A stretch of 54,161 nucleotides of DNA, from the IMG/VR virus record IMGVR_UViG_3300044732_000562, positions 1 to 54,161 of that record; one strand, given 5' to 3'. This document shows, one piece after another, positions 1 to 54,161 of the stretch (the first letter of the stretch is position 1; each line of letters starts with the position of its first letter). Origin of the DNA: a virus. The position numbers and the translations under genes are program-made. Under the pieces are notes generated by a model. That model did not search any database and had not been told where the DNA came from. It was given only the letters and a program-made list of their open reading frames with translations.

Positions 1-57
1 GCCCGTCATCCTTTGTTATCTTTTCCCCGTCTAATTAGCTATTTGTTGCTACTAAAC

Positions 58-289
58 GCTACCGGTTGCTCTGTAAAGTTATGGGACTGTAGTGAAGCTA
101 TCAATGATCTTTCAATTGATTCTTCAGCAACGCACTTCTCACCCCGCAAAGATAAAGTAGGGATGAGCTTGTTGAGGGTTCGCTTTGTCGATTGCCCTCT
201 CGGTATTCCATAGTTATCACTAACTATGCTTACTCCAGATCCATCAGCGTTCTTACACGCATCTTCAAGGAGGTCTGACAAACTCAGAC
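58..289 (-). ncRNA. Candidate structured RNA (hairpin-rich, unassigned)
   Basis: This stretch holds consecutive inverted repeats. They are 273-278/284-289 (6 bp), a composite stem 233-240/261-272 enclosing 247-250/257-260, 209-216/221-228 (8 bp perfect, 4-nt loop), 174-178/195-199 (5 bp), 138-145/160-167 (8 bp), 93-97/122-126 with 100-105/115-120, and 59-62/89-92. Read on the minus strand, the loop at 217-220 is GTGA, a GNRA tetraloop, and the mismatch 142/163 becomes a G.U pair. Both favour the minus strand as the RNA. GC looks higher than in the flanking phage genes. An open frame at 281-39 exists, but it starts only with TTG, lacks a visible ribosome site and matches nothing I recognise. 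The element may continue past the left edge. A known large phage RNA or an intron end is possible; I see no diagnostic core motif. Some hairpins could be chance. Confidence 0.38.
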
Positions 290-306
290 AACGAATTTTT
301 ATTTGA

Positions 307-861
307 TTATGTTGTTGGGATATTGATAACAGTTTGATTTGACGTTGTGTCTGGTGTTGCCGAATAGGTTTTTAATAATGCACTGTTGTGTAGGAAAAAG
401 TCATCAAATTCAACGATTAGCCAATCGCCAAACTTGCTTGACGAATAATAGACAAAATTGTCTGTTATCCATGTTGAGCCGCATTGCACGGCAACATAAC
501 GACCTTTTCTATTAAACTTCATAAACAATAAATTTACATCACCTGTTTCGGCAACGTCCATTAATTGTTCAATCCATGTATTTATTACTTTACAGTCGCC
601 TGAAAGTAGTAAGTGAAAAGGAAAATCTGCATAGAACTTACATTCAATGTTCATTTTACTGAAACTTTGACCGGGTACAATATCACCTTTAAAAGAACGT
701 ACTTGTCCCTCATGTAATACTGCTGTTCTATGCTGATTTTTACCACCAATATAAGCTCCGGAACCAGGTGCTCTTATAAAGCTTTCGCCATATAGGTCAG
801 AAAGAAACTTTGCAACTTCTCTCTCAAATCCTGATCCTTTAGCTTTCTGTGGTGATGTCAT
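307..861 (-). CDS. PD-(D/E)XK nuclease, Holliday-junction-resolvase-like
   Basis: A 184-residue protein with the layout of a small PD-(D/E)XK nuclease of the archaeal Hjc or phage resolvase type. E13 lies in GSGFEREVAKFL, D60 in FKGDI, and the E-x-K pair is E73 and K75 in NIECKF. A glycine-rich APGSGAYIGG stretch sits between E13 and D60, where such enzymes have a substrate loop. The role is probably cutting branched or recombination intermediates. It is the last clear gene of the leftward operon after the gp46/gp47-like recombination nuclease genes, with a 34-bp gap, which supports a place in DNA repair or packaging-linked processing. The Asn/Thr-rich C-terminus is likely disordered. The fold is fairly secure; the exact substrate (Holliday junction or other DNA) is an inference. 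Confidence 0.72.
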   Translation of the reverse strand: MTSPQKAKGSGFEREVAKFLSDLYGESFIRAPGSGAYIGGKNQHRTAVLHEGQVRSFKGDIVPGQSFSKMNIECKFYADFPFHLLLSGDCKVINTWIEQLMDVAETGDVNLLFMKFNRKGRYVAVQCGSTWITDNFVYYSSSKFGDWLIVEFDDFFLHNSALLKTYSATPDTTSNQTVINIPTT

Positions 862-895
862 GTTAATACTTATCTGTCTCTGTGTCTATTTGAAA

Positions 896-2968
896 TTATT
901 CTGTATCAACCGCTGTTGAGTATGAGGTAAAACCATTTTCTTTAATCACCTTAAGAACACTAGGCACACGCCCGGCTAGTTCTTCACGGTGACTTACAAG
1001 CCAAATACTTTTCTGTCTGCGTCGGCTCATGTCTTTCAGAATCGCAATAGCATTCTCAACTCCCATTGTGTCAAGCCCACTATCAATCAACTCATCAATG
1101 AACAATGTATTGATTGGACGATATAAACTTTCCCATACATCTCTAAACGCAAAACTTAAGCCAAGAATCAAACGGTTACGTTCTCCCCTTGACAAGTTGT
1201 CAAAGTCAAGTTCACGCCCGAGCTCGGTAATCTCAACTTGTAAGTCATTCTGGAAGATAACCTGATGGGGTAACCCAATTTTATCTAAGTAATGTGTCAA
1301 TCGTGCATTCAAGTAACTTAAGTTCTGGTCAATAATCTTCTTACGAACAAAACTGTCTTTGCTAACTAACAAATCTAACAAGAACTTTTGATGTTCCATA
1401 GTGCGTGTTAATTTATTGATAGCTTCAAAATCAATAGCTTGTAGTGCTTGTGTTTCCATCTCAACTACTTGTTCACTATATGGATCAGTTTCTTGTGACT
1501 TATTATCAATCTGATTAATAATATTAGCAACTTCGCTTGAATGTTTAATTGCTTCGGCTTCTGTGTCATAATGAGTAGTAGGCTGTGGACCTAAAACTAT
1601 AGGAGTCAACTCATTTAGTTGCTCACTGAAAGGATTAGATTCTTGTTTCTTATCTTCCCATACTTTCTTCAAGTTAGATACATCACCACTGTGCCGAATA
1701 GCTTCCGCTTCAGTTTTGTACGATGGAGTAGGTTTAGTACCTAACACACTAACCAATGATTCATTGATTGATAATTGCGTTTCAAAATGAATTAATTCAG
1801 CACGGGCGTTTTCAAGTAGAGTAGTTTTTTCTAATGTGACCTCTAAATGCTTATCATCATGGAAGTCTTGTCCACAAGCATAGCACTTATGATCCTCAAG
1901 TTCTTTAACTTCCCGAACCAATTTGTCAATTAATTTTTTTTCTTTTGTAATACTTTTGGTTAGGGTATCAATTATGGTTGCTATAGATTTTTGTTCTGCT
2001 TCGTCATGTAGCCAATCTTTTAAATCAGTCCAGACTTTGAGTTCAGCGTCAATATCATACTCATTTTTAAGAGAGTAAGCCTTATGTGCTATTGAAACAT
2101 CTGTGTCATGTTTCTGTTGCCAAGCGGTAGAACGAGCAATCAACGCATTGTATGCATCCTGTGCCTCTTTTTGTTTAGTCCAAACATTCAAATCTTTGTG
2201 TGCTTGTAATTCTACTTCAATATTAATTTTACTTAGTTCATCATATTGTAATGCTAAGGCTGTCAAATCATCATCGTGTTTCTTTAGCCACAATGTTTGC
2301 CTACGTTTCAATGCATCAATCTGCTCCTTGACACGTTTGTTTGCTTCTTCAATACCCTTAACACGATATTCTTCTTGTTGAATACTATCTTTGCTATCAC
2401 GTATCATGTTCTTAATGACCTCAGCTTTCTCAGATAGTAATGTAATACCCAATAACTGTTCAATGATATCACGTTGGTCATTAGTTTTTAATGCTAAGAA
2501 CGGTTCGCTGTAAGTATTCAACACAACAATATGTTTGAACATATCGGCACTCATGTGTATCACACTTTCAATTGCTTGTTGTGTTTCTTTGTTCTCACCC
2601 TGTGCATCATCTGTGTTCTTTTGTAAATCGTTGTTAACATAGAACTTTAAGATGTTTGGTTTACGACCACGTTCAATCTTATAGTCAATACCATCTACGC
2701 TAAACTCTAGTGTAACCATCATACCCTTACCATTAGTACGATTGACTAGGTTATCTTTACGAATGCTATTGATTGGTACACCAAACAGTGCGTAGGATAG
2801 ACCCTGAATGAGGGTTGTCTTACCCGTACCATTACGAGCACCGTCACCACCTAAGTCTAAGTTTTCACCTAGAATAAGTGTTAAGTCTTGTCGGTCAAAA
2901 CAAACTGCTTGTGTTACTTGACCTATTGATAAAAAATTCCGTAATGTAATATTCTTTAATGTAATCAT
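896..2968 (-). CDS. 46: gp46-like recombination endonuclease subunit (SbcC/Rad50 type ATPase)
   Basis: A 690-residue SMC-family ATPase. The Walker A region is at residues 34-52, ending NGTGKTT. Long charged helices suited to a coiled coil follow on both sides of a zinc-hook CYAC motif at C362-C365. The ABC signature LSRGERNR is near residue 590 and Walker B LFIDELID near 620. In T4, gp46 with gp47 resects DNA ends for recombination-dependent replication. This copy is longer than T4 gp46 (560 residues), mainly through the coiled-coil arms. Its ATG overlaps the stop of the 68-residue gene upstream by 4 bp, and gp47-like lies just before that, so the pair is translated as one coupled unit. Assignment is very secure. 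Confidence 0.95.
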   Translation of the reverse strand: MITLKNITLRNFLSIGQVTQAVCFDRQDLTLILGENLDLGGDGARNGTGKTTLIQGLSYALFGVPINSIRKDNLVNRTNGKGMMVTLEFSVDGIDYKIERGRKPNILKFYVNNDLQKNTDDAQGENKETQQAIESVIHMSADMFKHIVVLNTYSEPFLALKTNDQRDIIEQLLGITLLSEKAEVIKNMIRDSKDSIQQEEYRVKGIEEANKRVKEQIDALKRRQTLWLKKHDDDLTALALQYDELSKINIEVELQAHKDLNVWTKQKEAQDAYNALIARSTAWQQKHDTDVSIAHKAYSLKNEYDIDAELKVWTDLKDWLHDEAEQKSIATIIDTLTKSITKEKKLIDKLVREVKELEDHKCYACGQDFHDDKHLEVTLEKTTLLENARAELIHFETQLSINESLVSVLGTKPTPSYKTEAEAIRHSGDVSNLKKVWEDKKQESNPFSEQLNELTPIVLGPQPTTHYDTEAEAIKHSSEVANIINQIDNKSQETDPYSEQVVEMETQALQAIDFEAINKLTRTMEHQKFLLDLLVSKDSFVRKKIIDQNLSYLNARLTHYLDKIGLPHQVIFQNDLQVEITELGRELDFDNLSRGERNRLILGLSFAFRDVWESLYRPINTLFIDELIDSGLDTMGVENAIAILKDMSRRRQKSIWLVSHREELAGRVPSVLKVIKENGFTSYSTAVDTE

Positions 2969-3171
2969 TTTAATTTTCTAAAAAAACTATCTTTGGCTAG
3001 TTGTTCTGCCTTTAATGTTTTTTCCATAATACTTTCTACTTTAAGTTTGGCACTAATCAATCTATGTGTTTCTCTGAAACTACCTATATAGGGTTGTGTT
3101 TTTGATAGTTCAGATAACGCAATACCTAAATGTTTGTTTATTTTTATAAGAGAAGCTACTTTGTAGGTCAT
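2965..3171 (-). CDS. Small conserved-position protein between gp47 and gp46
   Basis: A 68-residue, lysine-rich, mostly helical protein ending in SFFRKLK. I do not recognise the family. It is probably a real gene because it is joined on both sides by 4-bp ATGA overlaps: its start lies inside the gp47-like stop and its stop inside the gp46-like start. That is the pattern of translational coupling. No membrane segment, signal peptide or cysteine pair is visible. The tight placement between two subunits of one complex suggests a linked role, for example a small accessory of the nuclease, but nothing in the sequence shows this. Confidence 0.75.
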   Translation of the reverse strand: MTYKVASLIKINKHLGIALSELSKTQPYIGSFRETHRLISAKLKVESIMEKTLKAEQLAKDSFFRKLK

Positions 3172-4181
3172 AAGTTATTATAAATGTCCAACAATAGTTT
3201 TTTGTCAAAAGTATTTGATTCAATAGAATTAATTTGGTCAATGACGATTTGGTCAACACTCTCAAACCGTAATCCATCTGAACCAGCTATCTCTGTTTGT
3301 TCTGCTTTAATAGGTATCAATGCCATTTCTCTTAATTTATGTTCTGGGATTAGTGTTTCTCTAATGAAGTTAGCTTCCTCATATGAAATATCAATGTCAA
3401 GATGTACTCTAACATGGCTGTCAATCAATAGCAAGCCTTCAGGGTTTTCTAGTACATCACTTAGTTTATATATACGATATAATGGTTGTCTTGGCCAACT
3501 AAAGAATTGTGGATCTTGTCCCCATTCAAGTACCATCATGCCACGTGCGTCATCACCTGCATCTGCATAATTATGTGGGAAAGCATTACCTATATACCAC
3601 ACATTCTTTTTGCTTTGACGTTTATGGAAATGACCACTGAACACTTTATCAAACCCATTTAAATGTTCACTATTAAGTTCACCATGATCGGGCATCTCTA
3701 TCATGGCATTCATGTAGAAGTGAGGTAATTCAAAATGACCAAACATATATTTGCCACTTAGTTTTTTTAATTTTTTGTAATCATCTTGTACAAGCCATGG
3801 TGCAATAGTTACATCACCTTCAGTAAAGAAGTCATTAACAATTGTAAGATTAGGTAGATGTTTAGCCCATTCAACACTATGAATGTCACGGCGATCACGA
3901 TAGTATAAATCGTGATTACCCGGGATAAAGAACACTCTATCAAAGGCTGCACTTAGTTTCTCTAATGCTTGTAAGCCAAATTGTAATGTATGAATATTAA
4001 TACTTGCTCTATGATGATTAAAATCACCTAAGAAGAAACAAGTTTCACATCCTTCAGCCTTAGCTTTAGTGATGAACCAATCTACGAAATTGGCACAGTC
4101 TTGATTATGTTGTAGGCTGTTTGACTTCAATCCAAAATGAATATCGGTGAACACAGCGGCTTTTTTGAAAAGGTTACTCAT
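3168..4181 (-). CDS. 47: gp47-like recombination endonuclease subunit (SbcD/Mre11 phosphoesterase)
   Basis: A 337-residue calcineurin-like phosphoesterase with the metal-binding motifs in order: D13-I-H15, GDFNHH at about 52-57, PGNHD at 87-91, and GHFHKR near residue 200. These match Mre11/SbcD and T4 gp47 (339 residues). It acts with the gp46-like ATPase as a nuclease that processes DNA ends during phage recombination and replication. Its stop overlaps the following small gene by 4 bp. Just upstream is a TATAAT box (minus strand, 4188-4193) with TTGCTT 17 bp further up, so a promoter may lie almost on the start codon. No Shine-Dalgarno sequence is visible before the ATG. Confidence 0.95.
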   Translation of the reverse strand: MSNLFKKAAVFTDIHFGLKSNSLQHNQDCANFVDWFITKAKAEGCETCFFLGDFNHHRASINIHTLQFGLQALEKLSAAFDRVFFIPGNHDLYYRDRRDIHSVEWAKHLPNLTIVNDFFTEGDVTIAPWLVQDDYKKLKKLSGKYMFGHFELPHFYMNAMIEMPDHGELNSEHLNGFDKVFSGHFHKRQSKKNVWYIGNAFPHNYADAGDDARGMMVLEWGQDPQFFSWPRQPLYRIYKLSDVLENPEGLLLIDSHVRVHLDIDISYEEANFIRETLIPEHKLREMALIPIKAEQTEIAGSDGLRFESVDQIVIDQINSIESNTFDKKLLLDIYNNL

Positions 4182-4187
4182 ATGTTG

Positions 4188-4216
4188 ATTATAAAGGATG
4201 TGGCACTACAAAGCAA
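4188..4216 (-). promoter_or_regulatory. Sigma70-like promoter before gp47-like gene
   Basis: On the minus strand, TTGCTT (4211-4216) is followed by 17 bp and TATAAT (4188-4193). The -10 box ends only 6 nt before the ATG at 4181, so a transcript from here would be leaderless or nearly so. The spacing and boxes match those of the promoter proposed ahead of the sigma-factor gene. This is a pattern call only. Confidence 0.45.
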
Positions 4217-4230
4217 TGCCATTGGACAAA

Positions 4231-5142
4231 TTATTCTTCGTATACTGTACTACTTGACCCGGAACCTTGACGACTCCAACTTGGGTTAAGACCATTGATT
4301 TCTAAGATATCATCACGTATGTTTTGATTGCGTTTTTCCGTATTCAATACACGACAGAAACTATTTGTTATAGCAGCCGTGTAGTAAGCAAACGGGTTAG
4401 CTGATTTAGCTTCATTAAAACGTAAGCCAACATATGTTAGTTGAAGGATAGCTGAGTTACGCATTTCATCGTTGTAGGTGTATCCACGCCAATTATATTT
4501 CATTGCGTATTTTTCGCACATCATAATGTACATTCGGGCAAGTTTGTTAGTGATGTTTCCGTGTTCTTTATTAAAAGCACCGGTTGCTAGATCGCCTTCC
4601 CAATGACTTTTACCTACACAATAGAATGTGTTGTTGCTGTCAATTTTATAATGTTGGAATGGGGGGAAGTTAACTTTAACATGAACCATGTCGTCTACTT
4701 CAGCTTTAGTTGTATTATCTTCTAAATCAGCAAAAATCTCATCTGGATCTACTTCCTCAAACTCAAAGATGTCCTTTGCTGTTTTCTTTTTAACTGTTTT
4801 GCGGGGTTGTTTTGGTGCGACCGGAACATGATCCCAAGTCATTACACGAAATATTAAATCTGTTAATTCTATTGAATCGGGGCTAACACTGTCTTTACTA
4901 CCCTGTTCTAAACTAAGACGTAGTGCCCGTGTTTCTTTTGCTTGTTGAATAGTTTCTGGTTTGAAAGCATAAGCTAGACTATCTTCAATTGGTGATTGCG
5001 GCATATCTACAATAAAATCATAGCGATGATATTCTGGTTTAGTAAAACAGCAATATGCGTTTTTACTTTCGTGTATCTCTTTTAGAATATCTTTGTTATT
5101 TAGATAGTTGACGGGTTTGCGTGGTGCGGGGAGTAGAGACAT
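4231..5142 (-). CDS. 55: gp55-like RNA polymerase sigma factor for late transcription
   Basis: A 303-residue protein whose C-terminal ~110 residues resemble the sigma region 2 core of T4 gp55. It has a helical stretch around KLARMYIMMCEKYAMKYNW, then MRNSAILQLTYVGLRFNEAK, and NPFAYYTAAITNSFCRVLNTEK followed by a basic helix. gp55 directs host RNA polymerase to TATAAATA-type late promoters together with the sliding clamp. T4 gp55 has 185 residues; the extra N-terminal part here (about 190 residues, with a lysine patch near KKKTAKD and an acidic segment) is not assigned. Close variants of TATAAATA stand before many rightward virion genes in this window, which fits this role. An AAGGAAA ribosome site lies just before the ATG. 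Confidence 0.82.
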   Translation of the reverse strand: MSLLPAPRKPVNYLNNKDILKEIHESKNAYCCFTKPEYHRYDFIVDMPQSPIEDSLAYAFKPETIQQAKETRALRLSLEQGSKDSVSPDSIELTDLIFRVMTWDHVPVAPKQPRKTVKKKTAKDIFEFEEVDPDEIFADLEDNTTKAEVDDMVHVKVNFPPFQHYKIDSNNTFYCVGKSHWEGDLATGAFNKEHGNITNKLARMYIMMCEKYAMKYNWRGYTYNDEMRNSAILQLTYVGLRFNEAKSANPFAYYTAAITNSFCRVLNTEKRNQNIRDDILEINGLNPSWSRQGSGSSSTVYEE

Positions 5143-5166
5143 AGTTTCCTTGTTATGTTTTTATAT

Positions 5167-5195
5167 ATTGTAACACTTTTGTTGTTGAAAAGCAA
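5167..5195 (-). promoter_or_regulatory. Sigma70-like promoter for the leftward sigma-factor gene
   Basis: On the minus strand, TTGCTT (5190-5195), a 17-bp spacer and TACAAT (5167-5172) give a start near 5160 and a short leader before the gp55-like ATG at 5142, with AAGGAAA as ribosome site. The -35 box overlaps the hairpin at 5179-5201. It has the layout expected for an early or middle promoter read by host sigma70. Confidence 0.5.
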
Positions 5196-5201
5196 CAACA
5201 A
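5179..5201. repeat. 9-bp inverted repeat in the divergent control region
   Basis: TTGTTGTTG and CAACAACAA pair perfectly around an AAAAG loop. The repeat lies between the leftward gp55-like gene and the rightward baseplate operon and covers the proposed leftward -35 box. It could be an operator or a transcript hairpin. It lacks a clean T-run directly after the stem on either strand, so a terminator is less likely. Confidence 0.6.
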
Positions 5202-5228
5202 TATAGAAAAAAGGGTAAATTTTATAGC

Positions 5229-5236
5229 GATAAATA
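5229..5236 (+). promoter_or_regulatory. Late promoter box GATAAATA before the baseplate operon
   Basis: GATAAATA differs from the T4 late consensus TATAAATA only in its first base. It ends 23 nt before the ATG at 5260, with AAAGG as ribosome site in between. The same box recurs ahead of other virion genes at similar distances. Confidence 0.6.
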
Positions 5237-5259
5237 CTATTTAGTAAAGGTATAACACC

Positions 5260-6558
5260 ATGGGAACAGCTAATATAGGCGCATTAACCGTAGAGCTAGC
5301 GGCACTCAGAGAATCATTGAGGATAAAACTCCAGAGTCTGGCTAATATCAATCCTAATTATCAAATGAACGCTGCCTATATTGCAAGATTAAAGGCAGAG
5401 GTTATAGTATTAAATGAAAATATTGCATCTGTTCAGGCCCAAATAACTGCCGCATCAAAGCCTGCGACACAACCCGCCCCGCCCCCGGCCACAACTAAAG
5501 TAGACAACGCAACACCAGCACCAGTTACTGGACAAACTCAAGCCGCAACCGATGCCTTCTTAGAAGCTAACGCAACACCACAAAATATTGAGAATTACGA
5601 ACCAGCTAATGTAGACGATGCAATTGAAAAAGCAAGATTAGAAGCTGATATAATTAATGGTGAAATCCTCCCACGTACTGAACAAGATATAATTGGTGCA
5701 TATGGTGGAATGCAAGGGTTACAAGGTTCAGTTGATAGAGCTAGGGCACAACAAATTACCCAAGATGCTGAAAATGCAAAAACACAAGGTGATTGGCGTG
5801 TACGTTTAAGTTTAGCACCAAGTGCTGGTTATTTATATAAAGCACAAAATCCAGGAATACTAGGCCCGTTACAAAAAACAGATGGTGTCATTTTTCCATA
5901 CGTACCCCAAATACAAGTTACATATGCCGCTCATTATGATGCGGGTGAATTGATACATAGTAATTATAAAATATTCCAATATAAAAATAGTAGTATTGAC
6001 CAGATTAATATTACTTGTGATTTCACTGCACAAGACAATGATGAAGCAAATTACATGTTAGCAGTGATACATTTCTTTAGGTCGGTTACTAAAATGTTTT
6101 ATGGGCAAGATCAAATTCCTAAACCAGGCACTCCCCCACCATTATGTTATCTATCTGGTATGGGAGAGTTTCAATTTGACAGACACCCATTAGTGATAAG
6201 TTCATTTAATTATAATCTACCTAATGATGTAGACTATATAAGAGCAGGTAGTCCAACATTATTATCAGGAGTTAATTCAAGTGGATATGACAATGGTAAT
6301 GATATTGTAGTAGATGATAGTACAGCATGTCGTAGATTACAAGTTAGTGGTTTAAATTTTGGCGGTACTGAAAGTGCACCTAATTGGCAAAAGCAATCTA
6401 ACACACAGCCTACATATGTACCTACAAAGATACAACTTTCATTGACTGCTTACCCAATAGTAACACGTAATGATATAAGTAATAAATTTAGTTTAGCAGA
6501 ATATGCTACTGGCAAATTACTACAAGGTAGTAAACGTAGTGGCGGAGGAATATGGTAA
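5260..6558 (+). CDS. gp48/gp54-like baseplate tail-tube junction protein
   Basis: A 432-residue structural protein. Residues 1-70 are helical, a Pro/Ala/Thr-rich linker follows (about 68-95), and the conserved part starts near residue 180 at DWRVRLSLAPSAGYLYK. It continues through FPYVPQIQVTYAAHYD, ITCDFTAQDNDEANYMLAVIHFFRS, GEFQFDRHPLVISSFNYNLP and IQLSLTAYPIVTRND to a GGGIW C-terminus. This pattern is that of T4-type gp48/gp54, which sit at the interface of tail tube and baseplate and start tube polymerisation. T4 versions have 364 and 320 residues; the extra length is N-terminal. It opens the rightward late operon, and its stop overlaps the gp53 start. Whether it is gp48 or gp54 cannot be settled by eye. 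Confidence 0.72.
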   Translation: MGTANIGALTVELAALRESLRIKLQSLANINPNYQMNAAYIARLKAEVIVLNENIASVQAQITAASKPATQPAPPPATTKVDNATPAPVTGQTQAATDAFLEANATPQNIENYEPANVDDAIEKARLEADIINGEILPRTEQDIIGAYGGMQGLQGSVDRARAQQITQDAENAKTQGDWRVRLSLAPSAGYLYKAQNPGILGPLQKTDGVIFPYVPQIQVTYAAHYDAGELIHSNYKIFQYKNSSIDQINITCDFTAQDNDEANYMLAVIHFFRSVTKMFYGQDQIPKPGTPPPLCYLSGMGEFQFDRHPLVISSFNYNLPNDVDYIRAGSPTLLSGVNSSGYDNGNDIVVDDSTACRRLQVSGLNFGGTESAPNWQKQSNTQPTYVPTKIQLSLTAYPIVTRNDISNKFSLAEYATGKLLQGSKRSGGGIW

Positions 6559-6869
6559 TGTCAAACAACTCTCTTTATCCAGCAACAAGTCCGTACTATG
6601 CTACAGACATAGTTAATAGTAAATTTTTAGATGTAATGATAGATAGACCTATATATAAACAGCCATCTGATATATATTGGGAAATCACATTATTATATGA
6701 ATATCGTCCGGATATGTTAGCATATGACTTATATGCTGATAGTAGATTGTGGTGGGTATTTGCTCAAAGAAATCCAAACAGATTAAAAGATCCTTACTTT
6801 GATTTTGTTGCAGGTGTGGGAATTTATTTACCTAAGGCAGATTTCTTAAAACAATTGTTGGGACTATAA
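6558..6869 (+). CDS. 53: gp53-like baseplate wedge subunit
   Basis: A 103-residue protein with the typical gp53 pattern SDIYWEITLLYEYRPDMLAYDLYADSRLWWVFAQRNP and a C-terminal IYLPKADFLKQLL. The family has a small LysM-like fold and binds baseplate wedges together. I take the ATG at 6558 rather than the in-frame ATG at 6552. It forms a TAATG junction with the upstream stop, and GGAGG (6544-6548) lies 9 nt before it but only 3 nt before 6552. Directly followed by the next gene with no gap. T4 gp53 is longer (196 residues), so this is a compact form. Confidence 0.85.
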   Translation: MSNNSLYPATSPYYATDIVNSKFLDVMIDRPIYKQPSDIYWEITLLYEYRPDMLAYDLYADSRLWWVFAQRNPNRLKDPYFDFVAGVGIYLPKADFLKQLLGL

Positions 6870-9314
6870 ATGGCAGCCACTGAACCAATTCCACCAGCAA
6901 CAGAAAATAAAACCAATCCCAATAATCTTACCAGAGAAGCTGACGGAGATAGCGGAGCAAATAAAGAAAATCAAGCAGAAGCAAATCCCAACCCATCTGG
7001 TAATTTAGATAATGTTCCTGAAATAGTTATTACTGCTGACAGACCTAGATCAGAACAAACAAAGGCACAAAGTGCAGGTCCGGACAGTCAGAAACCCGGC
7101 ATGCGCCCTCAAAATCCATTAGGAAGTTTGTCAAGTTACACATATCAGATTACGTTGTATATGATTACTCCGGATGCGTATGATGCATTTATTTTATCTG
7201 GAAGAAATAATATTAATGCTATTAATAATGTTGCTAACCCACAAGTAGCTACTGAAGTTGAAAGTGGTTTTTCGGGCGCATATATTATAGCACAGAGCGG
7301 TGGAATAAACAATAAAACAAGTAAACGTGCATTTGATTATGATTATTATATAGATGAATTAAAAATTAAAACTAAAACAGCTGGTCCCGCAACTAGTACA
7401 GCATCTAACGATAGTGAAATTTCATTTAACATTTATGAACCATATGGGTTTTCATTCATATCAAAATTATCAAATGCCGCAGAGTTATTAAAAAATAAAA
7501 GTAAATTAAAAAATTATAAAGATTTGTTTAATGCAACCAGACAATTTTTTGTATTAGGTATTAGATTTCAAGGGTATGATGAAGAAGGAAGAGAGATATC
7601 ATCAAGCACAATATATAATAAAGATAATAGAGATATAACTGGTGACTCGGGTGGAGTATATGAAAGATTTTTTGATATTAAAATTAAAAGTTTTAAATTT
7701 AAACTTGACGGTAAGATGACCGTATATAATATTATAGCTGCCCCTATTGCTCCTCAAACTGCATTTGGTGTAAAATTTGGTAGATTGGATAAAGGCGGTA
7801 GATATGAAGGTAGTACAATAAAAGAAATATTGAAAGGTCCTAACGGTTTAATAACACAATTAAATGAATACCAACAAAATAGAGTTAATTCGGAAACACC
7901 TGATGGTATTATACCAAATGAATATGATGTTGTATTTTTAGGAAATTCTGAAGTAGATATAGGTGGTGCAACAATTGTAAGTATTGCTGATTTAAATAAA
8001 TCAAAATGGCCTATGAGTTTAGCTAAAAATGTAAATCAAGTTAATGAGGGTGTCTCTGTAACCGCTACACCTAATGGCAATAGTAGGACTATTACTTTTG
8101 CGAATGATGTATCTATTATGCAAGCATTAGGCTCAATTATATCACAAAGTAGCTATTTAGAAAATGCATTAAATGTAGTTATAAAATCAACTGTTCAACC
8201 AGTACCAGCTAATCAAGGCGGCCCTAATGTTCCTGATCCTAAACCAGATGCCATTAAATGGTATAATTTAGGTTCTGAAGTTAAATGTTTAGGGTTTGAT
8301 ACAGTAGCCGGTGACTTTGCATATAAGATTACATATATCATACAGCCATATGAAACACCATACGTTACTAGCCCATACGTAACCAAGACTACAAAATATT
8401 ACGGACCACACAAACGATATGAATATTGGTTTACTGGAAAGAATTCAGAAATCATAAATTATGAACAGAAGTTAGATAATGCATATTTCATTGCCGCAAA
8501 CAATCCAACTGGTGCACCGGCTAGTCAAGGTGGCGGACAAGATATAGCTACTCAACCGGGTAAACGACAAAATGAAGATAGAACAGGTAAATTAGATTTA
8601 GGTAAAGAAGCACAAAATTCATATCTAACTAGTTTATTTGATCCAGGTAATTATGCTAGTGCAAAAGTTACTATTATGGGTGACCCTGATTTTTTAATGC
8701 AAGATAGCCCTAGTTCAGCAAATCAAATATATCGTCAATTTTATGGCAAAGGATTTACTATCAATCCAAACGGTGGTCAAGTGTTTATTGAAATAGATTT
8801 TAAAGAAGCAGAAGATTATAGTAATGATAACGGGTTGTTAACAATAAATGAATCTATATTATTTTGGAAGTATCCTAAAGAAGTTGCATCAATTGTTAAG
8901 GGAATAAGTTATCAGGTTATAGAAGTAACTAGCAGTTTTGCAAAAGGTAAATTTACACAAGAACTAGGATGTATTATAAATCCTATGACAGATATAATAA
9001 ATAAAGAATCCACTAATCCAGGTGGTAGACCAATTGCATCATCTACTAGATTTGAAAGTACAGCAAACCAATCAGGTGCTGAAGGCAATAGATTAAATGA
9101 AGCTGGAAATAGATATGCTTATGCACCAAATGAATCAGCCGCTGAAACTGCTAGATTGGCTGCCACTGCAGGTGCAGGAGCTAATTCTACAAACAAAGCT
9201 CTTAATGCGGCCACTGAAAAAGATGATGATAACATAGTAAATCCCACAAAACAACCCGCAAATCAAGGTGGCAGAGATGAACCCGTTAACGGCAGACCAA
9301 GGGGCGGAGCATAA
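6870..9314 (+). CDS. Large baseplate protein, probable central hub (gp27-like) subunit
   Basis: An 814-residue protein. Residues 1-80 are polar and disordered (Asn, Glu, Pro, Gly). A domain opens with SSYTYQITLYMITPDAYDAF, then come FNIYEPYGFSFISKL and FFVLGIRFQGYDEEGREI. A later part holds ITFANDVSIMQALGSIISQSSYLENAL. The folded part ends with VFIEIDFKEAEDY and GISYQVIEVTSSFAKGKFTQELGCIINP, the beta-strand pair that closes hub proteins of contractile tails. The last 100 residues are disordered and rich in Ala, Asn and Gly. Its place between gp53 and a gp5-like spike is where a hub is expected, since T4 gp27 carries the gp5 trimer. Hub identity is inferred from context and this weak pattern; it could be another structural subunit. 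Confidence 0.55.
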   Translation: MAATEPIPPATENKTNPNNLTREADGDSGANKENQAEANPNPSGNLDNVPEIVITADRPRSEQTKAQSAGPDSQKPGMRPQNPLGSLSSYTYQITLYMITPDAYDAFILSGRNNINAINNVANPQVATEVESGFSGAYIIAQSGGINNKTSKRAFDYDYYIDELKIKTKTAGPATSTASNDSEISFNIYEPYGFSFISKLSNAAELLKNKSKLKNYKDLFNATRQFFVLGIRFQGYDEEGREISSSTIYNKDNRDITGDSGGVYERFFDIKIKSFKFKLDGKMTVYNIIAAPIAPQTAFGVKFGRLDKGGRYEGSTIKEILKGPNGLITQLNEYQQNRVNSETPDGIIPNEYDVVFLGNSEVDIGGATIVSIADLNKSKWPMSLAKNVNQVNEGVSVTATPNGNSRTITFANDVSIMQALGSIISQSSYLENALNVVIKSTVQPVPANQGGPNVPDPKPDAIKWYNLGSEVKCLGFDTVAGDFAYKITYIIQPYETPYVTSPYVTKTTKYYGPHKRYEYWFTGKNSEIINYEQKLDNAYFIAANNPTGAPASQGGGQDIATQPGKRQNEDRTGKLDLGKEAQNSYLTSLFDPGNYASAKVTIMGDPDFLMQDSPSSANQIYRQFYGKGFTINPNGGQVFIEIDFKEAEDYSNDNGLLTINESILFWKYPKEVASIVKGISYQVIEVTSSFAKGKFTQELGCIINPMTDIINKESTNPGGRPIASSTRFESTANQSGAEGNRLNEAGNRYAYAPNESAAETARLAATAGAGANSTNKALNAATEKDDDNIVNPTKQPANQGGRDEPVNGRPRGGA

Positions 9315-9317
9315 TAT

Positions 9318-12300
9318 ATGGCATATGATGAAATAAAACCTAGAGGTAGTACTAAGGCAAGTCAACCGGATGCAGGCGGTGCAGTATTACGTAGCGTACC
9401 TTTATTTGGTATTGTTAAAGACAATATAGATCCTATTCGTTCTGGTAGATTACAAGTCTATATTAGTGATTTAGGTGGATCAGATCCTAATGATAGTAAC
9501 GCATGGGTAACTGTTAGTTACATGAGTCCTTTTTACGGAGTAACCACACCATCAAGCGCAAATACAGGGTGGGGAGAATATATTAAGAACCCTAACAGTT
9601 ATGGTATGTGGAATAGTCAGCCTGATTTAGGTACAACTGTTATATGTATATTCATTAACGGTGATCCTAATTATGGATTTTGGATAGGATGTGTTCCGCA
9701 ACCCGAAGCATTACAAATGGTACCAGCAATCGGTGGTACAGATAACATTGTAGCAAATGCAGGTGAAGCAAAAGGATTAGGTGGCGCCGTCAGATTACCA
9801 GTAACTAATCTTAATACTAATAATGCAGGGTTAGCAAACAGTAATAAATTTTTAACTGATGCAAAACCCGTGCATAGTTATGTCGCTAGTATATTATCAC
9901 AACAGGGTTTAATTAGAGATCCTATTAGAGGTGTTATTGGATCAAGCGCCCAACGTGAAACTCCATCAAGGGTTGGATGGGGTGTCAGTACACCGGGCAG
10001 ACCTATATATGAAGGTGGTTTCACTGATGAAACAATTGCTAATGCCGCTACTAGCGAGAAACCAACCGGATTAAAAGTCGTTGCACGTAGAGGTGGTCAC
10101 ACACTAGTAATGGATGACGGAGATATATTGGGTAAAGACCAATTAGTAAGATTACGTAGTAGTTTAGGACATCAAATATTAATGAGTGATGATGGTCAAA
10201 CACTATTCATTATTCACGCCAATGGGCAAAGTTACATTGAGTTAGGCAAAGAAGGTACAATAGATATGTACTCTACTAACTCATTCAATGTAAGGACACA
10301 AGGTGATTTAAATCTACATGCTGATAACAATATTAATATTAATGCAGGTAAACAATTAAACATCAGTGCAGATACTATTGCCATCAGCAGTGAGAAAGAA
10401 ACCACACAGAAAGTTGGAACAGATTTTAGTTTATATGCTTCTGGACAGTACACTACCAAAGTAGATGGTAAGATGAGTTTTGCAAGTGCAGCCGATTCAT
10501 CATTTTATAGTGATGCTATAACATATTTTAATGGTAGTAAGATTAATTTAAATACAGGGGCATCAAGTTTAATTCCACAAGAAGTCAAACCACTGCCGAT
10601 AACAGCACATACCGATACATTAAATGATGCTACTAAAGGTTGGGCAGCGGCACCAGGAAAATTATTAAGTATTGTAAGTAGAGCACCTGCTCATGCACCA
10701 TGGGCTAGTGCTAATCAAGGGGTAGATGTTAAAGTTAACAACAATGCTAGTGCGGCATTACCCTCTGCTCCTAGTCCAGCTGTAGCGGCAGCAAATGCAA
10801 GTGCAGGCGCACCAACTACTCCAGTAAGTGTTGCAGTTGCCTCTACAGTTCCTCCTTCATCAGCAATCAGTGCGGCATTAGATAAAAACACAACAGGAAC
10901 AATGGTTGGTCAAATATCTACATTGGCTGCAACTGGTCCAGCAGCCGCCGCAGTTAAATTAGGGGCCGGTGTTGTGGAAACCGCTCAAGGCGCAGTTGCG
11001 GCAGTGGGTGCTATGGCACAAAGTCCTGCGCAAATGGAAGCAGGCGGAGTTATTAAACCAGGTTCAGCCGCATTGGTTAACAATTTAATACAAGGTGGAA
11101 AAACAATTCAACAAGCATTAACACCAAATTTATTTACGGGTAAAGTAGCAGAAAACTTAACTAGTTATGTCAACAACCCTGTAGCTCAAGTTGTTACACA
11201 AGTTGCTACATTCACCCAAGCACAATCTGCATTAACATCAACTGGTTTAATTACTGGAAAAGAATCAGGTGCATCAATTGCAGGTTTAGTAATGTCAGCG
11301 GCTACAGCAGGCGTACAAAATACTGTTAATTTAGTTAGCAATGCCGCTAGCGCAGTAACAGGAGCAGTTAATGGTGCAATATCAAATGTAGTTGGAGCCG
11401 CTACTGGAGCATTGAATAGTGTATTAGGTTCAGCTAGTAGCCTAGTGTCAGCTGGTAATTTTGCTGGTAACTTAGCAAGTACAGTTACTGGTGGTTTAAG
11501 TAGTATTGCAGGTGCATTAGGTGGAATGGCTAAAGGCGCTGTTGCTGGTATAGCCGGATTATTAGATAGTGCTAAAGGTGTTGCAGGTAGTGCATTTGCC
11601 GCAATAACTGGTGCATTCCCGACATTAACCGCAGGTGTCCCGCAAAATATTAAAGAAATTACTGAAAAAGCACAAGCGGCAGCACAAGCACCATCAGCCG
11701 GCGGAATAGCAGGTGCATTGAGTGCAGTAACAGGTGGAATAACCGGAGCAATAGGTGCTGTTACCGGAGGAATAACTGGTGCATTGGGGGCAGTAACAGG
11801 TGCAGCCAGTGGATTATTAAAAACAGCATCGGGGATAACAGCAAATCTATCTACTGGATTAGGAGCATTACCCGGTGGTGCTAGTGTAGTTGCTTCTGTG
11901 GTTAACAATGCAGTTGGTGCAATTAATAGTGTACCAGGAGTTAGTGCAGTTACAGGGTTAATTGGTCAAGCTTCATCTATTACTAATGGTATATCTAATT
12001 TAGCATCAGTCAACCCGTTAGCATCTTCGGGTATATTAACTGCGGCTACTGGCGCTGCCGGAGCATTAACAAAAGGATTAGATGATTTAAAGAGTGGTAA
12101 ACTATCATTGGCTTCATTAGCGAGTGCAGGATTACCAGCTGGAGCAGCCGCACAATTAAATTCAGCAATAAGCTCAATGAGTTCAGGTGGTGCAGTACCT
12201 ATCAAGCTACCTACAGTTGCTATTAATACAAATGATCGTAGTGAACTAACTGCACAAGTTACTAGTCTATTAGGTAATTCTAAAATACCAGCGCCAAATT

Positions 12301-12557
12301 ACGGAGGACTTAGTTCTTCAATAAAAGCTGAATCTGATAGATTAAACGAACTAGTTAAACAACAACAAGCATTGGTTGTTGAAAAAGACGAACAACAAAA
12401 GAAAGTTAGACAAGCACGTGATGCTTTTGTGCAAGCAAGAGATAATTTACCACCCGGTGACCCGGCAATAGATATTGCCAAACAAACGTATATAGCAGAA
12501 GTTAAAGCATTTGGTGATATTACAGACAAGATAAGTGCCATAGCAAATAAAGCATAA
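9318..12557 (+). CDS. 5: gp5-like tail spike/hub protein without visible lysozyme domain
   Basis: A 1079-residue protein. An N-terminal OB-fold (about residues 25-135) reads LFGIVKDNIDPIRSGRLQVYI and ends GFWIGCVPQPE. A central part (about 250-410) has VRLRSSLGHQILMSDDGQTLFIIHANGQSYIELG followed by short beta repeats such as DLNLHADNNININAGKQLNISADTI, the triple-stranded beta-helix of gp5/VgrG spikes. Residues about 460-985 are extremely rich in Ala, Gly, Ser, Thr and Val with loose GAxTGGITGAIGAV repeats. The C-terminus (from about 1010) is a coiled coil (LNELVKQQQALVVEKDEQQKK). T4 gp5 has 575 residues with a lysozyme between OB-fold and helix. No such insert is visible here. GGAG at 9306-9309 sets the start. 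Confidence 0.8.
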   Translation: MAYDEIKPRGSTKASQPDAGGAVLRSVPLFGIVKDNIDPIRSGRLQVYISDLGGSDPNDSNAWVTVSYMSPFYGVTTPSSANTGWGEYIKNPNSYGMWNSQPDLGTTVICIFINGDPNYGFWIGCVPQPEALQMVPAIGGTDNIVANAGEAKGLGGAVRLPVTNLNTNNAGLANSNKFLTDAKPVHSYVASILSQQGLIRDPIRGVIGSSAQRETPSRVGWGVSTPGRPIYEGGFTDETIANAATSEKPTGLKVVARRGGHTLVMDDGDILGKDQLVRLRSSLGHQILMSDDGQTLFIIHANGQSYIELGKEGTIDMYSTNSFNVRTQGDLNLHADNNININAGKQLNISADTIAISSEKETTQKVGTDFSLYASGQYTTKVDGKMSFASAADSSFYSDAITYFNGSKINLNTGASSLIPQEVKPLPITAHTDTLNDATKGWAAAPGKLLSIVSRAPAHAPWASANQGVDVKVNNNASAALPSAPSPAVAAANASAGAPTTPVSVAVASTVPPSSAISAALDKNTTGTMVGQISTLAATGPAAAAVKLGAGVVETAQGAVAAVGAMAQSPAQMEAGGVIKPGSAALVNNLIQGGKTIQQALTPNLFTGKVAENLTSYVNNPVAQVVTQVATFTQAQSALTSTGLITGKESGASIAGLVMSAATAGVQNTVNLVSNAASAVTGAVNGAISNVVGAATGALNSVLGSASSLVSAGNFAGNLASTVTGGLSSIAGALGGMAKGAVAGIAGLLDSAKGVAGSAFAAITGAFPTLTAGVPQNIKEITEKAQAAAQAPSAGGIAGALSAVTGGITGAIGAVTGGITGALGAVTGAASGLLKTASGITANLSTGLGALPGGASVVASVVNNAVGAINSVPGVSAVTGLIGQASSITNGISNLASVNPLASSGILTAATGAAGALTKGLDDLKSGKLSLASLASAGLPAGAAAQLNSAISSMSSGGAVPIKLPTVAINTNDRSELTAQVTSLLGNSKIPAPNYGGLSSSIKAESDRLNELVKQQQALVVEKDEQQKKVRQARDAFVQARDNLPPGDPAIDIAKQTYIAEVKAFGDITDKISAIANKA

Positions 12558-12560
12558 ATA
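12553..12560 (+). promoter_or_regulatory. Possible late promoter box CATAAATA before gp25
   Basis: CATAAATA overlaps the stop codon of the gp5-like gene and ends 16 nt before the gp25 ATG. It matches the T4 late consensus except at the first base. The short distance and overlap with coding sequence make it weaker than the GATAAATA boxes. Confidence 0.35.
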
Positions 12561-12576
12561 TAGTATAGGATAAAAC

Positions 12577-13026
12577 ATGCCATCATATATTGGTTTCAGT
12601 ACAATTAACGCTAACAAGCCCCGATCTACTAATTTACCAGCAGGTATTGCAGGTGGTGTAGGTTCTATGGTACAACCAGTTATTCCTGGTAAAAAGTATA
12701 GATTAGTTGACCGACAACTTGTAATTCAAGATTTCATTAACGCATTGAATATACAACAGGGTCAAAAAGTAGGGAATCCTGCATATGGAACTACTCTTTG
12801 GAGTTTTGTTTTTGAACCAAATACGTTTGATGTTCAAAACAAATTAGAGACTGAAATTAGACGAGTTGCTAATCAAGATCCAAGAATGATAGTTAATACT
12901 GTTAGTGCTTACCCTCAAGAAAACGGCATATTAATTGAAGTAGAATTAGCGGTTACTCCGTTTAATAATGCAGAAATGCTTAGTGTTTTCTTCAATAATA
13001 GTACAAATACTGCAGTAATTCAGTAA
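12577..13026 (+). CDS. 25: gp25-like baseplate wedge subunit
   Basis: A 149-residue member of the GPW/gp25 family. The signature region runs from RQLVIQDFINALNIQQGQKVGNPAYGTTLW through FEPNTFDVQ, which corresponds to the conserved E-P-R/N loop, to LIEVELAVTPFNN. gp25 forms the inner wedge that starts sheath assembly and resembles the TssE protein of type VI secretion. T4 gp25 has 132 residues, so this is full length with a Pro/Gly-rich N-terminal extension. AGGA at about 12567-12570 serves as ribosome site. The gene lies directly between gp5-like and gp6, the usual T4 neighbourhood. Confidence 0.92.
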   Translation: MPSYIGFSTINANKPRSTNLPAGIAGGVGSMVQPVIPGKKYRLVDRQLVIQDFINALNIQQGQKVGNPAYGTTLWSFVFEPNTFDVQNKLETEIRRVANQDPRMIVNTVSAYPQENGILIEVELAVTPFNNAEMLSVFFNNSTNTAVIQ

Positions 13027-13053
13027 TCTTCCAAAAGTGGTGTTTTCATTTAA

Positions 13054-13061
13054 GATAAATA
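13054..13061 (+). promoter_or_regulatory. Late promoter box GATAAATA before gp6
   Basis: GATAAATA ends 19 nt before the gp6 ATG (13081), with AAAGAGA between them as ribosome site. It lies in a 54-bp gap after gp25 and is one of several identical boxes in front of virion genes. Confidence 0.6.
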
Positions 13062-13080
13062 CTTAAAAGAGAATACCACT

Positions 13081-16000
13081 ATGGCAACCAGCTCACGACA
13101 ATCAGCATTATTCGGCGTCAACGATTGGAAGGCAATCTATCAAACCTTCCGTGAAGCCGATTTCCGTTCATATGACTATGAAACACTACGTAAAAGTTTT
13201 ATTGACTATCTACGTGTTTACTATCCGGAAACTTTTAACGATTACATTGAATCAAGTGAATTCATTGCATTAATGGACGTTATGGCCTTTATGGGTCAAG
13301 GTCTAGCTTTCCGTAGTGATTTAAATGCACGTGAAAACTTTATTGATACTGCCGAACGTAGAGATAGTGTTGTTAAACTAGCCAACCTAGTTAGCTATAC
13401 TCCTAAACGTAATCTTGCTGGCCAAGGCTATATCAAAGTAGTAAGCATTCAAACAAGTGAAAATATCACAGACTTAAATGGTTTTAATTTAAGTAATCAA
13501 ACTGTATTGTGGAATGATCCTGCTAACGTTAATTGGTTAGAACAATTTAATACAATTATCAATGCTACTTTAATTAATACACAACGTATTGGACGTCCAG
13601 GTAATACTGCACAGATATCTGGTATTAAAACAGATGAGTATGCTATTAATATTCCACCAACTACATTACCAATTGTACCATTTACTGCAGTAGTAGATAA
13701 CCAATCAATGAATTTTGAATTAGTTAGTTCAACCACATTAAATGAAGATTATGTTTATGAGATTCCACCTGCACCAAGTGGTAGAATGAACATGGCTTAC
13801 CGTAATGATAAATTGGGTTATGGTAGTCCAAATACAGGTTTCTTCTTTTATTTTAAACAAGGAATCTTGCAGAATTTTGATTTCAATTTAGCACAACAAA
13901 TTGCAAATCAAGTAGTTGATATTGATATTCAGGGTATCAACAATACAGATACATGGTTATATCAGTTGAGTACTGACAACAGTTCAACAACTACTAGAAC
14001 ATTATGGAATCAAGTAGAGAATGTTTATGCAGATGCATATTTACAAACAGAGAATAGTGTTCGCAGAATATTTTCTGTAGGCTCTAGATTCAATGACCAA
14101 GTTAGTTACGTTTTCGGTGATGGAGTATTTTCCGAGATTCCAGTAGGAACATTTAGAGCATATGTACGTGCAGGTAATGCATTGACATATACTATTGATC
14201 CAACTGAGATGCAAAATCTATCAGTTACATTAAGTTATATTAGTAGGGTAGGACGAACAGAAACACTTACATTAGGATTAGAATTACAGACACCGGTGTC
14301 AAACGCACAGGCAAGAGAAACATTATCAAACATTAAACAACGTGCCCCTTCCCGCTACTACACCCAGAACAGAATGGTTAATGGAGAAGATTACAACAAT
14401 TTCCCATATACATTATACAGTTCTATTATTAAAAGCAAAGCTATTAACCGTAGTTCTGTTGGTGTATCAAAAAACTTAGACTTGTTAGACCCAACCGGAA
14501 AATACTCCAGCACGAATTCATTTGCTAGTGATGGTGGCATGTACCAAGATAGTACTAATGGTAATACATTATTAACAATTACTACCACCGGCGATATTAT
14601 TACTTTTTTAACAGACTCATTAGCTGTTCTATTAGCAGATAATCGTGCAAGACAATATTATATACAAAACTATACACGATATAGTGTTAATACAGCATCA
14701 GGTGATGGAACAGTATATTGGGAAGAACAAACAGTTGATGCTAATAGTTTAACTGGTTATTTCTACAATATTAATGGTAGTGATAATACTCCTATCCCAA
14801 TTGGAACGTACTCTACTCATAATATGAAATACGCTACAAAAGGAGCAATGATTAAATTTGTTGCACCTAGTGGATATTATTTTAGTGAAACAAACCGTTT
14901 AATAGCAGGTATTGCAAGCCCATCTGACAAAACTTATATATGGACTACCGTATTAAATGTAGTGGGTGATGGTTATAATAACGGTGAGGGCGCATTCAGT
15001 AATGGTACTGGGCCAGTAACATTAAACGGATATGTACCACAAGGTGCAATAGTAACTACTATATTACCTGCATTTGATAACTCACTCCCTAACATTGTAA
15101 TACAAGAATGCGTTGTTAGAATGGAACTTAATCAAAGTTTTAGTTTAATATTTGATAACAGTTTAACTATAGCACAAGATCGTTGGAGTATAGGTGCATA
15201 TAATGCTAGTAACTATTTTATAAACTTTTTAAGTTCAGGTAACAACCGTTACAGTATATCATATCGCTCATTAACATATTACTTTGGTAGTGTGGCTGAT
15301 ACACGTTTTACGTTTGAAACTGGCAAACTAGTATATGATCCGTTTAGTGGAAAAATATTACAAGACTTTGTTAAAGTATTAGCAACTAATACACAATTTA
15401 ATAGTAACTATGCATTGGCTGCACCTGTATCTACTAGTATCATTGGTCAAACAGTAGAGAGTGACGGTTATATTAATGACTTTGAAGTAGAAATTGCAAG
15501 CATAGATGTTAATGATAGAACACTTGTTAGTAATCCAGATTTCTTTACTGAAGTTACTGGTTATGTAACTGGTAATACTAATATAGGTGTTTATACTTTC
15601 TTTGAACTTATACAAGATGCTATTAATCTTTCACGTTATCAATTGATAGCATCAAGTACCGTGGTATACCAATACCCCACTAAGACTCAAATTGAAGTAG
15701 TTAAATATGAGTACCCAGAAGGTCAATTATTTTATGCATACAGTGATAATTTATTTTATAGAACTATTCAAGACCAAACAGTCAATACTCTTTATTATGT
15801 TGTAACAGAACAACCTCAATATATTATGAAACCGGGACGTCAAGGATTGCAATTCCAATATCGTCATAATAGTAATAACACTACACGTATTGATCCAGCT
15901 ACTACAAATATTATTGATTTATATCTAGTAACACAATCCTATTATACTGCTTATCAAAATTGGTTACAAGATATTACTGATACAGTACCAATGCCAGATA

Positions 16001-16461
16001 AACCTACAATCAATGAACTATCACAATCATATGGTTCATTAAATGATTACAAAATGTTAAGTGATAGTGTTATATTAAATAGCGTAGTATTTTTGCCATT
16101 ATTTGGACCTAAAGCTCCTGAACTATTAAGAGCAACTGTTAAAGTCATTAGAGCAAATAATACTAATGCCAGTGATAGTGAAATTCGCAGTGCCGTTCTT
16201 TCTGCAATGAATGCATACTTTGATATTAATAATTGGAATTTTGGTGACACTTTTTACTTTAGTGAATTAAGTGCATACTTACATGCCCAAGTTGGTGAAT
16301 TAATTAGTTCAGCAGTATTAGTGCCGAATGATCCTACAATGAGTTTTGGAGATTTATATGAAATTAAATCTGCTCCTTACGAAATATTTGCAAATGGTGC
16401 GACAGCAAATGATGTGGTAGTGATTGCGGCACTTACACCAGCTCAATTACAAATAAGATAA
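13081..16461 (+). CDS. 6: gp6-like baseplate wedge subunit
   Basis: A 1126-residue protein whose N-terminus is typical of gp6: FREADFRSYDYETLRKSFIDYLRVYYPETFNDYIESSEFIALMDVMAFMGQGLAFRSDLNARENFIDTAERRDSVVKLANLVSYTP. Gp6 belongs to the baseplate J family and forms the dimeric ring that cross-links wedges around the hub. A C-terminal part (YFDINNWNFGDTFYFSELSAYLHAQVGELISSAVLVP) carries the J-type end. T4 gp6 has 660 residues. The extra ~450 residues are mainly in the middle, where long Asn/Thr/Tyr-rich beta segments suggest inserted domains. An imperfect 9-bp inverted repeat (13036-13044 with 13072-13080) ends exactly at the start codon. Confidence 0.9.
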   Translation: MATSSRQSALFGVNDWKAIYQTFREADFRSYDYETLRKSFIDYLRVYYPETFNDYIESSEFIALMDVMAFMGQGLAFRSDLNARENFIDTAERRDSVVKLANLVSYTPKRNLAGQGYIKVVSIQTSENITDLNGFNLSNQTVLWNDPANVNWLEQFNTIINATLINTQRIGRPGNTAQISGIKTDEYAINIPPTTLPIVPFTAVVDNQSMNFELVSSTTLNEDYVYEIPPAPSGRMNMAYRNDKLGYGSPNTGFFFYFKQGILQNFDFNLAQQIANQVVDIDIQGINNTDTWLYQLSTDNSSTTTRTLWNQVENVYADAYLQTENSVRRIFSVGSRFNDQVSYVFGDGVFSEIPVGTFRAYVRAGNALTYTIDPTEMQNLSVTLSYISRVGRTETLTLGLELQTPVSNAQARETLSNIKQRAPSRYYTQNRMVNGEDYNNFPYTLYSSIIKSKAINRSSVGVSKNLDLLDPTGKYSSTNSFASDGGMYQDSTNGNTLLTITTTGDIITFLTDSLAVLLADNRARQYYIQNYTRYSVNTASGDGTVYWEEQTVDANSLTGYFYNINGSDNTPIPIGTYSTHNMKYATKGAMIKFVAPSGYYFSETNRLIAGIASPSDKTYIWTTVLNVVGDGYNNGEGAFSNGTGPVTLNGYVPQGAIVTTILPAFDNSLPNIVIQECVVRMELNQSFSLIFDNSLTIAQDRWSIGAYNASNYFINFLSSGNNRYSISYRSLTYYFGSVADTRFTFETGKLVYDPFSGKILQDFVKVLATNTQFNSNYALAAPVSTSIIGQTVESDGYINDFEVEIASIDVNDRTLVSNPDFFTEVTGYVTGNTNIGVYTFFELIQDAINLSRYQLIASSTVVYQYPTKTQIEVVKYEYPEGQLFYAYSDNLFYRTIQDQTVNTLYYVVTEQPQYIMKPGRQGLQFQYRHNSNNTTRIDPATTNIIDLYLVTQSYYTAYQNWLQDITDTVPMPDKPTINELSQSYGSLNDYKMLSDSVILNSVVFLPLFGPKAPELLRATVKVIRANNTNASDSEIRSAVLSAMNAYFDINNWNFGDTFYFSELSAYLHAQVGELISSAVLVPNDPTMSFGDLYEIKSAPYEIFANGATANDVVVIAALTPAQLQIR

Positions 16462-16464
16462 GTA
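16457..16464 (+). promoter_or_regulatory. Weak late-promoter-like box GATAAGTA before the giant gene
   Basis: GATAAGTA differs at one further position from the GATAAATA boxes but lies 22 nt before the ATG at 16487, the same distance as the better ones. GAGAGA precedes the start codon. It overlaps the last codons of gp6. Confidence 0.3.
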
Positions 16465-16486
16465 CTATATAACATAGAGAGAAATA

Positions 16487-19400
16487 ATGGCAACAAGAAT
16501 TAGAACATTAAATTTTCTACCTGAAATATTTAAAACGCCGACTAATAGTCAATTTTTAAATGCAACGTTGGATCAAATAGTAGACCAGCCTAATACTAAA
16601 CGCATAGAAGGCTATATAGGAAGTAGATTTGGTTATGGAGTCAATGCTAAAAATTATTATGTTACTGAACCTACCAAAACAAGAACTGATTATCAACTTG
16701 ATCCGGGTGTAACGTTCCTTAAAAAAGATACTAACACTGCACAAGATTTTATTAGCTACCCGGGTATTATTGATGGATTAGAATTAGAAGGTGGTGTTGT
16801 TAATGATAACAACAGATTATTCACAAGTCAATTCTATTCATGGGATAGTTTTACTAACCTAGATAAAATTATTAATTTTAATCAATACTATTGGATACCT
16901 GAAGGTCCTGAAGCGGTAACTGTTAGTACTGATACTGTTTATAATGCTACTGATTATATTGTTGTAAGTAACCCTAATGGTTACCTTATAACAGCAGATG
17001 GTCAAGCACAGGGTTCTACTAACCCATCATTAACTTTATTGCGTGGTGGTACGTATAGATTCAGTGTTAATCAAAATAGTCAATTTTGGATTCAAGGCGC
17101 ACCGGGTGTAACCGGATTTGATCCTACACAACTTAATGTACAAACACGTGATGTATTAGGTGTTGACAATAACGGAGCAGAAGTGGGTATTGTAACATTT
17201 ACTGTACCTTTTAAAAATGCTCAAGATCAATATATTTTTCCCGGTAATAACAGGGTAGATGTAGTATCAACATTAACATATGATGAAGTTAACGGTGTAT
17301 TAGTAAGTAGCTTAGAAAACGGCATAGATGGTATTACTTCACTTGAAGGTCTTACATTAATGTTCTATAATACCGGTGTACAATCATTAGTTGATGCCGG
17401 CTCATTTGAAGTTGGTAGCACTTACACTATAGATACACTTGGTACTACTGATTTTACGTTAATTGGTGCAACTTCTAACACAGTAGGTGAATCATTTATT
17501 GCGACTGGTGTTGGTACAGGCACTGGAGCTGCAATTGTATTAACTGGATATATATCAAAATTCTTTGATACTACAACCTATGATGAAGAAACACCAAGTT
17601 CAGGGACACAAACAGTTAGTACTAATAGCGGTCCAGTTACATTTCCTGTAGGGGGCGCACCGTATACTCCGCCTGGTGATAGTACAAATTTTGCAAACTC
17701 AGAAGGTGGATATTACACAGATATATCAGCTACTTTTTATACAATTACCTATGAAGGTGATCCAACTGACCCTGTAATTAGATTAGTTAATACCGGTACT
17801 ATTCCTGTTGAAGAAAAAATTACTGCTAATTTTGGTACAGAATGGATTGGTAGAACATTTTATAGAAATACCAGCGACACTGTATCATTAATACCTTATA
17901 TGAGTGCTATACTTGATACTTTATATTATCAAGACGGTACCTCAGGTAATAAAGTAGGACAAATTAGATTAATTTCTAGTAACACTACTAATCGTATTGA
18001 TGTATTAACAGACATTATTGGCAAACAAAACTACACAGCACCAAATGGTGTAGTATTTACTAATGGATTAAAAGTTATATTCTCCGGAGATATATATCCT
18101 TCAAGTTATGAAGGTACTAGATTTTATGTAGAAGGAGTTGGTACTGCAATAGAATTAATTCCAGTGACAGATTTGATAGCACCAGAACCATTTACATCTG
18201 GTACTTATATTCCCTTTGACACAACCCCGTATGACATAGGTAATTATGATATAAATTTATACATACCTGTCACACCAGATTATATTACTATTTCAAGAAA
18301 TAGTATTGATAAAAACGCATGGTCTCGTAGTAATAGATGGTTTCACATTGACGTAATTAATGCAACAGCATCATACAATAGTAATCCGGAATTAATATCC
18401 CTTTATGCTACCTCGGACAATAAAGCTAAACGTCCTATTATTGAATTTTATCCTAATCTACGAATGTTTGATTCGGGTATTATTGGAAAACCACCTATAG
18501 ATTTTATTGATTTTCGCACAACAGATGCTCCTAATCAAGTAGCAGGACAAGAAAATTATTATCCTGACGTTGAAGTCTATACTGGATATAATGCCACTAT
18601 CAACGGTACTACTGGTACTAGCACAACTATTACTATACTTGCAAGTAATGTGTTCTCAAAAACTGGGCCTGGCACATTTCAAATTGGTCAATATATAAAC
18701 GATAGTACAAATATTCTTCCAAGAAATACTCAAATTACTAATATTTCAGGAACAACAACTATAACGTTAACAGTAGAGTGGGAATTTTCGCAAACAATAG
18801 GATCTACTGCAGTGGCATCATTAATTGCCAACGATACTAATAATGACAGTTATGCAGTGTTTGACGGAGCAAGAATTGTTTTTGCAGCCGATGAAAATCT
18901 AAACATACGAAATAAAATATATATTGTTAGATTTTCTACATTAATACCAGGCGATAGTCCAGTAATTACATTAACACAGGCAGATGATGGTCTTGTTTTA
19001 GCAAATGAGCAAACAGTTGCATTCAGAGGATATAATTATCAAGGTATGGATTTTTACTTTGATGGTGTTGATTGGCAAGAAGCTCAACAAAAAACGACAG
19101 TAAATCAACCACCTTTATTTGATATATTTGATGATAACGGAATAAGTTTTGGTGATAGCACCGTTTACATTGGTACATCATTTGCAGGTAATAAACTATT
19201 TGCATATGGTATTGGATCGGGAAATGATGATGCAATATTGGGCTTCCCTTTATTGTATAGTTCTATTGATAATGTAGGTGATATTAGCTTTGACACATCA
19301 CTTAATTCTGCAACATTCAACTATGTCAGTGGTACTACTCCTATTACACAAAAAGTTAACACGGGATATATTTATAATTATTCTGACTTGACAACATCGG

Positions 19401-22400
19401 TAAGACAATTAGGATGGCAAACAGCAGTAGGACCAAGTGTACAATACCAAATATTTGAATTTAACTACTATGCTAATAATCCTGTAACAACATATACATG
19501 TGATATTGCTAAACTAGCAAATACAGATAGTGCATGGCCTACTATACAACTTTTTGTAAACAATAAAATACAATATTCAACCGCCTATACAGTAGAAACC
19601 ACATCGTCACAAACAATCGTAACCTTCACAGTGCCTGACCCATTAGTAGATACTGTAGTTGAAATATTATTATTAAGTGATCAGGTAAGTGAAACTGCAT
19701 ATTATAGTATACCTTCTAATTTAAACAATAACCCATTGAATGCAGATATTACGGTAGTTAATGTAGGTGATATTCGTGGTCAATATCAGAGTAGCTTTTA
19801 CAATAATCCAAACACAACTGGTGATGTATTTGGTGCAAACAATTACCGTGATTTAGGTAATATGGTACCATATGGTAATAAGATTATTCAGAATAGCGCA
19901 AGTTTAGTGTTACCTGGTGCATTTTTACGTAAACAGAGTCATAATCTATTCAATGCGTTATTATATAACAGTAGAGAATACATTACTTTTAAAACTTTAT
20001 TAATTGATACAGTTAATTCTACTGATTTTAGTACAAGATTATCTCCTTCAACTATGTTAGATGATGCATTAGATAAAATTACTGCTTCAAAAACAGATAG
20101 TAATAGTTTCTTTTGGAGTGATATGTTGCCATCAAAAGCGGCATATATCACCAATACATACAGTTTTGCAAATGCATTAGATATAAGTATATATCCATTA
20201 AGTAAAGTATATAATTTTGCTACGGCTAATTATAATAGTGTATTGGTTTACTTAACTAATACATCCGGAATAATTAGTCAATTAATACGCGGAGTTGATT
20301 ATACAGTAAGTACAGATACACCATCATTAACTGTCACATTAGATTTGGATCCAGGTGATCAAATCACTATTAAAGAATATAATCAAACATATGGTAGTTA
20401 TGTTCCAAATACTCCTACTAAATTAGGTTTATATCCATCAACTATACCCGCAGTTGTATTAGATTCTGCTTACGCTCAACCAACATATTTTATTGTAGGG
20501 CATGATGGTTCATATAATAAACTATATGGTGATTACATTAACGGCATATTAATTGATTTTAGAGACCAAGTATTGTTTGAGTATGAGAAACGTGTATACA
20601 ATAACTTAAAATTAAGTAATGTTATTCCTGTACAAGAATATGAAGTATTACCAGGGTTCTTTAGAGAGACTGATTATAGTTATGACGAAATTTTACAGAT
20701 TTACTCATCTAGCTTTTTAGATTGGGTAGGACAAAATAGAATCAATTACAAAACTCAGTTCTATAATGCCAATAATGAATATACCTATAATTATAATCAA
20801 ACTGGTAACAAGATAAACCAACAAGTTATTCTACAGGGGTATTGGAGAGGTATATATGAATATTTCTATGATACTAGTAATCCAGATACTAGTCCATGGG
20901 AAATGTTAGGCTTTACTGACCAACCATCATGGTGGGCAACACGTTATGGTTCTGCTCCGTATACTAGCGATAACTTAGTTTTGTGGAATGATTTGGCACA
21001 GGGTATTGATTGGAATAATGGTAATCCAATTGTTATTACCCAAGCAATTCGTCCAGAATTATTACAAGTATTACCAGTAGATAGTCAGGGTAATTTAGTA
21101 TCACCCTTTGTTTCTATTGTAGGTAATTATAGCAACAACACACTTAACCGTGATTGGGTAGTCGGTGATGTTGGCCCTGCAGAATTTAGTTATCGTAGAA
21201 GTAGTAGTTGGCCATTTGATTTAATGCGTATACTAGCATTAACAAAGCCGGCTAACTTCTTTAATTTAGGAGTTGATGTTGATAATTACAAATACAACGA
21301 AGAATTTAATCAGTATTTGGTAAATAATCGTAGTCATTTAATAATAAGTGATGTACAAATTTACGGCAACGGTATTGCTAAAACAAGTTATATTAATTGG
21401 GTAGTTGATTATGAAAAACAAGTAGGCATTGATGCAACTAATAATGTTAGTGATTTATTAAACAACATTGATGTTAGATTAGTTTATAGACTTGCTGGCT
21501 TTAGTGATAAAAACTTATTAAAGTTTTATGTTGAAAAATCTACAGCAAATAGCAATAACAGTAGTTTATTAATTCCTGATGAAAGCTATCAGGTATTGCT
21601 ATATGATAACCAACCCTTTGACCGTATTACATACAGTGGCGTAGTAATACAATTAACAAATAACGGTTATTATAAAGTATATGGTAATAGTCAAACTAAT
21701 GCATATTTTAAAATATTACTACCTAAAATAAATGGAAATTATGACAGAGTATCAGTTCAGGGATTGAGTGTTCAGTTAGCTAAAGATTATTATACAACTC
21801 CAACAGTTGTATCGTATGGTACTGAATTTTATACTATACAAGAAGTAGCGCAGTTCTTAGAAGGATATGGCAGATATTTGGCAAGTCAAGGTGTATTGTT
21901 TGACCAAATTGAATCTGGGTTAGAAGTTAGTTGGAGACAAATGGTTGCCGAATACTTATATTGGGCGCAAACAGGATGGGAGTCTGGAAGTATTGTTAAC
22001 ATCAATCCAGCCGCTACTCTAATTTCTATTAATAAAGATAGTTATATTGTACAACCATTAACATTACAGAGACAAAATTTTGTACTAAATCAAAACTTAT
22101 ATCCAATACAAAGTACTGATTTGAGTATTATACGTGACGGTACTGCATTCACAGCACAACCATTAAACCAAGGTGATACTATTGCCTATGGACAATTTAA
22201 TATTAGTAATTTTGAACATGGTATTGTTTTTGACAACGTTACTGTATTTGACGATGTAATTTATAATTTAGCAACAGGATTAAGACAAAGCCGCATTACT
22301 GTACGAGGAACAAAAACTGCAGAATGGAACGGTACTATTGATGCTCAAGGATTTATTTTAAATCAAGATAACATACTTGATTGGGATAAAACAGTAAAAT

Positions 22401-25400
22401 ATACAACAGGTAGCATAGTTAAATATAAAAACAAATATTGGATTGCTACTACTATTATACAACCTAAACAATTGTTTGAGGAACGTGAGTGGAAGCAAAC
22501 AGATTACAACGAAATACAAAAAGGTTTGTTACCAAATACAAGCACACGTTCGTTTGAAAGCACAATTTATTATGATGTAAATCGTGCTAATTTAGAAAAT
22601 GATGCAGACCTATTAAGTTTTAGTTTGATTGGTTATCGTCCACGTGATTATCTAGCACTTGCAGATTTGACTGATATTACACAAATTAATGTTTATAAAA
22701 ACTTTATTAAAAACAAAGGAACATTAAATGCAGCCAGTGCATTTAAGGGAGCTAATTTACCACAGGGTGGTATTGATTATGATATATATGAAAACTGGGC
22801 TATCAAGTCAGGTGAATTTGGCGGTGTATTGAATAGCAACTTTATTGATTTTAAATTAAATCAATCACTATTAACAGGCAATCCAAGTATTGTTGGGTTG
22901 ACTAACGGAATATCTACTGATGGAGTACAACAAGAAGTACCATTATATAGTTTATATAATTATGGACGTCCGGTAAATAGTACAGACGTACTGCCATTAT
23001 TACCTACTAATACCCCTTCGTATTTGTTACCAGATGCAGGCTATGCTAACTTTAATGATATGCGTATTGCGGCATACTATTATACTAATTTACCAACTAG
23101 CACATCACCACGCGGTGTGTTGACACCTTTATCACAATTATATGTAGGGCAATATATTTGGTTAGCCGATTATCAAGGTACTTGGCAAGTAATGACCCCG
23201 GTTAGTTTAGGTCAAGTAATATTTGCAAAAAACAATTTAAATGGCACTGCTACCATAACATTTAATAATCCTCATGGATTGACAAAATATCAACCATTTG
23301 CAGTTGTTAACTTTAATGATAGTTTAAACGGATATTATATAGTTAATACAGTAATTGATTTGAATAGTGTATTGGTTAATGTAACATTGGCTCCGTCAAT
23401 CACTTCTATATTTGGTCAGGGTATTGGATTTAAATTCCAATCTCAACGTGTAGCGACTCCTAATGATATTATTGATTTACCTTTATTGAACACAGAATTT
23501 GTTAAAACCAAAGTTTGGGTAGATACAAATAATGATGGCGATTGGGCAGTATATCGCAAAAGTATTAATTACGGCTATGATTCAGAATTAATTAAAAACG
23601 GTTCTGAAACGTTTGGTAGTGCAGTAGCGTATACTGACACCTTGGGTTATTTAATTGGTGATGCCGACGCAGGAGTTGCATACCGTTATTCATATAATAC
23701 ACTATTTGATAGATATGAGTTGCTACAAACAATTACATCATCATCTTCATTTGGTACAACTATTGCTTATGCAAATGATATATTTGTTATATCACAACCT
23801 ACAGGTACTCCTGCAGTTTATGTTTATCAATTAGTAGTTAGTATAACAGTTGATGAATTACAGTCATTACAATCTGCTATAGCTGCTCCAGTTGGTGTAA
23901 CTGAGTGGGGTAAAGCAATTGCTATCTCCGGCGACGCTAATTGGTTATATATATCAGCAGTAACATCGTCTACTAGTTTAGTATATGTGTATCGTTATTC
24001 AACTATCACAGAAGAATATGAATACTCTACAACTATTAATTTGGGCTTAACAAATGATGATAACTTTGGTTACTCTATTGCAACAGATTATTATGGTGAC
24101 ACAGTAGTAATCGGTACACCTGATAAAAACTATGATGGTTCAATTGAAAACTGGGGCTACACATATGTATACGATAGAACCGTACAAAATGTTGAATCAC
24201 AATTTACAAGTTTGCCAGATGTCCCGCAAACGTTTACATTAGCTTGGACACCTACTACAGTAACACAAACTGCTACTGCTATAGACGGATCAACTGAAAG
24301 AATTACTGTAACTAGTTCAGCTGGTTTTAGTGTAGGAGATCCTGTTGTTTTCTCTACTGGCACTAATGCAGGATATTTTGCAATAGGAGAAACGTATACA
24401 ATAACATCTGTTGGCACTACTAATTTTGTAGCAATAGGTGCATCCGCTAACACAATTGGTCAAACTTTTGTAGCTACCGGTGCCGGAACAGGAACAGGTA
24501 CAGCTAATTCAACCGGACTATTATCTAGTGGAGCAATTTCCGCTAATACAGTGTATTATATACTTGATAAACCAACAGGCACTACATTTAGAATCACAAC
24601 ATCTAGAGGTTCAGTAGTTCCTATTAATTTAACATCTTCTACCGGTAGCATGACATGCTCAATACAAATAACACCATTATTAATTACTGTTAATGGTACT
24701 ATAATTACTGATAACAATTATGCAGTTATAGATTCAACATTATATGTATACAGCTCATTAAATGCAGGTGATATCATCAATGTAAGTGGTAACAACTTTG
24801 TATTATGTCAAACTCTTACTACTGAAACAACACCTAAAATTGGTGTACAGTTTGGTAATAGTGTTGACACAAACACCTATGCTACTGAAATATTAGTTGG
24901 AGCTCCTTTTGAATTAAACAGTCAAAATCAAGAAGGTGCGGTCTATCGCTACACTAACGGTGGTGGCAAGTACGGTATGATTATTGGTACATCAGATTGT
25001 GCAATTACCACTACTAGGATTATTTTAATTAATGGTTATATAGTAACATTAACTGCAGGCAATGCATCAACCGTTGCTAATATAATTAATCAAGCAAATA
25101 TTACTAATGTACAAGCATCTGAGCAATTAGATAATTTAGGGATCCCTACAGGCAAGTTAATTATTAGCTTAATAAATACTGCATTGGCATCAGTTAATGA
25201 TAAACTTAATGTTACTGTATTGAATACATCTACGTGGGCAGAATTAGGATTTAATACTTATACACAAACACAAATTATTACCGACCCACATATACAAGGT
25301 ACTACTCAGTTTGGTAATGTGGTTAAATTCAATGAATTTAATTCATTCGTAGTAAGTGCACCAACAGCAACCCGTTATCAAGCGACAACATTTGATTCTA

Positions 25401-28400
25401 CCGATGACGAAGATTATGACAATGACACACTGTTTGACAACAATGCTACACAATGGGTTGATACTTATAGAAATGCTGGTGCGGTATACATGTTTGACTA
25501 CCTGTCAGTATATAATGAATCGTTAGCAAATTGTGGTAATTTTGTATATGCACAGAGTACTAATGATATTAATGAAACATATGGCAGTCAGCCAATGTTT
25601 GGACATGCAATAGATTTTAACGCATCACATGTAGTTATCGGGACACCTAACTTTAAACCAGATACTATTGCAGGACAACTTATAACATATATTAATGCTA
25701 CAGGTACCCCTGATTGGAGTGTGTATAGAAATTCAAACCCGGTTGTTGATACCAATAGAATTCAAAACATACAATTATATAGTGCAATTACCAATAACAC
25801 ATTAGACAATTTAGATTATATTGACCCATTGCAAGGTAAAATATTAGGATCTGTACGTCAAAATATTGATGTGATATCTAATGTTGATCCAGCTGGTTAT
25901 AATAGTCCTAATATTAATAAGGGTGCAATGGTTTGGGGAGCAGTACAAATTGGACAAATATGGTTTAATACAAGTACTACACGATTTGTAAATTACCATC
26001 AAAATGATATAGTATATGATAGCAAATGGTGGGGTCAAGTATTCCCAGGAAGTGATGTAACAGTATACAGTTGGATAACAAGTGATGTTCCTCCTATAAG
26101 TTATGCTGGTCCAGGCACTGTGTTTGATGTAGAGTCATATGCAATTGAATACACCTTAAATGCTTCCGGTGTACTGACTCCAGTGTATTACTATTGGGTT
26201 AGAAATACTAATATTATATTCACTAAAACAGGAAAAACTTTAGCAGATAGTATTATTCAATCATATATTGCTTCTCCTATTAACTCTGGGATTAGTTATT
26301 TTGCACCACTAGAACAAGATATATATGGATTATATAATTGCGGTGATAATATCAATGCAAATGATACCGTATTACATATTGGTTTTTCAACCGGAACTAA
26401 TGATGATGTTTCACATAGTTTATATAACTTAATTCGTACTAACTATGCGGATGACTTCTTACCAGGATTACCTACTACTAATGGATTGGATGTTCCTGAA
26501 TCGTTGTATGATAGAATGTTAGATAGTTTGTGCGGAGTAGATGAATCAGGCGGTGTTGTTCCTGATCCGTATCTACCGAAACCAGTACAATACGGTATCT
26601 ATGCTAGACCAAGACAAAGTTTCTTTGTTAATAGATTTTTAGCATTGAAAAATTATTTGACATACGCTAATGATGTATTAGCACAATATCCTATTACCGA
26701 AACAAGAAATGCTAGTTTCTTAAATACACAAAACCCAACAATTATAGAAACCATTGTTGCAGGTAATTGTCAAGCCAATGTAACATATACTATTGTAACT
26801 GTAGGAGATGTAAACTGGACTAGTATAGGCGCCGCAAGTAATACTGCAGGTATCACGTTTATTGCTACTGGACCAGCAACCGGCTCTAGTAGAAATACAG
26901 GTACTGCATCATTCTTAGCATTTGCTGAAGGTGCTAAGTATAATACAACCGATTATTGGAATTATATTAATTGGTGGGCTACTGGATATGATAATAACAC
27001 CAAATCAGCACTACAGGTTCCTATCTATGCTGATTTAGCAACAATAGATGCAACGCCAGGATTAATTGTAACTGTCACTACTAATGGTGATGGTAAATCT
27101 GAAGTCTATGTTTATACTAATTTAAATATGTGGGAACGTATAGGTCTACAAGATGGCACTATTGAGTTTAGTAGTGACTTGTGGGATTATTCAACTGCTA
27201 GATTAGGATTCGGAGATAATTTCTTTGACACCACTCCGTATGATACATATCCATCGCAGGAAACTCGTAGTATTGTAAGAGCATTAAATGAAGAAATTTA
27301 TACCAATGAGTTATTGCTTTATAGAAACAAAAGTTTAGTATTATTATTTGAATATATTCAAAGTGAAACAATTGAATCACAAAATTATTTACCGTGGTTA
27401 AATAAAACATCGTTTATTGATGTTGGCCATACTATACGTGAATTATTACCACTAGAAGTATTCCGATCAGATAATCAAGATTTCTTGGCAGGATATATTA
27501 ATGAAGTTAAACCTTATCATGTAGTTATTAAAGAGTTCTTATTTAAATATACAGGTTCTGAATTATATGCAGGGACTATTACTGATTTTGATTTACCGTC
27601 ACAATATAATACTGACGTACAACAATTTATTACTCCTGAATTAGTATATAGTAATCCAAGTGCAATTAATCAATATCTACCCACTGACCCTATATGGCAA
27701 ACCAGTGCGTATAAAGAATGGTTTAATAATTACGGACTAAGTATTACCGGAGTTAATGATTATCAAATCACTGTATTAGCATCTTATATTTCATTGAATT
27801 CTGGATCATTTGCCGTAGATAATGCATATGGATTCCCCATTAATGGAACTATATTAATAGGTGACGAATTAATAGGATATGCAGGAGTTGACCGTTCAAA
27901 TAATACATTATTTGGCTTAACACGCGGTGTTGATGGTACACCAATTTCTGTACATATTCCGGGAGAAATTATAACAATTGATTTACCAGCGGTATTGTTA
28001 TTAAATGGCGGCCGTGCATATAATGAGCCACCTAGAATAACAGCATACATTGATACGTCAATATATCCGGAACCAAGAAGACCTGCAATATTACAAGCCG
28101 TAATGAATTTAGATTCTATATTACGTATTGATGTTATTGATCCGGGTGATGGTTATGTAGTGTTACCAGAAATTGTCATTGACCCTTCTATAGGATTACC
28201 GTTTACCTCAACCGATGTTGACACTTTCACTAATACAATAATATTACCGTTACCCTTATTACAAACTGGTGATTTAATAAAATATACTATAGGTACTGAT
28301 ACAACTGCAGTAGGTGGATTAGAAGTTAATCAATATTACTATGTTAATGTACTTGAATCAACTCCAACATTTAATATTGCATTATATACAACGTATAGAG

Positions 28401-31400
28401 ATGCAATCAATGATACCGACCGAGTTGTATTGTATACTACTGGTACTGGTTCTAATAACTTGTTAAGTATTAGTGCAAGAGCTAGCTGTGTGTCAACTGC
28501 AGTTCCAATTAGAGAAAATAAAATAGCATTGAGATTTGATAGAACAAGTTATACTTCAGAATTATCTGATTGGCAAAGTGGACAATTCTATGGCAGTTTT
28601 TATGCAGGATTGTACAACAATTCAGTAAGAATATCTAGTTCAAGTATAACATTAGAATCTACTCAACCATCAATTGATACTATCTTAGCTAGTGCCCAGG
28701 GTGCAGTGTTTGAAATAGAAGGTGTTACTAATGACCAAACTTTAAATTGGAGCTCACGTACAAGAAATGTAGTATCAACTACAGGAGGAACTAGTGATAT
28801 AATTACTATTGCTCCTTCAACCGGTGGTGCTCCTGATGAAGGTGGTGTTGGTCCTACAACTGGTTTCTATGTTGATATGCCAATTAAATTTCAGGGTGCA
28901 GTAGGCAATAGTTTATTAGTTAATGGTACAACATACTATGTAAAAACCATATTGAATGATACTGATATTACTATATCTGCCGCAATCGGTGGAGGCACAT
29001 TTAATTTAAATACTGCTACAATTAGTTCTGCTGGCCTATTGTTATACGTAGGTGAAGTTACTAATACTGCAGTTGTTACATTATTCTATCCTGGCATATT
29101 AAATACCACTAATACCACTGCAGTAACAAATACAATAACAATTCCGTTAACGGGATCTGGTTTAGGAGGTACTACTGGATTCTATACTAATTTACCAATA
29201 TTCTTTACAGGTAGTGTATTTGGTGGAATCATAGAAAATGAAGAATACTATGTGACTACAGTAGTTAATAGTACCACATTTACTATGTCTACAGTGCAGG
29301 ACCCGTTAATTATTAATGTAACAGGCGTGATTGCAAGTACTGATTATATCACGTGTACCGGTACATTGGGCTTATCAATTAATGACCCAATAATATTTAC
29401 TGACATGGTGATTAGTGGCTCAGTAGTTTCAGATTTTGGTAATTTAATTAGTGGTACAACTTATTATGTACGTGCGGTAATTGATAGTAATAATTTTCAA
29501 GTTTCTACTGTAATTAATGGAGGAGCATTTAATCTTGGCCCTAGTAATGTAACCGGCACATGTTTAGGTACAGACCAAAAGAACATTGTCCAACTGACAA
29601 CTGCGACAGGATCAATGATTTGCAATGTCGGTTTACCGGTTAGCCCAGGACAAATTACAGGACAACAGTTTACATTCTACCCAACATCTTCTACATATAC
29701 AGGATTAATTGGAACTGACAGTAATCTACTAGTACGTACTATAGATAATGCATTAGCTAACGGTGATTATTTAAGTGTAACTACTACCAGTGGTGGATTA
29801 ACTAACATATACAATAACATGCCAGTAGAATTTGCTAGTAATTACGGCGGATTGACTGGTGGAACTACTTATTGGATTGTAGCAAATGGGATAGTAGAAA
29901 CTACAGTAACCTCTACTAGCGCAGGCAATGTATTAACTTGTACAAGTACAGCGGGATTCTATAATGAAATGCCTGTAACATTTACTGGTACTGGTTTAGG
30001 AGGTGTAGTTTTAGACACAACCTATTATATAATAGATACAATCGTATCACCAATTACTAGTACTCAATTTAAAATATCTAATGTTCCTGGAGGAACTGAA
30101 GTTGATTTAACCGGTGAAAACGGTACAATGGGTATTACAGGACAACCTTATATTAAAGTATCAGCAAGTTTAGGGGGCGGGGAATTCCCATTAACAGATA
30201 CGTCAGCTAATGTAACAATGACACAGGCACCTACATTAGTTCCTGAATTTGATGTAAGTTGGGTTTTAGGTGGTTATAGCGTAAATATTGCAGATGCTGG
30301 AGAAGGGTATGCTATTAATAATACTATAACTATATTAGGAACTGCATTAGCCGGTACTACTCCTGCAAATGATTTAGTAATGACTGTCAATACGATAGAT
30401 ACTAATGGAGAAATATTATCAGTAATTTGCGCTGGTACTCCAAATGAAACTGTTGAACAATATTACTTAAAAGTTATATCTGCTACAGAGTGTGAAGTAT
30501 ACAGTGATCCTTTATTACAGATTCCAGTTAGTGGAATAGATTTCCCATACACTGCAGGTGATTATACGTTATTACCAGAACCATTCTATTTCAATCAGAG
30601 TATTGTCAAATATAATAACAGAGTTTATCAATGTATTGTAAGTAATAATGATACTGAGTTTATATTTGGTAAATGGGAATTATTATCTAGCGATAGCAGA
30701 AAATTAAATGCGTTAGACAGAATTATGGGTTACTATCAACCAACAGCTAATATGCCTGGATTAGATTTAACTCAATTAGTAGAAGGTATAACTTATCCAA
30801 ATAGCACATACCAAGGTAATGCATTCCCGCCAGCAGACGAATACACATTAGATACTATATTACAGGACCAAGCATTTAGTCCAGTAGAAGTAGATACTGC
30901 TTCAATATTATTTGATGGAGTTACTTATATTGGCTCTGCTAATACGCCTACATATTCATTAATTATTAATAGTGTTAATGGTACATCGTGGCCTTCTAAT
31001 AAATTATCAGAACAACCGGTAGGATTATCTGACATTGGTTATTTTAATGGAAAATATATAATAACTTCTACTAACACGGCAACTCCTATCTTTATTAGTA
31101 CTGACGGAGAATCTTGGGCTACTACTGGCTTAGTTGACGGTACGGTATCTATAGATAGTACACAATTATATAGTGTTTCATACTTAAACGGAAAATATAT
31201 TGCTACTGGTAATAATATTGTATCTAGTACCGATGGATATAATTGGATAGAAGTATATAATTTTTACGGTTCTATTTTATACGGTATTTCAGGTATAACT
31301 ATCAATAACTTTAATGGATTTGTGGCAGTAGGATATGGTCCGGACTACAGCGTAATACCAACAATAACTCAAAGCGTTGTGTTAAATAGCCTAGATGGAA

Positions 31401-34400
31401 TAACTTGGACAAATATTACACCTTTTGGATCGGCAGAAACATTATATGGAGTAACTAGTGGTAATAATACTATTATCATAGTAGGTGACAATGGAACTAT
31501 ATTTACATCTATTAATAGTAGTAACTGGGTAAATGTAGGAACAGGAAGTTACAACTTAAAAGATGTTGCATATTCAAGTGATTTAGGATTGTTTGTAATT
31601 GTGGGACAAGCAGGTGCAATACTAACGTCATCAGATGACGGTGTTACTTGGACAGATGTAACTGATTCTGATATAACAACTGAAAATTTAAATGGCATAA
31701 CATGGAACAACATTGATAATGAATTTGTAATAGCTGGTAATAATAATGTTATATTACAAAGTGCTGACGGAATAACTTGGATTAATGTAGGAGTATTTGA
31801 CACACTACCTACAATATATGACGTTCAAGGCGATCCTTTTATGTCAGGTTATGGTCCGGAAGAATTGGTACCTGGTGTAGTATCTGACAATTTAACAATG
31901 ATAGTTACAACTCGTCCAGGTACAAACTGGGATGTTGAAACATATCAACATGTTGGATACAATGTAGTATCTACTCAGATTACACCAACAGTTGGTCAAT
32001 TAACTTTTAGCTTTGATAATTTAGTTGAATTCCCAGCGCAATTGTCAGTATTCCAAGTAGATAGTGTAACTGGATTATCTACAAGGTTATATTCACCTTC
32101 CTCATTCACTGTAGATTGGTTGGTAAAAACAATTACATTACCTAGTAGTTTGCCTGCAGGGGACTCACTGGTGGTAGAAGTTTACGAAGTAGGTAACGGT
32201 GATCAACTAGAAAAATCTAATAGTCAGACTGACCCTATTCGTATTAATACAGTAACTGGATTTAATGAAATTAATTTAAATTGTAACTTTACAGCTACAC
32301 GTTCTTCTGGATCTGGTGTTATTAGACCGGGAACTGAACCTATTAATGTAATAGCAACAGAGACAGATAGTACCGATAACACTATATTGTGTGAAAATGT
32401 TGCATACTTTACTTTAAATGACCAAATTATATTCCAAGGTGATGTGTTTGGTGGAATAGTAGCAGATACTCATTATTATGTTAAAACTATTAGTACCGTA
32501 ACAAACAAAATTACAATTTCAGATGTAATAACTGATGGAGTAGCTGGACCTACATTTATCATAACTACCGATTCTGGTTCAATGGATATTGTAATACAAA
32601 CCGGTAGTGGTGCAGTATGGAGTGATCCTATTGTATATCATAATGGTACTAAATTGATATTGGGTCATACTAACAGAATCACACAAACTAACAGTTCAAA
32701 TAATAGTATTACGTGTAATACAACTAGTGGAATGGCAGTAGGAGATAGAATTGTGTTTAGTGACACAATGTTTGGAAATGACATAACACCGCAAACAGTA
32801 TATTATATTGAATCAATTTTTGATGGTAATGAGTTTACTATCTCTGCTACATTGGGTGGTACTGTTATTACACTTTCAGATGCGGTAGGTGGCGCAACTG
32901 GAATTACGAATGACTATTCATTTGGTATAGCAGATAACGGTATTTCTGCAAAAATGATTTTTTCTGCACAGTATGATGTTACGTTAGATTATTTGGCATA
33001 TACTGTATTTGGAGAGACATATCCGTCACAATATGGTTATACTATCCCAGAAATACAAACTATTATAGGTAATGGTACTAGTGGACCATTCACTCTAACA
33101 AACTTTGTTGGTGGTGATAATCCTACTAATGCTATAGTAGAAATAAACGGAGTACGTTTACTTGATACAGCATATACCATTAATAGTAGTACTGACACCT
33201 TACAATTTATTGGTGGAACACCGTTAACACCGTCAGCATTAGATACTATTGCTGTAACAAGTTTTAATTTAACTGAACGTCAATATTTTAATACTCAATA
33301 CGATATAACAAATAAAACAGTATCAACTATTATCAATATTGACAATGAAATTACACCACCTATTGTATCTACTATTGTAACTGCCGTATCTAGTACTGGT
33401 AATTTGTTAACATGTGCTAACACTAGTGGTTTTATTGTTGACCAAACAATTATATTTAAAGGAACACAACTTGGAAATGTATTAACCAACGGTACTGTTT
33501 ACTATGTGAAATCAGTAACTTATCCGTACGATGGTACGTTTACTATATCAACAACATTAAGTGGTTCAACTTTTAATCCAGGAACTGCTACCGGTACTAT
33601 GTTAGCATATGTTGGAGGAACTCCTGCAGTTCGTGTAACTACTTCTACTGCTCATAATTTAACTACAAATGATTTAATACGTATTGACGGGACTATAGGT
33701 TCAGTTCAATTAAATAATAATACATATTATGTTCATGTGATTAGTAGTACTCAAGTTGATCTATATAATACTTCATACTCATCAAGTATATCAGCCGTTA
33801 ACGATCCAGTAACTAGTATATCAACATATCTATCAGGTGGATATATATGGGAAGATGGTATATTTGTAGTAGATAGTGATTGGGAACAAAGTAATGTTGA
33901 TAGATTATGGGTTACTATTAATGGATATCGGGTCCCTTCAACTCAGTTGTATTTAAATGCTAATAATAATTTAAGCATTTTGACAGAGATTGTCACAGGA
34001 GATGACATCATCATTACTAGTATGATATCTAGTGCTACACCTAATCAATTAGTATATTTACAAAATGTTAATAAAAATGGCACTGGCTCAGTATTCCGAT
34101 CAAATAGTAATACTAGAACTTGGATAGTTCAACCAATATATTATACTGATGCAGTAATATATGTTGATGATGTAACTAAAATAACTGACCAGATTACACA
34201 AAACGTAGTAGCACCGGCTGCAGTGAATGGTATAACAAGTATAGGATTAACAGCAGACAAGAATATTATTTCTCAAGTTACTGTTTATAACAATACGACA
34301 AATGCTTATATAAATTCTACTAATTATGATATAGTAATCATAGACTTATCTCCAATTCTAGAAATATATGATGAAGTTACTGTTGGTGATAGTTTAGCTA

Positions 34401-34843
34401 TTGTAACACTTGAAGGTAATTTAATTTATATTAACGGAGAACAAATTAAATTCACAACAGTTAATCCAATATTGCAATCTGGAAACTTCAAAATTGGACA
34501 ACAGTATATTATTGAAACTGTAGGAACAACAAACTTTACTAGTATAGGTGCATCAAGCAATACAGTAGGATTAACGTTTACTGCTACTGGATTAGGTATG
34601 GGTACAGGTACTGCTATTGCAATAAATGCAATATCTGGATTACAGCGTGGAACTAACGGAACTGCAGAATTAAGCTATATACCGTTATATTCTGAAATGT
34701 TTGGATTATTATCTAATAATTTGTTACCTAGTGTAGACTATAATTTAACATGGAATAGCAACATATATAACGTAACTGACGGAGACCCGTTACAGATTAG
34801 CGAGACTGATGCGGCATATTTCTTAAATACGACCATATCTTAA
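16487..34843 (+). CDS. Giant modular virion protein in gp7 position (6118 residues)
   Basis: One uninterrupted frame of 18.4 kb. The N-terminus (RIRTLNFLPEIFKTPTNSQFLNATLDQIVDQPNTKRIEGYIGSRFG) is of the type seen at the start of large baseplate proteins in T4-like aquatic phages. In T4 the gene after gp6 is gp7 (1032 residues), the outer wedge, so this may be an enlarged counterpart. Visible parts are: a conserved core at about residues 1070-1950 (LPGAFLRKQSHNLFNALLYNSREYITFKTLL and following); a seven-blade FG-GAP-like propeller (about 2370-3065); repeated SVGTTNFTxIGA modules (four copies); tandem TGFYxxMPIxFxG...YYV modules; and a seven-blade Asp-box propeller (about 4825-5100). Two short V-K-Y-x-N-x-x-Y-x-C/A...W stretches (about 22390-22500, 30590-30690) resemble chitin-binding type folds. 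Composition is rich in Asn, Thr, Tyr and beta-prone, with almost no Cys. It likely builds baseplate or fibre-like surface structures. Confidence 0.8.
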   Translation: MATRIRTLNFLPEIFKTPTNSQFLNATLDQIVDQPNTKRIEGYIGSRFGYGVNAKNYYVTEPTKTRTDYQLDPGVTFLKKDTNTAQDFISYPGIIDGLELEGGVVNDNNRLFTSQFYSWDSFTNLDKIINFNQYYWIPEGPEAVTVSTDTVYNATDYIVVSNPNGYLITADGQAQGSTNPSLTLLRGGTYRFSVNQNSQFWIQGAPGVTGFDPTQLNVQTRDVLGVDNNGAEVGIVTFTVPFKNAQDQYIFPGNNRVDVVSTLTYDEVNGVLVSSLENGIDGITSLEGLTLMFYNTGVQSLVDAGSFEVGSTYTIDTLGTTDFTLIGATSNTVGESFIATGVGTGTGAAIVLTGYISKFFDTTTYDEETPSSGTQTVSTNSGPVTFPVGGAPYTPPGDSTNFANSEGGYYTDISATFYTITYEGDPTDPVIRLVNTGTIPVEEKITANFGTEWIGRTFYRNTSDTVSLIPYMSAILDTLYYQDGTSGNKVGQIRLISSNTTNRIDVLTDIIGKQNYTAPNGVVFTNGLKVIFSGDIYPSSYEGTRFYVEGVGTAIELIPVTDLIAPEPFTSGTYIPFDTTPYDIGNYDINLYIPVTPDYITISRNSIDKNAWSRSNRWFHIDVINATASYNSNPELISLYATSDNKAKRPIIEFYPNLRMFDSGIIGKPPIDFIDFRTTDAPNQVAGQENYYPDVEVYTGYNATINGTTGTSTTITILASNVFSKTGPGTFQIGQYINDSTNILPRNTQITNISGTTTITLTVEWEFSQTIGSTAVASLIANDTNNDSYAVFDGARIVFAADENLNIRNKIYIVRFSTLIPGDSPVITLTQADDGLVLANEQTVAFRGYNYQGMDFYFDGVDWQEAQQKTTVNQPPLFDIFDDNGISFGDSTVYIGTSFAGNKLFAYGIGSGNDDAILGFPLLYSSIDNVGDISFDTSLNSATFNYVSGTTPITQKVNTGYIYNYSDLTTSVRQLGWQTAVGPSVQYQIFEFNYYANNPVTTYTCDIAKLANTDSAWPTIQLFVNNKIQYSTAYTVETTSSQTIVTFTVPDPLVDTVVEILLLSDQVSETAYYSIPSNLNNNPLNADITVVNVGDIRGQYQSSFYNNPNTTGDVFGANNYRDLGNMVPYGNKIIQNSASLVLPGAFLRKQSHNLFNALLYNSREYITFKTLLIDTVNSTDFSTRLSPSTMLDDALDKITASKTDSNSFFWSDMLPSKAAYITNTYSFANALDISIYPLSKVYNFATANYNSVLVYLTNTSGIISQLIRGVDYTVSTDTPSLTVTLDLDPGDQITIKEYNQTYGSYVPNTPTKLGLYPSTIPAVVLDSAYAQPTYFIVGHDGSYNKLYGDYINGILIDFRDQVLFEYEKRVYNNLKLSNVIPVQEYEVLPGFFRETDYSYDEILQIYSSSFLDWVGQNRINYKTQFYNANNEYTYNYNQTGNKINQQVILQGYWRGIYEYFYDTSNPDTSPWEMLGFTDQPSWWATRYGSAPYTSDNLVLWNDLAQGIDWNNGNPIVITQAIRPELLQVLPVDSQGNLVSPFVSIVGNYSNNTLNRDWVVGDVGPAEFSYRRSSSWPFDLMRILALTKPANFFNLGVDVDNYKYNEEFNQYLVNNRSHLIISDVQIYGNGIAKTSYINWVVDYEKQVGIDATNNVSDLLNNIDVRLVYRLAGFSDKNLLKFYVEKSTANSNNSSLLIPDESYQVLLYDNQPFDRITYSGVVIQLTNNGYYKVYGNSQTNAYFKILLPKINGNYDRVSVQGLSVQLAKDYYTTPTVVSYGTEFYTIQEVAQFLEGYGRYLASQGVLFDQIESGLEVSWRQMVAEYLYWAQTGWESGSIVNINPAATLISINKDSYIVQPLTLQRQNFVLNQNLYPIQSTDLSIIRDGTAFTAQPLNQGDTIAYGQFNISNFEHGIVFDNVTVFDDVIYNLATGLRQSRITVRGTKTAEWNGTIDAQGFILNQDNILDWDKTVKYTTGSIVKYKNKYWIATTIIQPKQLFEEREWKQTDYNEIQKGLLPNTSTRSFESTIYYDVNRANLENDADLLSFSLIGYRPRDYLALADLTDITQINVYKNFIKNKGTLNAASAFKGANLPQGGIDYDIYENWAIKSGEFGGVLNSNFIDFKLNQSLLTGNPSIVGLTNGISTDGVQQEVPLYSLYNYGRPVNSTDVLPLLPTNTPSYLLPDAGYANFNDMRIAAYYYTNLPTSTSPRGVLTPLSQLYVGQYIWLADYQGTWQVMTPVSLGQVIFAKNNLNGTATITFNNPHGLTKYQPFAVVNFNDSLNGYYIVNTVIDLNSVLVNVTLAPSITSIFGQGIGFKFQSQRVATPNDIIDLPLLNTEFVKTKVWVDTNNDGDWAVYRKSINYGYDSELIKNGSETFGSAVAYTDTLGYLIGDADAGVAYRYSYNTLFDRYELLQTITSSSSFGTTIAYANDIFVISQPTGTPAVYVYQLVVSITVDELQSLQSAIAAPVGVTEWGKAIAISGDANWLYISAVTSSTSLVYVYRYSTITEEYEYSTTINLGLTNDDNFGYSIATDYYGDTVVIGTPDKNYDGSIENWGYTYVYDRTVQNVESQFTSLPDVPQTFTLAWTPTTVTQTATAIDGSTERITVTSSAGFSVGDPVVFSTGTNAGYFAIGETYTITSVGTTNFVAIGASANTIGQTFVATGAGTGTGTANSTGLLSSGAISANTVYYILDKPTGTTFRITTSRGSVVPINLTSSTGSMTCSIQITPLLITVNGTIITDNNYAVIDSTLYVYSSLNAGDIINVSGNNFVLCQTLTTETTPKIGVQFGNSVDTNTYATEILVGAPFELNSQNQEGAVYRYTNGGGKYGMIIGTSDCAITTTRIILINGYIVTLTAGNASTVANIINQANITNVQASEQLDNLGIPTGKLIISLINTALASVNDKLNVTVLNTSTWAELGFNTYTQTQIITDPHIQGTTQFGNVVKFNEFNSFVVSAPTATRYQATTFDSTDDEDYDNDTLFDNNATQWVDTYRNAGAVYMFDYLSVYNESLANCGNFVYAQSTNDINETYGSQPMFGHAIDFNASHVVIGTPNFKPDTIAGQLITYINATGTPDWSVYRNSNPVVDTNRIQNIQLYSAITNNTLDNLDYIDPLQGKILGSVRQNIDVISNVDPAGYNSPNINKGAMVWGAVQIGQIWFNTSTTRFVNYHQNDIVYDSKWWGQVFPGSDVTVYSWITSDVPPISYAGPGTVFDVESYAIEYTLNASGVLTPVYYYWVRNTNIIFTKTGKTLADSIIQSYIASPINSGISYFAPLEQDIYGLYNCGDNINANDTVLHIGFSTGTNDDVSHSLYNLIRTNYADDFLPGLPTTNGLDVPESLYDRMLDSLCGVDESGGVVPDPYLPKPVQYGIYARPRQSFFVNRFLALKNYLTYANDVLAQYPITETRNASFLNTQNPTIIETIVAGNCQANVTYTIVTVGDVNWTSIGAASNTAGITFIATGPATGSSRNTGTASFLAFAEGAKYNTTDYWNYINWWATGYDNNTKSALQVPIYADLATIDATPGLIVTVTTNGDGKSEVYVYTNLNMWERIGLQDGTIEFSSDLWDYSTARLGFGDNFFDTTPYDTYPSQETRSIVRALNEEIYTNELLLYRNKSLVLLFEYIQSETIESQNYLPWLNKTSFIDVGHTIRELLPLEVFRSDNQDFLAGYINEVKPYHVVIKEFLFKYTGSELYAGTITDFDLPSQYNTDVQQFITPELVYSNPSAINQYLPTDPIWQTSAYKEWFNNYGLSITGVNDYQITVLASYISLNSGSFAVDNAYGFPINGTILIGDELIGYAGVDRSNNTLFGLTRGVDGTPISVHIPGEIITIDLPAVLLLNGGRAYNEPPRITAYIDTSIYPEPRRPAILQAVMNLDSILRIDVIDPGDGYVVLPEIVIDPSIGLPFTSTDVDTFTNTIILPLPLLQTGDLIKYTIGTDTTAVGGLEVNQYYYVNVLESTPTFNIALYTTYRDAINDTDRVVLYTTGTGSNNLLSISARASCVSTAVPIRENKIALRFDRTSYTSELSDWQSGQFYGSFYAGLYNNSVRISSSSITLESTQPSIDTILASAQGAVFEIEGVTNDQTLNWSSRTRNVVSTTGGTSDIITIAPSTGGAPDEGGVGPTTGFYVDMPIKFQGAVGNSLLVNGTTYYVKTILNDTDITISAAIGGGTFNLNTATISSAGLLLYVGEVTNTAVVTLFYPGILNTTNTTAVTNTITIPLTGSGLGGTTGFYTNLPIFFTGSVFGGIIENEEYYVTTVVNSTTFTMSTVQDPLIINVTGVIASTDYITCTGTLGLSINDPIIFTDMVISGSVVSDFGNLISGTTYYVRAVIDSNNFQVSTVINGGAFNLGPSNVTGTCLGTDQKNIVQLTTATGSMICNVGLPVSPGQITGQQFTFYPTSSTYTGLIGTDSNLLVRTIDNALANGDYLSVTTTSGGLTNIYNNMPVEFASNYGGLTGGTTYWIVANGIVETTVTSTSAGNVLTCTSTAGFYNEMPVTFTGTGLGGVVLDTTYYIIDTIVSPITSTQFKISNVPGGTEVDLTGENGTMGITGQPYIKVSASLGGGEFPLTDTSANVTMTQAPTLVPEFDVSWVLGGYSVNIADAGEGYAINNTITILGTALAGTTPANDLVMTVNTIDTNGEILSVICAGTPNETVEQYYLKVISATECEVYSDPLLQIPVSGIDFPYTAGDYTLLPEPFYFNQSIVKYNNRVYQCIVSNNDTEFIFGKWELLSSDSRKLNALDRIMGYYQPTANMPGLDLTQLVEGITYPNSTYQGNAFPPADEYTLDTILQDQAFSPVEVDTASILFDGVTYIGSANTPTYSLIINSVNGTSWPSNKLSEQPVGLSDIGYFNGKYIITSTNTATPIFISTDGESWATTGLVDGTVSIDSTQLYSVSYLNGKYIATGNNIVSSTDGYNWIEVYNFYGSILYGISGITINNFNGFVAVGYGPDYSVIPTITQSVVLNSLDGITWTNITPFGSAETLYGVTSGNNTIIIVGDNGTIFTSINSSNWVNVGTGSYNLKDVAYSSDLGLFVIVGQAGAILTSSDDGVTWTDVTDSDITTENLNGITWNNIDNEFVIAGNNNVILQSADGITWINVGVFDTLPTIYDVQGDPFMSGYGPEELVPGVVSDNLTMIVTTRPGTNWDVETYQHVGYNVVSTQITPTVGQLTFSFDNLVEFPAQLSVFQVDSVTGLSTRLYSPSSFTVDWLVKTITLPSSLPAGDSLVVEVYEVGNGDQLEKSNSQTDPIRINTVTGFNEINLNCNFTATRSSGSGVIRPGTEPINVIATETDSTDNTILCENVAYFTLNDQIIFQGDVFGGIVADTHYYVKTISTVTNKITISDVITDGVAGPTFIITTDSGSMDIVIQTGSGAVWSDPIVYHNGTKLILGHTNRITQTNSSNNSITCNTTSGMAVGDRIVFSDTMFGNDITPQTVYYIESIFDGNEFTISATLGGTVITLSDAVGGATGITNDYSFGIADNGISAKMIFSAQYDVTLDYLAYTVFGETYPSQYGYTIPEIQTIIGNGTSGPFTLTNFVGGDNPTNAIVEINGVRLLDTAYTINSSTDTLQFIGGTPLTPSALDTIAVTSFNLTERQYFNTQYDITNKTVSTIINIDNEITPPIVSTIVTAVSSTGNLLTCANTSGFIVDQTIIFKGTQLGNVLTNGTVYYVKSVTYPYDGTFTISTTLSGSTFNPGTATGTMLAYVGGTPAVRVTTSTAHNLTTNDLIRIDGTIGSVQLNNNTYYVHVISSTQVDLYNTSYSSSISAVNDPVTSISTYLSGGYIWEDGIFVVDSDWEQSNVDRLWVTINGYRVPSTQLYLNANNNLSILTEIVTGDDIIITSMISSATPNQLVYLQNVNKNGTGSVFRSNSNTRTWIVQPIYYTDAVIYVDDVTKITDQITQNVVAPAAVNGITSIGLTADKNIISQVTVYNNTTNAYINSTNYDIVIIDLSPILEIYDEVTVGDSLAIVTLEGNLIYINGEQIKFTTVNPILQSGNFKIGQQYIIETVGTTNFTSIGASSNTVGLTFTATGLGMGTGTAIAINAISGLQRGTNGTAELSYIPLYSEMFGLLSNNLLPSVDYNLTWNSNIYNVTDGDPLQISETDAAYFLNTTIS
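17401..17540 (+). repeat. SVGTTNF-type module, copy 1 of 4 in the giant protein
   Basis: Encodes a module of about 40 residues, TYTIDTLGTTDFTLIGATS then NTVGESFIATGVGTGTGA. Related copies lie at about 24372-24510, 26758-26905 and 34480-34622. All share [TQ]Y-x-I-x-x-[VL]-G-[TD]-x-[DN]-[FW]-x-x-I-G-A-x-[SA]-N-T-x-G and a closing ATG-x-G-x-G-T stretch. The copies are widely separated, not in tandem. Confidence 0.8.
23600..25680 (+). repeat. Seven FG-GAP-like blades (predicted beta-propeller) in the giant protein
   Basis: Seven segments begin with [FW]-G-x-x-[IV] and run into a hydrophobic strand and a [AG]-x-x-Y-x-[YF] strand. They start near 23610 (FGSAVAYTD), 23750 (FGTTIAYAND), 23905 (WGKAIAISG), 24064 (FGYSIATDY), 24851 (FGNSVDTNT), 25310 (FGNVVKFNE) and 25598 (FGHAIDFNA), with VIGTP or VGAP in several. 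About 650 bp between blades 4 and 5 hold an SVGTTNF module and an AGFSVGDPVVF module as an insertion. FG-GAP propellers, as in integrin alpha, often bind ligands at their face. Confidence 0.6.
28780..33800 (+). repeat. Repeated TGFY-MPI-F-G...YYV modules in the giant protein
   Basis: At least nine modules of 50-70 residues follow the pattern [AGT]-x-x-x-x-x-[DNM]-x-[IV]-x-F-x-[GD]...[TE]-x-Y-[YW]-[VI]-x-x-[IV]. They begin near 28857, 29172, 29365, 29809, 29950, 32400, 32725, 33424 and 33655. An outlying copy lies near 24320. Many continue with FTIS and end with a GTM or GSM turn. They look like small beta domains multiplied by internal duplication and then diverged. Confidence 0.7.
30960..31790 (+). 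repeat. Seven Asp-box (BNR-like) repeats, predicted second propeller
   Basis: Seven S-x-[DN]-x-x-x-W turns occur at about 30970 (SVNGTSW), 31098 (STDGESW), 31228 (STDGYNW), 31390 (SLDGITW), 31507 (SINSSNW), 31630 (SDDGVTW) and 31762 (SADGITW). Spacing is about 40-54 codons, each preceded by a strand pair such as FVIVGQAGAILT. This is the layout of Asp-box propellers such as sialidases and Ycf48-like proteins. I see no sialidase catalytic residues, so a binding or structural role is more likely. Confidence 0.75.
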
Positions 34844-34845
34844 AT

Positions 34846-34853
34846 GATAAATA
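34846..34853 (+). promoter_or_regulatory. Late promoter box GATAAATA after the giant gene
   Basis: GATAAATA lies 3 nt after the stop codon of the giant gene. It ends only 5 nt before the ATG of the 50-aa gene, so a transcript from it would begin at about that codon. It more probably serves the 206-aa gene further down, or the operon as a whole. Confidence 0.45.
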
Positions 34854-34858
34854 AATAT

Positions 34859-35011
34859 ATGAGTAATAATATAGAAGAAAATAAGTCTAAACCTGTACAG
34901 GAATATGGTCCTAAACCGGACGAGCATGGTGGGTTTTACTTTTCATCTCATCTAAAAATAACTGATCCAAATACTAAAGAGATTTTGGTTCAAACAAGAG
35001 GCGATAACTAA
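34859..35011 (+). CDS. Small 50-aa protein with KITDPNTKEILV motif
   Basis: A 50-codon frame starting MSNNIEENKSKPVQEYG and ending EILVQTRGDN. Its stop TAA shares a base with the ATG of the next gene (TAATG, 35009-35013), a coupling junction also used elsewhere in this genome, which supports it as real. Its C-terminal half, FSSHLKITDPNTKEILV, resembles the start of the next protein, VEGFLKIYDPNSGEVLV, so both carry the same short beta-hairpin motif. No membrane or signal segment. Function unknown; a small virion or assembly peptide is possible given the position among structural genes. Confidence 0.72.
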   Translation: MSNNIEENKSKPVQEYGPKPDEHGGFYFSSHLKITDPNTKEILVQTRGDN

Positions 35012-35631
35012 TGTCAGTAATAACACTATCATATAAAGTAGAAGGGTTTTTAAAGATTTATGACCCTAATAGCGGTGAAGTTTTAGTAGATAAGCATAAT
35101 GCGATTAACTACGAAAACATGTCTGAAGCCATTGCTGATACATTAAGCAGTCGTGGATACGGTGAGATTTATCAGATGGCATTTGGGAACGGTGGTGCAA
35201 GTGTAGATGAAACAGGTGTTATCACATATCTACCCCCAAATACTACTGGTCAAAATGCAGCCCTATATAATCAAACCTATGCTAAAATTGTTGACGATAC
35301 AAGTGTTTTCAATTTAGACCCTACACGTAATAAAATGACAGTTTCTCATACTACTGGTCGTGTTTATACTGACATCTTAGTTCAATGTTTATTAGACTAC
35401 GGTGAGCCTGCAGGACAAAATGCATTTGATAACAGTACACAAACTGATTCGGCTTATGTTTTTGACGAGTTGGGTTTATTGGCAAATTACGGTACTGATA
35501 GTGATGGAAATGTGATTACTAGATTGTTAACACATGTGATTTTTCACCCAGTACAAAAGAGTTTGAATAGACAAATACAGATAGATTATACGGTCAGGAT
35601 TCAAAGCTTGACTAATTTAGTGACAATTTAA
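35011..35631 (+). CDS. Virion structural protein, 206 aa, unassigned
   Basis: A 206-residue protein with the N-terminal motif FLKIYDPNSGEVLVDKHNAI. A body with YGEIYQMAFGNGGASVDETGVITYLPP follows, and the last part is TRLLTHVIFHPVQKSLNRQIQIDYTVRIQS. The [LV]-x-F-x-P-V-x-K-...-[IL]-x-[IV]-[DE]-Y-x-[IV] ending is of a kind found in small tail or baseplate proteins of large phages. Position after the gp7-like gene is where T4 has gp8, but T4 gp8 has 334 residues and I cannot see convincing gp8 features. It is coupled to the 50-aa gene by TAATG and followed by a GATAAATA box. Structural role likely, identity open. Confidence 0.65.
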   Translation: MSVITLSYKVEGFLKIYDPNSGEVLVDKHNAINYENMSEAIADTLSSRGYGEIYQMAFGNGGASVDETGVITYLPPNTTGQNAALYNQTYAKIVDDTSVFNLDPTRNKMTVSHTTGRVYTDILVQCLLDYGEPAGQNAFDNSTQTDSAYVFDELGLLANYGTDSDGNVITRLLTHVIFHPVQKSLNRQIQIDYTVRIQSLTNLVTI

Positions 35632-35639
35632 GATAAATA
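35632..35639 (+). promoter_or_regulatory. Late promoter box GATAAATA before the fibre gene
   Basis: GATAAATA follows the stop codon of the 206-aa gene and ends 23 nt before the ATG at 35663, with CGGGG as ribosome site. Box and spacing match the one at 5229. Confidence 0.6.
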
Positions 35640-35662
35640 ACAGAATATCGGGGTAATTTAAT

Positions 35663-36850
35663 ATGGCATATACGATTGTAAAGAGTGATGGAACAGTACT
35701 AACAACCATTGCTGACGGTACTATAAACACAACTAGTACATCATTGGGCTTACCGGGCAGGAACTACGCCGGGTATGGTCAATCACTTGATACTAACTTT
35801 GTTCATGCAATGGAAAACTTTGCAGACACAGTTCCTCCATCTAACCCATTGCGAGGTCAATTATGGTATAACACAAATGCTAATACATTGTGTGTATGCC
35901 CTGCAGACGGAACTACAACAGCAAGTTCTTGGATTATATTAGCACAGTCAGGTGGTTCAGGTACAACAACTTTTGGATCAGTTACCGTTACAGGAAATCT
36001 ACAAGCAAATAATATCACTGCTGCCAATGCATTTACTGGCGACACCATTACCGTACGTTTAGCCACAATAACAGCTAATGCAACAATTGCAAATGCTAAC
36101 ATCACTATAGGTAACGTTACTACATTAAATACAGCAAATATTAATGCAGGCGCAGCAAATACTAATACCGGAACAATTACTGGTACTTGGACAGCAAATG
36201 GTGGTGCATCAGGTAATACAATGATTATTACTAACGGTAACTTAGTTGCAGTAACTGGTATTAAAACTGACAACTATTACTATGCAAATGGTACACCTTT
36301 CAACCCAACAGGATCTTATGGTAATGCTAACGTAGCATTATATTTACCAACATATACAGGAACACTACAGCCTAGCAGTATTACTACAAGTAATATTTCT
36401 GGCGGTGGAAATATTAATGGAATATGGCTACTAGGTAGCGGTGCAAGATTGCAAGCATCATATGCTGACTTGGCAGAACGTTTTGAAGCAGATGCTATAT
36501 ATGATGCAGGCACTGTTGTTGAATTGGGCGGAGAAGCCGAAATTACTGCAGTAGTATCTGAATTAAGCGAAGATGTATTTGGTGTAGTATCAAACACTGC
36601 GGCATATTTAATGAATGCAGGTGCAGGAAATGATTCTTCTCATCCACCGATCGCTGTTGGTGGTCGTGTGCAAGTTAAAGTTACGGGTAAAGTTCGTAAA
36701 GGTCAACGTTTGGTAAGTGCAGGGAATGGAATTGCACGGGCAGCCACATTAGGTGAAGCAACATCTTTCAATGTAATTGGTCGTGCTTTAGCAAATAAAA
36801 CAACAGACGGTGTCGGAACAGTAGAAGCGTTTGTTTCAATTAAAGGATAA
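35663..36850 (+). CDS. Tail-fibre-type protein with conserved N- and C-terminal modules
   Basis: A 395-residue protein in three parts. The N-terminal part (1-75) reads YTIVKSDGTVLTTIADGTIN...GLPGRNYAGYGQSLDTNFVHAMENFAD...NPLRGQLWYNT, a module common at the start of phage fibre and structural proteins. The middle (about 95-250) is low complexity, rich in Thr, Asn, Ala and Gly with NITxxNA-type repeats, expected to form a fibrous beta-structure. The C-terminal part (about 265-395) reads YADLAERFEADAIYDAGTVVELGG and ends VGGRVQVKVTGKVRKGQRLVSAGNGIARAA...VIGRAL. It is a compact domain seen near intramolecular chaperone ends of fibres, but no S74 peptidase Ser-Lys dyad is evident. Likely an adhesin or whisker component. 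Confidence 0.72.
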   Translation: MAYTIVKSDGTVLTTIADGTINTTSTSLGLPGRNYAGYGQSLDTNFVHAMENFADTVPPSNPLRGQLWYNTNANTLCVCPADGTTTASSWIILAQSGGSGTTTFGSVTVTGNLQANNITAANAFTGDTITVRLATITANATIANANITIGNVTTLNTANINAGAANTNTGTITGTWTANGGASGNTMIITNGNLVAVTGIKTDNYYYANGTPFNPTGSYGNANVALYLPTYTGTLQPSSITTSNISGGGNINGIWLLGSGARLQASYADLAERFEADAIYDAGTVVELGGEAEITAVVSELSEDVFGVVSNTAAYLMNAGAGNDSSHPPIAVGGRVQVKVTGKVRKGQRLVSAGNGIARAATLGEATSFNVIGRALANKTTDGVGTVEAFVSIKG

Positions 36851-36853
36851 AAG

Positions 36854-37804
36854 ATGAGTTACGCACAATATGGAACAATCCAAGCTTCAGACTACAATGG
36901 TTTTGTGGGGGCATCGCCCGGTGCTACAGCTAATACATTAAATGCAGTTTGGTCAATTGGTTCTGCAGCCTCAGGGTATGGACAAACGGCTGAGGCTAAT
37001 GTAGCTGTCGGTGATACTGTAACCGCTGCAAAATGGGCTAATTTGATTACTAAAACTGCAAACTCAGCGTCACATCAAAGCTCAAGTATTACTAGTGTCA
37101 CTGCACCTTCTGCAGGAAATACAATTACATATAACGCAAACGTTGTTACTAATTTACAAACAATTTACACTAACAGATTAAATGCAGTATCACAAAGTGG
37201 AACTACTGCAAATACTGCCACGTATGGCAGTACATGGATTAATGCAGTTACATTTACACACACTGTTACTTTTGCCAATGGCGATGCAACTAGATACTTC
37301 TTTAACTCAGGCGGTCAACTTGCAATTACTTGTACACATCCCAGTGGCACCGGTATTAATTTATTGTTAAACGGGTTAGCTAGTAACGTCGGTACGGTAG
37401 TATTGAGTGCTCCTACTTCGGGTGCTGTAACTGTTACGGGTACATCGTACAATGGTGTAACTAAAATAGGTGGAGGTGGTAGTACACCTACTATTAGTAC
37501 TAATAGTGGTTACTATGCTTGGACAACTGCTAATGCAAATGTATTTTATCAAACAGCTTCAACCGGCCCGGCCGGCTATCTAAGTACAAATATTAATATA
37601 TTTGTAAAGACTAATGGTACGGTTGGATCTAATGGAGATAAAGGTAATATTATTACAATTTATACTGTGTGGGATGAAATACCAAATGGATTAACTGTAA
37701 CAACTGGCTCCGCAACTACTGTCACAGTCAGACCACCGGAAACAACATATCTTTCTAATACATGGGGTAGTATTTCAATTGCAGGTACCAGCTCAGGATC
37801 TTAA
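36854..37804 (+). CDS. Virion protein, probable tail fibre or decoration, 316 aa
   Basis: A 316-residue protein rich in Thr, Ser, Asn and Gly and poor in charge, as exposed beta-structured virion proteins are. It starts SYAQYGTIQASDYNGFVG. The central part reads TFTHTVTFANGDATRYFFNSGGQLAI, and the C-terminal part NIITIYTVWDEIPNGLTVTTGSATTVTVRPPETTYLSNTWG. The F-A-N-G-D-x-x-R-Y-F-F-N-S-G-G-x-L stretch recurs in structural proteins of many marine and freshwater phages. AAAGGA lies 6 nt before the ATG and the gene starts 3 nt after the fibre gene stop, so they are co-expressed. Exact role unknown. Confidence 0.65.
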   Translation: MSYAQYGTIQASDYNGFVGASPGATANTLNAVWSIGSAASGYGQTAEANVAVGDTVTAAKWANLITKTANSASHQSSSITSVTAPSAGNTITYNANVVTNLQTIYTNRLNAVSQSGTTANTATYGSTWINAVTFTHTVTFANGDATRYFFNSGGQLAITCTHPSGTGINLLLNGLASNVGTVVLSAPTSGAVTVTGTSYNGVTKIGGGGSTPTISTNSGYYAWTTANANVFYQTASTGPAGYLSTNINIFVKTNGTVGSNGDKGNIITIYTVWDEIPNGLTVTTGSATTVTVRPPETTYLSNTWGSISIAGTSSGS

Positions 37805-37828
37805 AATTTCACAACAGTACTGTATTCA

Positions 37829-37836
37829 TCTAAATA
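37829..37836 (+). promoter_or_regulatory. Late-promoter-like box TCTAAATA
   Basis: TCTAAATA ends 15 nt before the ATG at 37852, with AGGAG (37842-37846) as a strong ribosome site. It differs from TATAAATA at one position. It could launch the accessory cluster that follows. Confidence 0.42.
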
Positions 37837-37851
37837 CTTTCAGGAGTGTTT

Positions 37852-38157
37852 ATGGATACCAAAACCTTAATCAGCGAGGCTAAAGCCCGCTTCAATCACA
37901 ATAGCGCAAAAGCGCAACTCAAAGACAAATACGATGGCAAATTTATCATTGCCGAACAAGGTGGGCTTTGGAAAGCTACCCCTGAGTTCATTGCCTTTTT
38001 AAATGCAATGGATGATAACTTTGTAATTCTTATTGATAACTTTGATAATCCAGTACAAGTTAAACGTGACCAATTACTATCTTTACTAAAAGAGACATAC
38101 AGTAAAGTTATGTTAGAATGGTATAAAGAATGGAAAGAAGTAGAGACTAACCGATGA
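37852..38157 (+). CDS. Conserved-type small phage protein, 101 aa
   Basis: A 101-residue protein starting MDTKTLISEAKARFNHNSAKAQLKDKYDGK, with a second conserved-looking part FIIAEQGGLWKATPEFIAFLNAMDD and a helical C-terminus. Proteins of this shape are, as far as I recall, frequent in T4-like phages and carry no assigned function. I choose the ATG at 37852, placed 5 nt after AGGAG, over a GTG at 37846 that lies inside that ribosome site. Its stop overlaps the next start as ATGA. It may be the first gene of the accessory transcript. Confidence 0.75.
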   Translation: MDTKTLISEAKARFNHNSAKAQLKDKYDGKFIIAEQGGLWKATPEFIAFLNAMDDNFVILIDNFDNPVQVKRDQLLSLLKETYSKVMLEWYKEWKEVETNR

Positions 38158-38957
38158 GCAAAGGTGCAATATTATTTGCGTTTAACTCCCCAAAGTTCAA
38201 TTACTATAAAATGGCAGTAGCTACTGCTAAACGCATTAATTATTTTTTAAATCTTCCAGTAACACTAGTTACGGATGAAGAATCACTACCCTCTATACAA
38301 CAATATACCTTTGACAAAGTTATAGTTACTAATGCTGATAAAAACAACATACGTGAACATGATATTTGGATTAATAAAGGGAGATATCAAGCATATGGAC
38401 TTAGTCCATATGACGAAACTATATTGTTAGATACTGATTATATGGTTAATTCAGATAAACTGTTAAGAACATTTAACATATATGATGACTTTTGTTGCCA
38501 TGATACTACTAGTTATTTGATGCAACCGGGGGTAGCACAGGAAGTATTAAGTGCATATAGTTTTAAAACATTATGGGCTACAGCAGTTACCTTTAAAAAG
38601 ACAAATAGGGCTAAACAAATTTTTGAATGTTTAGAAATGGTACAAAAGAATTATGACCATTATTGTGATATACACAGTTTTGTAGGTGGAGTATATCGTA
38701 ATGACTATGCACTAACACTTGCATTACGTATTGCAAATGGACATAGTGATAATACAAGAGACATTATCCCCTGGAACTTAGTACATGTGGGAAAAAACAC
38801 AAGTATATATAGGAACAACGATACAGAATTTAATACTGAATATACAGTAATGTATGATAGTTGGCAACGTGGTAAAATACGTAAAGAATATATAACAGTT
38901 AAAGATATGGATTTTCATGTTATGAATAAAAGTAATTTTATGGAGTTAATAGCATGA
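38154..38957 (+). CDS. GT-A-fold glycosyltransferase-like protein (DxD present)
   Basis: A 267-residue protein. The N-terminus GAILFAFNSPKFNYYKMAVATAKRINYFLNLPVTLVTDE is a nucleotide-sugar-binding start of GT8-like type. SPYDETILLDTDYMV follows with D93-T-D95 as the metal-binding DxD. The C-terminal half has IHSFVGGVYRNDYALTLALRI. It probably transfers a sugar from a nucleotide donor in the cytoplasm. It overlaps its neighbours by ATGA on both sides, and the next gene is a diverged paralogue, so the two are one unit. Donor and acceptor are unknown; the setting right after fibre genes suggests a virion or cell-surface acceptor. Confidence 0.7.
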   Translation: MSKGAILFAFNSPKFNYYKMAVATAKRINYFLNLPVTLVTDEESLPSIQQYTFDKVIVTNADKNNIREHDIWINKGRYQAYGLSPYDETILLDTDYMVNSDKLLRTFNIYDDFCCHDTTSYLMQPGVAQEVLSAYSFKTLWATAVTFKKTNRAKQIFECLEMVQKNYDHYCDIHSFVGGVYRNDYALTLALRIANGHSDNTRDIIPWNLVHVGKNTSIYRNNDTEFNTEYTVMYDSWQRGKIRKEYITVKDMDFHVMNKSNFMELIA

Positions 38958-39700
38958 CCAGAGGTTTTGTAATAATGGCACAAGACACTGATAAAATCAG
39001 TTATACTAACTGTGCTAAAGCATTAGAGTTGAGCATCAAAAAGGTTATGCCTAATAGTAATGTAACCATTATCACTAGTGATATGTTACCACATGGTAAT
39101 TTGGGAGGCTATCACAATGATTGGCAAGTTTATGAATGTAGTCCTTATGATGAAACTATTAAATTAGAAGCTGATATGATTATCCCACGTAGTATTGAAC
39201 ACTGGTGGGAGATATTAAATGTTAACGATGTAGTTGTTTCAACCAAAATCAGAAATTTTAAAGGTGAATTATCTGACATTAGAGTGTATAGAAAATTCAT
39301 TGATGAAAATATGCTGCCTGACACATATAATAGTATAACATATTTTAAAAAATCAGAAACAGCAAAGTTATTTTACACAATAGTAAGAGATATTTTTGAG
39401 AATTGGGAAGAGTATAAATCTATAATTAAATGTAATCCTAATGAAGAAGTATCAACTGATTGGGTATATGCCATGGCTTGTCATATTGTCGGAGTAGAAA
39501 AAACCACATTACCCAACTTTGATGAGATGAGTATGATACATATGAAACAATATGTAAATGGTATACCCAGTGAAGATTGGACTAAAACATTGGTATATGA
39601 AGTATTGCCAAAACTAATTAGAATCAATACTTATCCACAAGAGTATCCGTTTCACTATCATATTAAAACATTTAGTGATAAAATATTAGAAAGTTATTAA
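38954..39700 (+). CDS. Glycosyltransferase-like paralogue with altered DxD (EAD)
   Basis: A 248-residue protein aligned by eye with the preceding one. It shares GFVIMAQDTDKISYTNCAKALELSIKK (start), then NDWQVYECSPYDETIKLEADMIIP, where E72-A-D74 takes the place of the DxD. The end is diverged (KLIRINTYPQEYPFHYHIK). The shared SPYDETI core shows common origin. Replacement of the first Asp by Glu may change metal or donor binding, or mean that it acts only as a partner. It starts inside the stop of its paralogue (ATGA) and is followed directly by the 108-aa gene. Glycosyltransferase function is inferred. Confidence 0.62.
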   Translation: MTRGFVIMAQDTDKISYTNCAKALELSIKKVMPNSNVTIITSDMLPHGNLGGYHNDWQVYECSPYDETIKLEADMIIPRSIEHWWEILNVNDVVVSTKIRNFKGELSDIRVYRKFIDENMLPDTYNSITYFKKSETAKLFYTIVRDIFENWEEYKSIIKCNPNEEVSTDWVYAMACHIVGVEKTTLPNFDEMSMIHMKQYVNGIPSEDWTKTLVYEVLPKLIRINTYPQEYPFHYHIKTFSDKILESY

Positions 39701-40027
39701 ATGGAAGAGTTTATAATTTGGGAGGCTCCTCCTATCATTAAACCCGAGTTCAGATTATATTATGATGAACGTGGTAATGTGTTATTTTACACGTGCGAAA
39801 AACCTGAAGGTAACTATATTGTAATAGATACTGACACATATGCCCGAGGGAGGCCTGACATCAAAGTTATTGATGGCAAAATAGCCGGTTATAGAACAGG
39901 AACGATTGTGTCTAAATTAATACATGATGACAATGGTACTAAATGTGCAAGCGAAGATTTAAGTATCGTAGTAGATAGTCCTTATAATAACATAACTAAA
40001 TGGAAATTAAAAACATATGAACTCTGA
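39701..40027 (+). CDS. Small protein of unknown function in glycosyltransferase block
   Basis: A 108-residue protein, MEEFIIWEAPPIIKPEFRLYYDERG followed by VLFYTCEKPEGNYIVIDTDTYARGRPDIKVIDGKIAG and a polar end. It is predicted to be all-beta with no membrane segment. I do not recognise a catalytic motif. It starts directly after the upstream stop codon and its end overlaps the next gene by 11 bp, so it belongs to the same translational chain. Proteins with an IVIDTDTYARGRPDIKVI-like pattern may be general phage proteins, but I cannot name a family. Confidence 0.65.
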   Translation: MEEFIIWEAPPIIKPEFRLYYDERGNVLFYTCEKPEGNYIVIDTDTYARGRPDIKVIDGKIAGYRTGTIVSKLIHDDNGTKCASEDLSIVVDSPYNNITKWKLKTYEL

Positions 40028-40970
40028 TGATATCGTTGATGTAGCCGATTTAGACTGCATCTACCTCAGTTATGATGAACCACAAAAAGAAGAATTTTGG
40101 CTTAGAATAAAAAATATGGTGCCATGGGCTAAACGTGTTGATAGTGTTAAAGGTAGTGACGCCGCACATAAAGCCGCAGGTGAAGCAAGTGATACCGAAC
40201 GTTTTATTCTAATTGACGGAGACAACATGCCAGAAGAAAGTTTCTTCAACATTCAGTTAGACTTTACTGGTAAGGATGAATCATTCAAACGAGCACAGTT
40301 TCGTTGGAAAGCAATTAACAACATTAACGGACTACGTTACGGCAATGGTGGCATGAGTAGTTGGACTAAAGAATATGTTGCCAATATGAAAACACACGAA
40401 CATCAAAAAGACGGTGACGTATCACGTATTGCTGACTTCTGTATGGGCGGAGATGACAATTTATATTGGGCAATGTGGGATTGCTATTCAACTACATATC
40501 CAAACATGACACCATTTCAAGCATGGCGTGCCGGCTTTCGTGAAGGTGTTAAGATGAGTTTAGATAGAGGTGCTCGTCCTACTGTGGATCAATTTAAAGA
40601 AACAGTAGCAAGTCGTAACTTAGACAATCTGACCATATGGCATAATGTTGGTATGGATGTTGAGAACGGTGAATGGGCAATATACGGCGCACGTCTAGGC
40701 ACATACATGACCATGCTTACTCAATGGGATCACACTAATGTTCAATGGTTTGATAACTATATTACATTGTGGGAAGAACATGTAAATAGAAATCCTGTGC
40801 GTGAATCAGCGTTACTAGGAGCCGCACTACATGATAAACTAGGACTGCCAATGGCTACATTGGATAGTCTGCAAAGTAAATTTTTTAAACGTCATTACGG
40901 TGCAGACAAATACAATCGTGGTCCTTTAGTAACTGAGATGGATGTAATTAGAAAGATTGAAGGTTGGTAA
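40017..40970 (+). CDS. Third glycosyltransferase-like protein (DGD motif)
   Basis: A 317-residue protein. The N-terminal part DLDCIYLSYDEPQKEEFWLRIKNMVPWAKRVDSVKGSDAAHKAAGEASDTERFILIDGDNMPEESFF is a GT-A half, with D67-G-D69 as the metal site. Later motifs are RAQFRWKAINNINGLRYGNGGMSSWTKE and MTPFQAWRAGFREGVKMSL. The latter half is helical and ends in KIEGW. It is unlike the two GTs upstream apart from the metal motif. Base composition is less AT-rich than its neighbours. It overlaps the 108-aa gene by 11 bp and the radical SAM gene by one base (TAATG). Likely a cytoplasmic sugar transferase; substrate unknown. Confidence 0.68.
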   Translation: MNSDDIVDVADLDCIYLSYDEPQKEEFWLRIKNMVPWAKRVDSVKGSDAAHKAAGEASDTERFILIDGDNMPEESFFNIQLDFTGKDESFKRAQFRWKAINNINGLRYGNGGMSSWTKEYVANMKTHEHQKDGDVSRIADFCMGGDDNLYWAMWDCYSTTYPNMTPFQAWRAGFREGVKMSLDRGARPTVDQFKETVASRNLDNLTIWHNVGMDVENGEWAIYGARLGTYMTMLTQWDHTNVQWFDNYITLWEEHVNRNPVRESALLGAALHDKLGLPMATLDSLQSKFFKRHYGADKYNRGPLVTEMDVIRKIEGW

Positions 40971-42268
40971 TGGATAAAAATAATAAAAGCTTTTGTGCTG
41001 TCCCGTTTGTTAGTATTATGGTCAATACTGATACGACGGTTAGATACTGTTGTATGGTTAAAGGTTCACATAACAAATTAAAAAAAGAAGATAATAAATC
41101 ATTTTATACATGCAAAGACAATTTCATACACGATGCATGGAATAGCAAAGATATGCAAAACATTCGTAAGTCTATGATAGCCGGTGATAAGATTGAAGGA
41201 TGTGCTGTCTGCTACATGCAAGAAGAAAATGGTAGGACTAGTAATAGACAGCATTCTATTAACGAATGGCAATGGCGTTTAGGCAAAGAAAAATTAAATG
41301 ATCGGGTTCAGCAAGCTATAAAAAACGATGGCAAGTTAGATGACGAATTAGTGTACCTAGATTTAAGATTAGGTAATCTATGTAATCTTAAATGTAGGAT
41401 GTGCAATCCCTGGAATAGCAGTCAAATTTTTAAAGAACATATAGAAATTGCTGAGAATAATACTGCATATACGGATGTTTGGAAAAAAACATTTGGTAAA
41501 TTCCCTACTAATGTAATGGATGATCAACAATGGTTTGACCATGACATAATGTGGGATCAAGTTATTAGTCTGATCCCTCATCTTAAAAAAGTGTATATGA
41601 CTGGTGGAGAACCTACATTAATTAAGAACAACTTTAAATTTATGAAAAGTTGTATTGAGCAGGGAAGAAAAGATATTGTGTTGTTTTTCAATACAAATTG
41701 TACCAATATCAATAAGAACTTTTTAGAATTAATTAGTCAGTTTGATACTGTTAATATTAATGCTAGTTTAGACGGTGTGGGTATAGTAAATGAATATATC
41801 CGTGCACCTAGCGATTGGACACAGATTAGCAGTAATATTGAAAAATTAGCACAGATGCCAAATGTACATTTAGGCATTACCCCTACAGTACAAGTATATA
41901 ATGTGTTTGATTTGGTTAACATCATTAAATGGATAGAGGATTTAAATAACAAATTTAATAAAAATAGCTTTATAGATTTTTTAGTGAATACTCATCCTCA
42001 TCATTTAAATGTAAATATATTACCAAATGAACTTAAAAAAGAAGCATTAGATGAGTTAGTTGCTTATAGAGATAATTATATGCAGGTTCATAATCATATG
42101 ACCATGAATAGTTTAAACGGAATAATAGGATTATTGCAACAACCTAGAACAGAAAATTGGAAAGAAGAAGTAGAACGCTTTAGGACGTTTACCTTAAGTC
42201 TTGACCAACATAGAAATCAAACTATTAAAGATTTAGACCCTAGAATAGCAGGGCTTATGAATGATTGA
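40970..42268 (+). CDS. Radical SAM protein 1 (extra N-terminal Cys cluster)
   Basis: A 432-residue radical SAM enzyme. The [4Fe-4S]/SAM motif is C138-NLK-C142-RM-C145, with LDLRLGNLCNLKCRMCNP around it and TGGEPT downstream. Residues 8-80 hold further cysteines (FCAVPF, RYCCM, GCAVCYM) in the order seen in twitch or SPASM-type auxiliary-cluster domains, here placed before the barrel. Such enzymes often modify peptides or sugars. The start at 40970 forms TAATG with the previous stop. It overlaps the next radical SAM gene by 8 bp, and the two share domain order, so they arose by duplication and probably act in one pathway. Confidence 0.88.
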   Translation: MDKNNKSFCAVPFVSIMVNTDTTVRYCCMVKGSHNKLKKEDNKSFYTCKDNFIHDAWNSKDMQNIRKSMIAGDKIEGCAVCYMQEENGRTSNRQHSINEWQWRLGKEKLNDRVQQAIKNDGKLDDELVYLDLRLGNLCNLKCRMCNPWNSSQIFKEHIEIAENNTAYTDVWKKTFGKFPTNVMDDQQWFDHDIMWDQVISLIPHLKKVYMTGGEPTLIKNNFKFMKSCIEQGRKDIVLFFNTNCTNINKNFLELISQFDTVNINASLDGVGIVNEYIRAPSDWTQISSNIEKLAQMPNVHLGITPTVQVYNVFDLVNIIKWIEDLNNKFNKNSFIDFLVNTHPHHLNVNILPNELKKEALDELVAYRDNYMQVHNHMTMNSLNGIIGLLQQPRTENWKEEVERFRTFTLSLDQHRNQTIKDLDPRIAGLMND

Positions 42269-43523
42269 TAACGAAAACTTTTGTATCCAGCCCTGGATTC
42301 ATTTAGCTAGCTGGAACGATGGCAATGTACCGCTCTGTTGCATTGCATCACCTGAGGTTGGATTAAATCTTAATCAACAAACTCCCAGTGAAGTATGGAA
42401 CAGCGAACAATTCAAATCCGCTAGACTAAAATTTTTAGCCGGTGAAAAGATACCGCAATGTAATAGCTGTTGGAAAGAAGAAGCTAGTGGCATTAGAAGT
42501 CATAGAATAATAGAAAATGGCTTATGGCAACGTAAAATAAGCACTGAATACATTGAACAATTGATCACATCAACTAACCCAGACGGTAGTGTAGATTTCA
42601 AACCCTTATCATTAGATTTACGATTAGGAAACACATGTAACTTACAATGTGTAATGTGTCGTCCTAGAGATAGTAGTAAGTGGCTACAAGATAGTAAGAA
42701 ATTATCTACTATTTTAGTTAACCATGAAGCTAAAGGAGATTGGCAGTACAAAGCAAATAGTATCACTACTACTGATTGTTTTGATTGGTTTGAAAGATTA
42801 GAAACACAAAATTCATTAGATGAGTTTATAGGTGACATTAGACATATTATCTTCGGTGGCGGTGAACCATTATTAATTAAAGACCACGAAAGATTCATTA
42901 CTAAATTAGTAGAGTCCGGTGCTAGCAAAAATATTGAATTACGTTACCATACTAACGGTACTATACTGAATGAGAAGTTTATTGAGTTATGGAATAACTT
43001 TAAAGAAGTAGAAATCATGGTTAGTTTAGATGATTGGGGTACCCGTAATGATTACATTAGATATCCTGCTGATTGGAATGTAATTTCAAAAAATCTTGAT
43101 AGGTTAGACGAAACTGGAAATAACATTGTAGTTAGCCTATTAACCACAGTGCATGCCATGAATATATATTATATACCTGATTTTGCACAAAGTATTATAG
43201 GCCGCGATTGGAAAAAGATATGTAAACGTAACCAGGGATTAATGTCCATTGGTACGACTCATTGGCCTAAATATATGTCTACAACTGTATTACCTGTGCA
43301 AGTTAAAAATAAAATTATTCAACATTGGGAATCATTTACTGAGTTAAATAACAACGAACGATGGAAAAATAGAATCAAATCTCAGATTGAATACATGAAT
43401 AGTGTTGATGAAAGTAGTAAGTTCGCGGCTTTTATGGACTATATCAATAAATTAGATTCTATTAGACCTATCAAATTTGCTGAGTTGTATGCAGATTACT
43501 ATAGGATTTTAAATGATGTTTAA
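42261..43523 (+). CDS. Radical SAM protein 2 (paralogue of protein 1)
   Basis: A 420-residue radical SAM enzyme with C126-NLQ-C130-VM-C133 in LDLRLGNTCNLQCVMCRP and FGGGEPLL downstream. The N-terminal auxiliary cysteines (FCIQPW, PLCCIA, CNSCWKEE) mirror those of protein 1, as does SDP/TPSEVWNSEQFKSAR against DAWNSKDMQNIRKS. It carries YHTNGT and VSLDDWG in the barrel. The two may work in sequence or as a heteromer on the same substrate. Its end overlaps the aminotransferase-like gene by 11 bp. Substrate unknown. Confidence 0.88.
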   Translation: MIDNENFCIQPWIHLASWNDGNVPLCCIASPEVGLNLNQQTPSEVWNSEQFKSARLKFLAGEKIPQCNSCWKEEASGIRSHRIIENGLWQRKISTEYIEQLITSTNPDGSVDFKPLSLDLRLGNTCNLQCVMCRPRDSSKWLQDSKKLSTILVNHEAKGDWQYKANSITTTDCFDWFERLETQNSLDEFIGDIRHIIFGGGEPLLIKDHERFITKLVESGASKNIELRYHTNGTILNEKFIELWNNFKEVEIMVSLDDWGTRNDYIRYPADWNVISKNLDRLDETGNNIVVSLLTTVHAMNIYYIPDFAQSIIGRDWKKICKRNQGLMSIGTTHWPKYMSTTVLPVQVKNKIIQHWESFTELNNNERWKNRIKSQIEYMNSVDESSKFAAFMDYINKLDSIRPIKFAELYADYYRILNDV

Positions 43524-44361
43524 TAAGAACGCTATTCCTGTACCAAATAAGCATGTAGTAAAATTAATTAATTCAACAAAAACTGATGCCACACTAAGTG
43601 TATATGATACTTATATTGATGTGTTTGACAAATGGATCAAAGCTAGTAAAAATAATCATTTAGAGAACATAGAGTCTTACACAAATAAAAAGTTTATAAG
43701 TGGTACTATTCAAGCATTTGATCATTTTTATTTAAAATATAACAAACTACGTTTTAGATTTTTTCAAGGTGAGTTCATGTACCACCGAGCATCAATGAAA
43801 CACAATCTCAACTGGGAATGGCTAAATACTGAGCAGTTAATGATCGGTGATGCACTGATTATATCAGTACCGTTTAGTGATACCGGTTCTATGCATACCG
43901 AGTTGAACTCGTTGCTAGATAAGTGTGAAGATTTAGGCATACCTGTATTATTAGACATGGCCTATTATCCTATAACTAAGAATATCAATTTAAATTTGAA
44001 TTATACATGTATTGATACCATTTGTTTTAGTCTAAGTAAAGCATTTGATGGTGCTCAGTGGTTGCGTTGTGGAATACGTTATCAACGATATGACAATGAT
44101 GATGGAATTGATATATACAATTCTGTAGATATGACTCCAAAAATACCTATGCAATTAGCAATAGCATTAATGAATACTTTTTCTGCAGATTATAATTGGG
44201 ACACTTATGGAAAAACGTATAAAACTGTATGTGAAACACACAATCTTCAACAAACAGATTGTGTAATATTTGGTTTAGGGGATAATTCATTCAGTGATTA
44301 TAACCGAGGTGGTATAGTAAATAGAGTTTGTATTTCAAGGTTATTAGAACATGCCATTTAA
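43513..44361 (+). CDS. Compact PLP-dependent aminotransferase-like protein (fold type I)
   Basis: A 282-residue protein with two hallmarks of fold-type-I PLP enzymes. One is a strand-borne Asp, D148 in VLLDMAYYP, that would bind the pyridine nitrogen. The other is a Ser-Leu-Ser-Lys site, K176 in ICFSLSKAFDG, that would form the Schiff base, followed by RCGIRYQRYD. The segment MIGDALIISVPFSDTGSMHTELNSLLDKCEDLGIPV is the usual approach to that Asp. It is much shorter than typical aminotransferases (350-400 residues), mainly lacking a long N-terminal part, so activity is uncertain. Located between radical SAM genes with overlaps on both sides. It may aminate a keto-sugar or amino-acid intermediate. 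Confidence 0.65.
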   Translation: MMFNKNAIPVPNKHVVKLINSTKTDATLSVYDTYIDVFDKWIKASKNNHLENIESYTNKKFISGTIQAFDHFYLKYNKLRFRFFQGEFMYHRASMKHNLNWEWLNTEQLMIGDALIISVPFSDTGSMHTELNSLLDKCEDLGIPVLLDMAYYPITKNINLNLNYTCIDTICFSLSKAFDGAQWLRCGIRYQRYDNDDGIDIYNSVDMTPKIPMQLAIALMNTFSADYNWDTYGKTYKTVCETHNLQQTDCVIFGLGDNSFSDYNRGGIVNRVCISRLLEHAI

Positions 44362-45445
44362 TTATAACAATATTAAAAAGATTGAGTGGGAAATATCTAC
44401 TCATTGCAATGCACGATGCCCGCAATGCCCCCGTAATGATTACGGTGGCGCAACTGTATCAAGTCTGCCGTTGATAAATGTAACATTAGAAACAGCAAAA
44501 TCTATATTACCTGTTGAGTTTATTAAGCAATTAGAAGAAGTTTATTTCTGTGGAACATACGGTGATCCTTGTATGAATAAAGATTTAATACGTATATGTC
44601 AATGGTTAAAAGAAGTTAATCCCAAATTAGTAGTAGCGTTGCATACCAATGGCAGCTTACAAACTAAATCATTTTGGAAAGAAGCAGGCAAATATGTAGA
44701 TTGGATTGGTTTCGGTATAGATGGATTAGAAGATACTAACCATTTATATAGGGTCGATACTAATTGGCAAAAGATAATAAAAAATGTAAAAATATATATT
44801 GACAACGGTGGCACAGCTATATGGGATTTTATAATTTTTAGACACAATGAACATCAAGTTGATAAAGCGAGAGAATTAAGTAGTCAGTTAGGTTTCAAAG
44901 AATTTAGAGTAAAATATACAGCTAGATTCTTCAATAAGAAACACGAATTCATTATGCAATGGCCTGTGAAAAATAAACAAGGTGTAGTAGAACGCTATTT
45001 AGAATTACCTACTAATGTAGATTATCAAAATATGATTTATGTAGACCAAAAGAAGATTGCAACTGAACACGGGTCTATAAAACAATATCTTGGTAATACT
45101 ATAGTTGAGTGCCATTCACAGAAAACAAATCATATTTATATAAGTGCAGACGGTAATGTATTTCCATGTGGTTGGTTGCAAGATAGACTTTACGGAATAG
45201 AAGCAGAATCGCATTCAGATAAATATATGATGCAGTCAATGTGGGATACAATTGGCGGAAAGCATCTTGCTAACATACATCACACTAAATTGCATGATAT
45301 TGTAAACGGTCCTTGGTTTAGTATATTAGACAAATCTTTTAATTCTGATATTAGATTGGAAAGATGCAGTGCAATTTGCGGAGAACTTAATTTTATAGGT
45401 TCTCAAAATAGAGATGTGAATCAAAAGATTCCAATTATTGGTTAA
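44351..45445 (+). CDS. Radical SAM protein 3 with SPASM-like C-terminus
   Basis: A 364-residue radical SAM enzyme with the motif near the N-terminus, C19-NAR-C23-PQ-C26 in EISTHCNARCPQCPRNDYGG. Barrel motifs FCGTYGDPC and LHTNGSL follow, and a C-terminal SPASM-like segment with IVECHSQ, ISADGNVFPCGW and LERCSAICGEL. Its domain order differs from proteins 1 and 2. The last codons (QNRDVNQKIP) lie in the first copy of a 28-nt direct repeat (45407-45434). The second copy, at 47204, encodes the same residues with a different ending, so this gene end was probably rebuilt by insertion of the cassette that follows. It overlaps the aminotransferase-like gene by 11 bp. Confidence 0.88.
   Translation: MPFNYNNIKKIEWEISTHCNARCPQCPRNDYGGATVSSLPLINVTLETAKSILPVEFIKQLEEVYFCGTYGDPCMNKDLIRICQWLKEVNPKLVVALHTNGSLQTKSFWKEAGKYVDWIGFGIDGLEDTNHLYRVDTNWQKIIKNVKIYIDNGGTAIWDFIIFRHNEHQVDKARELSSQLGFKEFRVKYTARFFNKKHEFIMQWPVKNKQGVVERYLELPTNVDYQNMIYVDQKKIATEHGSIKQYLGNTIVECHSQKTNHIYISADGNVFPCGWLQDRLYGIEAESHSDKYMMQSMWDTIGGKHLANIHHTKLHDIVNGPWFSILDKSFNSDIRLERCSAICGELNFIGSQNRDVNQKIPIIG
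45407..45434 (+). repeat. 28-nt direct repeat, left copy
   Basis: Identical over 28 nt to 47204-47231. Starts AATAGAGATG and ends GATTCCAA. It encodes the last residues of radical SAM protein 3 before its own IIG ending. The copies lie 1797 bp apart and bound the SGNH, 37-aa and carbamoyltransferase genes. Confidence 0.95.
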
Positions 45446-45447
45446 AA

Positions 45448-46101
45448 ATGAAATTTGAACATAAAGATATATTAATTTTAGGTGATAGTTTTGCCGAATT
45501 ACGATCACTACCGACTCATTGGCCGTTTATAGTTTCTCAAAAATTATCCAACAGCAATGAAAAAACTCGAGGATATGGATTTGCCGGAGCTTCTTGGTGG
45601 AGCGTACGCAAACGACTATTAAAGGAATTACAATTACATGTACCAAAAGTATTACTATTATGCCATACTGAACCTAATAGGATACCCAATGATTATGATT
45701 ATGGGCTTACTTCCCGTAGTGTCCAGAATGGTAAATTTTATAATCCTGAGGGAACACACATTGATCCAATAAAAAATCTTGCAATTGCTAAAGCCGGACA
45801 ATTATACTATGAAGAACTTTGGTCCCGTGATTATTGTAAATGGGCAATGGTTTCTTGGTTTAAAGAATTAGATGATCTTGTAGAAGTTTATAAAATTCCC
45901 TGCGTAATACACTTACGGTGTTTTGATCATGGATATATATTTAAAAACGGTATGACTGTAAAAGAAAATCTAGTTGATATGTCTTTGGTAGGAAATGAGT
46001 ATAGCAATCATTTTACAGAAGAATTAAATAAAAAAGTAGGTAATAGATTAGTTGAGTTGGTGTTAAATTATCAACCTGGATTACAAGAATTGGCGCTATG
46101 A
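45448..46101 (+). CDS. SGNH/GDSL-type hydrolase or acyltransferase
   Basis: A 217-residue protein with block I ILILGDSFAE (nucleophile S14) and a Gly-rich block II in YGFAGASWWSVRKRL. A block III counterpart is LLLCHTEPNR, and H188 in SNHFTEELN corresponds to the catalytic His of block V (usually D-x-x-H). Such enzymes remove or move acyl groups, commonly acetyl groups on glycans. No signal peptide, so it acts in the cytoplasm on a precursor, or in the virion. It is the first gene of a 1.8-kb cassette bounded by the 28-nt direct repeat and starts 2 nt after radical SAM gene 3. Family assignment is fairly secure, substrate unknown. Confidence 0.72.
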   Translation: MKFEHKDILILGDSFAELRSLPTHWPFIVSQKLSNSNEKTRGYGFAGASWWSVRKRLLKELQLHVPKVLLLCHTEPNRIPNDYDYGLTSRSVQNGKFYNPEGTHIDPIKNLAIAKAGQLYYEELWSRDYCKWAMVSWFKELDDLVEVYKIPCVIHLRCFDHGYIFKNGMTVKENLVDMSLVGNEYSNHFTEELNKKVGNRLVELVLNYQPGLQELAL

Positions 46102-46125
46102 AAACTTTTATTATGGGGATACGTT

Positions 46126-46239
46126 ATGAATAAATTTTTTTATTATATTTTAAGACCACTAAAGTGGTATAAAGCAAGGCAAGAACGCAAACGCCGTCTT
46201 GATGAATTACGTAAACAAGATCCGTTTATATACAAATGA
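46126..46239 (+). CDS. Very small basic protein, 37 aa
   Basis: A 37-codon frame beginning MNKFFYYILRPLKWYKARQ and ending RKQDPFIYK. A short hydrophobic aromatic N-terminus is followed by a strongly basic helix. GGGGA (46115-46119) lies 6 nt before the ATG, and its TGA overlaps the ATG of the carbamoyltransferase as ATGA (46236-46239), so the frame is very likely translated and coupled. The shape suggests a membrane-edge or partner peptide of the next gene. As a peptide surrounded by radical SAM enzymes it could also be a modification substrate, but it lacks a clear core or leader pattern. Function unknown. Confidence 0.72.
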   Translation: MNKFFYYILRPLKWYKARQERKRRLDELRKQDPFIYK

Positions 46240-47177
46240 TACATTGGGGAATCAATGCTCTTAATCACGGTTCAAGTTTAGCTATTTTTAATAATAACAA
46301 ACTTAAATCATGGTATAACTGCTCAACAGATGAATTAGATACTTCAGTTATTACAGAAGCACTTTATTACGGAGCTCCTAATAATATCTTTTGGTATGAA
46401 AGACCTTGGGTTAAAAAAGCAAGACAAGTCTATGCCGGTCAATATGATACCGCATTAGATATGAATGTCCTTCCTAAAAGATATCTTAATAAAACTAGAT
46501 TACATTATGCACCTGTAAGATATACCCCACATCATGCTAGTCACGCGGCTGCGGGTTATTATACTAGTACTTTTAATCATTGTGCTGTTGTTGTACTAGA
46601 TGCTATAGGAGAGTTTGAATGTGCTACTATTTGGGAAGCAAAACACGGAGAAATGAAAAAAGTATGGAGTCGTGGTTATCCACATAGTCTAGGATTATTC
46701 TATAGCGCATTTACACAACTTGTTGGATTAACGCCAATTAAAGACGAATACTTATTACAACAAATGGCAGAACAGGGTAATCCTAAAAGATTCCGTATAC
46801 AAGTATCTAATTATTTTGGTTCGGACACGCTAAAATTAAATTATAATTTTCATAAAGGTGTGCAGGACTGGATATTACACACAGAAGAACAATGTGACCT
46901 TGCCGCATCAGTACAAGAACGTTTTGAAATAGAAGTAAGTAAAGTTATGCAATTAGCTGTACAGTTAACAGGTGCAGATTGTTTAGTTTATATGGGTGGA
47001 TGTGCTATGAATAGCCGAGCAAATGAAAATGTAGTAGAACCGTTGTTCAAATATAGATGGAGTTTACCTAACCCAGGCGACCCTAGTAGCAGTATTGGAT
47101 CAGTACTATATCATACAAAAAATAGAGAATGGGATTTTAAATGGAATCCTGTTAAACATATCAAAATTAAAATTTAA
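46236..47177 (+). CDS. Carbamoyltransferase, NodU/TobZ family, Kae1-like half only
   Basis: A 313-residue protein with the N-terminal ASKHA/Kae1-like domain of O-carbamoyltransferases. It starts WGINALNHGSSLAI, carries the metal-binding H99-H100-A-S-H103 motif in PHHASHAAAGYYTS, then VVVLDAIGEFECATIW, DEYLLQQMAEQGNP and GADCLVYMGGCAMNSRAN. In TobZ-type enzymes this half makes the transfer from carbamoyl adenylate to a hydroxyl, and a C-terminal YrdC-like half (about 200 residues) makes the adenylate. That half is missing here; the frame ends soon after PGDPSSSIGS. It may use a partner from elsewhere in the genome. Likely target: a sugar of a surface glycan. Confidence 0.8.
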   Translation: MIHWGINALNHGSSLAIFNNNKLKSWYNCSTDELDTSVITEALYYGAPNNIFWYERPWVKKARQVYAGQYDTALDMNVLPKRYLNKTRLHYAPVRYTPHHASHAAAGYYTSTFNHCAVVVLDAIGEFECATIWEAKHGEMKKVWSRGYPHSLGLFYSAFTQLVGLTPIKDEYLLQQMAEQGNPKRFRIQVSNYFGSDTLKLNYNFHKGVQDWILHTEEQCDLAASVQERFEIEVSKVMQLAVQLTGADCLVYMGGCAMNSRANENVVEPLFKYRWSLPNPGDPSSSIGSVLYHTKNREWDFKWNPVKHIKIKI

Positions 47178-47203
47178 AAGACAAAAAAATAAATCTGTTA
47201 AAT

Positions 47204-47231
47204 AATAGAGATGTGAATCAAAAGATTCCAA
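47204..47231 (+). repeat. 28-nt direct repeat, right copy with coding remnant
   Basis: Identical to 45407-45434. Read in the same frame as the left copy it gives NRDVNQKIP and then TKEG and a stop (47243-47245), 4 nt before the ATG of radical SAM gene 4. It is therefore a leftover end of radical SAM gene 3, placed directly before gene 4, not random intergenic sequence. Confidence 0.92.
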
Positions 47232-47249
47232 CTAAAGAAGGATAAATTA

Positions 47250-48167
47250 ATGAAACATCATTTAATTTACACTGAATTTTATATTACACACGTTTGTAAC
47301 TTAAATTGTACAGATTGTAATAGATTTAATAACTATGCCTTTAAAGGCCATCATCGTTGGGACGATGCTAAAGAAGCATACAGTAACTGGTCAAAGATAT
47401 TAACTATAGGAACTATTGGCATTATAGGTGGTGAACCGTTACTCAATCCGGATCTTTTTAAATGGATTGAAGGCCTAAAAATCTTATGGCCTAATGCAAA
47501 TATTCTTATTGTAACCAACGGAACAAGATTGAATTACGTTCCTAATTTGTATCAAGAAATTTTAAAATATAAAGGTAAGGTTGGATTGGACGTTAGTCAT
47601 CATGATCCGAGTACTTGGGTAAATGCGTTTACAAATTTAGAATCGTTTTTAGACAAAGACATAAAAAAAGAAATTCATAGTAACAAAGTATGGAATGATT
47701 GTTTAAATGAAGATCATTCAGTTACCATGTTTAGATATACAGACCGTAATAACATACAATCTAGACTAATCCCCTCATGGCATTTTAAAGATAGTAGTTT
47801 AAAATATGAAAATTCTGAATTTTCCCTACATGAGAGTGATCCTAAAGAAGCCTTTAAAAATTGTATTATGCAAGACTGTCATCATATGATGGATGGCAAA
47901 TTGTACAAATGTGCTCCTATAGGAGTAATACCAAAATTTATGGAACAGTATCATGTAACACTTACTACAAATCAAAAAGAGTTAATAGATAGTTATGCCC
48001 CCGCTGAACATAACTGGAGTGGTGAAAAATTAGATAAATTTATGAACAATTTAATTTCAAAAACTCATATACCACAATGTGCATTGTGTTCGGCAAACCC
48101 TAAACATAAATTAATTACAGCAGATACCAAAAAGCCAAAAATCTATCCTATTAATAACCAATATTAA
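47250..48167 (+). CDS. Radical SAM protein 4
   Basis: A 305-residue radical SAM enzyme with C16-NLN-C20-TD-C23 in YITHVCNLNCTDCNRF, GIIGGEPLLNPD, and LIVTNGTRL. Downstream cysteines (FKNCIMQDC, LYKCAPIG, IPQCALCSA) could hold an auxiliary Fe-S cluster, again of SPASM or twitch style. GAAGGA lies 8 nt before the ATG, inside the coding remnant of the right direct repeat. This suggests it once followed radical SAM gene 3 directly. It differs clearly from the other four, so these are not recent copies. Substrate unknown. Confidence 0.86.
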   Translation: MKHHLIYTEFYITHVCNLNCTDCNRFNNYAFKGHHRWDDAKEAYSNWSKILTIGTIGIIGGEPLLNPDLFKWIEGLKILWPNANILIVTNGTRLNYVPNLYQEILKYKGKVGLDVSHHDPSTWVNAFTNLESFLDKDIKKEIHSNKVWNDCLNEDHSVTMFRYTDRNNIQSRLIPSWHFKDSSLKYENSEFSLHESDPKEAFKNCIMQDCHHMMDGKLYKCAPIGVIPKFMEQYHVTLTTNQKELIDSYAPAEHNWSGEKLDKFMNNLISKTHIPQCALCSANPKHKLITADTKKPKIYPINNQY

Positions 48168-48177
48168 TGTTAAAAAA

Positions 48178-48215
48178 TTGACAGTAGCACTCAGTGTATT
48201 AAATACACAGTGAGT
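48178..48215 (+). promoter_or_regulatory. Promoter with overlapping palindrome before radical SAM 5
   Basis: TTGACA (48178-48183), 16 bp and TAAATA (48200-48205) form a sigma70-like promoter. The same -10 reads ATTAAATA (48198-48205) as a late-box variant, 22 nt from the ATG at 48228. GTGTATTAAATACAC (48194-48208) is a palindrome covering the -10, extended by ACTCA and TGAGT on its flanks. A regulator site on the promoter, or a transcript hairpin, is plausible. Confidence 0.5.
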
Positions 48216-48227
48216 TAAGGATCTAAG

Positions 48228-50309
48228 ATGGCACGATTTCTAGAAGATAAAAATGTACGGATTACCCTCGTCAATCCTACAACATGGGAACACTATGATA
48301 TATATTTCAGGTTATTTGAAACTGAATTAGCAAAAAAATGGGTTAAAGCATTTGAAAAAATGAATTTTAGTGAAAAACGTATAAGAGAAAAAAGTGTCAA
48401 ATTCTCCCGCAGTAATACATATACGTTAGATACACTGACCGATCGTGGCAAAATAGACAAAATTAATCGTATTATTGATTATTTAAATAGTTTTTATGAT
48501 AGAGAAATACGTCGGGCAACAGTAATAGACCAAGATACTCTTAATTATCTACATGAAGAATATGAAATATATGGCAACCGATTAGCTGAGAAATTATCTA
48601 AAAATTGGTGGGACGATGCATGGAAACGGTTAGATAAGGACGATCCTCAAGCTGTACGATGGCCTGGTATACGATTTAATGAAGAATTTCACACGACCTT
48701 TTTACAGTTGAATGATACGATTCATACGTTAGAGATGTTTTTTAATACCAGTATACCACAACGTAATAACTTACCAACCTTCTCAAATGTTAATATATTG
48801 ATGAGTTACGATCCTAGACTAGATTATGAAATAACAGAAGAAGATAGCGCATCGTTTTTTCCTTATTATAGATTTGGCGATTTGGTATTAGGTTACAACA
48901 CATTAGGAAAAAATATTTCTCATATTGTATTAGATGAAGACACCCGCGCCGCAGAAGAAAATGCCGTTGTACTACAAACTACTTGGTCAAATGAAATTAT
49001 GGCATTATTAGGTGCTGACAATGCTACTCCGGATTATAAAACAAAACAATATCACAGATTTAAAAAAGTAGGATTAGAACAACATGGATGGAAGTTTGGT
49101 GACCATCGCAATAGAGAAGGATATTTATTAATTGGTCATTTGTATGAAGTTCAAGAGGATGACCTATACAAAAATGCCGGCGGGTTAAAAATGGATTTAA
49201 CTCCCTTTTCAAGTGTAAAATCTGTGGAAATTGTATCTGACACACAGATGACTGCAGCCTATACAAATCCTACTACTAGTAGGATCCCTCATTGGAAGGG
49301 CCCATTACCACTTCAAGGGAAAAAGATTATAGAAATAAAAAATGAAAGTTGGGCTATAATTACATGGATATTAAATGATATTTGCAACTATAGCTGTAGA
49401 TATTGTCCTCCGGTATTACATGAAGGTAAAAATCATTTATTTGATTGGGATGTAGTAGAACCATTTCTAGACGATCTATTTTTATTCTACGGACTTAATT
49501 TAAATAAAAAATTATTGTTTTCTCTAAGCGGAGGAGAACCTACACTGAGCCCGTTCTTCCCGGACCTAGTTAAAAAAATTCATACTCTAGGTGGATATAT
49601 AGGTATTACTACTAATCTAGCTAGGACACCACGCTATATTGAGGAGAACTTCAAATATCTATCATATGCTGGTTGTAGCTTTCATCCAGCACAAGAATTT
49701 CCAAATAATACAGCAGATGAATGGATAGAAAAAGTTAAGATAGCATCAAATTTAACTATGGTAACTGTTAGATTGATGATGGATCCGTTATATTGGGATA
49801 AGTGCATTGAGTTTATTGATAGAATAAAGAATGAAACTACTGCCCGATTAGAAGTAGTGTACATTGATGACCAATATGGATCTTCTAAAAATAAGCTAGT
49901 TGATCTTAAGTACACACCTGAACAGTCTGAATTTTTTAAGAATTTTAAAACTGTTGCTACAAAAACTACTGCAGTAAAAATATTAGAAACTAATCCTTTG
50001 TTTAGGAAATATTCAAGTAATGCCGTCATTACATATGAAGATAGTACGTCAGAAGTAATTAATAGTCCGCAAATGCTGATTAACAAAGGACAAACAAATT
50101 TCTTTGATTTTAGATGTGCAATAGGTACTGAAAGTATGTTTATACATCAGTATGGTCACATTAAACGAGGAAATTGTGAAGTGGGTGGTATTATTGGTAA
50201 TGTAAAAGATCATAAGAAAATAGATTGGAATAGTTTATTGAGAACGGTAATATGTGATTCTGTTAGATGCAGTTGTGGTGCTGACATCCCTATTTCAAAG
50301 AAAAGTTAA
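48228..50309 (+). CDS. Radical SAM protein 5 with large novel N-terminal domain
   Basis: A 693-residue protein. The radical SAM motif sits far inside, C386-NYS-C390-RY-C393 in WILNDICNYSCRYCPP, followed by SLSGGEPTLSPFFPDLV and GITTNLART. Residues 1-360 form a separate part without recognised motifs, with FETELAKKWVKAFEKMNFSEKRIREK, HEEYEIYGNRLAEKLSKNWWDDAW and a beta part including RFKKVGLEQHGWKFGDHRNREGYLLIGHL. C-terminal cysteines (FDFRCAIG, RGNCEVGG, ICDSVRCSCGADIP) suggest an auxiliary cluster. It has its own promoter region and is followed directly by the next gene. The N-terminal part could bind the substrate. Enzyme class secure, reaction unknown. Confidence 0.85.
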   Translation: MARFLEDKNVRITLVNPTTWEHYDIYFRLFETELAKKWVKAFEKMNFSEKRIREKSVKFSRSNTYTLDTLTDRGKIDKINRIIDYLNSFYDREIRRATVIDQDTLNYLHEEYEIYGNRLAEKLSKNWWDDAWKRLDKDDPQAVRWPGIRFNEEFHTTFLQLNDTIHTLEMFFNTSIPQRNNLPTFSNVNILMSYDPRLDYEITEEDSASFFPYYRFGDLVLGYNTLGKNISHIVLDEDTRAAEENAVVLQTTWSNEIMALLGADNATPDYKTKQYHRFKKVGLEQHGWKFGDHRNREGYLLIGHLYEVQEDDLYKNAGGLKMDLTPFSSVKSVEIVSDTQMTAAYTNPTTSRIPHWKGPLPLQGKKIIEIKNESWAIITWILNDICNYSCRYCPPVLHEGKNHLFDWDVVEPFLDDLFLFYGLNLNKKLLFSLSGGEPTLSPFFPDLVKKIHTLGGYIGITTNLARTPRYIEENFKYLSYAGCSFHPAQEFPNNTADEWIEKVKIASNLTMVTVRLMMDPLYWDKCIEFIDRIKNETTARLEVVYIDDQYGSSKNKLVDLKYTPEQSEFFKNFKTVATKTTAVKILETNPLFRKYSSNAVITYEDSTSEVINSPQMLINKGQTNFFDFRCAIGTESMFIHQYGHIKRGNCEVGGIIGNVKDHKKIDWNSLLRTVICDSVRCSCGADIPISKKS

Positions 50310-51626
50310 ATGAAATTAATTTATGCAATTAATGAGTATGGTCCTCATGGACCCATCCCCAACTCGTTGGGAATGTCTCACAATGAATATATCTCACATT
50401 ATTACAAAACTCCTATGAAGGTAGGGATGACATATTTTACAGATTCACCTATAAATGCAATACTAGGAATAGATTATATGCATGTTCACCATAGTGATCT
50501 TGTAAATAACATAGATTATTACTCTGAACAAGGAACTATTGTTTATAATATTAACATACAACATAATATAAAGTATATAATATCATTGTATTATGGAAGT
50601 GGTAGAGGAATTTGGATAGAACATATCCCTAAAAACATTATTGAACTATGGACAAAAGGAAAATGTAAAATAATTATTTCGCATAATTGGGCTGATTGTG
50701 AGATAGATGTTATCAATAGAATATTTGATCTGTTCCTGAAAGAATTTGGAACCTGTAGGGATTTTTATATATGGTCAACTTCTATATTTCACCCGGACAT
50801 ATTAGGAATACTAAATGAATTATATAGAAACAATTTAATACATATGCCAATGGCTGAAATATGGAGTCTAAAAAAATTACCACAGTATCACCCAACTAAG
50901 TGTGAAAAAGATAAAAAATTTATTAAATTGGCTAGGCGATACACATTAGATAGATTGATGTCACATGTCACTTTTACAAAAGAAGATTTAAATAAGTATG
51001 GGTTTATATCAATTCCTGCCGAAAGCACTTCAACCAGTTTACCATTGAATGACTATATAAAACATACATATAAAAATGAAGAATGGATTAAGATTATTGA
51101 TGAAATAGATTTGCAACCATCCGTTCTTGACCAATCAGCACTGACAGACAGAAACCGTAGTACGTACACCGGATCATGGATGGGATTTGCAAATAAAGAA
51201 AATTTAGCAGAATATTATGACAGGTCATATTTTAGCATTGTATCAGAAAGTAGATTTGACGAAGCAACCGACATGAAAACGGGATTTTTTTATACAGAAA
51301 AGATTATCAGAGCTATGCTATATGAACATCCTTTTATATTACAATCGGTGCCACATGCATTAGAACATATTAAGATAGCCGGGTATAAAACATTTGATAA
51401 ATTTTGGGATGAAGATTATGATACCATAACTAATCATTCACACCGAGTATATCGTATAACAGAAATTGTTAAAGATATATGTTTAAACAAAGATTTAAAT
51501 AAAATGTCGGAAGAATGGATTGATATTGTAACACATAATAAAAATCATGTGTCTGCTAGGGTAGAAGAATTTAAAAATTATTTAAAAGGATTAAAAAATG
51601 AAAAAAGTATTAGTAACGGGACTTAG
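50310..51626 (+). CDS. Glycosyltransferase-like protein (GT-B / GT10-like C-terminus)
   Basis: A 438-residue protein. The C-terminal part YYDRSYFSIVSESRFDEATDMKTGFFYTEKIIRAMLYEHPFILQSVPHALEHIKIAGYKTFDKFWDEDYD has the F-x-T-E-K...P-F-I...G-Y-K-T-F-x-x-x-[FW]-D-E-x-Y-D pattern of fucosyltransferase-like and related phage transferases, where it forms the donor-binding half. The N-terminal half (IYAINEYGPHGPIPNSLGMSHNEYIS) is not recognised. It starts right after the stop of radical SAM gene 5 and overlaps the epimerase gene by 29 bp, so it shares a transcript with both. Probably adds a sugar made or edited by the neighbouring epimerase. Moderate certainty. Confidence 0.6.
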   Translation: MKLIYAINEYGPHGPIPNSLGMSHNEYISHYYKTPMKVGMTYFTDSPINAILGIDYMHVHHSDLVNNIDYYSEQGTIVYNINIQHNIKYIISLYYGSGRGIWIEHIPKNIIELWTKGKCKIIISHNWADCEIDVINRIFDLFLKEFGTCRDFYIWSTSIFHPDILGILNELYRNNLIHMPMAEIWSLKKLPQYHPTKCEKDKKFIKLARRYTLDRLMSHVTFTKEDLNKYGFISIPAESTSTSLPLNDYIKHTYKNEEWIKIIDEIDLQPSVLDQSALTDRNRSTYTGSWMGFANKENLAEYYDRSYFSIVSESRFDEATDMKTGFFYTEKIIRAMLYEHPFILQSVPHALEHIKIAGYKTFDKFWDEDYDTITNHSHRVYRITEIVKDICLNKDLNKMSEEWIDIVTHNKNHVSARVEEFKNYLKGLKNEKSISNGT

Positions 51627-52515
51627 TGGATTTATAGGTGGATATCTACAAAAAAGATTACAACACAAATATGAAATATATGATTTGGGTTGTGATTTAT
51701 TAGAGCTGGCAAAAGTAGACCAGCGTTTGCAAGAAGTTAATCCAGACATGATTATACACTTGGCAGCAAGAACAGAAGTTGAAAAGAGTTTTTACGAACA
51801 AATTACTTTTAGCGAGATTAATTATGTAGGCACAGTTAATCTTATTGAATGTGCAAGAAAACTTAAGAACCTAGAATTATTTTTATTTAGTTCTACTATG
51901 GAAACCTATGGATGGCAACCAGAAAGTGATTTAATTGAACATGGTAAAGAGTTTGTATTACCAGTGTTTACTGAAGAAACTAAACAACATCCCAATGCTC
52001 CGTATGCTGTAGCTAAACTTGCTTGTGAACATTATTTAGAATATGCCGGTAGGGCATTTAACTTCCCTTTCTGTGCATTAAGACAGACTAATACATATGG
52101 TAGAAACGATAATGATTTCTTTGTAGTTGAGCAAATTATCACACAAATGTTAAGTAATCCAAATGAAATTAATTTGGGGTATGGAAAACCCTATAGGAAT
52201 TTTTTATGGATTGATGACTTACTAGACTTATATGAAGCAGTGCTAGCAAATCCAGATAAATCACGTAAAGAATTCTTTTGTTGTGGACCCGACAATGCAG
52301 TTACAATTGAAGAATTAGTTAATATGATTGCAAGTAAGTTGAACTGGAAAGGTTTAGTTAATTGGAATACTAAACCAAAACGTGATGGTGAGATATATGT
52401 ATTAAATTCTACCCATGCAAAAGCAGAACGATTATTAGGATGGAGTCCAAAAGTTAATTTAAATGACGGATTGGACATGGCTATTGATTTGTGGAAACAT
52501 AAAAGAATTATTTAA
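51598..52515 (+). CDS. Extended-SDR NAD-dependent epimerase/dehydratase
   Basis: A 305-residue protein with the Rossmann motif VTGLSGFIG (G8-x-x-G11-x-x-G14), the catalytic Y136-AVA-K140, SSTMETYG before it, and the substrate-loop R-Q-T-N-T-Y-G-R. RNFLWIDDLLDLY and ERLLGWSPK are typical C-terminal motifs of nucleotide-sugar epimerases and dehydratases. It probably converts a nucleotide sugar used by the transferases of this cluster. AAGGA lies 7 nt before the ATG, within the end of the preceding gene (29-bp overlap). Whether it is an epimerase, dehydratase or reductase cannot be told from the sequence. Confidence 0.88.
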   Translation: MKKVLVTGLSGFIGGYLQKRLQHKYEIYDLGCDLLELAKVDQRLQEVNPDMIIHLAARTEVEKSFYEQITFSEINYVGTVNLIECARKLKNLELFLFSSTMETYGWQPESDLIEHGKEFVLPVFTEETKQHPNAPYAVAKLACEHYLEYAGRAFNFPFCALRQTNTYGRNDNDFFVVEQIITQMLSNPNEINLGYGKPYRNFLWIDDLLDLYEAVLANPDKSRKEFFCCGPDNAVTIEELVNMIASKLNWKGLVNWNTKPKRDGEIYVLNSTHAKAERLLGWSPKVNLNDGLDMAIDLWKHKRII

Positions 52516-52542
52516 TAATACTATACGATATTAAATAATCAA

Positions 52543-54161
52543 ATGATAAGAGATGTATTTTATTACGGTAATAAACCTAACGCACACCCCCGAGAAAAAC
52601 ATGCAATTGATTTAGCTGACGCTAGACAGCAATGTACTACAGAACATTTTTGGATAATCAATGAATATTGTGATTATACTAAATTTGATTGGGATTGGGA
52701 TTTTGATTTTTTACCTGATGACGAAGTTTGGACTAGCGAATATAATAACGTATGGCCAAGCAACCGTCATAAAGATAGTGGTACATGGTTATGTCCAAAA
52801 CAAGATATTGATACTATTATATATCGTGCTGATGTTGAACCTATATATAGAAAAAACATTAAAAATGATAATTGGGTAATATTAGAAAAAATAGATGAAT
52901 TAAAATTTGATTTTAGTTGGGAGCCCGATCCATACGATCCTCCCTACATATATAAATGGGGTTGCAAATTCTACCCGACAGAACTTAAACATTGTGTAGA
53001 ATATCATGTTGAAGGTGCTACTACTGTAAAATACATGTACGATGATGTAGAATTATTACCTGAATGGGACAAGTGGAAAATATGGAAATCTATAGATAAG
53101 TCTACATTTGACTTTAGCTGGAGACCAGATCCAAATGAACCCGCATACATCTATGTATTTGGTAATACACTATATCCTGGTGAAATTATGCCAACTGTTG
53201 AGTATCATGTACCAGGAGCTACTAAACGAAAATATATTAACGATGATTCAATGAAGGCAGAGTTATTGCCCAACAGTGCTAGATTTACTCATTTAGAAAA
53301 TAGTGATGGAATAGACTATTCATGGCAACCTGACCCTTATAGTCCTCCATTTATATATGCATGGGGGAATCAATGGAATAACCCTGCAGATAAAATTTCT
53401 ATTCAATATGTTGTTGAAGGTGCAACAGAATATAAGTACATGGAAGAACGTGCTACACGTAAACAGTGTATGGATAATTGGGAAATACCTCCGTATGTTA
53501 TAAAAAATAGTTTTGATTTTAGTTGGGAACCTAATCCTAATGATCCTCCCTACATATATCAATTTGGAACGGTACATCAAAAAACAGGTGGACCTAGATA
53601 TGTAGTTCCCGGTGCAACAGAAATTAAATATATAGATGTTATTAGAGCAGAAGTTATAGCTTGGAGATTTACCAATTGGTTAATACCTGGAAATGTGGAT
53701 CAAAAATTATTTGATTTTAGTTGGCACCCGGATAGTACTGAATCTCCCTATATCTATCAATTCCCTAGTCCCTGGAGTAAAACAGGTGGACCTAAATTCA
53801 CTGTAGAGGGTGCTACAGAAATAAAATATTTAGATTATCCTATTGCAACAGTTAAACAAGATATGACTCATTGGTCTATTCCAGCCGGCCTAGATTCTAG
53901 TGAGTTTGATTTTAGTTGGCATCCTGATATTAACGATGATCCTTTTGTATATCAATTTGGCACACAATGGCAAAAGACAGACGGTCCTATATTTACAGCA
54001 CCGGGCTGTAATGAAAATACTCCCGTAAAATATATGGATATACTTAAAGCCAAACGTATTTCTGATAAAACAAATTGGGATATACCTGTTAACGTAGAAG
54101 AATTTGATTACAGTTGGCATCCGGATTCAACTGAACCTGCCTATATCTATCAGTTTTCAAG
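52543..54161 (+). CDS. Partial gene: protein with seven tandem FDFSW repeats (runs off window)
   Basis: An open frame from ATG 52543 to the window end, at least 539 codons without a stop. Residues 1-120 start MIRDVFYYGNKPNAHPREKH, contain EHFWIINEYCDYTKFDWDWDFDFLPDDEVW and are aromatic and acidic. From residue 122 come seven repeats beginning [FI]-D-[FY]-S-W-x-P-[DN], with P-[PA]-[YF]-[IV]-Y next and V-x-G-A-T-x-x-K-Y-[MIL] later. They start at 52906, 53107, 53311, 53512, 53710, 53905 and 54103 (65-68 codon period); the last is cut by the edge. No visible ribosome site precedes the ATG, so the start is less sure. Function unknown. Repeats of this kind suit binding or scaffolding rather than catalysis; the place after an epimerase and a transferase hints at a glycan link. 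Confidence 0.85.
   Translation, partial: MIRDVFYYGNKPNAHPREKHAIDLADARQQCTTEHFWIINEYCDYTKFDWDWDFDFLPDDEVWTSEYNNVWPSNRHKDSGTWLCPKQDIDTIIYRADVEPIYRKNIKNDNWVILEKIDELKFDFSWEPDPYDPPYIYKWGCKFYPTELKHCVEYHVEGATTVKYMYDDVELLPEWDKWKIWKSIDKSTFDFSWRPDPNEPAYIYVFGNTLYPGEIMPTVEYHVPGATKRKYINDDSMKAELLPNSARFTHLENSDGIDYSWQPDPYSPPFIYAWGNQWNNPADKISIQYVVEGATEYKYMEERATRKQCMDNWEIPPYVIKNSFDFSWEPNPNDPPYIYQFGTVHQKTGGPRYVVPGATEIKYIDVIRAEVIAWRFTNWLIPGNVDQKLFDFSWHPDSTESPYIYQFPSPWSKTGGPKFTVEGATEIKYLDYPIATVKQDMTHWSIPAGLDSSEFDFSWHPDINDDPFVYQFGTQWQKTDGPIFTAPGCNENTPVKYMDILKAKRISDKTNWDIPVNVEEFDYSWHPDSTEPAYIYQFS

Follow-up and report, generated by a model that had tools for sequence, protein, structure and literature searches.

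An exchangeable cassette of radical SAM enzyme genes behind the fibre-like and glycosyltransferase-like genes of a T4-like phage

The bacterial virus behind record IMGVR_UViG_3300044732_000562 is T4-like and is known from metagenomes. The window, that is, the whole stretch of 54,161 nucleotides that was analysed, contains a locus best read as the fibre/host-recognition island of this phage. As in a host recognition cluster, tail-fibre genes occur with glycosyltransferase genes behind the baseplate module, the fibre calls themselves being weak. A tightly packed gene run begins at 37846 and takes in all five radical SAM (rSAM) genes at 40964–50309; up to 47177 the gaps between genes are no longer than 24 nt (Table 1). 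The initial annotation had described five rSAM genes behind fibre genes at 40970–50309. The placement is supported and the five genes do lie there, but the unit is larger, with a cassette at 40971–52541 and an operon that starts at 37846. Host-like genes for a porin, a racemase, a symporter and a solute-binding protein are found downstream in the same phage.

Table 1. Coordinates of the genes and other features at the locus, with the basis of each assignment.
Feature	Position	Strand	Basis
fibG2, tail-fibre-like protein with Peptidase_G2-like region	35663..36850	+	PF11962, phrog_6427, phrog_14394
fib2, fibre-like protein	36854..37804	+	family recurrence, alignment
late-promoter-like CTAAATAC	37830..37837	+	16 nt upstream of s103 start 37846
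s103, first gene of the operon	37846..38157	+	
GTa, GT8/glycogenin-like glycosyltransferase (weak)	38154..38957	+	profile vs PDB
GTb, paralogue of GTa	38954..39700	+	
s108, small protein of conserved head	39701..40027	+	identity in relatives
GTc, final gene of conserved head; GT-A-like fold	40017..40970	+	predicted model, Foldseek, VIA
rSAM A, N-terminal-twitch rSAM	40964..42268	+	NF033640 366.3 bits
exchangeable rSAM cassette (whole), 11.6 kb	40971..52541	+	DNA homology breaks in relatives
rSAM B, N-terminal-twitch rSAM	42261..43523	+	NF033640 368.1 bits
short PLP-dependent aminotransferase-like protein	43513..44361	+	NF006967 1.4e-5
rSAM C, C-terminal SPASM/twitch	44351..45445	+	PF04055 41.8, PF13186 23.3 bits
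possible SGNH-type enzyme	45448..46101	+	GDS motif at 12
37-aa basic microprotein bridging operon	46126..46239	+	ORF; relatives by motif
carbamoyltransferase (CARB), N-terminal domain only	46236..47177	+	PF02543
rSAM D, MoaA-like core	47250..48167	+	profile match; single-member cluster
rSAM E, EN domain (about 1-365) fused to SPASM/twitch-like rSAM	48228..50309	+	alignment, predicted model, VIA
GTd, glycosyltransferase-like by eye only	50310..51626	+	inspection
SDR nucleotide-sugar epimerase/dehydratase	51598..52515	+	PF16363 7e-41; phrog_540 9.3e-56
X, long protein running off window; GTc-like domain	52543..54159	+	cassette right border

The genes in front of the cassette form a conserved head, which consists of two fibre-like proteins, s103, GTa, GTb, s108 and GTc and ends sharply at 40970. 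The PF11962 match of fibG2 (2.9e-4, 20.7 bits) lies under the cut-off of 25. The fib2 protein has no Pfam or PHROG match; its family is present in 17 of 42 representative loci and, counted by record, in 22 of 30, occurs as 1–3 tandem copies in relatives, and showed no obvious conserved acceptor motif when aligned. A search for a function of s103 found none. Profile A2, used for GTa, matches glycogenin-1 in the PDB (7.8e-4), and GTa/GTb accompany fib2 within the same stretch in all 15 representative loci that are not cut there. The small protein s108 is 82% and 84% identical in two relatives (G005 and G004, respectively). GTc is probably a glycosyltransferase, judging from its predicted model (pLDDT 82.4, pTM 0.81). 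Foldseek matched the model to the PBCV-1 capsid glycosyltransferase (E 2.8e-4, prob 1.00), and VIA gave Z values of about 8–9, the best about 9, with glycosyltransferases and nucleotidyltransferases tied among the top rows; these matches point, with moderate strength, to a GT-A-like (nucleotide-diphospho-sugar transferase) fold. The GTc sequence profile gave nothing meaningful against the PDB, and no close isolate phage records were found for the protein.

Late-type control, as initially proposed, holds in part. The T4 consensus TATAAATA does not appear to be used as such, because 16.4 sites of its exact form would be expected in the window and 3 occur, each on the minus strand and none on the plus strand; we rejected it as the late promoter. 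Other motifs do precede gene starts. For example, GATAAATA is found 27–31 nt upstream of 5260, 13081 and 35663 (31 nt at fibG2), with two more plus-strand copies 165 and 230 nt upstream of the next start, and CTAAATAC, which stands ahead of s103, has a second copy within a gene at 43822; the occurrences of these two motifs are given without a chance expectation.

All five rSAM reading frames are present, and each lies above the Pfam Radical_SAM (PF04055) cut-off of 29.5 bits: A 36.7, B 45.5, C 41.8, D 38.8 and E 32.7. Membership also needs the CxxxCxxC motif, which begins at C140 (A), C126 (B), C19 (C), C16 (D) and C386 (E). The five distinct proteins were thus found as first described, with motifs at C138, C126, C19, C16 and C386; in rSAM A, C140 counted from the TTG is the same residue as C138 counted from an ATG two codons later. 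Going by sequence, the cysteine motifs of the predicted Fe-S sites appear intact. By score rSAM A and B belong to NF033640 (twitch-domain rSAM, cut-off 170 bits), a sequence family whose entry gives no reaction, while C (46.9 bits) and D (23.6) fall below this cut-off and E is not listed at E 0.1. The extra cysteine clusters, which had been likened to SPASM/twitch domains, are borne out in B, C and E, where auxiliary-cluster cysteines are common to aligned relatives. C8, C26, C67 and C70 of rSAM B are invariant in 22 aligned relatives, including A; C254, C273, C339 and C343 of rSAM C are invariant in 14 sequences; and C630, C650, C676, C681 and C683 of rSAM E are common to the five fused proteins aligned, a sixth (L023) having been left out. 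Four isolate phage records hold close relatives of rSAM B at 23–27%; none was found for rSAM E, and rSAM D has no close relative among the fetched loci. Specific models were tried and rejected, as the scores are far below the cut-offs: prokaryotic viperin (NF038283, 180 bits; E 36.9, C 34.7, D 32.6, B 26.8), the tungsten oxidoreductase maturase (TIGR04317, 380 bits; C, the best of the five, 59.4) and MoaA (TIGR02666, 284 bits; D 37.6).

The N-terminal part of rSAM E, here called EN, forms one protein with an rSAM in the window and in five other loci; in 24 of 34 other matches it is a separate protein of 311–348 aa, and it also occurs near related rSAMs in Bdellovibrionota. No fold match to EN was seen, which does not speak for a new fold because the VIA rows on rSAM E covered mainly residues 370–688 and EN was folded as part of rSAM E only. 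N106, H109, N162, H166 and E169 are invariant in 13 aligned sequences (paired N-H-E helix motifs). A metalloenzyme with such paired motifs is kept as a lead only, since a protein outside the 13 (L046) has other residues at both histidines.

The accessory genes initially listed beside the rSAMs are confirmed to different degrees. The SDR is clear. The aminotransferase-like protein is of PLP type, with Asp148 and Lys176 invariant in 8 sequences, but its family match is weak; members of the family occur in 8 of 42 representative loci, and phage Mosig has one too (5.7e-19). CARB has a NodU-type N-terminal domain (2.4e-25, 90.2 bits against a cut-off of 24) but not the C-terminal domain: PF16861 is not listed at E 0.1, and the next gene starts 72 nt past the stop. 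A homologue in L011 carries both domains, and five close isolate relatives of CARB stand at 25–38%. The SGNH-type protein has a GDS motif but has no Pfam match, so that its assignment is weak; its only homologue among the fetched loci is in L008. As for the glycosyltransferases, GTc is a probable one by its GT-A-like fold, and the assignment of GTd is weak, with no Pfam match and no PDB match under E 0.88 (family in 5 of 42 representative loci). Near the rSAMs of relatives, AspH-type oxygenases (PF05118), which we take to be related to the lipid A hydroxylase LpxO, are found in 21 of 42 representative loci.

Like RiPP maturases, these enzymes could act on amino acids of a protein, be it the microprotein or the fibre. 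The predicted model of rSAM E matches SkfB (VIA Z 15.1), anSME, SuiB and PqqE, AspH-type hydroxylases recur near the rSAMs, and a 37-aa microprotein lies within the operon. It is the sole candidate RiPP precursor seen at the locus, and its relatives were found by motif in just three other loci (L042, L046 and L211). Furthermore, the top match of the rSAM E model is BlsE of blasticidin biosynthesis (Z 15.6), presumably a sugar-nucleoside decarboxylase; in the profile search the family of this type is named 'cytosylglucuronate decarboxylase'. No specific peptide-maturase model reaches its cut-off, and the set is flanked by glycosyltransferase-like genes and a nucleotide-sugar SDR. Hence we regard peptide maturation as improbable. 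Still far less probable is the synthesis of a hypermodified DNA base. Phages with thymidine hypermodification carry rSAM, PLP and glycosyltransferase genes, a combination that is also seen here, but the set lies at a fibre locus and related sets are found on bacterial genome contigs. A Tet/JBP search of 10 records gave zero matches and carries no weight, as the controls likewise gave zero.

Comparison with relatives defines the cassette. In all 13 informative relatives the DNA match to the window breaks off at 40972–40985, where GTc ends at its stop codon and borders on the first rSAM gene (rSAM A). The match resumes at 52542 in G005, the sole relative that shows the far end. Because of these two breaks, the locus is described as a conserved head followed by a replaceable 11.6-kb cassette. 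Protein X, behind the right border, is 78% identical over 377 aa in G005, and the GTc profile scores 235 bits on its continuation in L168. In six relatives compared by protein, GTc is 77–85% identical versus 26–31% for rSAM A and B where matched. Thus a block of at least five rSAM genes is replaced between related phages. All 17 uncut, baseplate-selected records with GTc show an rSAM match no more than 1.1 kb behind it; the nine records lacking GTc show none, but eight of them are fragments and might not include the locus. Searched along its whole length of 191 kb, G015, which spans the locus position, gave no match to fib2, GTc or any rSAM; GTa/GTb are absent from the 19.9 kb read at that position. 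With at least one rSAM match in 17 of the 27 baseplate-gene-selected records (a set without own-phage records and G003), this phage group commonly carries rSAM genes, and up to 19 matches occur per virus record among 50 records chosen for carrying an rSAM B relative.

As far as tested, then, the genes do co-occur, both as GTc with rSAMs and as a recurring kit. This bears on whether the cassette might be an unrelated collection of auxiliary metabolic genes whose products act separately on metabolites of the host. The downstream host-like genes would fit such a collection, and a metabolic advantage has been proposed, in the part of the paper available, for the module of Campylobacter phages (Timms 2010, PMC2853527). 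Block-wise exchange at one junction, overlaps within the operon and the recurring kit argue against it, and we consider it quite unlikely.

Exchangeable rSAM-rich modules in T4-like phages were already described in 2010, 2017 and 2020, so the initial suggestion of an uncharacterised system stands as to function only; in the available parts of the literature examined, no function is demonstrated for any rSAM of this phage group. New here is the anatomy of the locus: the GTc border, the conserved head, the cassette ends and the EN fusion. According to the accessible text, the Campylobacter phages CP220 and CPt10 are distantly T4-like, as is the window phage, and carry 11–12 rSAM genes, with one 'interchangeable module' of five near the baseplate lysozyme gene; two nucleotide-diphospho-sugar transferase genes adjoin the block, which differs between close relatives, as here (Timms 2010, PMC2853527). 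The rSAMs of CP220 match those of the window only distantly (24% over 74% of C), and 13 CP220 genes of the module region gave no match to the GTa–c, EN, AspH or CARB profiles. CP220 has a glycine amidinotransferase, whereas no PF02274 match is listed in the window cassette at E 0.1. The host recognition cluster of pelagimyophages is likewise variable and combines tail fibres with glycosyltransferases and rSAM cassettes; between the two complete genomes that resemble each other most, it is the rSAM cassettes that differ at this place (Zaragoza-Solas 2020, PMC7029224, as available in part). Neither the sharp GTc border nor EN is among the features described in the available portion of that paper. 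The marine T4-like TARA_ERS488813_N000010 resembles the window phage in its many rSAM genes, 12 in all, which its authors, in the accessible text, relate to Fe-S cluster metabolism, unlike the reading given here (Nishimura 2017, PMC5332604). The cultured Pelagibacter phage Mosig EXVC030M (MT647606; L249; announced in PMC7892664) resembles the window in its enzymes. Its 16.5 kb beside a tail-fibre gene hold two AspH genes, PLP, SGNH and carbamoyltransferase genes, a methyltransferase-like gene (MT181) and rSAM matches, but no GTa/GTb/GTc or EN match was found in 20 genes tested. The available parts of PMC10783043 and PMC9902471 have no bearing on the rSAM cassette, and literature searches on twitch rSAM, or combining Bdellovibrio and rSAM, gave nothing relevant.

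Related rSAM sets also occur on bacterial genome contigs, mostly of Bdellovibrionota. Bdellovibrionota are predators, which likewise have to recognise prey surfaces. These sets have no fib2 or fibG2 match, and therefore the fibre is not always the substrate. One lies among pantothenate genes (L235), one beside NADH-dehydrogenase-type genes (L174) and one near a two-component system, an aldehyde dehydrogenase and a GT2 (L221). The bacterial context did not settle the substrate, because none of the four loci scanned (these three and L184) shows a clear polysaccharide operon. The bacterial sets favour the main rival, in which the cassette alters a polymer on the surface of the host (O-antigen or capsule) while infection is under way, for instance to keep out superinfecting phages, and leaves the virion unmodified. 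The presumed LpxO relationship of the AspH-type oxygenases in the kit fits as well, and the pelagimyophage authors, in the text available, read the glycosyltransferases of their cluster as modifying the host surface (PMC7029224). It fits poorly with the late-promoter-like motif and with a location behind fibre genes, and no polymerase, flippase or membrane transferase was noticed among the cassette profile matches, none having been specifically sought. Exclusion genes are usually early. On balance we think this rival doubtful.

We tentatively prefer to read the cassette as a set of exchangeable tailoring enzymes for a glycan made by the conserved transferases, likeliest on the tail fibre. This refines the earlier proposal of a pathway that modifies a virion or surface polymer, which is the best-supported one; its substrate and chemistry we infer. 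The fibre-glycan reading is supported by the sharp GTc border, the rSAMs behind GTc, the pairing of GTa/GTb with fib2, the position of CTAAATAC together with the short gaps and the GT-A-like fold, the pattern of fused and separate EN, and the enzyme kit beside the Mosig tail-fibre gene. Counting against it, fib2 lacks an acceptor motif, in G003 (L008) some 86 kb separate the GTc copy from the main rSAM cluster, the fetched stretches of 26 of 42 representative rSAM B loci showed no GTa/GTb, CARB has no C-terminal domain, and the right border is seen in one relative.

The proposed mechanism is as follows. A short glycan would be assembled by the constant glycosyltransferases, its likeliest carrier being the fibre, which is encoded immediately upstream and would be produced in the same late phase. 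The outer sugars of this glycan would be made or decorated by the exchangeable block. The rSAMs may carry out radical epimerisation, dehydrogenation or deoxygenation of sugars, with EN acting together with an rSAM partner, to which it is fused here; the PLP, SDR, CARB and SGNH-like proteins may contribute amino, sugar-ring and perhaps carbamoyl or acyl changes. A cassette swap would then change the fibre surface while fibre and core glycan stay intact. By analogy, O-antigen serotype cassettes are swapped in the same way. A more speculative and rather unlikely extension is a 'serotype switch' by radical chemistry, in which swapped rSAM cassettes write outer decorations on a constant glycan stub, EN is a new enzyme type and the same kit serves Bdellovibrionota. 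The fixed junction narrows the question to what the head builds and what each cassette changes, and to chemists the cassettes would offer new SPASM/twitch enzymes in naturally varied combinations.

The DNA directly behind GTc, the last, glycosyltransferase-like gene of the conserved fibre region, encodes five radical SAM proteins, rSAM A to E. The initial annotation had proposed five such genes, and all five are confirmed by Pfam, with CxxxCxxC at the positions it had assigned. rSAM A and B are of the N-terminal-twitch type (NF033640; 366 and 368 bits against a cut-off of 170). Across 22 aligned relatives, the cluster cysteines C8, C26, C67, C70, C126, C130, and C133 (B numbering), seven in all, are invariant, and C27 is almost so. 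By alignment, rSAM C has auxiliary cysteines at its C-terminus. In the family-model search, rSAM C, D, and E fall below the cut-off for every characterised family among the matches listed. A sixth radical SAM gene of the same phage lies about 28 kb past the window's end, near a second SDR gene (L169:10751-11731, minus strand).

Radical SAM genes of the window
Gene	Position	Strand	Evidence
rSAM A	40964-42268	+	above Pfam cut-off, CxxxCxxC present
rSAM B	42261-43523	+	above Pfam cut-off, CxxxCxxC present
rSAM C	44351-45445	+	above Pfam cut-off, CxxxCxxC present
rSAM D	47250-48167	+	above Pfam cut-off, CxxxCxxC present
rSAM E	48228-50309	+	above Pfam cut-off, CxxxCxxC present

The window, a virus record of 54161 bases, also encodes a late-sigma-factor homologue, SbcCD-like proteins, and baseplate proteins. 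Downstream of two fibre-like genes (35663, 36854) come s103, GTa, GTb, s108, and GTc, next the rSAM block, and after it gene X. Between 37846 and 47177 the genes overlap or almost abut, the widest gap being 24 nt with a 37-aa microprotein at 46126 included. Late expression of the operon head is suggested by promoter-like motifs, which precede its first gene and genes elsewhere: GATAAATA lies 27-31 nt upstream of 5260, 13081, and 35663, ATAAATA 23 nt upstream of 12577, and CTAAATAC 16 nt upstream of s103. The plus strand holds two further copies of GATAAATA and one of CTAAATAC elsewhere; the minus strand of the window has neither. The exact T4 consensus TATAAATA is depleted in the whole window (3 found, minus strand only, vs 16.4 expected), as if avoided. 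Gaps of 72 and 60 nt precede rSAM D and E, which may have their own signals; the late-type control proposed initially is partly supported.

The microprotein (46126-46239) is basic, ends in DPFIYK, and overlaps the carbamoyltransferase start; a motif search found relatives in L042, L046, and L211. A single open frame of 6118 aa (16487-34843) begins with a match to a PHROG virion structural protein, and 75 loci from other records than the own phage's contain relatives of its first 1200 aa.

The left border of the rSAM block was compared at the sequence level in 14 of the 18 records with GTc (all except G022, G024, G028, and G029) and in G015. In 13 relatives (G009 omitted, as its contig ends there), the DNA match to the window stops at 40972 (ten), 40982 (one), or 40985 (two); the last base of the GTc stop codon is 40970. 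Within the block, 11 of these relatives lack any DNA match, and G018 and G017 show short pieces totalling 273 and 311 nt, respectively. Protein comparison of six relatives puts GTc at 77-85% identity; rSAM A and B have 26-31% matches in five of them, the sixth (G004) ending too soon. In G005, the one relative in which the right border is seen, the DNA match restarts at 52542, the start of X. On these alignments, 40971-52541 is best read as a recombining cassette behind a conserved head. In the opposite comparison, of 20 rSAM B loci with the window, the stretch in common with A and B starts at 40974-40979 in L014, L015, L020, L021, and L064, at 40964 in L016, and at 40944 in L018; it spans the junction in L017, and most of the remaining loci have an interrupted match that starts later.

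Association of GTc with radical SAM genes was followed in 30 virus records: two of the own phage, G003 (entered via rSAM E), and 27, chosen mostly by length, from 80 baseplate loci. GTc is present in 18 of the 27. A radical SAM match (E up to 8.5e-4) lies within 1.1 kb behind it in 17 (within 0.5 kb in 16), and in the 18th, G009, GTc is 92 nt from the contig end. The nearest match is above the Pfam cut-off in 9 of the 17; five of the other eight (G008, G012, G014, G021, and G027) are also matched by our own profiles at 1e-5 or better, and the call in G024, G028, and G029 is a weak Pfam match alone. None of the nine records without GTc has a radical SAM match; eight are 26-55-kb fragments that may not reach the locus, and G015 (191 kb) reaches it, has other genes there, and shows no fib2, GTc, or radical SAM match record-wide. 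Elsewhere, 19 radical SAM matches occur in single virus records (G071, G076, and G079, the records of L068, L077, and L081; 135-257 kb).

Partner genes were counted in loci selected by rSAM B, each up to 10 kb; 68 of 74 loci outside the own phage yielded an rSAM B frame and, with the window, gave 42 representatives below 90% identity. A gene labelled rSAM A is directly upstream of rSAM B in 23 of the 42, and EN, a domain fused to rSAM E in the window, is directly downstream in 11 of 39. The stretches also contain an AspH-type oxygenase (21), a methyltransferase-like 181-aa family, MT181 (20; named by eye, no Pfam match), SGNH-type enzymes (14), carbamoyltransferases (10), and PLP enzymes (8). 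Pelagibacter phage Mosig has AspH, PLP, SGNH, carbamoyltransferase, MT181, and radical SAM matches near a tail-fibre gene.

Among 34 EN matches outside the own phage, 24 are separate proteins of 311-348 aa, five are fused to a radical SAM protein, and five have 497-539 aa. Nine residues invariant in 13 EN sequences (N87, N106, H109, N162, H166, E169, Y223, G227, and D238) hint at an enzyme; in a larger phage set H109 and H166 are no more than nearly invariant, as L046 differs at both. Relatives of rSAM A and B also occur in bacteria: among the best 80 of 190 matches, 52 of 74 kept loci are titled Bdellovibrio-, Bacteriovorax-, or Oligoflexia-type, mostly metagenome bins. Three of these loci match EN, which is one gene away from a radical SAM gene in L194 and L235 and about 5 kb away in L221; in that locus its neighbours are relatives of AspH and of a 451-aa family. 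One 936-kb Bdellovibrionia contig holds three A/B-relative clusters (L177, L184, and L202). Contigs of L190, L191, and L211, binned as Neisseriaceae, Rickettsiales, and Gammaproteobacteria, carry GTc- or GTd-like genes with several radical SAM genes and may be phage fragments.

The predicted structure of rSAM E with EN (pLDDT 75, pTM 0.50) matches, in its radical SAM part, BlsE (Z 15.6; 251 residues, 4.1 A), SkfB (15.1), and anSME, MoaA, PqqE, and viperin-like enzymes (13.7 each). The model fits SPASM/twitch-like enzymes acting on sugars, nucleotides, or peptides alike. Foldseek and VIA (best Z about 9) both assign GTc (pLDDT 82, pTM 0.81) to a GT-A-like fold; evidence for the glycosyltransferase class is moderate, since glycosyltransferases and nucleotidyltransferases are intermixed in the top VIA rows. 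A GTc-like domain also occurs in X (52543-54159 and L168:17260-19998), with repeated FDxSWHPD-like units (by eye), and in other records weak ones lie inside open frames of 1000-2784 aa.

The most parsimonious explanation is a glycan pathway whose first steps are constant and whose last steps are exchangeable, its position and probable timing linking it to the fibre. A sugar would be the substrate and the fibre the acceptor, the constant steps would precede the exchangeable ones, and recognition might be affected. Gene content, the junction, co-occurrence, intact motifs, and the GTc fold are observed; the sugar substrate and fibre acceptor are presumed. The initial proposal of virion or surface-polymer modification is partly supported. 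Several observations count against the glycan reading. An acceptor motif was looked for in fib2 and none was seen, and these fibres are absent from the bacterial radical SAM sets. In G003 a GTc copy lies about 86 kb from the main radical SAM cluster, and GTa and GTb were not found in 26 of the 42 rSAM B stretches. The carbamoyltransferase (46236-47177) consists of the N-terminal domain alone, unlike its L011 homologue, which has both domains.

Radical SAM modules in such phages are on record. CP220 and CPt10 encode 11 and 12 radical SAM proteins, five termed an interchangeable module (Timms et al. 2010); one T4-like genome has 12 (Nishimura et al. 2017); a host recognition cluster comprises fibres, glycosyltransferases, and radical SAM cassettes (Zaragoza-Solas et al. 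2020); Campylobacter phage CC_R7 has five radical SAM proteins; and radical SAM and glycosyltransferase genes are enriched in Tasman Sea viruses. With our own profiles, CP220 gives distant radical SAM matches only. No paper describing a border at GTc, EN as a partner, or a link to Bdellovibrionota was found in the open-licence literature; the cassette thus appears to be of a known kind with a new anatomy.

Downstream of the window, L168:6795-12732 (record G001) encodes a Gram-negative porin (PF13609, 9.8e-20), betaproteobacterial by impression only, and within the same 6 kb an Asp/Glu racemase, a dicarboxylate symporter, and a solute-binding protein, that is, host-type outer-membrane and transport genes.
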